35,412 nt of DNA, taken from the NCBI GenBank assembly GCA_905182635.1, contig CAJJCM010000070.1, positions 1 to 35,412 of the forward strand. The letters are read 5' to 3'. The DNA is from an uncultured Candidatus Poseidoniales archaeon. Its GTDB lineage: Archaea; Thermoplasmatota; Poseidoniia; Poseidoniales; Poseidoniaceae. The translations under genes were made by a program, and so were the position numbers. The notes under the pieces are model-generated. The model did not search any database. It was not told where the DNA came from and saw nothing but the letters and a program-made list of their open reading frames with translations. Shown piece after piece: positions 1-35,412 of this stretch (position 1 is the stretch's first letter; each line of letters begins with the position of its first letter).

Positions 1-783
<783 letters not shown>

Positions 784-791
784 AGAAAACC

Positions 792-836
792 GGAGGCTGG
801 AGTTCTTTGTCGAACTCCAGTCTCCACCCTTTTTTT
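792..836 (+). terminator. Hairpin plus T-tract directly after the 16S rRNA
   Basis: A 14-bp stem (792-805 with 812-825, one G-U pair) closes a 6-base loop (806-811). It is followed by ACCC and seven T residues (830-836). It begins about 9 bases after the mature 16S end, so it is best read as the rRNA transcript terminator, possibly also a processing or stability element. Archaeal termination usually needs only oligo-T, so a strong hairpin is notable. Confidence 0.75.
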
Positions 837-948
837 ACGCCAGTAGCACTTTACTTTTTACACCGATATGTGCTGTTGACATCCTGAACCAAACTACATC
901 GCGGTTCTTCCAATTTTCTGCTCTTGTGAGCAGTTGCTGATTTCCGAC
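837..948. other. Intergenic spacer between 16S terminator and NAD kinase 3' end
   Basis: This spacer of about 110 bases separates the convergent 16S and NAD kinase genes. I see no tRNA, no 23S leader and no convincing ORF. A short T-run (853-857) on the + strand is the only other feature. Confidence 0.5.
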
Positions 949-1842
949 TCAATCGCCAGTAATGCTTTCATCGAGACGTGCAGTCATTGAGCGTCGGAAA
1001 GTGAGAAGCCGAAGTTTAGGTGCTTCTGTGTTGACCGTAATTGTTGCTCCTCTGTTAAAATGAACTTCATCCCAACCGTCTGGAACGACGTATCCTCTAT
1101 GCATATCAGATGTGATTGTTGTCGATTCATCTGTCCAATCCATCCACGACCAAGGTATTCTTTCGCGTTCTGCTGGAGCGATATCACGTGCGAGTACAAA
1201 ATAATGTGTCGATTTTTGTTCATCTTTGACCCGTTGAAGTAAATGTTCGAGATCACCTTTACCTGCAGCATTACTCAGCCAAGCACCTTGCCCTAGCCAA
1301 GTGGAAAAGAGCAAACCACTGCTTTGTTGAAGGCATTTATTCTCTCCTCGACGAAGATGGTATTTACTTGGTGCGTATTGATGTGTATTGGCAATCAATA
1401 AATCATTCATCGCTGGGTCAGTTGTGAATCTATTCCCAGAGGTAGTGTCAATAATCGCTTGAAGTCGAGGGAGTTCATTGACAATCGCATCGCCATTGAG
1501 GGCCGTTTCCAAATCCTCAGCAAATGTGTCGAGATTTGAGCCCATATAAAACCCGAAACTCCCCAATGGGTCTTCAGTCCTCGGATGAGAATTTATTCCA
1601 ATCACTGGAGTGGTCGCATCGATGTTGTGGGAAATACTTGTCAGCGTTCCATCGCCACCAAGAACAAGTACCAAATCACGTCCAATGAAGTCAGCACGCC
1701 GTACTTGTTCACGAGCACGAACATCGATTCGTAAGCCTCCTCGGCGTTGACTTGATTCTTCCAGTGCCTTGGTCACCAAACCAAGGCTTACATCGTGTAC
1801 TGCCTCGAAGTTTTTTTTGTAGACCAGCAAAATATCAGCCAT
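949..1842 (-). CDS. nadK: NAD kinase (ATP-NAD kinase family)
   Basis: Predicted to phosphorylate NAD to NADP in the cytosol. The 297-residue product has the family GGDGT motif at residues 62-66 (context VLVLGGDGTLTSISH), followed by a GINSHP segment and a conserved-looking GSFGFYMG stretch, then a C-terminal beta-rich region as in the NAD kinase fold. Length is normal for the family. The ATG at 1842 is supported by a strong Shine-Dalgarno sequence, AAGGAGGG, five bases upstream. The gene is convergent with the 16S rRNA and divergent from the membrane protein at 1950. The GINSHP stretch differs from common bacterial sequences, so the enzyme may belong to an archaeal or NADK2-like branch (inference). 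Confidence 0.9.
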   Translation of the reverse strand: MADILLVYKKNFEAVHDVSLGLVTKALEESSQRRGGLRIDVRAREQVRRADFIGRDLVLVLGGDGTLTSISHNIDATTPVIGINSHPRTEDPLGSFGFYMGSNLDTFAEDLETALNGDAIVNELPRLQAIIDTTSGNRFTTDPAMNDLLIANTHQYAPSKYHLRRGENKCLQQSSGLLFSTWLGQGAWLSNAAGKGDLEHLLQRVKDEQKSTHYFVLARDIAPAERERIPWSWMDWTDESTTITSDMHRGYVVPDGWDEVHFNRGATITVNTEAPKLRLLTFRRSMTARLDESITGD

Positions 1843-1847
1843 TCCAA

Positions 1848-1855
1848 CCCTCCTT
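1848..1855 (-). promoter_or_regulatory. Shine-Dalgarno site of nadK
   Basis: Read on the - strand this is AAGGAGGG, five bases before the ATG of the NAD kinase gene. It is complementary to the CCTCC at the 16S 3' end in this same window and fixes the start. Confidence 0.8.
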
Positions 1856-1949
1856 GGCTGTTGCCAAGTGGTCCTCCCTCTTCAACACCACCATGGCTCA
1901 TGAACGTGGGGAAGAAGCATTGATATGAGAGTGTAAGAATCTTTTTTTC

Positions 1950-2654
1950 ATGCAACCGAATCCTTGGGATGACGGCGAACCCATGAAGGCCGCTGAACCT
2001 AAAGTTCCGATTCAAGACAGCGCCATTGTGGGAGATGTTCACATTGGAGCAACGATTCACAATCACGAACATAGCGAACGACCAGAGTCTATTTCTTTCG
2101 ACGCCTCTCCACAGATGGCAACCCCTGCACCCATAATCGTTGGTTTGCCGCAACAGATGAATGCTCCAATGGGTCAACAAATCATGTACTTACAACCACA
2201 ATCCTCTGCTCCAAAAGTGCTCGGCATTTTTGTCATCATATGGGGTGCGATTGCCTTGCTTGGAATATTTGCGAATTTCATACCGCAGACTGACCCATGG
2301 ACTGGTGAAGTGATTGTCATTCCCGTTTCAGCAATTGCCCTCAGCATAATAAATGGAATTTTGGTTGGTTTCACTTGCATTTTGGGTGGTTCTTGGATGA
2401 CCCAATACAAGAGAAAAGGAATTCACCTTGTCTTAATCGGCATCTTGGTCTCGTATTTCGTCTATATTTTAGGTGTATTCTTAGGCGGGGATGGTGGATT
2501 GGGTGAATTTTTTGGAAACGAATCAGCAATCTTTGCCTTTTTGGTTTTTGTTCAAGGAATATGCTCGGTCATATGTGGGCTGCTGGTTGCGATTCCGCTG
2601 ATGACTTCCGCTCCAGGACTTGACGATTCATCTTTGTTTCGACGACTGAAATAA
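1950..2654 (+). CDS. Four-helix membrane protein of unknown function
   Basis: I do not recognise the family. The 234-residue product has a soluble N-terminal part of about 87 residues and four hydrophobic segments at about 88-110, 122-150, 157-178 and 192-216. There is no signal peptide, so the N-terminus is probably cytoplasmic. The soluble part holds a histidine-bearing motif, DSAIVGDVHIGATIHNHEH (residues 23-41), that could bind metal or act as a sorting tag (inference). The ATG at 1950 follows a run of seven T residues with no Shine-Dalgarno; an in-frame ATG at 1983 is an alternative. It is divergent from nadK and lies 28 bases before the YjbQ-family gene. Confidence 0.75.
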   Translation: MQPNPWDDGEPMKAAEPKVPIQDSAIVGDVHIGATIHNHEHSERPESISFDASPQMATPAPIIVGLPQQMNAPMGQQIMYLQPQSSAPKVLGIFVIIWGAIALLGIFANFIPQTDPWTGEVIVIPVSAIALSIINGILVGFTCILGGSWMTQYKRKGIHLVLIGILVSYFVYILGVFLGGDGGLGEFFGNESAIFAFLVFVQGICSVICGLLVAIPLMTSAPGLDDSSLFRRLK

Positions 2655-2682
2655 TCAACAACTACCGACTCCTGAGTGGTGC

Positions 2683-3156
2683 ATGGGCAAACTCATTACC
2701 GGTCAAGCAGCAACCTATGTCGAAGAATTATGGATCAACACGGATGAACGGTATGAAATCCGTTGTATTACCCAAGATGTTGAACGCATTGTTGCAGAAA
2801 GCGGCATTCATGACGGACTTGTTCTGGTTAATCCGATGCATATCACAGCCTCATGTTATGTGAATGACCTTGAACACGGTTTACACCATGACATCATGAA
2901 ATGGCTCGAAAAGATTGCACCATTTTATGGGCGCGATGGTCGCGAAGGAGAGGAGTATCATCATCACCGTACCGGAGAAGATAATGGCGATGCACATTTG
3001 AAACGCCAATTACTTGGACAACAAGTCACTATGCCAGTTCGCAATGGGAAACTCCATCTTGGAACTTGGGAACAAATTCACTATGCTGAATTTGATGGAT
3101 GTCGCGATAAACGAATCCTGGTCAAAGTGTTTGGAGTACTTGCCTTAAACCCGTAA
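2683..3156 (+). CDS. YjbQ/UPF0047 family protein
   Basis: The 157-residue product matches the UPF0047 (YjbQ) family in layout. It has an early strand region, a segment around ITASCYVNDLE, and HHDIMKWLEKIAPFY. These are followed by a histidine-rich EYHHHRTGEDNGDAHLKRQLLG region and the typical LGTWEQIHYAEFDGCRDKR close. Conserved histidines and acidic residues suggest a metal or phosphate site. Bacterial and archaeal members have been reported to show weak thiamine phosphate synthase activity, but the physiological role is unsettled. Length is slightly above the usual 130-140 residues. It sits in a co-directional run with short gaps on each side. Confidence 0.88.
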   Translation: MGKLITGQAATYVEELWINTDERYEIRCITQDVERIVAESGIHDGLVLVNPMHITASCYVNDLEHGLHHDIMKWLEKIAPFYGRDGREGEEYHHHRTGEDNGDAHLKRQLLGQQVTMPVRNGKLHLGTWEQIHYAEFDGCRDKRILVKVFGVLALNP

Positions 3157-3211
3157 TTATTAGTATTCTTTCAGTAGGTAATGCTTTACAGGCCCCTACT
3201 TTGGAACAACC

Positions 3212-4585
3212 ATGTCACTCGATGGTGTTAATCTCGATAGAGGATTTTTTCAATTTACTATGCCCTATCATTGGCTCAGTTGGATTGGTTGGGTAATCGG
3301 ACTTTTGATGGTCTTAGGTGGTCTTGTGACTTTCATGGATGGGGGAGGAATAATTACTGCTTTCGGTTTTTTCGTAATTGCCCTGCTTTCTCCTGCCTCA
3401 CTCGAAGCTGACCTTCATAACGTCCGTAAGAACGCACCACAACCAAATGATTTGGAAGAGGCTGCATTAAAAAATGGTCATGAGATGGAATCTTGGTTCT
3501 TTGGCCGTTCATCCTACAGTCCAACCAATGACCCAAATGACTGGATTCTTTCAGCTCCTGGGCCCTCGACTTGGAACCAAGAAGACCGTTATGCTCCTGA
3601 TGGTGACGGTTCCGCACTTCCAGAACATCCAACGAAAGTAGGAACGCCTATTCCCGCAACGTTGGCAACGTTTGGAATCAGTATGGTTTTGTTCATTATA
3701 CTTCTTTCAGTCTCCCTCGGTATGCTTATTCTCGCAGAACAAGATGCATTTGCGAATGAAGAAGTTGTAGACGGCCAAGGGTCACTTGAGTTCACCCCAC
3801 TGGTGATGAGTATTGTCGGTGTGGTCTGGTTGATTATCGGATACCGCCAACATAAGAAACAGCAACAAATGATTGATACTCCAACCTCTTTAGTTCGCTC
3901 AGTAGCAGTCGGGTCAGCAGAACTCGTTGGACAAGTTCGTCCAGCACCTGAGCAATGGATCAATGTCGTTGTTGACGGAAATCAGCAACGTATGATACCT
4001 GGATGCGTAGATTACAAGTGGCTCTACGAAGTCTATGTTTGCCGACAGGTGACTTCAACAGACTCTGATGGGAATACAACCACGACAGAAGAATGCAATT
4101 GGCAAAATGTTCGTTCGGACAAAGGCGATGTTCCTTTCATGCTTCATGATGGTACGGGCGGAATTCGTGTTGAATCGGGTACTTTTAAGAGAAAGCACCT
4201 CGGGAATTTCATCAAGCAATGGACTTCAAGCCATGCAGATACATTACGAGACCATTTCAAAACCGAATTCGCTGCTCGGCTCTTTAGTGGCGGGGATGTC
4301 CGTAAACATCGATGGACTGCTCATGCGCTTCGTATCGGAAATCCAGTCTATTTGTTGGGAATGGTCAAACCTCGAGCAAGAGACGAACTTACGAACGAGG
4401 GTTTGGATGGTACAATTGGCCATACGACCATCTCAGTTCATGGTGAGGATCATCCCGGGATGAAAGCAAATATTCAGCGTGGTACTGAACTTGCAAATTT
4501 GGGTAGGATTCGTTCATCAGCGGAATTGCTAATTATGCCAATCGTCTGTGTTCTTTGTGGGATAGGCATGTTTGCGCTTCTTTGA
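3212..4585 (+). CDS. GIDE/BAM-like multi-pass membrane protein (first of tandem pair)
   Basis: The 457-residue product has two N-terminal hydrophobic segments (about 21-42 and 46-62), two central ones (about 148-175 and 195-212) and one at the C-terminus (about 436-457). The soluble block at about 225-420 resembles the GIDE/BAM ('beside a membrane') domain known from mitochondrial MUL1/MAPL and from prokaryotic membrane proteins. Matching elements are a SVAVGSAELVGQVRP start, then CVDYKWLYEVYVC, then VPFMLHDGTGGIRVE. There is no RING finger, so it is not predicted to be a ubiquitin ligase. It is followed 41 bases later by a same-length paralogue. Family membership is by motif resemblance; function is unknown. 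Confidence 0.75.
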   Translation: MSLDGVNLDRGFFQFTMPYHWLSWIGWVIGLLMVLGGLVTFMDGGGIITAFGFFVIALLSPASLEADLHNVRKNAPQPNDLEEAALKNGHEMESWFFGRSSYSPTNDPNDWILSAPGPSTWNQEDRYAPDGDGSALPEHPTKVGTPIPATLATFGISMVLFIILLSVSLGMLILAEQDAFANEEVVDGQGSLEFTPLVMSIVGVVWLIIGYRQHKKQQQMIDTPTSLVRSVAVGSAELVGQVRPAPEQWINVVVDGNQQRMIPGCVDYKWLYEVYVCRQVTSTDSDGNTTTTEECNWQNVRSDKGDVPFMLHDGTGGIRVESGTFKRKHLGNFIKQWTSSHADTLRDHFKTEFAARLFSGGDVRKHRWTAHALRIGNPVYLLGMVKPRARDELTNEGLDGTIGHTTISVHGEDHPGMKANIQRGTELANLGRIRSSAELLIMPIVCVLCGIGMFALL

Positions 4586-4626
4586 AACACCACAGACTTC
4601 AAGACCTGTATTGAAAACCACTTGGC

Positions 4627-6000
4627 ATGGATGGCAAGGCGCCAGAATTACGCGGCGGATTTTTCATCGCTTCTCTTCCCTATACACAGGAAATGTGGAT
4701 TGGCTGGTCCCTCGGTGCACTGCTCTATGTTTTCGGCTTTTTCTTCAGTCCGTTTTGGGCCTTGTGTGGTCTTCTTCTGCTTATCTTTAACACCCCGCAC
4801 CCGTTTGCTCGAGAACTTGAACAATTCAAAGAAAAAGTATCCGACGAAAAGTTTCTCCATACCTATGCTGAAGAACGAGGCCACAGTTTTGAAAAGTACT
4901 GGCTTCCGAAGAGTCTGGATGGATTGAAGAACAATGCAGGAGAATGGCATTTCCCAACACCGAGTAAGCACGTTTGGAACTTGAAAGAACCTTATGTTGA
5001 AGACCAAGAAGGTTCATTGCTTTTTGAACACCCCTTCATGGTTGGTCCACCAAAGCCACCACTTTTCACACTCCGAGCAGTGTATTTCTCTCTCGGTCTC
5101 TTGATGCTTCAGTACTGGGGTGCTGTATCCGTTTTCAAATATCATTTGGATACGACCGTAGCGATTTTTGTGTTCTTAATGGAGTTCACATCGAGTCCAA
5201 TCTTTGGTATTGCTTTTGGAAGTGTCATCGTCCTCTCTTTATTGTATTTTTTCATATTCTTTTTATCGTCTTTATCAAAATCGATAGGCAACATGGAAAT
5301 GATCGAGATGCAAACTTCACTCGTCAGCTCAGCCCTCGTAGGAGAGGTGGAATTGATTGGTCAAGCACGACCAGGCCCACATGGTGCCCTGAAAATCTTT
5401 GTCGATGATAACCCTGCAATGTCGTGTGAAAATATTGTTTGTTATGAATGGGTGCGTGAAGACTTCCCGGCACAGGGTGATATGCCTATTTGGGCTACAC
5501 GGAACTTTTTCATGTATGGAGTTGGAAAAATATATTCAGTTTTTAATTTAATGTACCATCATGTATTCAATCTTATCAAATCACACACGCATGAATCTGC
5601 TCGCCAGAGTGGAGGTGTACCTTTCATTCTTCACGATGGAAGCGGTGGTATGCGAGTTGAACCTTCGATGTTTAAGAGAGTTCATTATCAAGTCCCACTC
5701 AATGTGTGGGACATCGGTTCCACTCGGTGGACTCTTTACGGATTGAGGCTGGGCGATCCGGTGTACATCCATGGGGAAATCACCACTCGTTCGGAAGAAG
5801 AACTGTCTGAAGAAAAAATTGATGAAACGCTGAGTAATTCGCTTCTCAAGGTCATTGGAAATGAAGACCCTCCTGGCAAAGAACTTATTCTGATTCAAGG
5901 CACTGAATACAGTATTCTTGCCTACGCCTACTCGCTGATGGAAACGCTCTATCTCCCGGTATTCTATCTGACTGTGTTTTTCATCCTCGGAATAGTATGA
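4627..6000 (+). CDS. GIDE/BAM-like multi-pass membrane protein (second of tandem pair)
   Basis: This is a diverged paralogue of the preceding gene, also 457 residues. Shared blocks in the same order include GFF..SLPY..WIGW near the N-terminus, LVSSALVGEVELIGQARPGP, GGVPFILHDGSGGMRVEPSMFKR, RWTLYGLRLGDPVYIHGEI, and an acidic ED.PG segment before the C-terminal hydrophobic helix. It differs in the middle of the soluble domain, where the first copy has a TSTDSDGNTTTTEE loop and this copy has an aromatic segment around IWATRNFFMYGVGKIYS. No RING or catalytic motif is seen. The pair probably arose by duplication and may act as a hetero-oligomer (inference). Confidence 0.75.
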   Translation: MDGKAPELRGGFFIASLPYTQEMWIGWSLGALLYVFGFFFSPFWALCGLLLLIFNTPHPFARELEQFKEKVSDEKFLHTYAEERGHSFEKYWLPKSLDGLKNNAGEWHFPTPSKHVWNLKEPYVEDQEGSLLFEHPFMVGPPKPPLFTLRAVYFSLGLLMLQYWGAVSVFKYHLDTTVAIFVFLMEFTSSPIFGIAFGSVIVLSLLYFFIFFLSSLSKSIGNMEMIEMQTSLVSSALVGEVELIGQARPGPHGALKIFVDDNPAMSCENIVCYEWVREDFPAQGDMPIWATRNFFMYGVGKIYSVFNLMYHHVFNLIKSHTHESARQSGGVPFILHDGSGGMRVEPSMFKRVHYQVPLNVWDIGSTRWTLYGLRLGDPVYIHGEITTRSEEELSEEKIDETLSNSLLKVIGNEDPPGKELILIQGTEYSILAYAYSLMETLYLPVFYLTVFFILGIV

Positions 6001-6030
6001 AGTTATCAGTCGATACGCTTTCGAAGTATC

Positions 6031-7251
6031 ATGGCAGATGATGTAGTCATTGTTGGCGGAGCAAGAACACCATTTTGTGAATGGGTTGGCGGTAAGCGTG
6101 GCGATGGTAAACAAGGTGGATTATTGAAGTCAATGACTGCTCAAGACCTCGGTGGTTTGGCAATAAAAGGCGCTCTTGAAAAGACGGGCACAGACCCTTC
6201 ATCGGTCGACCATGTCGTCATGGGCTATGCTTTACAGACATGTTCTCAATCGATTTATGGTTCACGTCATGCAGGTCTTAAAGGGGGTATACCTCAAGAA
6301 GTTCCAATGCTCACACTCTCTCGGATTTGTGGATCAGGTGTCCAGTCGATCATCACTGGGGCACAAATGATCATGCTTGGAGAAGCATCGACCGTCGTTT
6401 CAGGTGGAATGGAAAACCTCAGTCAAGCGCCTCACGTAATGCGTGGTGGGCGTGAAGGATGGAGACTCGGTCGTTCACCTCAGGTCGAAGATTACATGAT
6501 GACAAACCTTCAAGACATGACATGTGGCTTGTTTATGGCTCAAACTTCGGATGAAATCTGCAACCGAAAGGGTGTTACTCGTGAAGAAATCGATGCATAT
6601 GCTGCTCGTTCACACGCTCGTATTACGGCATCGATTGAAAACGATGTTTTTGAGCAAGAAATCATTCCTGTGACCATTAAGGGTCGTCGGGGAGATACGA
6701 TTGTAACGCACAAAGACGAAGACCATGTGGTCAAAAGCACAACAGAAGAATCACTGGCTAAACTCCCAACAGCATTTGGACCCGATTCATTTGTCACTGC
6801 AGGAAATGCTTCAGGTGTCGTCGATGGTGCAGCTGCTGTGGTCATCAAATCCGCATCACAAGCAAAAGCCGATGGCGATGAACCGCTTGCACGAATCGTC
6901 TCTTGGGGAATCGTAGGACTTGAACCTGCCATCATGGCTTATGGGCCTGTTCCTTCATCCCGTAAGGCCTTGGAGAAGGCTGGGCTCACAACAGACGATA
7001 TCGACCGCTGGGAGATTAACGAAGCCTTCGCCGGTCAAGCAGTTGCTTGTATCAAGGACCTTGAACTCGATGTGGAGAAAGTAAATGTCAACGGCGGTGC
7101 TGTTGGTTTGGGCCATCCACTTGCAGCAACGGGAACACGTTTGGTTCTCACACTCGCCTACGAATTGAAGCGCTGTGGTGGACGCTATGGTGTTGCAACT
7201 GCATGCATTGGTGGCGGTCAAGGTATTGCCATGGTTATTGAATCTCTTTGA
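6031..7251 (+). CDS. Acetyl-CoA acetyltransferase (thiolase)
   Basis: The 406-residue product is a full-length thiolase, condensing two acetyl-CoA or cleaving 3-ketoacyl-CoA. The nucleophilic cysteine is Cys100 in LSRICGSGVQS. The NEAFAGQAVA motif follows, then His362 in NGGAVGLGHPLAATG and the second catalytic cysteine Cys392 in ATACIGGGQG. This complete catalytic set marks the degradative/biosynthetic thiolase I/II type rather than the archaeal thiolase usually paired with HMG-CoA synthase and a DUF35 protein, neither of which is adjacent. It is more likely used in fatty acid or short-chain acyl-CoA metabolism, but a mevalonate role cannot be excluded. The ATG lies 30 bases after the previous stop. 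Confidence 0.95.
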   Translation: MADDVVIVGGARTPFCEWVGGKRGDGKQGGLLKSMTAQDLGGLAIKGALEKTGTDPSSVDHVVMGYALQTCSQSIYGSRHAGLKGGIPQEVPMLTLSRICGSGVQSIITGAQMIMLGEASTVVSGGMENLSQAPHVMRGGREGWRLGRSPQVEDYMMTNLQDMTCGLFMAQTSDEICNRKGVTREEIDAYAARSHARITASIENDVFEQEIIPVTIKGRRGDTIVTHKDEDHVVKSTTEESLAKLPTAFGPDSFVTAGNASGVVDGAAAVVIKSASQAKADGDEPLARIVSWGIVGLEPAIMAYGPVPSSRKALEKAGLTTDDIDRWEINEAFAGQAVACIKDLELDVEKVNVNGGAVGLGHPLAATGTRLVLTLAYELKRCGGRYGVATACIGGGQGIAMVIESL

Positions 7252-7345
7252 GTGATTCAATTTTCATCTTCTTGCTCTCACTGTTCAATCACAATGAGTT
7301 GTAACAAACATGAATCTATAAGCGAGTCGAACACCATTCACGACT

Positions 7346-7828
7346 ATGGATACACTTGCAATGACTACATTTTGGATATCATCGATACTTATTCTTCCGA
7401 TCTGGAGTCTTATGTGGTTCATGCCAAAGCATGAACTTACCAAAAAATTTGTCGGAGATCTTCGGTGGTCAGTTTTACCTCTGCTCATCCCATATACTCT
7501 TCTCGCACTTCCAAATGCACCGGATATTCTTTGGACATTCATGACGCAGATGCCAACTCCAGAAATTGTAGTTGAATTATTTGAGAATGAACAAATAGTC
7601 GCTCTTGCCTGGTTACACATGCTTGCTTTTGATGTGTTTGTTGGACGGTATGTTTGGTTGCGAATGCTTGCTGCCGACCGTCCAATGTATGTATCCACAC
7701 CGATTCTCGTTCTTTGCACAATGATGGCTCCACTCGGATTCTTACTTGGACTTCTTGCAACCTGGCAACAACACGATATCGGTGAAATGAAATTTAAGGT
7801 TCACTCGGATGCTTCTGTTGAAATCTAA
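7346..7828 (+). CDS. ABA4-like integral membrane protein (DUF4281)
   Basis: The 160-residue protein has about four transmembrane helices (near 8-26, 41-60, 83-105 and 117-140). It carries the hallmark of the ABA4/DUF4281 family, ALAWLHMLAFDVFVGRYVW, plus the PLGFLLGLLATW close. Plant ABA4 is needed for neoxanthin formation; prokaryotic homologues are uncharacterised. In a probably rhodopsin-bearing lineage a carotenoid or retinal link is attractive, but that is inference. It precedes a DUF2071 gene with essentially no gap, and that gene is in turn overlapped by a DCC-thioredoxin gene, so the three look like one transcription unit. Confidence 0.8.
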   Translation: MDTLAMTTFWISSILILPIWSLMWFMPKHELTKKFVGDLRWSVLPLLIPYTLLALPNAPDILWTFMTQMPTPEIVVELFENEQIVALAWLHMLAFDVFVGRYVWLRMLAADRPMYVSTPILVLCTMMAPLGFLLGLLATWQQHDIGEMKFKVHSDASVEI

Positions 7829-7832
7829 GAGG

Positions 7833-8621
7833 ATGATTCAAGACCATTCTCTCTTTGCAACAACCATGGCAGCAAACCATCAACTGGATTGTAGCCACAT
7901 TCCGTTTGCAATGCCTTTGAGAAAAAGTACATTGTACCAAAATTGGAAAAATCTCACCTTCATGCATTGGAAAGTTGATGCACAACTGCTGAAAAAACAT
8001 ATTCCTGAAGGCCTTGAAATTGACCTCTATAATGGAGAGGCCTATATTGGCGTCATTCCATTCACCATGGAAAAGGTCCGTCCAAGAGGACTTCCTTGGG
8101 TTCCTTTCATCTCGACCTTTGGTGAATTTAATATTCGAGCATATGTTACGAAAGATGGAATTCCCGGAGTCTTCTTCCTTACCCTTGATGCCCAAAGCAG
8201 AGTTACATGCTTTCATGCACCGCGCTCATATGGCCTTGCATATCGTTATGCAAAAGCCAAAGTTCAAGTTCAAACGGATGAGTGTTATTCCTGGTCTTCT
8301 CGACGTAGGGCTGGTGGTGAATCCTTGATTGGTACTACAAACAGTTCGGGTCCGATGGAACTGGCAGTTCAAGGTTCACTCGAATATTTCCTCTTTGAAC
8401 GTTACAGTTTGTATACATGGCACCAAGGCGTATTACATCGTGCATATACGCATCATCTTCCTTGGAAGTATTGTGCAGCACAGGTTGAGGTTGAGACAAA
8501 TACGTTGTTGGAATCATACCACCTTGGTATTGAAAAAATCCTTCATCCTGAACACATCCATATGAGTCCAGGAGTAAATGTCCAAACTTGGAATATTGAA
8601 CCGATTGAGGTGATGGAATGA
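7833..8621 (+). CDS. DUF2071 (YqjF-like) family protein
   Basis: The product matches DUF2071/COG3361 in sequence and spacing. Visible elements are LTFMHWKVDAQLLKKHIPEGLEIDLYNGEAYIGVIPF, then the RAYVTKDGIPGVFFLTLDA segment and the later YLFERY-like region (here FLFERYSLYT). No enzymatic function is established for the family. The start is uncertain. ATG 7833 is preceded directly by GAGG; ATG 7809 would overlap the upstream gene; ATG 7866 and 7911 are in frame and closer to the usual family start. The 3' end overlaps the next gene by four bases (ATGA), implying translational coupling. Confidence 0.83.
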   Translation: MIQDHSLFATTMAANHQLDCSHIPFAMPLRKSTLYQNWKNLTFMHWKVDAQLLKKHIPEGLEIDLYNGEAYIGVIPFTMEKVRPRGLPWVPFISTFGEFNIRAYVTKDGIPGVFFLTLDAQSRVTCFHAPRSYGLAYRYAKAKVQVQTDECYSWSSRRRAGGESLIGTTNSSGPMELAVQGSLEYFLFERYSLYTWHQGVLHRAYTHHLPWKYCAAQVEVETNTLLESYHLGIEKILHPEHIHMSPGVNVQTWNIEPIEVME

Positions 8622-9010
8622 CAAGTAAAGATATCATTTTGATGGATGGTGATTGTGGACTCTGCACCCATACAGCAGTGTTTCTTAATCCACGCCTCAA
8701 ACAACAACATTCGATTCGTTTTCTTGCGATTGAAAGTAAAGAAGGCCAGCAACTTATTTCGACCTTTCCGGAAAAATTCCAACTTGCGGATAGCGTCTAT
8801 CTGATTCGTGACGGTAAACCCTACATGCGTTCTGCAGCAGCCATTCGTTGTCTTCTTTACATGAAATGGTATTACTCAATGTGGTATCCATTGGTTTGGT
8901 TAATACCTTTGCCCCTCCGTAATTTTGTGTACCGGATAGTCGCTCGATATCGCCATCGTGTATTCAAGCGACCGGCGACATGTATTTTTCCTGGCTTGAA
9001 TCCAGAGTGA
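8618..9010 (+). CDS. DCC family thiol-disulfide oxidoreductase (DUF393)
   Basis: The 130-residue product starts with the family motif MDGDCGLC (cysteines 13 and 16) in a thioredoxin-like CxxC position. It continues with IRFLAIES, SVYLIRDGKPYMRSAAAIRCL and a hydrophobic, tryptophan-rich IPLPLRNFVYRIVARYRHRVF tail, all typical of DUF393. It may perform disulfide or redox chemistry at the membrane, but the substrate is unknown. Its ATG overlaps the stop of the DUF2071 gene (ATGA). The gene family is often found beside light-response genes in marine bacteria (general knowledge, recalled rather than checked here). Confidence 0.88.
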   Translation: MTSKDIILMDGDCGLCTHTAVFLNPRLKQQHSIRFLAIESKEGQQLISTFPEKFQLADSVYLIRDGKPYMRSAAAIRCLLYMKWYYSMWYPLVWLIPLPLRNFVYRIVARYRHRVFKRPATCIFPGLNPE

Positions 9011-9042
9011 AACATCATGACCTTCGGCTTGCTAGCAGTGTC

Positions 9043-10941
9043 ATGACGCAGACTTGGGTCGTTGATTCAAATTGCTTTATCCATCTTGGCTCGATGGCGC
9101 CTGATACTTTTGTCAAGGACATAACCAAGGTCCTCAAGAAAAAGAGCCAGATGCTTTTTGTTACGCCTGGTGTTCATGATGAAATTCGAAATGTCCGTTT
9201 CCAAAAATGGTCCAAAAAGCCGAAAGTATTGGATGAATTTGCCTCCCTCTTGACCACCATCGCCATTGACGATGGACAAATTCGAGGTCTTGCTCGAATG
9301 ATTGGTGAGAAGGCCTCACCGCAAGATGTCGACCTCTCTTTGATGGTACTTGCATCACAACTTCAACGGGAAGGTCGAGAAGTGATTTTAGTAACCGATG
9401 ATTTCAAAATGACGACATCTGGCGAAAAAGCGAATCTTGGCTATACGACCTGCCCTCCTTCTACTTTCATTCAGCGCCTCTCTGCACAAAGTCCTTCGAA
9501 AAATAAAGGTCGAATGAAAAGTCTTTCACGGCGTGTGAGGGCCGCTGAGATGCGTTATGCCATCAGTCGAGTTCATCAATATGATATTCAGGCAAAATTA
9601 ACTTGGATGGTCGATTCATTGATTGAAGACCGTCCACAATCACAGAAAGCAACATCAGACGATGCTTCTGAAGTGAACCTCAAACGTGCCTTACAACGAA
9701 CATTGGCAGGTGAACAGATCAAGGGAAACCATTTGAAAAAGTTGGGTGATTTACCACAGATTTGCCAACCGATTCTCTCACTCGATACCCATCTCTCTCA
9801 ACTCACTTCGACCAATTCTTCCGAGCATCTTCGTGAAGTCTATGAGGAAACTCTCCTCTTACTCAGCGAGGTATTGGAATCTATCGGCCTTGATTTGGCT
9901 CCACTGGATGAGTCTTCTGCCGAACTTGCCAACAGTGCGCTCAGTGGATATTTGTATCGTACAGAGACCGCTTTGGGTTTGATGGCGAAAATGTCTGGAC
10001 GACGTGAAACTGCGCGATTACATCTTTCCCGAGCGCTTCAATCAGCCACCCTCATCGACGACTCATTTGCCGAGATGCATGCAGTCTACCAACTCGGACT
10101 TCTTGCAATTGCTTCAGAGAAATGGAAACGTTCTGCTCGATTATTTGAGACTGCAGACCGACAAGCACAATTGATTTCAGCACCGAGATTACCTTATCTT
10201 GTATGTGCTGGGATTTCACGACATCTCCTCGATGAGGCACACGCTGCCGAGCAACATATTCAGCGTGCAAAGGCTCTTGTTTCGAATGATAAAAAACAAG
10301 CATCAGTTCACTTGATGAACCTCGGTGAATCCTTGTTGGCCATCGACCAGCCCGGTTTGGCTTTGGAAGTTCTCGATGAAGCAATGGAATGTACGTTGCA
10401 AATCGGTTCTCAAGAACAACTTGAGATACTCTCCGAACACATCTTGATGGCGAATGCTGCAATGACACATACCGACATGCTTCAGCATGAAGGATTGCGA
10501 ACTCTGCTGGATGGGTTGAATCATTTAAATGAAGAAGAGACTGAAGAATACGCAAAGAAAATGAAGACGATTGAGTGGCGCGTCAATGAGCATAATAAGC
10601 CCTTTGAGGATACTTGGAAAGTCTGGCAACCTTCGAGTAAACTGATTCCAGAAGCGGCTACACTCCGCGTTGTGCGTGCCGAAGTTGATGAAAACCAAGA
10701 CACACTGGTTGTTGTCCATCATCCTGAACTTGGCTCAATCGGCCTGTGGCTGCCAGAGGGTGAATGGAACGTATCTTCGGGCCATTTACTCTCATTTGCT
10801 CACACCCGAGTCAAACTCGCTCAGCCAACCGTTGAACTCCAAGAAAAGCACAGTATCCGTGGGATTGTCGCTGTTGAAGACACATCACAACTGATGTTCA
10901 ATGCGCCATCAGATGACTTTATCCTTGAGACTGAGGGTTAA
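9043..10941 (+). CDS. PIN-domain protein with TPR-like helical region and C-terminal beta domain
   Basis: From the preferred ATG at 9043 the product has 632 residues. Residues 1-145 form a PIN nuclease domain with a full acidic set: Asp8 in WVVDSN, Glu47 in PGVHDEIRN, Asp95/Asp97 in SPQDVDLSL, and Asp119/Asp120 in LVTDDFKM. Residues about 230-510 are helical repeats of TPR character (alternating A/L/G/Y positions, for example MHAVYQLGLLAIASEKWKRSARLFETA). Residues about 540-632 look beta-rich. It is probably an RNA-cleaving enzyme with a protein-binding scaffold. Unlike VapC toxins there is no antitoxin gene beside it. An upstream in-frame start at 8980 would overlap the previous gene and is less likely. 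Confidence 0.8.
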   Translation: MTQTWVVDSNCFIHLGSMAPDTFVKDITKVLKKKSQMLFVTPGVHDEIRNVRFQKWSKKPKVLDEFASLLTTIAIDDGQIRGLARMIGEKASPQDVDLSLMVLASQLQREGREVILVTDDFKMTTSGEKANLGYTTCPPSTFIQRLSAQSPSKNKGRMKSLSRRVRAAEMRYAISRVHQYDIQAKLTWMVDSLIEDRPQSQKATSDDASEVNLKRALQRTLAGEQIKGNHLKKLGDLPQICQPILSLDTHLSQLTSTNSSEHLREVYEETLLLLSEVLESIGLDLAPLDESSAELANSALSGYLYRTETALGLMAKMSGRRETARLHLSRALQSATLIDDSFAEMHAVYQLGLLAIASEKWKRSARLFETADRQAQLISAPRLPYLVCAGISRHLLDEAHAAEQHIQRAKALVSNDKKQASVHLMNLGESLLAIDQPGLALEVLDEAMECTLQIGSQEQLEILSEHILMANAAMTHTDMLQHEGLRTLLDGLNHLNEEETEEYAKKMKTIEWRVNEHNKPFEDTWKVWQPSSKLIPEAATLRVVRAEVDENQDTLVVVHHPELGSIGLWLPEGEWNVSSGHLLSFAHTRVKLAQPTVELQEKHSIRGIVAVEDTSQLMFNAPSDDFILETEG

Positions 10942-11753
10942 AAACCGCCGATGTCAGCCACATACTTCAAACCAACAACGACGATGACGAACAAGAATAT
11001 TTTCATCAATTGCTGTTCAGAAAGGTACTTCATGCCGTATTTAGCACCGCTTCGAGAACCAAGAAGCGTTAGGGCCATTAAAATGGAGATCAATACAATC
11101 TCTTTACCGAGTATGGAATACTGTTCAGAAGATAACGTCAAAAGATGAGCCAAGATTGCAACAGGTACTGCCACCATCATGAAATGGAGGCTTGTTCCAA
11201 TTGCCTTACGTGGCTCAAGGTGAGCAAACGTTCGTAACACTGGGACATAAATGATACCTGCTCCAATCGCCAAGACACTTGACAGCACACCGCCAATTCC
11301 TGCACCGATTTGCAAAGGTATCGATTGAATATCCTCATTGCTTTCATCACCTGAAGCGAGTTGAATGTTCGAATCGGACTTCATCTTCATTGCCGTTTTG
11401 TAAACCGCCCAAGTAATCATGGCAAGGCTCAACAGTTTGAAGACAAAATCCATCTTTTCACCGATGATGACAACAATCCCGACCCCAAGAACAGCACCTG
11501 GAATTGCACCTTTCAGCCCAATGTTGAGCGATACATCATCATAATGTTTTTCAGTTCTGTGAGCAAGGCCACTCCCCCAACTCACAACAGCCGTGAGTGA
11601 GAGAGATACGGCAAAGAGTGCGCCATTGATTTCCCAGCCTAAACCATAGTGAAGTAAAGGCACAAACAGCATTCCTCCACCCATGCCAATAGGTGCAAAC
11701 AAAAAGGCGACAACAAATATCCCCAGTGAAATGATAAGAGTTTCAACAATCAT
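10938..11753 (-). CDS. TauE/SafE family membrane permease
   Basis: The 271-residue protein is almost wholly hydrophobic with about eight transmembrane helices arranged as two repeats. The first starts FLFAPIGMGGGMLFVPLLHYGLGW and the second IGAGIGGVLSSVLAIGAGIIYVPVL, the duplicated glycine-rich signature of the COG0730 sulfite/anion exporter family. Members move sulfite, sulfoacetate or other organic anions; the substrate here cannot be told. A short polar loop (about residues 126-145, SDSNIQLASGDESNED) separates the halves. The stop codon shares bases with that of the PIN-TPR gene (TTAA at 10938-10941). It is divergent from the LemA gene. Confidence 0.88.
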   Translation of the reverse strand: MIVETLIISLGIFVVAFLFAPIGMGGGMLFVPLLHYGLGWEINGALFAVSLSLTAVVSWGSGLAHRTEKHYDDVSLNIGLKGAIPGAVLGVGIVVIIGEKMDFVFKLLSLAMITWAVYKTAMKMKSDSNIQLASGDESNEDIQSIPLQIGAGIGGVLSSVLAIGAGIIYVPVLRTFAHLEPRKAIGTSLHFMMVAVPVAILAHLLTLSSEQYSILGKEIVLISILMALTLLGSRSGAKYGMKYLSEQQLMKIFLFVIVVVGLKYVADIGGF

Positions 11754-11894
11754 TCGAGTCCCCCAGCGTTCCTAATCTCTACTCATGTATGAATCAACCA
11801 TGCAGATATGGCAATGGCAGTCGTTCTTGCTTCAAGACCTTGCCTCCTCTCGGTGAGAGCGAACCAATGGTTTCAAAGCGTAGAGTTCTCACGA

Positions 11895-12476
11895 ATGGAC
11901 ATGGCTGATATTGCATTGATAGGTGGCATAATTGCTGGATTCTTTTTACTAATATTTATTGTATGGTTTTTCTCAACATGGAACCGCTTAGTTAATCTTG
12001 AAGAAAACATAAACAACTCATGGGCTCAAATCTCAGTTCTCTTGAAACAACGCTATGATATGATTCCGAACCTCGTCAACATTGTAAAGGGTATGGCAAA
12101 ACAAGAAATTCAATTTTTCGATAAATTATTCGAAGCCCGTGGTGCAGCAGCTGGTGCTTTGAAAAATGGAGATATTGCAGGGGTCGCTCGTGCAGAAAGT
12201 ACACTCTCTGCTATGATTCCTAAAATCAACATGGTTGCCGAGCAATACCCTGAACTCAAATCTGATGCTGGTTTCCTCAACATTCAAAATCAACTTGTTG
12301 CAATGGAAAACAGCATTGCAGACCGCCGAGAGTTTTACAATTCATCTGTGACTGCTTTTAACAAAACTATTCAAATGATCCCAACTGTATTTGTGGCGAA
12401 TATGAAAGGCTGTGAACGCCGTGACCTGTTCGAAATAACCGCAGAAGAACGTGAAAATGTCATCATCGAATTTTGA
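11895..12476 (+). CDS. LemA family protein
   Basis: The product (about 193 residues from ATG 11895; ATG 11901 is equally possible) has one N-terminal transmembrane helix. The LemA signature WNRLVNLEENINNSWAQISVLLKQRYDMIPNLVNIVKG follows, then long helices ending in an MIPTVFVANMKG-like segment. LemA proteins are membrane-anchored helical bundles of unclear role, in some species linked to phosphorylation or peptide presentation. The open frame reaches back to 11808, but the extra 29 residues do not resemble family members, so a later start is chosen. No TPM-domain (YgcG) partner gene, common in bacteria, is present next to it. Confidence 0.88.
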   Translation: MDMADIALIGGIIAGFFLLIFIVWFFSTWNRLVNLEENINNSWAQISVLLKQRYDMIPNLVNIVKGMAKQEIQFFDKLFEARGAAAGALKNGDIAGVARAESTLSAMIPKINMVAEQYPELKSDAGFLNIQNQLVAMENSIADRREFYNSSVTAFNKTIQMIPTVFVANMKGCERRDLFEITAEERENVIIEF

Positions 12477-12544
12477 GTTGTTAAACATCGCATCTCAAGC
12501 GTACCTTCAAACCGCAAGAGGAGAAAGAGTGGACTGGTGGAGTT

Positions 12545-13945
12545 ATGTTTCTCATCATCGGATCTGGACAACTCGCCATACGGTTGAGTCAATGGTGTGC
12601 TGAACGACGTAGAAGTATCTTGATTGGACTCGCTGCTCATCTCCCCCTTGATGGCCCATTAGAGGGCTGCGAAATCATTGCGCTCCCAAGCCCAACTTTA
12701 CTCAACTCACTACCGCTGGATGCCCACAAGCCAACAGCAGTTCTTTTGCTCGACCCCGAAGCATTAGCAGATGTCGCTCCACTTGCTGCATTGCAAAACC
12801 GTTGGGCGAATATACCGATACTCACCACCTTGCCGCTGAAAGGCGATGGTGTCGATTTGATCAGTGTCGATGACGTTTCGTTTGCAGCCATGCAAGACCG
12901 CATTCGTTCCTGGGAACGAAAAGACGGTGCTGGGGTCGTGTTGCATTATCTTCAATCAATACCTCAAAAATCGAAGGTGGCCATATTTTGCCACGATAAC
13001 CCCGACCCTGATGCGTTGGGTGCTGGATTAGCGATGTATGAGTTGGTACAGCACATGGGCCTGGTTCCAGAATTATTGCATGGTGGACTCATTGAGCATC
13101 ACCAGAACCGGGCAATGGTCCGTCTGCTCGATATTCCAGTTCGGCGTCTGATTCTTGATTGGGAAGTTCAAGATGTTTTGCGAGATGCTGCGGTTGTCAT
13201 GACCGTCGATTTCCATCGCCCAGGAGCCAATAATATACTTCCAGATGATTGTGTACCTCATATTGTCCTTGACCATCACTCACTTGAAGAATCAGTTGCT
13301 GCAGATATCGCACTTGTTCTCCCTGAGTTTTCAGCCACCTCATCACTTGTCGCAAGTATCCTGATGAGCCTCAATCATCCGATTACTGCTCGTGTCGCTA
13401 CTGCACTCGCCTTTGGTATACGAACTGACACACTCGGGTTTACTCGTAATTTCAATCCAGTTGACATTCGGGCTTTGTCATGGCTCAATGCCTTCGTCGA
13501 TAAGGACTTACTCCGTTCTATAGAAGAACCGCCACGGTCCCAAGAAACACTCGAATCCTTTGCAGAAGCATTGGGTTCTCGTTCATTGTTTGATTCAACA
13601 CTGCTGGCACCATTGTCATCGATGCCCAACAGAGATTCGTTGGCCCAAATTGCAGATTTCCTCCTTCCGACTGAAGGAATTGATACGGTCATCGTCTTTG
13701 GTCCACGGCGTGGGAAAGTCATTCTCTCTGCTCGTACGACCAATGAATCTCTCCATCTTGGACGGGTCTTTTCCGAAAAATGGGACGGCGGTTTATCCGG
13801 TGGACATAAAGCGTTAGCAGGTGGCCAAATACCATTCAATATCCTTCTTTCTACCGTTCCTGACGACCCTGATGAGGCTGCGATTCAGGCTGTTGAAGCA
13901 ATGGGTTTAGAATTGAAAAAATTATTTCAAAGCGAGGTAGAATGA
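12545..13945 (+). CDS. TrkA-N-like/DHH/DHHA1 phosphoesterase
   Basis: The 466-residue protein has three parts. Residues 1-125 look like a Rossmann TrkA-N domain, starting MFLIIGSGQLAIRL with the glycine turn GSG at 6-8. Residues about 140-330 are the DHH phosphoesterase core, with HDNPDPDALGAG (150-161), VDFH (221-224) and DHH (243-245) as metal ligands, plus GIRTDTLGF (291-299). Residues about 340-466 are DHHA1, with GGHKALAGG (419-427). The core resembles NrnA/RecJ-type enzymes that cut short RNA, pAp or cyclic dinucleotides; the Rossmann fusion is an archaeal architecture that may sense a nucleotide. Start ATG 12545 follows GGTGGAG. The 3' end overlaps the TraB gene. Confidence 0.9.
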   Translation: MFLIIGSGQLAIRLSQWCAERRRSILIGLAAHLPLDGPLEGCEIIALPSPTLLNSLPLDAHKPTAVLLLDPEALADVAPLAALQNRWANIPILTTLPLKGDGVDLISVDDVSFAAMQDRIRSWERKDGAGVVLHYLQSIPQKSKVAIFCHDNPDPDALGAGLAMYELVQHMGLVPELLHGGLIEHHQNRAMVRLLDIPVRRLILDWEVQDVLRDAAVVMTVDFHRPGANNILPDDCVPHIVLDHHSLEESVAADIALVLPEFSATSSLVASILMSLNHPITARVATALAFGIRTDTLGFTRNFNPVDIRALSWLNAFVDKDLLRSIEEPPRSQETLESFAEALGSRSLFDSTLLAPLSSMPNRDSLAQIADFLLPTEGIDTVIVFGPRRGKVILSARTTNESLHLGRVFSEKWDGGLSGGHKALAGGQIPFNILLSTVPDDPDEAAIQAVEAMGLELKKLFQSEVE

Positions 13946-15108
13946 TGGCTGAAACTCCCATTGTCGATATCTCTCCAACGCTTCGAATCCTTGGAACTGC
14001 TCATGTGTCGACTGCAAGTGTCGTTGCAGTTCGTGAACAGATCAAGACCTATCAGCCGGATATTGTTGCAGTTGAGTTATGTGCTTCACGTCATGAAGCA
14101 CTCACCAGTAATCGTCGTCTGGACAAAGAGGGATTGCTCAAAGTAGTCAAAGAAGGTAAAGCACCTCTGGTTCTTCTTCAATCATTGTTGGCTGCAGAAC
14201 AACGAAAGATGGGGCTTGATGAAGGCGAGCAACCTGGGGCCGAACTGCTTGTTGCTGTTCAAGAGGCTGAAGCAGCAAACCTTGAGGTCGCGCTGATTGA
14301 CCGTGATATCCAAACGACATTACGTCGAGCATGGAAGAAAATGCGATTCCGAGAGAAATTCAGAATACTTCGGTCTTTATTGGGCGATGATAAAGACGAT
14401 GATGAAAGTCCAGAACTGAATGAATTACTTGAAAACCAAGATTTGTTGACTTCATTAATGGAAGAGTTACGAACGTTCTCACCTGGGGCAGGCATTGTTT
14501 TAATTGATGAAAGGGATGCTTTTCTCGCGGGTAAAATCTCTTCTCTTCAACCATCGGATAAGAAGATTTTAGCGGTCGTTGGCGCCGGTCACCTGAAAGG
14601 CATTGAACAGCATTTGACCAACGGTACAGTTCCGGACAAAGAGGGTTTGCACCAACTTGAACATCTTCCAGTACGGAGTCGTTTTTCCAAAAGTATTCCG
14701 TGGTTAATACCTCTCTTTGTAATGAGTTTGATGGTGTATTTCGTGGCGAAAGGAGATGGCGTAAATTTACTGGAAATGTTCACGGTGTGGACTGCAGCGA
14801 ATGCCGTCTTTGCAGCACTTGGATGTGCGCTTGCTCGTGGGCATCCTTTGGCGATCCTCACTGCTGCCGCCGCTTCGCCAATCACTTCATTGAATCCAAC
14901 ACTTGCGGCAGGTTGGTTTGCTGGTTACGTCCAACTGAAGATGAGGGAGCCAACGGCTGAAGATTTGCAACAATTCCTCAAACTCGAAAGTTTGGGTTCC
15001 TTTTGGAGCAACAAAGCCGGAAGAGTTTTGCTGGTCACTTCTCTTTCCAATCTCGGTAGTATGGCAGGAGCTTGGTTTGCTGCTGCTGGATTATTGGGTA
15101 GCCTTTGA
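13942..15108 (+). CDS. TraB/PrgY-family membrane protein
   Basis: The 388-residue protein opens with the TraB signature LRILGTAHVSTASV and DIVAVELCASRHEAL, followed by a long helical region with VLIDERDAFLAGKI and AVVGAGHLKGIEQHL. Four or so transmembrane helices occupy the C-terminal third (about 250-388). The family includes the enterococcal PrgY/TraB pheromone-shutdown proteins and eukaryotic TRABD; the fold is related to erythromycin esterase-like/TIKI proteases, and conserved Gx2H and Glu residues are present. The substrate is unknown. The first ATG overlaps the DHH gene stop by four bases, with GAGGT just upstream, so the two genes are very likely translationally coupled. Confidence 0.9.
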   Translation: MMAETPIVDISPTLRILGTAHVSTASVVAVREQIKTYQPDIVAVELCASRHEALTSNRRLDKEGLLKVVKEGKAPLVLLQSLLAAEQRKMGLDEGEQPGAELLVAVQEAEAANLEVALIDRDIQTTLRRAWKKMRFREKFRILRSLLGDDKDDDESPELNELLENQDLLTSLMEELRTFSPGAGIVLIDERDAFLAGKISSLQPSDKKILAVVGAGHLKGIEQHLTNGTVPDKEGLHQLEHLPVRSRFSKSIPWLIPLFVMSLMVYFVAKGDGVNLLEMFTVWTAANAVFAALGCALARGHPLAILTAAAASPITSLNPTLAAGWFAGYVQLKMREPTAEDLQQFLKLESLGSFWSNKAGRVLLVTSLSNLGSMAGAWFAAAGLLGSL

Positions 15109-15110
15109 GT

Positions 15111-15977
15111 TTAGTCAATTGCATTGAGGACATTGAACACATCGATGTGCTCTTGGACATCATGAACTCGTACAACATCAATGCGCTCAAAGTGGGCCAA
15201 CGATGCAATGGCGAGCGTGCCACTCAATCGTTCAGAGGGTTCTGAGTGGCCGGTTAATTGTCCAATGATGGACTTGCGAGATACGCCCCAGAGCACAGCA
15301 AATCCTTCGATGCCACGAAATAATTCATGGCGTTGCAAGAGTTCGATGTTGTGGTCAAGTGTCTTGCCAAAGCCGATACCTGGGTCTAGTATGATGTACT
15401 CGGCAGGATGGCCTGCTGCAACCAATCCTCGTGCAGTTTCGAGTAATTGCGAACTGACTTCTTTTGCGCAATCCTCGTATGTTGGTTGAATTTGCATCGT
15501 TTGAGGTGTGCCTTGCATATGCATGATACAAACGCCGCAACCACTGTCAAGAACAATTTTGACCATTTCAGGATCACGTAATCCCGATACATCATTGATT
15601 AAATCTGCTCCAGCATCAAGTGCTGCTTGGGCAACTTGAGGTCTACGGGTATCAATGGAAATTAAATTCTCAGAATTTGCTGCTCGAAGTGCCTCGATGA
15701 CGGGAATGACACGCTCTAATTCTTCTTCAACCGATACAGGATCTGCATTTGGGCGAGTCGACTCGCCTCCAACATCTACCCATGTGGCTCCCAGTTCCCA
15801 CATACCTAAACCTGCTTGGACCGCAGATTCAAGTGTAGTTTTTCGACTTTCTTCATGGAATGAGTCCGGTGTGACATTAAGTATTCCCATCACATGACAT
15901 GAGTTCGTTTCATCTCGATGTAAACCTGTAGAAATACGGTTCCGGTGAACAACCCGAGGTCGGAAGTCATCGCCCAT
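15111..15977 (-). CDS. folP: Dihydropteroate synthase
   Basis: Condenses 6-hydroxymethyl-7,8-dihydropterin pyrophosphate with p-aminobenzoate to form dihydropteroate. The 288-residue product shows the hallmark series: MGILNVTPDSF, DVGGESTRP, ISIDTRR, LINDVSGL, IMHMQGTPQTMQ, ILDPGIGFGKT, LWGVSRKS and a final RVHDV. All match single-domain DHPS. With folB and a pterin carbinolamine dehydratase elsewhere in the window it points to a bacterial-type folate pathway rather than tetrahydromethanopterin. The gene converges with the TraB gene (two bases between stops) and diverges from the membrane protein at 16023. Confidence 0.96.
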   Translation of the reverse strand: MGDDFRPRVVHRNRISTGLHRDETNSCHVMGILNVTPDSFHEESRKTTLESAVQAGLGMWELGATWVDVGGESTRPNADPVSVEEELERVIPVIEALRAANSENLISIDTRRPQVAQAALDAGADLINDVSGLRDPEMVKIVLDSGCGVCIMHMQGTPQTMQIQPTYEDCAKEVSSQLLETARGLVAAGHPAEYIILDPGIGFGKTLDHNIELLQRHELFRGIEGFAVLWGVSRKSIIGQLTGHSEPSERLSGTLAIASLAHFERIDVVRVHDVQEHIDVFNVLNAID

Positions 15978-16022
15978 GAACCCTGCGAGTTCGGCAGATT
16001 TGATAAGATGTGAGTGTCAAGC

Positions 16023-16670
16023 ATGGGCATGTCCGGTGATACTATGGAGAATTCTTTAGAGGAATTCGGGCAAGATGAAGAGAGGTTCGGTCCCCGTGGC
16101 CCGAGTGAACACCGACGAGAACTGGCAGACCGATTGATTCGTCGCCTCAATGTAAAAGAGCACAATGCAATCTTCGAAATGATTTCTGCAAAGGCTTACT
16201 ACGGCGGTATTTTAATTATGATACTGGTCTTCTTTTATTGGATTTTCATCCATTCTGCCAGCGATAACCCCGAACTTGGAGTTTCGATTTTAATGCAATT
16301 AAGTTTTGCAGATGTTGCTATTGCTGTTATGGTATTCGGGCTCTTTTCTGCTTTCTTTAGAGATTACAGCAGAGAATTAGGTCAACTGCTGCCTTCGCTC
16401 ATCTCTGGAGGAATGATTATCGTATGTGGATTTTATTTCATCGAACCATTGGTCTATGGTTTTGTTTCAAACGAACTTGAAATTCAAACGGCTCTTTGGC
16501 GTAGTCTTCGGCTGGGCTTCCTTTGGGGTGGTGTGACGTTTTGCGCACATTTCCTCGTTGATGCATCACTTCTACTGTGGTTGAAACAGTTCTGCGCCAA
16601 TCACGACATCGATATCTCACCCGAGGCTGAAGAACACATACCAGACCCTCCTGTAGAATCAATCGCTTGA
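16023..16670 (+). CDS. Four-helix membrane protein of unknown function
   Basis: I do not recognise a family. From the ATG at 16023 the product has 215 residues; a GTG at 16014 is in frame and possible. The N-terminal 55 residues are charged and probably cytoplasmic. Four hydrophobic segments follow at about 60-77, 88-111, 122-142 and 163-186. The C-terminal tail is acidic (ISPEAEEHIPDPPVES). It starts close to the start of folP on the other strand, so the two share a short divergent promoter region, and lies 40 bases upstream of trm56. Confidence 0.75.
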   Translation: MGMSGDTMENSLEEFGQDEERFGPRGPSEHRRELADRLIRRLNVKEHNAIFEMISAKAYYGGILIMILVFFYWIFIHSASDNPELGVSILMQLSFADVAIAVMVFGLFSAFFRDYSRELGQLLPSLISGGMIIVCGFYFIEPLVYGFVSNELEIQTALWRSLRLGFLWGGVTFCAHFLVDASLLLWLKQFCANHDIDISPEAEEHIPDPPVESIA

Positions 16671-16710
16671 CGACTGCACCTTTCTTGTAGGATTGGCAAC
16701 TCGAAGCATC

Positions 16711-17280
16711 ATGACAGGTGAACGTGTCGATGTTCTACGACTGGGCTATCGCCTTGGTCGAGACCCCCGAATCACCACACACCTTGCTTTGGTTGGGCGT
16801 GCTCTTGGTGCCAACCGTTTTCTTTTAGCAGGCGATAAAGATCCAAAGATGTTTGAAAACCTCGATTCAGTAGCAAGTCGCTTCGGTGGTGGAATGGATT
16901 GTGAGCACATCAAAAGCCCTATGCGTTGGCTTAGACGCTTTGTTGAGGAAGATGCTGGTGATGGAATGCCAGGTGTAGCTGTTCATTTGACCATGTATGG
17001 GGAACCGTTCCGTGAAGCAATCCCTCGTATTCGACGAGATCGTCCAATGGTGATTGTCGTAGGTGGTGCCAAAGTACCTGGTGATGTTTACAAATACAGT
17101 CAATACAACATCGCTGTGGGCAATCAACCTCATTCCGAAGTCGCCGCATTGGCTTTGTTTTTAGACGCCTGGTATGGCGAGGCTGGAAGTAACCGAACCT
17201 TCGATGACGCTCGGCTCATTATCGAGCCATCGGCGAACGGAAAGAGCGTTCGGGATTTAGACCGTGAAGAAGAAGAGTGA
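16711..17280 (+). CDS. tRNA (cytidine-56-2'-O)-methyltransferase (aTrm56)
   Basis: Archaea-specific SPOUT-class enzyme that 2'-O-methylates C56 in the T-loop of tRNAs using S-adenosylmethionine. The product (about 189 residues) shows VDVLRLGYRLGRDPRITTHLALVGRALGA at the start, GVAVHLTMYGEPF in the middle, and the strongly conserved VVGGAKVPGDVYKYSQYNIAVGNQPHSEVAALALFLD block. That block forms the SAM-binding knot. Length fits the family. The open frame extends to a TTG at 16693, but ATG 16711 is the natural start. The acidic tail (DLDREEEE) is a minor oddity. Confidence 0.95.
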   Translation: MTGERVDVLRLGYRLGRDPRITTHLALVGRALGANRFLLAGDKDPKMFENLDSVASRFGGGMDCEHIKSPMRWLRRFVEEDAGDGMPGVAVHLTMYGEPFREAIPRIRRDRPMVIVVGGAKVPGDVYKYSQYNIAVGNQPHSEVAALALFLDAWYGEAGSNRTFDDARLIIEPSANGKSVRDLDREEEE

Positions 17281-17310
17281 TTACATACTTACTTGTGGTC
17301 TTGCGCTTGA

Positions 17311-17326
17311 TTTTATTTTTCTTTTC
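17311..17326 (+). terminator. T-rich tract between trm56 and carA
   Basis: A run of about 13 T residues in 16 bases lies 30 bases after the trm56 stop and 35-90 bases before the possible carA starts. Oligo-T alone can end archaeal transcripts, so it may terminate the trm56 unit. The same T/A-rich patch (TTTTATTTTT) could instead serve as a TATA element for carAB; the sequence cannot decide. Confidence 0.4.
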
Positions 17327-17361
17327 CACTTCACTGTACCCGTTATTTCCGCACCTGCTTG

Positions 17362-18708
17362 ATGCCAATTATTATGGGGGTTCGTTTTCGACCAAAACTG
17401 ATGTCGGTATTGGGTGTACAAACCGGCACTTTTAGTCCGGGAGGAAAACAACGCGGCGTTTCCGACGCTCCTACCTTTCCTGATGCCGCAGACGGGCTCT
17501 TGTATGGTGTTGATTTACCACCATCAGCAGATGGTCCCGGTGTGCTACTTACAGCCGATGGAGGGCGCTATTGTGGCACCCTCTTTGGAGCACGTGGCCA
17601 TGGCGAGGGCGAGTTGGTATTCACCACAGGAATGATGGGGTATCAAGAATCGTTAACCGACCCTTCCTTTGCAGGACAAGTGCTGACCTTCACCTATCCT
17701 TTGATCGGGAACTACGGCATTCACGCTGGAGCATCTGAATCTGCCGGTGTATGGCCAAGAGGTGTGGTTGTGCGCCATGCCATGCAGCAACCAGACCACC
17801 GCCATTCAATTGCAACAGTGGAAGATTTACTCCGTTTACATAGCGTGCCTGGCATTGAAGGTATTGATACTCGTGCAATTACGCAAAGAGTTCGGGAACT
17901 TGGGACTGTGCTCTGTGTCTTTGGACCTGAATCCGAAGAAGCACTTCTTCAACAGCGACTCAAGCAACTGACCTCTCCTGACCTTGATGACTTGGTCGAC
18001 CAAGTCTCGCTCTCCACTCCTGTGATTTTGAATCATGGTGCGTTGGATGCACTCGACCATCCACTGCCACGTCTTGGAGTTCTTGACTGTGGGATAAAAT
18101 ACAATATCTTACGTAACCTCTGTCTTCATTTCGAAGTGGTCTGGTGCCCTCCTGAAACACCGTATGATGTACTCGTTCAGGAATATCAGATCGATGCATT
18201 GTTTTGCTCAAATGGCCCTGGTGACCCTGCTCATCCCGGAAAAGCAACCATGGCTCGTAATACGTTGGCTCAAGCAGTTCAAGCAAAGTTACCAGTCATG
18301 GGCATTTGTCTTGGACATCAATTGATGGGATTGGCATCCGGTTTGCAAACATACAAAATGCGCTATGGGCATCGTGGGGCAAACCAACCGGTCATCGATT
18401 TGAAGACTGGTTTGGTCACCATCACCAGTCAAAACCATGGTTTTGCAGTTGCAGACCCTGATGCAGGTATGCTTGCGGCTCATCCAAGTGGTGCATGTTC
18501 GCCCCCGAGTGCCAATCAACACGGCGCTGAAGTTGTGGTTCGTTTTGTCAATGCAAACGACCGAACGGTCGAAGGATTAGACCTTGTAGGCCACCCTTCG
18601 TTTACGGTTCAATTCCACCCTGAAGCTTGTCCAGGTCCTCATGATGCAGCACCTTTGTTCAAGCATTTCCGTGATATTGTCGATGAAGCCTTGGGAGGTG
18701 TAAACTGA
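17362..18708 (+). CDS. carA: Carbamoyl phosphate synthase small subunit
   Basis: Glutaminase subunit that supplies ammonia to CarB for carbamoyl phosphate, used in pyrimidine and arginine synthesis. The N-terminal CarA domain is clear (GELVFTTGMMGYQESLTDPSFAGQVLTFTYP). The class I glutamine amidotransferase domain has SNGPGDP, the nucleophile Cys in MGICLGHQLMGLASG (about residue 316) and the His/Glu pair in VQFHPEACPG (about 419 and 421). There is an N-terminal extension of about 40-55 residues compared with E. coli CarA, depending on start (TTG 17359, ATG 17362, 17374 or 17401). The stop overlaps the carB start by one base (TGATG). Confidence 0.95.
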   Translation: MPIIMGVRFRPKLMSVLGVQTGTFSPGGKQRGVSDAPTFPDAADGLLYGVDLPPSADGPGVLLTADGGRYCGTLFGARGHGEGELVFTTGMMGYQESLTDPSFAGQVLTFTYPLIGNYGIHAGASESAGVWPRGVVVRHAMQQPDHRHSIATVEDLLRLHSVPGIEGIDTRAITQRVRELGTVLCVFGPESEEALLQQRLKQLTSPDLDDLVDQVSLSTPVILNHGALDALDHPLPRLGVLDCGIKYNILRNLCLHFEVVWCPPETPYDVLVQEYQIDALFCSNGPGDPAHPGKATMARNTLAQAVQAKLPVMGICLGHQLMGLASGLQTYKMRYGHRGANQPVIDLKTGLVTITSQNHGFAVADPDAGMLAAHPSGACSPPSANQHGAEVVVRFVNANDRTVEGLDLVGHPSFTVQFHPEACPGPHDAAPLFKHFRDIVDEALGGVN

Positions 18709-21700
18709 TGCCACGTCGAGATGACCTCAAGACGATTCTTGTGCTTGGTAGTGGTCCGATTAAGATTGGTCAGGCTGCAGAATTTGATTTCTCAGGAAGC
18801 CAAGCCGTCCGTGCACTAAGGGAAGATGGCTACGAGGTCATCTTGGTCAATTCAAATCCTGCAACGATTCAGAATGACCCTGAAATGGCCGATATAATCT
18901 ACATTGAACCGCTACTCGCTGATACTGTCCGGCGTATCTTGGAAATTGAGAGGCCTTGCGCATTGCTTGCAGGCATGGGTGGACAAACCGCCCTCAATAT
19001 CGCCAGTGAACTTGCCCACGATGGTTCACTTGAACGTCTTGGAATCGAATTGATTGGCTCGGATTTAGATGCAATTGACAAAGCAGAAGATCGTGAGTTA
19101 TTCAATCAAGTCTGCAAATCAATCAATCTTCCAATTTCGAATGCCATCGCGTGCAAAACGATGGATGAGGTCATTGCCGCTGCTGAATCAATCGGTACTT
19201 GGCCACTTCTCATCCGTCCTGCTTTCACGCTTGGTGGACTTGGCGGAGGTACCGCTTGGGATATGGGGCAATTAGTGGAAATCGCTACACTTGGATTGCG
19301 CAACTCTCGTATCAGTCAGGTGTTAATTGAGGAATCGATTCTTGGGTGGCAAGAATTGGAGTATGAAGTGATGCGTGACGGTGCAGATAACGCAACCATC
19401 GTTTGTACGATGGAAAACATCGACCCAATGGGCGTACACACGGGTGAATCGACGGTTGTCGCCCCTTTGCAATCTTTTTCAGATGCTGACCATCAGATTC
19501 TCCGAGACCAAGCGCTCGCCTTAATTCGTGAACTGAATATCAAGGGCGGGTGTAATGTTCAATTTGCATACAATCAATCAACTGGTGAGACACGAGTGAT
19601 TGAAGTCAACCCACGAGTTTCCCGTTCCTCCGCACTCGCAAGCAAGGCAACAGGTTACCCAATCGCTCGAATGGCTGCAAAAATTGCTGTCGGATATACA
19701 CTGGATGAATTACCAAATCCAATAACTGGGAAAGGTACGACCGCTGCATTCGAACCTACGCTTGATTACTGCGTTGTCAAAATCCCTCGATGGCCATTTG
19801 ACAAATTCCGAACGGCAGACCGAACACTCGGCACTTCGATGAAGTCAACGGGTGAAGTGATGGCGATTGGAAGAAACTTCGAAGAGGCTTTCCTCAAGGC
19901 TTGGGCTTCACTCGAGCAAGGTTATGCCCATCCTCGTCCATTGACACGGGCAGATGAATCAGAAGGCGAAGGTATGGCTGAGCGGGCTTTGACCGCTTTA
20001 CCTGACTCAACACTTGTCGAGTGGTGCAGAGTTGCAACCGACCGACGTATGGGTGCGTTGATTGAAGCATTCCGTCGAGGATGGAGTGTCGAAAAGGTTC
20101 ACGAAATTACTCGTATTACACGTTGGTTTTTGTATCGATTTGAAAACATTGCACACATCGAAAAAGAAATTACAAACACGGCTGCACTCCCGGCAGAATT
20201 GAACAGGGAACAACTTCGCTCTTGGAAGAGCCACGGTTTTTCGGATGAACACATCGCCGATGCGTTAGCAGGTTTCCCTTCAACCGGTCCACGCTTTTTG
20301 CCTCATGGCAGAAATGAGGAAGCCGTCATGCGCCGCCGTCATACTCTTGCCTTACATCCTCGATTCCGAATGGTTGATTCATGTGCAGCAGAATTTGCTG
20401 CAGAAACTCCGTATTATTACTCAACTTATGAGTTGGATGATGCCAAGGGTATTGACTTGCTTCCGGATCTTGATATGCGAACAAAAGAACGGTTGGTCAC
20501 GGTTGGAAGTGGTCCAATCCGAATCGGTCAAGGAATTGAATTTGATTATGGCTGCGTCCATGCCGTCAAGGCCATTCGTCAAGCCGGAAAGGATGCTATT
20601 CTCATCAACAATAACCCTGAAACTGTTTCAACTGACTTCGATACCTCGGACCGATTGTATTTCGAGCCCTTAACTCTTGAATACGTTTCAGAAATACTTC
20701 TGCGTGAACAAGCACATGGAATCCTTTTGCAATTCGGAGGCCAGACAGCAATTAATTTGGCATTGCCATTGAAAGAGCGTCTTTCAGTCCTGAAACCACT
20801 TGGCTTGGATTTGTCCATCATGGGTACTTCATGTGATGCAGTTGATGAAGCAAGTGACCGAGAACGGTTTGAAGCGTTTGCCAAGCGTGCAGGGCTTCGT
20901 ATGCCGAATGGAATGACGGGTACTACCGCAGAAGATGTCCGTAAAGCAGCCATGGCGATTGGTTTCCCAGTCTTGATTCGTCCGTCCTATGTTCTTGGCG
21001 GTCGTGGGATGGAGATTCTCTCAAATCAACAACAACTCGACGCGTATCTCAATGAGGCCTATCTTGCGCCTGATAAACCGCTCTTGGTCGATGAATATCT
21101 TGGCCATGCAACTGAAATGGATGTCGATGCAGTTTGTGATGGGAAGGACGTTTTGGTTGGAGCCATCATGGAACATCTCGAGGAGGCTGGGATTCATTCT
21201 GGTGATTCAACCTGCTTTATCCCAGCTCAGAATATTTCAGATGCTCTGCTTGAGAAAATAGCGGAACAAACTAAAATTATTGGACTCGGCCTCAATATCA
21301 GAGGGTGCTATAACATTCAATTCGCACTTCAAGGTGATGATTTGTATGTTCTTGAAGTGAATCCGCGTTCATCCCGAACAGTACCCTTTGTGGCGAAGGC
21401 GACAGGTCTTCCGATGGCACGTATCGGCGCAAATGTCACCATTGGAATCCCTCTTTCCGAACAAGAAATCCCTCGCCGCACCTCTGGTCAAGTCTGCGTG
21501 AAAGCACCAGTATTCCCGTTCATAAAACTGCGTGGACTTGACCCAGCGCCAGGTCCAGAGATGAAATCAACCGGTGAAGTATATGGCTCAGATGTCTCTG
21601 CTGACCTTGCGTATCTCAAAGCGAGATTAGCAACTGAAGTTCCAGTGGCAACTTCGGGAGGTGCCTATCTCACCGTACGAAATGAGGACAAGAAATCCCT

Positions 21701-22052
21701 CATCCCAATTGCTCGTGAACTCGCTGAAATTGGATTCACACTCTATGCCACGCCTGGAACATGTGATGCTCTTCGTGAGGCTGGCGTTACTGCTAACGTC
21801 GCTTATCGTATCGCTGATAAAAATCATCCAGATGCATTGGACCTCATGCGACAGGGCGCAGTTTCGTTCATTGTCAATGTCCCTACAATCTCTGGGGGGG
21901 CGGTTCGTGATGGAAACATGATGCGCCGTTTGGCTGTCGAATTGAATATACCATTTGTCACTACTCTACGTGGTGCTAAAATGGAAGTCGCTGCAAGTAA
22001 GGCCAAATTGAGTGGACCACTGGAACCACGAAAGTTAACTGTGCATTACTGA
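18708..22052 (+). CDS. carB: Carbamoyl phosphate synthase large subunit
   Basis: The 1114-residue product has the full internally duplicated layout. The first half opens VLGSGPIKIGQAAEFDFSGSQAV and carries an ATP-grasp domain around LIRPAFTLGGLGGG (about residue 165). An oligomerisation region lies at about 400-550. The second half opens VGSGPIRIGQGIEFDYGCVHAV, with ATP-grasp signature LIRPSYVLGGRGMEI near 757. A C-terminal MGS-type allosteric domain spans about 980-1114. It makes carbamoyl phosphate from bicarbonate, ammonia and two ATP. It is slightly longer than the 1073-residue E. coli protein. It is cotranscribed with carA and ends back to back with the next gene (TGATCA at 22050-22055). 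Confidence 0.98.
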   Translation: MPRRDDLKTILVLGSGPIKIGQAAEFDFSGSQAVRALREDGYEVILVNSNPATIQNDPEMADIIYIEPLLADTVRRILEIERPCALLAGMGGQTALNIASELAHDGSLERLGIELIGSDLDAIDKAEDRELFNQVCKSINLPISNAIACKTMDEVIAAAESIGTWPLLIRPAFTLGGLGGGTAWDMGQLVEIATLGLRNSRISQVLIEESILGWQELEYEVMRDGADNATIVCTMENIDPMGVHTGESTVVAPLQSFSDADHQILRDQALALIRELNIKGGCNVQFAYNQSTGETRVIEVNPRVSRSSALASKATGYPIARMAAKIAVGYTLDELPNPITGKGTTAAFEPTLDYCVVKIPRWPFDKFRTADRTLGTSMKSTGEVMAIGRNFEEAFLKAWASLEQGYAHPRPLTRADESEGEGMAERALTALPDSTLVEWCRVATDRRMGALIEAFRRGWSVEKVHEITRITRWFLYRFENIAHIEKEITNTAALPAELNREQLRSWKSHGFSDEHIADALAGFPSTGPRFLPHGRNEEAVMRRRHTLALHPRFRMVDSCAAEFAAETPYYYSTYELDDAKGIDLLPDLDMRTKERLVTVGSGPIRIGQGIEFDYGCVHAVKAIRQAGKDAILINNNPETVSTDFDTSDRLYFEPLTLEYVSEILLREQAHGILLQFGGQTAINLALPLKERLSVLKPLGLDLSIMGTSCDAVDEASDRERFEAFAKRAGLRMPNGMTGTTAEDVRKAAMAIGFPVLIRPSYVLGGRGMEILSNQQQLDAYLNEAYLAPDKPLLVDEYLGHATEMDVDAVCDGKDVLVGAIMEHLEEAGIHSGDSTCFIPAQNISDALLEKIAEQTKIIGLGLNIRGCYNIQFALQGDDLYVLEVNPRSSRTVPFVAKATGLPMARIGANVTIGIPLSEQEIPRRTSGQVCVKAPVFPFIKLRGLDPAPGPEMKSTGEVYGSDVSADLAYLKARLATEVPVATSGGAYLTVRNEDKKSLIPIARELAEIGFTLYATPGTCDALREAGVTANVAYRIADKNHPDALDLMRQGAVSFIVNVPTISGGAVRDGNMMRRLAVELNIPFVTTLRGAKMEVAASKAKLSGPLEPRKLTVHY

Positions 22053-23324
22053 TCAGCACGCACTGTATGCTTCGATGATATACTTGGTAAGAGGACTTGT
22101 CCATGCCAATTCACTGATGCCTTCTTCACCATCGACATCAAAGATTCGAACAACATCCCGAACCCGAACATTGCCTTCTGAAGAACGGGCAAGAATCGTT
22201 GCTGGTTTGACCACTTTTCCAGTACCATGAGGGTCATAGACCGTGTCAAGAGCATCTTTGAGGAACCAATCTGCCTTTCCACCAGGCTCACCTTCGTATT
22301 TCTTTGTGATTTTCTTTGCCCCAAACATCCCGGTTGATTTCTTATTTTGAGTACCTGCTGCTGCTTTGTTAACTGCTGCTTTATTGGTTGCGGATTTGGT
22401 TCCAGAACTCTTCGCCTTACTCTCCTTTGCTTTAGAGGGTGAACTGGAGACCGAGCGCCCTTTGAATTCTTTTTCAAGTTCTGCTCGGACCTCTTTTTCG
22501 ATATCGCTTCGAATACTCTTTTCGAGTTTTGAACGTAGTTTACCCTCTATTGCAGCAGGGTCTCCTTTTGAAAGCTTGTTGAGGGCATCATCACGTTCAT
22601 CTTGCATGGCTTGCATGACATTGATGTAGTGAGCAGCAACTTGAATCAGTGAAGTTTCCATCGAAGCCTCTAATTGCATTGAAACCACTTCGCTTGAAGA
22701 GTCTCGCCACTTTCGCCATTGGAGCATTGTGTTGGCATGGATGTCAGAACCACACTTTGGACAGAAACTACGCTTTGGAGGTTTGAGGACAGGAATCGCT
22801 CGCATCGATTCGGGGTCGATACCTTCGTGTTCTCCGCTGGCAACATCGTGAATGTGAGTCGATGCTTCCATTCCATTATCCATTGCTTCACGGAACAGCC
22901 CCTCCTTGAGGTCTAATTTTCCGGCTTGAATCAAATCCCATCCATTGGTTCCACGAACAACTGCACGAATTGCTGCATTGGCTGCTGGTGATTTACCCCA
23001 TTCATGATTTGCAAAAACTGAACTCGATGAGGGTTCAGTGATTTCCATTGAAAATGCATCAGAGAGGTCGGCCTCTTCGCCTTCAGCAGGTGCAGCAATA
23101 CCCAATACAATCGGATTTGCACCATCTTCGATTTTGGCGATCATGTCGAATTTCTCAGCCATAGAAAGGTCATCACGGATACGAATGACCTCTTTGAGTT
23201 GGTTCAAATCGTGGCCTGTAGAAGTGATTGGACCTTGAGCGGTCAAGTCATGTCCACATGCGAGACAAAACTTGGCTACGGCTTCAACACCTGCTTCACA
23301 AGTTGGACAGTAGACCCCGGCCAT
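22053..23324 (-). CDS. Zinc-ribbon and coiled-coil protein of unknown function
   Basis: The 423-residue product from ATG 23324 begins with a double-CxxC zinc ribbon (Cys6, Cys9, Cys20, Cys23). A mainly helical region follows, then a lone CPKC (Cys188, Cys191) and a charged coiled coil (about 237-290, EKSIRSDIEKEVRAELEKEF). A low-complexity Ser/Lys/Ala linker spans about 291-335. A conserved-looking C-terminal domain (about 345-423) contains ADWFLKDALDTVYDPHGTGK and VRVRDVVRIFDVDGEEGISELAW. No family is recognised. The open frame reaches 23441 but the extra residues look non-coding. It lies 88 bases after the lysyl-tRNA synthetase stop on the same strand. A scaffold or nucleic-acid-binding role is possible. 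Confidence 0.8.
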   Translation of the reverse strand: MAGVYCPTCEAGVEAVAKFCLACGHDLTAQGPITSTGHDLNQLKEVIRIRDDLSMAEKFDMIAKIEDGANPIVLGIAAPAEGEEADLSDAFSMEITEPSSSSVFANHEWGKSPAANAAIRAVVRGTNGWDLIQAGKLDLKEGLFREAMDNGMEASTHIHDVASGEHEGIDPESMRAIPVLKPPKRSFCPKCGSDIHANTMLQWRKWRDSSSEVVSMQLEASMETSLIQVAAHYINVMQAMQDERDDALNKLSKGDPAAIEGKLRSKLEKSIRSDIEKEVRAELEKEFKGRSVSSSPSKAKESKAKSSGTKSATNKAAVNKAAAGTQNKKSTGMFGAKKITKKYEGEPGGKADWFLKDALDTVYDPHGTGKVVKPATILARSSEGNVRVRDVVRIFDVDGEEGISELAWTSPLTKYIIEAYSAC

Positions 23325-23412
23325 AGAGGGCAATGGTCGCTCACCACTTTTCAAGTATGACGGTCGGATAGGGTAAAAAGAGCATGAAACAACTCCAAAT
23401 GAGAAAAACCAG

Positions 23413-25020
23413 TCATTCTTCCAGAACGATAACACAAGCATTCAGTAACTGAAGGATTTCATCTCTGTCAATTTCAGCAAGAATCGGTGCGAGACGAGGT
23501 CCTTTTTCACTGCCCATCAAGGCTGCATACGCCACTTTAAAGGCGCTTCGAGGTGATTCGTCGAGGTCTTTTGCCGATTGTGGGATGCAAGCACCAATCG
23601 CACCGGTATCCCAAATGCATGTGTTCAATGAAACCGTCAATGCTTTTAGGATTCGACGCTCAACCTCATTCAAGGTCCCAAGCAGAGTGGCATTCGGTTC
23701 AGTGAGAATATTTATTCGCATTTCATCTGGGAAATGACTTGATTGAATCCAATAACGCATTCGATTGAGCCGGTCTTGTAGTTGAGGTGTTTTCTCTTGA
23801 ATTGCACCCGATGCTTGTAGACTCCCCCAGACATCATCATCATTCTTCTTGGTTTGAGCCAATAAGGCCAGGTGGCGGAATGTCACCGCTGTTGCTTTAA
23901 CGTCTTGGCCAGATACGACTGTAGCCATTTTCATGGCTCCGGCAGCATCTTCAATTTGCACTCTTTGCCGTCGGCTGAGTTCATCATTCGCCAATTCGTG
24001 TTGGAAATCTCTTGCAGCAAGTCGTTCAAATTCGTCAGCTAAGATGACAAGTCCCATTCCAGTATCGAATTCAATCGCTTTATTTGGCTTCGATTTAGCG
24101 ACTAAGAGGCGCAAAATTTCAGGGGGGACTAATCGCAATGCTTCGATTGGACCAATCGTGTTGCCTGCGGATGAAGACATAGCACCTTGTCCTTTGAGAC
24201 TGATCCATTCATAGACCAGTGGATGGGGGGGTTCGTGGCCAAGTATTTTCACGATTTCGCGACCGGTCGAATACGAGCCACCTGCAGCGCCATGGTCCTT
24301 TCCAAACGCTTCACATGTGACGCCAATCCATCCCCATTTTGCAGGCCAATCGATTCGCCAAGGCAATTTTCCTTCACCCTTGGTAAGGTCAGAGGAGCCC
24401 GATTCTCCGTATTCATCCTCCCAATGGACAAGTGGGTACTCATAGCCAGTGACACGAACTTTGTCAAGTCCGCCACGGGAATTTAATGGACTCCAAGGGA
24501 ACCAGCCATCGGGTAATTCACGTCCTGAGATGCGTTCGATGGCTTCACGGATATCGTCTGCATGGTCGCATGCTTTTTTTGAAAGTTCCGTGAAGCGGCC
24601 GCTTCTATAGGATTCAAGGTTGTCAATAAGTCGAGGCTGAACGCCGATTTCTTCAAGCGCTTTGAGAAACGGTTCAAGGAAATGATTGGCATAGGTCCAA
24701 CCTTCGTCGTTAAACCGTTCCCAATCCGGGTTTCCATCTTCTTTTGGTGCAGGTATGGCGCCCAATTGATTTCCGACGAATTGTTCGTATTCAGGTCCAA
24801 GGAAATCATAGACTTTCCGTAAAGGGTCTGCACTGTCAATGATGAAGACAAAATCAACTGCTAATCCAGCATCTTTTGCTGCACGGGCGATTATATCTCC
24901 AGTGAGAATCTCACGAAGATGCCCAATGTGGAATTCCCCACTGGGTGTAATACCTGTAGATACAACATGCGTATCGCTCTTGTGAGCAAGCGCTTGTGCT
25001 GCTACATCTGCCCAATGCAC
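23413..25020 (-). CDS. lysS: Lysyl-tRNA synthetase, class I
   Basis: Charges tRNA-Lys. The 535-residue protein is the class I type found in most archaea and some bacteria. The HIGH signature is in TPSGEFHIGHLRE (near residue 30), and the KMSKS-equivalent is in LKGQGAMSSSAGN. The central CEAFGKDHGAAGGSYSTG segment is also typical. The C-terminal helical domain ends at LLNACVIVLEE. The start is a GTG at 25020, supported by the Shine-Dalgarno GAGGTGA four bases upstream. That site overlaps the TGA of the upstream gfcR-like gene, suggesting coupled translation. Confidence 0.95.
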   Translation of the reverse strand: MHWADVAAQALAHKSDTHVVSTGITPSGEFHIGHLREILTGDIIARAAKDAGLAVDFVFIIDSADPLRKVYDFLGPEYEQFVGNQLGAIPAPKEDGNPDWERFNDEGWTYANHFLEPFLKALEEIGVQPRLIDNLESYRSGRFTELSKKACDHADDIREAIERISGRELPDGWFPWSPLNSRGGLDKVRVTGYEYPLVHWEDEYGESGSSDLTKGEGKLPWRIDWPAKWGWIGVTCEAFGKDHGAAGGSYSTGREIVKILGHEPPHPLVYEWISLKGQGAMSSSAGNTIGPIEALRLVPPEILRLLVAKSKPNKAIEFDTGMGLVILADEFERLAARDFQHELANDELSRRQRVQIEDAAGAMKMATVVSGQDVKATAVTFRHLALLAQTKKNDDDVWGSLQASGAIQEKTPQLQDRLNRMRYWIQSSHFPDEMRINILTEPNATLLGTLNEVERRILKALTVSLNTCIWDTGAIGACIPQSAKDLDESPRSAFKVAYAALMGSEKGPRLAPILAEIDRDEILQLLNACVIVLEE

Positions 25021-25024
25021 GTGT

Positions 25025-25031
25025 TCACCTC
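25025..25031 (-). promoter_or_regulatory. Shine-Dalgarno site of lysS overlapping the upstream stop codon
   Basis: On the - strand the sequence TGAGGTGAACACGTG joins the gfcR-like TGA stop, a GAGGTGA ribosome binding site and the GTG start of lysS. It decides the unusual GTG start. Confidence 0.75.
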
Positions 25032-25623
25032 AGACTGGGACGGCTCGGATCATGCCTCGAAGTGGCACTCCGTCGATTTCATTGCGAGTGGTTTTGTTGA
25101 CGAGAACAATGACTAAGCCAACTTCTCCACCAGCGGCTCGAATCGAACCTATGGTTTTGCTCAACGTGGTGCCAGATGACATGACATCATCGACAATGAC
25201 TACTTTCTTACCAGAGACTTGACCGTATTTACTTGAAAGAACGCCGTGGCCATCATCGCCTTCGACGTTGCGATAGATGGTGTATTCCGAACCTAAGCAT
25301 CGAGCGACTTCATGCGCAAAACTGATTCCATTGATTGAAATTCCGACAATGGTGTCGATGTCGGCTGCCCCGAGTTCTTCATCGGCTATGTCGGCCATAA
25401 TCGTACCAACTGCTGCGATTCGTTCAGGACGAACGCCAATGCTTCTCCAACCGATTCGAACATCGGTCGGTCGTTCTCCAGTTTCTCCTTCCGTCAATAG
25501 CCAAGATATAGTATCTTGAGAAAGCGATAACTCGTCGGCGATTTGTTGAGTATTCAACCCCTCCTTCCGCAAACCAAATGCTTGTGCGCGCAGTTCTTCA
25601 ATGCTCAATGCCATAGTACTCAT
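25030..25623 (-). CDS. gfcR: GfcR-like regulator: helix-turn-helix fused to phosphoribosyltransferase domain
   Basis: The 197-residue product has an N-terminal helix-turn-helix (about residues 8-45, EGLNTQQIADELSLSQDTISWLL). A PRTase fold follows with the PRPP-binding motif VVIVDDVMSSGTT (141-153) and the VGISINGISFAHEVA loop. This is the architecture of archaeal orotate-phosphoribosyltransferase-like regulators, of which haloarchaeal GfcR controls sugar catabolism. Whether this member regulates sugars, nucleotides or something else is not shown by the sequence. Starts at ATG 25623 or 25614. It lies directly upstream of lysS on the same strand and is divergent from aIF2-beta. Confidence 0.88.
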   Translation of the reverse strand: MSTMALSIEELRAQAFGLRKEGLNTQQIADELSLSQDTISWLLTEGETGERPTDVRIGWRSIGVRPERIAAVGTIMADIADEELGAADIDTIVGISINGISFAHEVARCLGSEYTIYRNVEGDDGHGVLSSKYGQVSGKKVVIVDDVMSSGTTLSKTIGSIRAAGGEVGLVIVLVNKTTRNEIDGVPLRGMIRAVPV

Positions 25624-25732
25624 TCAGGGCTAAGGACACTAACTCATCAACCCTTTGCACATTCGCTATGTAGACCCCCCTAGATGGCTTGCATCCAAAG
25701 GCTTCAAGAAAGAGCGACACAGGCCCTCGTCT
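25624..25732. promoter_or_regulatory. Divergent intergenic region gfcR-like / aIF2-beta
   Basis: About 109 bases separate the two divergent start codons and must hold both promoters. I see no clear TATA box, palindrome or operator; an open frame to 25655 exists but does not resemble aIF2-beta. Confidence 0.4.
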
Positions 25733-26143
25733 ATGAGCGACTTTGATTATGAGTCCTTGCTCGACAGAGCACGGGAAAATATCCCTGAAGAAATTTCTTC
25801 AAGATCCCGATGGCGCTTGCCAGAACCTCAGATTCTTATCGAAGGTCAAAATACTATTTTCCGTAACTTCAACGAAGTGGTTTCGATGATGGATCGAGAT
25901 GATAACCATGTGTATCAATACCTTTTGAACGAACTTGGAACATCCGGTTCACGAGATGGCCCTCGTGCTCGGTTCAAGGGACGAATCCCTCCAAAGCGAA
26001 TCAAGAGAACCCTTGTTAATTACGTCAATTCCTTTATCAAATGCAGTCAGTGCTCAGGTCCAGATACGCATTTCGTCAAGCAAGACCGAACGACATTACT
26101 GAAATGTCAGGCTTGCGGTGCATCACGCCCAGTGAAACTTTGA
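25733..26143 (+). CDS. Translation initiation factor aIF2, beta subunit
   Basis: Part of the heterotrimeric aIF2 that brings initiator Met-tRNA to the small ribosomal subunit. From the ATG at 25733 the product has 136 residues, the usual archaeal length. It begins MSDFDYESLLDRARENIPEE, continues with the central alpha-beta domain (TIFRNFNEVVSMMDRDDNHVYQYLLNELGT) and FKGRIPPKRIKRTLVNYVNSFIKC, and ends in a C4 zinc ribbon (Cys104, Cys107, Cys125, Cys128). The open frame extends to 25655 from a non-ATG codon, but the extra 26 residues are not family-like, so the internal ATG is chosen. Confidence 0.96.
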   Translation: MSDFDYESLLDRARENIPEEISSRSRWRLPEPQILIEGQNTIFRNFNEVVSMMDRDDNHVYQYLLNELGTSGSRDGPRARFKGRIPPKRIKRTLVNYVNSFIKCSQCSGPDTHFVKQDRTTLLKCQACGASRPVKL

Positions 26144-26157
26144 TTCACGCGATGCTC

Positions 26158-26499
26158 TTACTCGAGTTTGAGTCGATATTTTTCAGCCACAGCTCCAGAA
26201 CGGAGATGTTCAATGATATCCGGGATGGCATCTTTTCCAGGTATTGAATACCAAGTGCCCTCGGGATAGACCACACATGTTGTTCCAAATTCGCAGAAAT
26301 CAAGACATCCGGATTTCTGAACTCGAACATTGGTGAGGCCTGCTTCTTTGGCCGAAGTTTTCAGTAGGCGCATCAGATCTAAACTGCCTCTTTTTGAGCA
26401 AGAAGGCCTGCTTGCACCTTCAGGTCGCTCATGGCCACAAACGAATGCATGGCGTTCATAGCCTGGTGCTGTGCGCCCTTTAGGATCTGTTGGCATCAT
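26158..26499 (-). CDS. Thioredoxin-like [2Fe-2S] ferredoxin
   Basis: The product of about 113 residues has the four-cysteine pattern of this family: Cys21 (VCGHERPEG), Cys34 (RPSCSKRGS), and Cys65 and Cys69 (KSGCLDFCEFGTTCVVYPEGTWY). Such proteins carry a [2Fe-2S] cluster in a thioredoxin fold and act in electron transfer. The open frame runs to 26535, but ATG 26499, one base after the stop of the upstream carbinolamine dehydratase gene and preceded by GGAG, is the sensible start. It is the last gene of a tight three-gene operon, so the redox partner may concern pterin metabolism (inference). Confidence 0.9.
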   Translation of the reverse strand: MMPTDPKGRTAPGYERHAFVCGHERPEGASRPSCSKRGSLDLMRLLKTSAKEAGLTNVRVQKSGCLDFCEFGTTCVVYPEGTWYSIPGKDAIPDIIEHLRSGAVAEKYRLKLE

Positions 26500-26500
26500 C

Positions 26501-26749
26501 TCACTCCGTGGAAAGTTGGGAAATTTTTTGAGCAAGGTCGTAATCTTTCTGAGTCACAGCCTCGGCAGAATGTGTATAGAGTTCGACAACGACATAGCCC
26601 CAACCAAAATGAAGTTCGGGATGATGATTTTCCTGTTCGGAGAGAATAGCTATTGTATCGATGAATTGTTTTGCGAGTGCAAAGTCTTCAAATTCATATT
26701 CAGCCATTAAGCGTCCATCGATGAGTTCCCAGCCATCTGGGGTTTTCAT
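26501..26749 (-). CDS. Pterin-4a-carbinolamine dehydratase
   Basis: Dehydrates 4a-hydroxytetrahydrobiopterin-type pterins during cofactor recycling. The 82-residue product has the family core ENHHPELHFGWGYVVVELYTHSAEAVTQKDYDLA, including the catalytic HHP and the later THS histidine. The family pattern is [E]NHHPE...THxxxGLTxxD. It is slightly shorter than the usual 95-105 residues at the N-terminus. It lies four bases downstream of the Sm-like gene and one base upstream of the ferredoxin gene. In archaea without aromatic amino acid hydroxylases, members have been proposed to serve molybdopterin or folate-related reactions; no hydroxylase gene is in this window. Confidence 0.93.
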   Translation of the reverse strand: MKTPDGWELIDGRLMAEYEFEDFALAKQFIDTIAILSEQENHHPELHFGWGYVVVELYTHSAEAVTQKDYDLAQKISQLSTE

Positions 26750-26753
26750 TCAA

Positions 26754-27200
26754 TCATCCCCAAAGATGAGCGTCATCGCTACCTTCGCTCTCTTTCTCCA
26801 CTTTTTCATGGAGTTTTGAACGTCGCTTCATATCTGCACGTTCGAAGGCAAGGAGGCCCTTGTCATCGATGTATGCTGGGCGAGTGTGTGCAATCAAAAC
26901 TATCTGTGCAATGATGTCTCGTGCAACATAATGGATTCGACCCTCTTGTGTTAATAATTCAATGCTGGATTTGCCAGAGGAGAGAAGTCGGCCACGGAGC
27001 CATGTTTCATCATCGGAAATAATCGAGCGTGAATCGACAAGAATTTCTACGAAATCATCACGGCGTAGGCCATGTCGCCGTTTTAACAAATCACCGTTGT
27101 AGACATCGACAAATCCTGAAATATCCGGTGAACCCATGTCTTTCCAAAGTGGTGTAGCCCAATCGGGTAGTTCGACTCCCTGCTTCTTTTTGCTCGCCAT
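26754..27200 (-). CDS. Possible Sm/LSM-like fold protein of unknown function
   Basis: The product from ATG 27200 has 148 residues. Residues about 47-104 (starting RDDFVEILVDSR and ending DIIAQIVLIAHTRP) alternate short hydrophobic strands and turns. They contain a GRLLSSGKSSIELLTQEG stretch that resembles an Sm-like beta barrel. The basic, helical C-terminus (DMKRRSKLHEKVEKESEG) would be exposed. No catalytic motif is visible. The open frame to 27260 includes extra residues without family-like character. It is the first gene of the operon with the pterin dehydratase and ferredoxin genes. The Sm-like assignment is a weak inference. Confidence 0.65.
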   Translation of the reverse strand: MASKKKQGVELPDWATPLWKDMGSPDISGFVDVYNGDLLKRRHGLRRDDFVEILVDSRSIISDDETWLRGRLLSSGKSSIELLTQEGRIHYVARDIIAQIVLIAHTRPAYIDDKGLLAFERADMKRRSKLHEKVEKESEGSDDAHLWG

Positions 27201-27326
27201 GTACCGTTCACAAGGCGAGGCTACTTGAACCTCGCTCTTTGAATCACATGAAACCAACATAGCCCCTCATCCCCAACGGATGTCTTCATCAAGGATGGGC
27301 CGCCGGCTAAGAACGAGGAGAAGGGT

Positions 27327-28442
27327 ATGAAAGTCTCATGGCGTAAACTTCCCACCGTTTTACTCGAAGAAGAAGTTCTCGACAAAGCCTTCTCCAGATC
27401 GAAGAAAGCAGCAGACCGTGTCGATGACCCTGACCGAGTATTCCGAGTCCGCAAACAGATGAATCGAATGGTTCAAACTGCTGCTGATGTCATTTCAACT
27501 ACTTTTCTCGATACGGTCAATACATGGCCCTCCCTCGACCAGTCGCCTCAATTCGATGTTTCAATGATCGATGCATGTGTTGGTTGTGATGATTATCGGC
27601 ACCATCTCTCAATGCTCCAATGGGGCGGAAAACAAGTACTCAATATCGCTGGACAAAACAGCAAAAAGATTGTTCGAACCGGGCGCACTGAATTGATGCA
27701 TGATGCTCGGAGAGAAGCCTACGGGCGCATTTGCTCCATCTTGCGTCGTGTCGGTCCGTCTTTGACTTGGCTAAGTGAATCAAGAGAGGTACTCAAGCGA
27801 CTTCCGACCGTTGACCAACTCCTCCCTTGTATCGTGGTATGTGGTGCACCGAATGTAGGGAAGTCCGCCTTCATTTCTGCTTTGAGTTCTGGAAATATGG
27901 AAGTCAATCACTATCCATTTACCACCCGGCAAATTCACGTTGGGCATTTTGTCCATCGGCGTTTACAATTCCAGTTAGTCGACACCCCTGGTCTTTTGGA
28001 CCGGCCTCTTGAAAAGCGTAATGACATTGAATTGCAAGCGATTGCTGCGTTGGAGAACATTGGTTCATTGGTGCTTTTCCTCATGGATGAGAGTGAAATC
28101 TGTGGAACTCCGATTGAAGAACAACAGCATCTGCTCGAGGATGTTCAAAAGTTGCTCCCCGGGACTGATTTGATGATCGTCACCTCAAAAGCCGACCTCT
28201 TGAAGCCACTTCCCGAAAATTGGGATGAAGTTGTAGCTGCAGAGAAAGAGTGGCGCGATGAAGGCTCAGAAGGAGAGCCTGAATTACCATTACTCTATGA
28301 CCTCAAAGGACGAGTTACGATGTCGGCAACAGAATTCATTGGCATGGACTCAATGCGATTAGAAATTGTTCGCCGAGTTAAAAATGCGCGACCAGTGGAC
28401 CCAATGGCATTGCCAGAGGGTTGGTATCGTCGAGACCAGTAA
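27327..28442 (+). CDS. NOG1-like GTPase
   Basis: OBG/NOG1-class GTPase, expected to act in large ribosomal subunit assembly. The 371-residue product has a NOG1-type N-terminal helical domain (residues 1-160). The G domain follows: G1 CGAPNVGKSAF (172-182), a YPFTTRQIHVG switch, G3 VDTPGLLDRP (218-227) and G4-like TSKADLL (286-292). The G4 is SKAD rather than the canonical NKxD. Its C-terminus ends soon after the G domain, as usual for archaeal NOG1. The upstream sequence GAGGAGAAGGG supports ATG 27327. The stop abuts the stop of argS on the other strand (TAATCA at 28440-28445). Confidence 0.92.
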   Translation: MKVSWRKLPTVLLEEEVLDKAFSRSKKAADRVDDPDRVFRVRKQMNRMVQTAADVISTTFLDTVNTWPSLDQSPQFDVSMIDACVGCDDYRHHLSMLQWGGKQVLNIAGQNSKKIVRTGRTELMHDARREAYGRICSILRRVGPSLTWLSESREVLKRLPTVDQLLPCIVVCGAPNVGKSAFISALSSGNMEVNHYPFTTRQIHVGHFVHRRLQFQLVDTPGLLDRPLEKRNDIELQAIAALENIGSLVLFLMDESEICGTPIEEQQHLLEDVQKLLPGTDLMIVTSKADLLKPLPENWDEVVAAEKEWRDEGSEGEPELPLLYDLKGRVTMSATEFIGMDSMRLEIVRRVKNARPVDPMALPEGWYRRDQ

Positions 28443-30224
28443 TCACATTTGTTCGATCGGAACAATGCCCAAACCTTCCATACTTGTTCGCATGAGGTTT
28501 CGTGCAATATCTGATATTTGTAAGTTGAATACATTGAGTTCTCCATCTTTGAGAATCATACAATCCCGATAGAAACTGTTGAACGACGTGGCCAATTGCA
28601 GCAGTTGATTGGCAAAGAGATGTGGTTTTCGGTCATTGACTGCCTTTGCTAAGATGTCTGAATGTACGCAAATGGTTCGCAGCAATTCAACCATACCTTT
28701 TGGCATCTGTGTTGGAATCGGAATCTCCTTGTTTGAGAGATTTGCTTCGACATCAATGCCGGCTTTCTCACACTTTCTCACTATAGAACATGCTCTTGCA
28801 TGACTATACATGACGAAGGGTGCCGAGCCACCTTCAAAGGCTAATGCTTCTTCCCAGCGGAAGGTAAACCCTTTGTCTGGACTTACTTTAATGATGTTAA
28901 AACGCACAGCCGAGGTACCTGCTGCCTCTGATATGGAGGTGACCAGTTCTTCCGAATAGTCTGGATGGTGTTCACGAACAACGGCTGCTGCTTGAGCTTG
29001 TGCCTCTTCAAGTAAATCATCCATGTAGACTACGTTGCCCTTACGAGTTGACATTTTTCCTTCTGGTAATTTGATGAAAGAATAAAACAGTACTTCCGGT
29101 GTTTTTTGTCCCAATTCAGTTAAGGTCATACCGACTTGCTTTGCCTGTAATTTATGGTCTTCTCCAAGCACATTGATCAGTTGGTCGCATTGATTCCATT
29201 TCCAAATGTGGTAGGCAATGTCTCTGGTGGCATACAGAGAAGAACCATCGCCTCGGCGGAAGAAGAACTCCGTTTTACCTTTCAAACCCCTTGCACCGAG
29301 GTCCAAATATTCAGCACCGTTGTCCGCCACACCGTGAATCTCAAAAGTTCTGAATTTCTCCATGAGTTTTGCGACATCACCATTGGTGACAAACATCGAC
29401 TCCTTGGTAAACGTGTCAAATGAGATGCCAAGTCGTTCTAAGGTTGAAAGCATACCGTCCAACACCGGTTGATATGCATCTTGAAACGATTGCAAGACCG
29501 CTGCGTCACCGTGTTCGCTGGCGTGAACCATTCTTCCAATCTCAACTTCAATTTCGTCTTTATCAGAACGTTCTTGTCGAATCGATTGAGCAGCCTGATA
29601 CCAGCGAACTCGTTCATGGTCGGCTTTTCCTTGCCACTTTGGATTAACTGCATCTCTTTGCTCAAGTGTTTCCTCGACTTCTTCAACCGAGAGGTTGGCC
29701 AATGCCCAGGCCAACACGCCAACTTGCTTTCCCATGTCATCGACGTAGTATTCAGCACGAACATTATTGCCGTGAAGACGATGCAAACGAACCAATGAGT
29801 CGCCTAAGATGGCGTTTCGTGCACGACCTACATGGAACGGGCCGTTTGGATTGGCTGAAGTATGCTCAATGAGAATCTGTTGTTCCTTGACCGGTTTCTT
29901 GCCATATGCATCACCAATTCGAATTCCATTCATCATGACGTGAGTGGCAAGCCATTGTGGATTTGCCTTGAAATTGAGATATCCTGCAACAGCATTGACT
30001 TCTCCAAGAGCAGGGTTGCTTGGCATTGTTTCCGCAAGTTGTTCTGCGATTTCAATTGGGGATTTGCCAAGTTCTTTGGCAAACGAAAAACACGGCAGAG
30101 AGAGGTCGCCTTGGTCATGTTCTCTCGAACGGACCAACATACTTCGCCAATGCGGTGATGTGACTCCAATGCCTTCCAGTACAGTTTCGAGAAGTGGTTC
30201 AAGGACGGTTCTGAGTATTTCCAT
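28443..30224 (-). CDS. argS: Arginyl-tRNA synthetase
   Basis: Class Ia synthetase that charges tRNA-Arg. The 593-residue protein has an N-terminal Add1-like domain, then HTSANPNGPFHVGRARNAILGDSL with the HIGH-type signature. The catalytic core includes EYYVDDMGKQVGVL, ATRDIAYHIWK and the KMSKS-type GKMSTRKGN. A DALR-type anticodon-binding domain spans about 465-593 (MYSHARACSIVRK, NQLLQLATSFNSFYRDCMIL, ARNLMRTSMEGLGI). Length is normal. The ATG lies 10 bases after the aRF1 stop on the same strand, so argS is the downstream gene of an aRF1-argS unit. Confidence 0.97.
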   Translation of the reverse strand: MEILRTVLEPLLETVLEGIGVTSPHWRSMLVRSREHDQGDLSLPCFSFAKELGKSPIEIAEQLAETMPSNPALGEVNAVAGYLNFKANPQWLATHVMMNGIRIGDAYGKKPVKEQQILIEHTSANPNGPFHVGRARNAILGDSLVRLHRLHGNNVRAEYYVDDMGKQVGVLAWALANLSVEEVEETLEQRDAVNPKWQGKADHERVRWYQAAQSIRQERSDKDEIEVEIGRMVHASEHGDAAVLQSFQDAYQPVLDGMLSTLERLGISFDTFTKESMFVTNGDVAKLMEKFRTFEIHGVADNGAEYLDLGARGLKGKTEFFFRRGDGSSLYATRDIAYHIWKWNQCDQLINVLGEDHKLQAKQVGMTLTELGQKTPEVLFYSFIKLPEGKMSTRKGNVVYMDDLLEEAQAQAAAVVREHHPDYSEELVTSISEAAGTSAVRFNIIKVSPDKGFTFRWEEALAFEGGSAPFVMYSHARACSIVRKCEKAGIDVEANLSNKEIPIPTQMPKGMVELLRTICVHSDILAKAVNDRKPHLFANQLLQLATSFNSFYRDCMILKDGELNVFNLQISDIARNLMRTSMEGLGIVPIEQM

Positions 30225-30234
30225 TGAAAACGCC

Positions 30235-31497
30235 TCACATCATGGGATAGCGGCAAATGCCAGCAAGCCCTCCGAATCCAAGAAACAATTGAGAACCTTC
30301 CTCTGTATCTACTGATATATAGACGATTTCAGTATTGCTTTTTGCTGCTAATACTGTCAACTCATCAATTAATGAAACGCTGTTCAATTCCTTTGCTCCG
30401 TCGCCTGATGCCTCGCATGATGGACAATCTGGTAAAGCATCCATTCGACCGACGCTTGCTGTCCATTCATGATTGCATGAACCACAGAGCAAAGTAATCG
30501 AGTTCTTTCGCAAACCTTCAGAGATCAATAACCGGCCTACAGCACCTTGTTCAAGTGCTGCACGAATCATTTTCTCACCATAGGTTGCTTTTGGTGCTGG
30601 TTTGACTAATTCACTCAGGAAGGCATTCATCACTTGACGCTCAGCATCCAGTTCAATTTCGCCCATCATTGCTCCAGCGTTCTCGACCAGTTCTCGAACT
30701 CCGCTGTCGTTTGAATAGCCGACGTCAAAGGTAGTCTTGGCAATCTTCTTGACGATTTCGTGGTGGAAATAGTCATTCTTGACAACGAAATCCTTCGTAG
30801 CACCAGGTCCTCCAACGATAATTGCTTGAATATTTTCTAAATTCGGCAACCAGTATGAGGAGGCATGTTCGGATGCTCTTTTGAAGAAATTATGAGCCGC
30901 TTCTTCGATCAACCGTTCGAAACGCTGGGCGGATTGACCACCTTGGCGGTGCTTGCCCATAATATTGGAGACCAAGTGTTCTTGGACGTGGATTCTCTTT
31001 CCCGATGCAATGCCAAACGCCGCTTCCGAACGGTCAATGACAAACAAACCGTATGACTTCTTGTCAACCAGCATGTCTTCTAATTGAGTTAACTCAAATA
31101 CCGAATCACAACGATATCGGAACGAAATTAACGGTTGTGGGGGTTCTTCGACGACAACGTTGACCATTCTATTCTTGTTGTTACCGATAATGATTGACCC
31201 AACAAAGAGCGCAATACCATGCTCTCCAGCATTTTTGTATTTGGAAAGTGTTGAAAGTGCAGATTCAATAGCGGCTTGAACATTTTTCCGTGTACCTTTG
31301 GATTTGATGTTGGCAGCCTGTCCGTGTTCGTTTTGAAGCAGGGAACGTGCATCAGAGACTTGACGCTCTGGAGGGATGATGATGGTGACCAATTCTGTGC
31401 CAAACCCTTTCATTTCTCTCAAATCTTCGAGAGCAATCTTGAGACGAAGTCGTCGCGTTGCGAGAACTGCATCATCGGACATAGGAGTTGGCCTCAT
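30235..31497 (-). CDS. prf1: Peptide chain release factor aRF1
   Basis: Recognises all three stop codons and triggers peptide release. The 420-residue product has NIKS at 63-66 and YRCDSVF at 128-134 (the YxCxxxF motif) in domain 1. The hydrolysis-triggering GGQ is at 186-188 (GKHRQGGQSAQRF) in domain 2. Domain 3 carries a CxxC...CxxC zinc-ribbon element (CGSC...CPSC) near residues 350-385. An in-frame ATG at 31482 is an alternative start. It is the upstream gene of the aRF1-argS unit and divergent from pyrH. Confidence 0.97.
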   Translation of the reverse strand: MRPTPMSDDAVLATRRLRLKIALEDLREMKGFGTELVTIIIPPERQVSDARSLLQNEHGQAANIKSKGTRKNVQAAIESALSTLSKYKNAGEHGIALFVGSIIIGNNKNRMVNVVVEEPPQPLISFRYRCDSVFELTQLEDMLVDKKSYGLFVIDRSEAAFGIASGKRIHVQEHLVSNIMGKHRQGGQSAQRFERLIEEAAHNFFKRASEHASSYWLPNLENIQAIIVGGPGATKDFVVKNDYFHHEIVKKIAKTTFDVGYSNDSGVRELVENAGAMMGEIELDAERQVMNAFLSELVKPAPKATYGEKMIRAALEQGAVGRLLISEGLRKNSITLLCGSCNHEWTASVGRMDALPDCPSCEASGDGAKELNSVSLIDELTVLAAKSNTEIVYISVDTEEGSQLFLGFGGLAGICRYPMM

Positions 31498-31634
31498 TTC
31501 GATGGCATGGTTGAGGGGTCTTCAACTCTCTTATGTTGTCCAATCGTTTCATTTGAGGTTTCAAGTACCTTGATGGCCACTCCTTTGCCATTCGGGGGGA
31601 TAGTCTCAAAGTATGGACGCGTAAGGAGGGTTTG
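31498..31634. promoter_or_regulatory. Divergent intergenic region aRF1 / pyrH
   Basis: About 137 bases separate the two divergent genes. It ends in a perfect Shine-Dalgarno, AAGGAGGG (31623-31630), four bases before the pyrH ATG at 31635. A GTTGAGGGGTCTTCAAC imperfect inverted repeat lies at about 31512-31528; I see no clear TATA box. Confidence 0.55.
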
Positions 31635-32336
31635 ATGACCCGTCGTCAAGTCGTTGCTTTGGGAGGTAGCCTCCTTCGCCCTGAAGAGTCAGAGCAACGT
31701 ACCGCATGGTTTGGACAAATCCGACAACTTGCCGTTCACATTGAAGGCAATGGCCGCCATCTGGGAATTGTTGTCGGTGGCGGGCTTCCAGCCCGTGAAG
31801 GAATTGAACTTGCAAAAACCATGGTGAGTGACAGTCACCGATTAGATGAAGTCGGAATTGCCGCAACGCGCCTCAACGCCACCATCATTCAACAGATCCT
31901 CCTCGACATCGGAATCGATGTCGCTCCTGTGATTCCGAGCACTACAGAACAAGCAGCAGCACTCCTTGAACAGCACCACTTGGTCATCATGGGTGGAACA
32001 ACTCCCGGCCACACCACCGATGCTGTGGCAGTCGCCTTTGCCCGTGATGCTGGTGCAGGCCACTGCATTATCGCAACAAACGTGAGCCATGTCTTTGACA
32101 AAGACCCTCGTGAACATGAAGACGCAGAGTCGTTTAGTTCGATGTCATATGACCAATTAGCAGCGATTACTGGACTTGAGGCGTTAGCTCCAGGCGCTTC
32201 GGCAGTTATTGACCCGATTGCGGTTGGTTGGGCCAAAAAGGCAGCCATTACACTTGCAGTTCTTGACGGTCGCAACATGCTACTTTTAGAACAAGCATTG
32301 GACGGAAAACCGTTCGAAGGAACATTAATTCAATGA
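31635..32336 (+). CDS. pyrH: UMP kinase, archaeal type
   Basis: Phosphorylates UMP to UDP in pyrimidine synthesis. The product (233 residues from ATG 31635) is an amino acid kinase-fold protein of the archaeal PyrH type. It has VVALGGSLLRPE at the start, GIVVGGGLPAREGIE, and the diagnostic LDEVGIAATRLNATIIQQIL helix. VIMGGTTPGHTTDAVAV follows, then the TNVSHVFDKDPR segment near the nucleotide site and a C-terminal ALDGKPFEGTLI. The AAGGAGGG Shine-Dalgarno supports ATG 31635 over the TTG at 31632. Together with carAB in the window it supplies pyrimidine nucleotides. Confidence 0.96.
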   Translation: MTRRQVVALGGSLLRPEESEQRTAWFGQIRQLAVHIEGNGRHLGIVVGGGLPAREGIELAKTMVSDSHRLDEVGIAATRLNATIIQQILLDIGIDVAPVIPSTTEQAAALLEQHHLVIMGGTTPGHTTDAVAVAFARDAGAGHCIIATNVSHVFDKDPREHEDAESFSSMSYDQLAAITGLEALAPGASAVIDPIAVGWAKKAAITLAVLDGRNMLLLEQALDGKPFEGTLIQ

Positions 32337-32345
32337 GGTGAAACT

Positions 32346-32624
32346 ATGGTTGATGCAAATAAAGTGAAAGAAAATATCGCAAAAATAACGAACAAAGCAC
32401 GCAGTTCACTTTCTTCAGGTAAAGTTCAGCCGCACAAGCATTGTAGGGTGTGCTTTACTCCGATTCAGATGTCTTCAGAACCTCGTGTTTGTAAGGACCA
32501 AGCTTGTATTGACAAAAATTCACGTGATGACCGTAATCAAAAGCAAATGCGAATTTGGATGTTTGTCTTCCTTGGGTTATTCGCCTTCAGTTTTGTTGGG
32601 CCAATCGTTCTTCGTTCAATTTGA
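32346..32624 (+). CDS. Small zinc-ribbon protein with C-terminal membrane helix (DUF2116-like)
   Basis: The 92-residue product has a basic N-terminus, then a zinc knuckle with four cysteines (Cys33 and Cys36 in HKHCRVCFTPI, Cys49 and Cys54 in RVCKDQACID) resembling the DUF2116 family. A single C-terminal transmembrane helix follows (about 69-90). It looks tail-anchored with the zinc ribbon in the cytosol. Its role is unknown. GAGGTGA lies just upstream of the ATG, 9 bases after the pyrH stop, so it is probably cotranscribed with pyrH. The last nine bases overlap the 3' end of the convergent gene. Confidence 0.8.
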   Translation: MVDANKVKENIAKITNKARSSLSSGKVQPHKHCRVCFTPIQMSSEPRVCKDQACIDKNSRDDRNQKQMRIWMFVFLGLFAFSFVGPIVLRSI

Positions 32625-33143
32625 ATCGAGAGCAACCTGCTTTTCAAATTCCTCAAGCATCTCTTGAGGTTCATTCTCGCCGAGTGTATCAACCTGAGAT
32701 ATCGCTTTCATTTTGTCCCCAAGTTTGAACAATTCACTGAATGCTTCATCGATGTCCTTTGCTTGCTTTAAGAATCGAACCGGCGGCCATCCACAATCGA
32801 TAATACCCGGTTCAAGTGTACTTTCTTCAACCCAAGCAGCACAAGCATTACCGTGGCATAACGCTGAGAAGTTCTCTAGGTCCATCCAGAATGTTCGCCG
32901 GCCACAAACGGGACAATCTTTGCATTCCATGGTTGAGAGCACATTGACGCCATCTTCACCGATGACATCGATATCCCATACAACTACGGTCGAAGAGATG
33001 AGTAACATTTGGTCACTCTTTTTGAGAAAGGTTCGCAAGACTTGCCAAGCAGTTTCTTCACTTGAAAAGCAACCGAGTGCCAATGAATTGCCGCCTTCTT
33101 CTACCACTGAAGCAACATAGACACGCTGGACGTCATCGGCCAT
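32616..33143 (-). CDS. Zinc-ribbon protein of unknown function
   Basis: The 175-residue protein begins with a beta-rich segment (RVYVASVVEEGGNSLALGCF, then a VVVWDIDVIGEDGV segment). A C4 zinc-binding element follows (Cys77, Cys80, Cys96, Cys101, CPVCGRRTFW...ALCHGNAC). The C-terminus is acidic and helical. No family is recognised. It is the last gene of a co-directional run (M28 peptidase, parvulin, FolB, this protein), 36 bases after folB. It overlaps the small zinc-ribbon gene on the other strand by nine bases. Confidence 0.75.
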   Translation of the reverse strand: MADDVQRVYVASVVEEGGNSLALGCFSSEETAWQVLRTFLKKSDQMLLISSTVVVWDIDVIGEDGVNVLSTMECKDCPVCGRRTFWMDLENFSALCHGNACAAWVEESTLEPGIIDCGWPPVRFLKQAKDIDEAFSELFKLGDKMKAISQVDTLGENEPQEMLEEFEKQVALDSN

Positions 33144-33179
33144 AGTGCGTCGTGGTTGTTGTTGGGTTTCAAGCCTCGC

Positions 33180-33542
33180 TCAGTTTCGAGCCCATTCAAG
33201 TTCAACAACGGCCAAACCACCAGGATGCGGAAGGGGTGCCTCTGGCTTTTCGATTCGGACATGTAAAGTTTGAACATGAGAATTTTGACAGAGTTCATCA
33301 ACGATTTTTTGAGCCATCGTTTCCATTAAAAGAATTGGTTTGTTCGATTGTAGCATCACTTTGTCGATGGCAATTTGGATATCTGCATAGTTCAACGTCT
33401 GGTCGAGTTTTTCTTCAATCTGTGGATTCCTAAGCGTTGCCCAAACGCTCAATACAAACGGCTGGTCATGTTCGTGCTCATGCGGGTAATAGCCATGTTT
33501 AGCCATGATGGTATAGGCTTCTAAAGCAACACGAATGGTCAT
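33180..33542 (-). CDS. folB: Dihydroneopterin aldolase
   Basis: Converts 7,8-dihydroneopterin to 6-hydroxymethyldihydropterin and glycolaldehyde, two steps ahead of FolP. The 120-residue product has the FolB layout: IMAKHGYYPHEHEHDQPFVLSVWA at the N-terminus, LDQTLNYADIQIAIDKVM in the middle, ETMAQKIVDEL, and the conserved VRIEKPEAPLPHPGGLAVVEL near the end. This is the bacterial-type enzyme rather than the unrelated archaeal MptD. AGGTGAT precedes the ATG. It lies eight bases downstream of the parvulin gene and is probably cotranscribed with it. Confidence 0.93.
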   Translation of the reverse strand: MTIRVALEAYTIMAKHGYYPHEHEHDQPFVLSVWATLRNPQIEEKLDQTLNYADIQIAIDKVMLQSNKPILLMETMAQKIVDELCQNSHVQTLHVRIEKPEAPLPHPGGLAVVELEWARN

Positions 33543-33550
33543 ATTATCAC

Positions 33551-33838
33551 CTATTGGTCACGTTCATGGACCCATATCAAATGGTAGCCGAATTGAGTTT
33601 TAATTGGTTCAGACACCGAAGCAACGGGTAGCGTCCAGACCGCTTCTTCGAATTCACGAACCATCTGGCCTTTGCGGAACCAACCGAGGTCTCCGCCTTT
33701 TTGACTTGAAGGGCAGGTGCTTTTTTTCCGAGCAAGTTTTTGGAAATCTTTCAATTTTTCAACCTTCTCTTTGATTTGAACAGCCTCTGACTTTGAAGTC
33801 ACAAGGATGTGTGAAGCCCAAGCACTCGGTGCGACCAT
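33551..33838 (-). CDS. Parvulin-type peptidyl-prolyl isomerase
   Basis: Small stand-alone parvulin of 95 residues, close to the minimal PpiC domain. Visible family elements are ASHILVTSKSEAVQIKEKV, FQKLARKKSTCPSSQKGGDLGWFRKGQMVREFEEAV, and TQFGYHLIWVHERD. The active-site His (SHILV), Cys (STCPSS) and C-terminal His (GYHLI) are all in place. No signal peptide is present, so it acts in the cytosol. Its neighbours are a secreted or membrane M28 peptidase upstream and folB downstream. Confidence 0.95.
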   Translation of the reverse strand: MVAPSAWASHILVTSKSEAVQIKEKVEKLKDFQKLARKKSTCPSSQKGGDLGWFRKGQMVREFEEAVWTLPVASVSEPIKTQFGYHLIWVHERDQ

Positions 33839-33882
33839 GGCATGGCTAAGGCATGAACGCTTTGAAACCCTCGATGAGAGTT

Positions 33883-35412
33883 TCAGACATCGGCATTGTA
33901 GGCAAGCAGTCGAACATAGGTACCATAAATCGTCACTGAGACTCCAAGAGATTCAGGATTGAAACGGTCCATGGTGTCAAGATAGGTGTGGTATTCCCAA
34001 CTGCCGCTGCCGTAGCAAACGACTGCACGTCCACGGGTTGAATCACCGAGGTCATAGACAAATGGGCCGTGGTCAGAATTGTAAGGCATTCCATCTTGGT
34101 CACCTTTCGCTCCGTCAAGCAATTGAATCCCAATATCATATTTCTCGGCGACATCTGAACGTTGCATTCGGTAGAGTTTTGTGATGCGTTCGATATGTTC
34201 GAAATCATCTTGGTTATTGGTGAAGAGTGAGACCGAGTTCCCTCGATTAGCGGTGTCTGCATCAACGTGATTCATATCGAGATTGACATAGAGTCGCAAA
34301 TGGTCCTTGAGGAATTCTTTATTCTCTTCCACATAGGCCTTACTGCCGTAGAGTCCTTCTTCTTCTCCACCCCATGTGCAGAATCGCAGAGTGCGCTCTG
34401 GTGTTCCAGTGGTGTTGACAATCTCAGAGATCTGTCGAGCCATTTCCATGACACTGGCGGAGCCTGAAGTATCATCGATTGCACCTTGACCGTGATAGAC
34501 CGTATCGTGGTGTCCACCGACCATGACAATGTCACTTGATTTGCCTTCAATGGTTCCACATGGGACATAGATGGTACGTGTGCCATCGTTGGTGACATCA
34601 ATGTCCATGGCGAGAGTTCCTGTACCATTGAAAATAACTGATTCGAGTATTTCACCAGCATCTTTCGACATGCCGATAAATGCAATATCAGTTGGAACCG
34701 TTCCACCATTGGCTGCGGTGATATCATCGACGCTTGAACCTTTGAAAATTGGGACGCAATCATTGCCTTCTATTTTGCCACAGTTGTAATCTTTATTGAC
34801 TCGAATCAGTCCTAAAAGACCGTTTTCAACCGCTTTGACATACATAGCAGAGTTTCCAATTTTGGTTCCTCCACTTCGAAGATAGCCTACACTGTCGGTG
34901 GCACTTTGCCACAGTGCATCATCACTGCCGTTGCCTAAGTCAGTGACAGGGACGTCATCGCCAAATGCGAATTGAGACCTTCCCGAGAAACCTTGAATGA
35001 CGTAATCAACTCGGTGTTGAAATGTAGTAACTTGAGCGCCAAGTAGGCCAGCAGTAACTCCATCACACACTCCTCCAAATCCTGGTGCACAAACTTGGAG
35101 GCTTGGTTCGGCTTCGACATAATGCATTGGGACTTGGTATTGATTGAGTTGTGTTACCATACCCATTGCTTTGAATTCACTTTCAATGTAGGTGGCAGCA
35201 TTTGCCTCTTCATCGGTTCCACTCATTCGCCCTTCCCATTCAGGATGGCCAAAATCGACAAGGTTCTGGGCAAAAGTTTGCGCTTGAGCTTGGTCGAAGT
35301 CGATGAGTTCGTAATCATAATCCGGTTCAAAACCGAGCCATGCGGGTTGGATGATAAAAACAGTAGCCGTCACCATGAGTAAAGCCAAACCGATGGCGAC
35401 AAGCCCACCAAG
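33883..35412 (-). CDS. M28 family zinc aminopeptidase, membrane-anchored or secreted (partial)
   Basis: The frame stays open to the window edge at 35412, so the N-terminus is missing. The first visible residues (LGGLVAIGLALLMVTATVFII) are a hydrophobic segment, either signal peptide or anchor, putting the enzyme outside the membrane. Numbering from the TTG at 35388, the zinc-site residues are His293/294 (GGHHDTV), Asp305/306 (IDDTSG), Glu342/343 (WGGEEEGLYGS), Asp371 (NLDMNH) and His467 (WEYHTYLDTMD). The region between about 100 and 260 resembles a protease-associated domain insert. Such enzymes fit the protein-degrading lifestyle of marine planktonic archaea (established in general for the group). 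Confidence 0.93.
   Translation of the reverse strand, partial: LGGLVAIGLALLMVTATVFIIQPAWLGFEPDYDYELIDFDQAQAQTFAQNLVDFGHPEWEGRMSGTDEEANAATYIESEFKAMGMVTQLNQYQVPMHYVEAEPSLQVCAPGFGGVCDGVTAGLLGAQVTTFQHRVDYVIQGFSGRSQFAFGDDVPVTDLGNGSDDALWQSATDSVGYLRSGGTKIGNSAMYVKAVENGLLGLIRVNKDYNCGKIEGNDCVPIFKGSSVDDITAANGGTVPTDIAFIGMSKDAGEILESVIFNGTGTLAMDIDVTNDGTRTIYVPCGTIEGKSSDIVMVGGHHDTVYHGQGAIDDTSGSASVMEMARQISEIVNTTGTPERTLRFCTWGGEEEGLYGSKAYVEENKEFLKDHLRLYVNLDMNHVDADTANRGNSVSLFTNNQDDFEHIERITKLYRMQRSDVAEKYDIGIQLLDGAKGDQDGMPYNSDHGPFVYDLGDSTRGRAVVCYGSGSWEYHTYLDTMDRFNPESLGVSVTIYGTYVRLLAYNADV

Follow-up and report, generated by a model that had tools for sequence, protein, structure and literature searches.

Two gene modules, an ABA4-like membrane protein and a DUF2071-DCC pair, meet in part of one genus of Marine Group II archaea

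The adjacent genes for an ABA4-like protein, a DUF2071 protein and a DCC1-like oxidoreductase in a marine archaeon are two modules that have met and not one ancient unit. The true conserved unit is the DUF2071-DCC pair, which occurs across the order Poseidoniales, and ABA4 is its neighbour in part of the genus g1 only. For the ABA4 family, a light- or carotenoid-related reading is solidly supported by both statistics and gene position; for DUF2071-DCC the support is weaker, and for a joint biochemical function of the two modules there is none yet. The window, i.e., the whole stretch of 35,412 nucleotides that was analysed, belongs to Candidatus Poseidoniales (Marine Group II), family Poseidoniaceae, genus label g1 (f1/f2 and g1-g22 are group labels of the surveyed genome set), and its source genome is 66.5% complete with 1.33 Mb. 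The features of the window that matter here are as follows.

6031..7251, + strand: thiolase, upstream of ABA4
7346..7828, + strand: ABA4-like protein (PF14108), type A, 160 aa, assigned by Pfam, with four predicted membrane helices
7866..8621, + strand: DUF2071 protein (PF09844) with a predicted acetoacetate-decarboxylase fold; the frame is open from 7809 and the conserved start is 7866
8618..9010, + strand: DCC1-like thiol-disulfide oxidoreductase (PF04134), assigned by Pfam, with a DGDCGLC motif; one protein with DUF2071 in other lineages
9043..10941, + strand: frame of 653 codons matching no Pfam family; open from 8980, with a probable start at 9043

The three families named in the initial annotation are indeed present, all of them over the curated Pfam cut-offs. 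The ABA4-like protein matches PF14108 with 84.9 bits against a cut-off of 27 (profile positions 2-126 of 127), DUF2071 matches PF09844 with 195 bits, well over its cut-off, and the DCC1-like protein matches PF04134 over its full length with 69.5 bits against 27.8, the CxxC within DxxCxxC (DGDCGLC) being present. The tight spacing that had been described holds for the DUF2071 and DCC genes, which share a 4-nt ATGA overlap, but probably not for ABA4 and DUF2071, whose 4-base spacing was counted from a start at 7833. In-frame ATGs of DUF2071 lie at 7809, 7833 and 7866, and as six relatives share the 7866 start and neither of the others, the gap is probably 37 nt. None of crtB, crtI, crtY and blh was found among the ten window proteins scanned (4627-15105), and the locus is not a member of that gene cluster. 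The protein of the 9043..10941 frame has a PIN-like N-terminus, recognised by eye only, and its homologue lies 3' of DCC in those g1 trio loci whose flank is long enough, as in the window. Most g1 relatives carry an MMPL exporter gene between the thiolase and ABA4, which is absent in the window and in genome G022. Further upstream, the window encodes two 457-aa proteins that belong to one family and lie in tandem (3212-4585 and 4627-6000), the first of which has a weak, below-cut-off match to the GIDE domain.

The survey covered 244 Poseidoniales genomes, of which 167 carry ABA4, 206 DCC, 150 rhodopsin and 117 DUF2071 by tally (113 after setting aside four weak hits, which belong to a second subfamily or fall below the cut-off). 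Counted from gene positions, ABA4 lies immediately 5' of DUF2071 in 23 genomes, all of them from g1, of which 48 genomes were sampled. A separate scan of GTDB took the best 80 DUF2071 loci, and ABA4 directly precedes DUF2071 in 27 of these. Both counts put this gene order far beyond chance, and it is kept beyond the window genome, contrary to one refuting condition of the initial annotation. Downstream sequence was sufficient in 76 of the 80 loci, and DCC directly follows DUF2071 in 71 of these 76, including 20 loci with a single fused protein of about 375 aa (DUF2071 at 1-244, DCC at about 252-375). It is this adjacency or fusion in 71 of the 76 testable loci that identifies DUF2071-DCC as the conserved unit. 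The DCC proteins of the order outside the DUF2071-paired subfamily are 32-42% identical to the paired DCC. The best 80 GTDB loci are all from Poseidoniales or labelled euryarchaeote, bar one contig labelled Rhodobiaceae (L189), which carries a fused DUF2071-DCC of the Poseidoniales type and is most likely a binning error.

The trio as such, however, is not conserved throughout the order. In f2, g2, g3 and g4 there is no linkage between the pair and ABA4, in the other genera read the pair stands without ABA4 in unrelated surroundings, and the pair has no link of its own to crt genes. The suggestion that the three genes make up one carotenoid unit is not supported, and one ancient three-gene carotenoid operon is rejected, as most lineages show no linkage of ABA4 to the pair. 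In g18 (L103 and L104) a several-gene block of the window (13942-25623) is shared, and the DUF2071-DCC pair lies inside it, about 10 kb further along; thus, the region is conserved but the position of the pair within it has changed. On plasmids, DUF2071 homologues were found in haloarchaea, Priestia and Streptomyces; neither DCC nor ABA4 stands beside DUF2071 in the two regions read (haloarchaeon, Priestia), and the plasmid search found no type A ABA4. A plasmid of Halorientalis marina (L158:7143-8429) encodes a 429-aa protein with a C-terminal ABA4 domain and an N-terminal half without Pfam match.

The ABA4 family is strongly associated with rhodopsin. Rhodopsin is present in 135 of the 167 genomes with ABA4 and in 15 of the 77 without it (odds ratio 17; types A and B are pooled in these counts, the window gene being of type A, and the genomes are mostly MAGs). 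The association is also seen within genera, where 119 genomes with both genes would be expected and 133 were observed (z=5.4). The 35 genomes with a completeness of 90% or more split likewise, with rhodopsin in 21/23 of those with ABA4 and 1/12 of those without, and incompleteness is therefore not its main cause; the control squalene/phytoene synthase was found in 239/244 genomes. An equal frequency in dark lineages is not observed: in the six rhodopsin-free genera (26 genomes), which stand in for dark lineages in these counts, ABA4 occurs in one genome, and DUF2071 and photolyase in none. DUF2071 shows a weaker association with rhodopsin (odds ratio 3.3; z 2.8 within genera), and DUF2071 and ABA4 are likewise associated within genera (z=4.1). 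In 7/8 genomes of g21, about 1-3 kb separate the pair from rhodopsin, an arrangement that probably arose once, in an ancestor. Co-occurrence with rhodopsin is strong for ABA4 and less so for DUF2071, and the trio itself is confined to part of g1. A rhodopsin-linked role in carotenoid or retinal metabolism fits ABA4, which tracks rhodopsin and adjoins phytoene desaturase-family genes, Blh and photolyases, but not the DCC family as a whole, which is not light-linked and is common in rhodopsin-free genera too. The literature searched contained nothing on archaeal ABA4 in combination with rhodopsin.

Two ABA4 paralogues occur in Poseidoniales: type A, to which the window protein belongs, and type B. 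Type B is only 22-28% identical to the window protein, for which reason the functions of the two types may differ, and the residues W89, H91, D96, W104 and R106 are invariant across both. In g1, type A has no adjoining crt gene, its neighbours being a thiolase or MMPL, and in g9 it directly follows a CrtI-family gene in 4/4 loci. Type B follows this same CrtI-family gene in f2, often with a thioredoxin-like lipoprotein in between. In G115, 17 nt separate it from a blh gene upstream, and in G066 and G037 it adjoins blh. The blh gene beside ABA4 in G037 (G037:C12:65740-66243) aligns with the profile over its C-terminal two thirds only, has an internal stop and looks broken. Type B directly precedes a photolyase match, at about 110 bp, in G159 and G210, and in several g1 genomes photolyases lie no more than about 2 kb away from it. 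The thioredoxin-like CxGC lipoprotein, with a weak AhpC-TSA match, recurs between CrtI-family or MMPL genes and ABA4 (L110:9609-10214 on the + strand, L118:10757-11341 on the - strand).

These observations bear on other explanations of the locus. The trio might be a lineage-specific accident of gene order, in which DUF2071-DCC serves a housekeeping function in redox or metabolite detoxification that has nothing to do with carotenoids, and ABA4 landed upstream of it in one g1 clade. The lineages in which the pair is unlinked to ABA4 favour such an accident, as do the haloarchaeal and Priestia homologues of DUF2071 with neither DCC nor carotenoid genes nearby; the tight spacing throughout the g1 trio loci, the lack of DUF2071 in all 26 genomes of rhodopsin-free genera and its within-genus co-occurrence with ABA4 argue against it, and we consider it possible but somewhat unlikely. 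The co-occurrence of ABA4 with rhodopsin, for its part, may reflect a shared photic habitat and not a shared pathway. The genes would then be accessory genes of sunlit-water lineages, e.g., stress or UV genes, correlated with rhodopsin via habitat only. In favour of this, photolyase tracks rhodopsin too, and it has been reported from all pR-bearing genera (PMC6461757). Habitat alone does not readily account for ABA4 standing next to CrtI-family and blh genes in several genera, and such hitch-hiking is unlikely.

A function in the cell envelope has also been weighed for type A, which together with MMPL, a small membrane protein and the thioredoxin-like lipoprotein could form a set for lipid export or envelope maintenance, concerned with the traffic of membrane isoprenoids or lipids and not with pigment. 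The assignment to the MMPL family is confirmed, and type A stands 3' of all three genes in 12/12 g2 loci examined and 3' of MMPL in the 9 g1 trio loci examined. However, the window has no MMPL, and the occurrence of the same lipoprotein between the CrtI-family gene and type B in f2, along with that of type A after the CrtI-family gene in g9, ties the set back to carotenoids; such a lipid or envelope function is regarded as quite improbable.

It has already been published that most rhodopsin-bearing Marine Group II have no known retinal-making enzyme (PMC6336850). Blh was found in 27/244 genomes and is absent from 127 of the 150 with rhodopsin, and in the 20 loci fetched blh belongs to a crtB-crtY-blh cluster or to what remains of such a cluster. 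ABA4 is carried by 114 of the 127 rhodopsin-positive, Blh-free genomes of the whole survey, and by 43/43 such genomes in a panel of 50 that was chosen by hand from ABA4 carriers, the other seven having Blh. True CrtY (E<1e-38) is restricted to these seven within the panel, and no recognised lycopene cyclase or carotenoid oxygenase was found in the 43 Blh-free members. Two candidates for filling the gap, the CrtYcd-type lycopene cyclase (PF18916) and the RPE65-type oxygenase (PF03055), each gave 0/50 in the panel. The ABA4-linked CrtI-family protein (TIGR02734 crtI_fam, 456 bits against a cut-off of 238) shares 31-34% identity with the CrtI encoded in the crtB-crtY-blh cluster and is a separate, second desaturase of the family. 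It occurs in most rhodopsin genomes tested and in 2/17 tested from rhodopsin-free genera (G050 and G103). This second desaturase, widespread in rhodopsin-bearing Marine Group II and often adjoining ABA4, is seen at L118:11341-12945 (- strand) and has homologues in f2 and g9.

Being a carotenoid-linked gene that tracks rhodopsin, ABA4 is a concrete, testable candidate for the retinal gap in Marine Group II, and no earlier report of it as a marker of Blh-free rhodopsin genomes was found in the literature searched. ABA4 as a simple replacement of Blh is unsupported, since 24/27 Blh genomes also carry ABA4, directly after blh in some. A more specific proposal is that the ABA4-like protein and its CrtI-family partner supply the missing step, be it ring formation, isomerisation or help with cleavage, and so provide retinal or an antenna carotenoid for proteorhodopsin in Marine Group II without Blh and CrtY, with DUF2071-DCC binding the aldehyde product or protecting it by redox; this would be a long shot and is highly doubtful.

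The preferred reading, to which about an even chance is given, is that two modules of rhodopsin-bearing (photic-zone) Marine Group II have come together at this locus, a carotenoid or retinoid handler and a carbonyl binder or altered enzyme with a dithiol domain. The model of the ABA4-like protein is a helical membrane bundle (pLDDT 88) with which the hydropathy peaks agree, and the protein is thus predicted to be multi-pass; a structure search with this model gave no PDB relative with E below 2. It most likely handles a carotenoid or retinoid from CrtB/CrtI-type enzymes, and may act as an isomerase or rearrangement enzyme or serve the pathway as a membrane scaffold. The second module, DUF2071-DCC, would be in effect one two-domain protein. 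The DUF2071 model (pLDDT 91) has 24 Foldseek matches with E<1e-8, all of them ADC-like, at a TM of about 0.6. The relation of DUF2071 to the ADC superfamily has been proposed before, and the Schiff-base lysine has been reported as not conserved in PF09844 (PMC4520260). An alignment of 32 Poseidoniales sequences has no invariant lysine, nor one in columns of 90% conservation, and the classic Schiff-base decarboxylation is for that reason unlikely. DUF2071 is probably an ADC-fold barrel that binds, or acts as an altered enzyme on, a carbonyl-type hydrophobic metabolite, and DCC, as a CxxC dithiol domain, could reduce or redox-gate this barrel. The two modules may be functionally coupled in the window. 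The literature search found nothing on the function of DUF2071 beyond its fold. The DUF2071-DCC fusion offers a first functional handle on two uncharacterised families.

Several known systems resemble parts of the locus. The plant and algal ABA4 proteins (PF14108, formerly DUF4281) share with the archaeal ones the Pfam family over the whole domain, the membrane location and the association with carotenoids. Arabidopsis ABA4 is needed for neoxanthin and diatom ABA4 boosts fucoxanthin, and the diatom homologue showed no neoxanthin synthase activity in vitro (all as cited in PMC10840463). The archaeal side differs in having two divergent paralogues set beside CrtI-family, Blh and photolyase genes, and no xanthophyll genes were seen in the archaeal ABA4 neighbourhoods read; a role of archaeal ABA4 in neoxanthin formation or another carotenoid step is putative, based on genomic linkage. 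The acetoacetate decarboxylase superfamily (ADC, MppR, Swit_4259) has the fold predicted for DUF2071, which differs from it in having no invariant lysine and in being joined to a DCC domain. Likewise, the DCC1-like/DUF393/YuxK oxidoreductases share full-length PF04134 and the DGDCGLC motif with the window DCC, whereas the window subfamily is paired or fused with DUF2071. The crtB-crtY-blh retinal cluster of Marine Group II is also light-associated, and ABA4 type B directly follows its blh in some genomes; it differs from the window trio, which has none of its enzymes, and its Blh is limited to the 27 genomes counted above.
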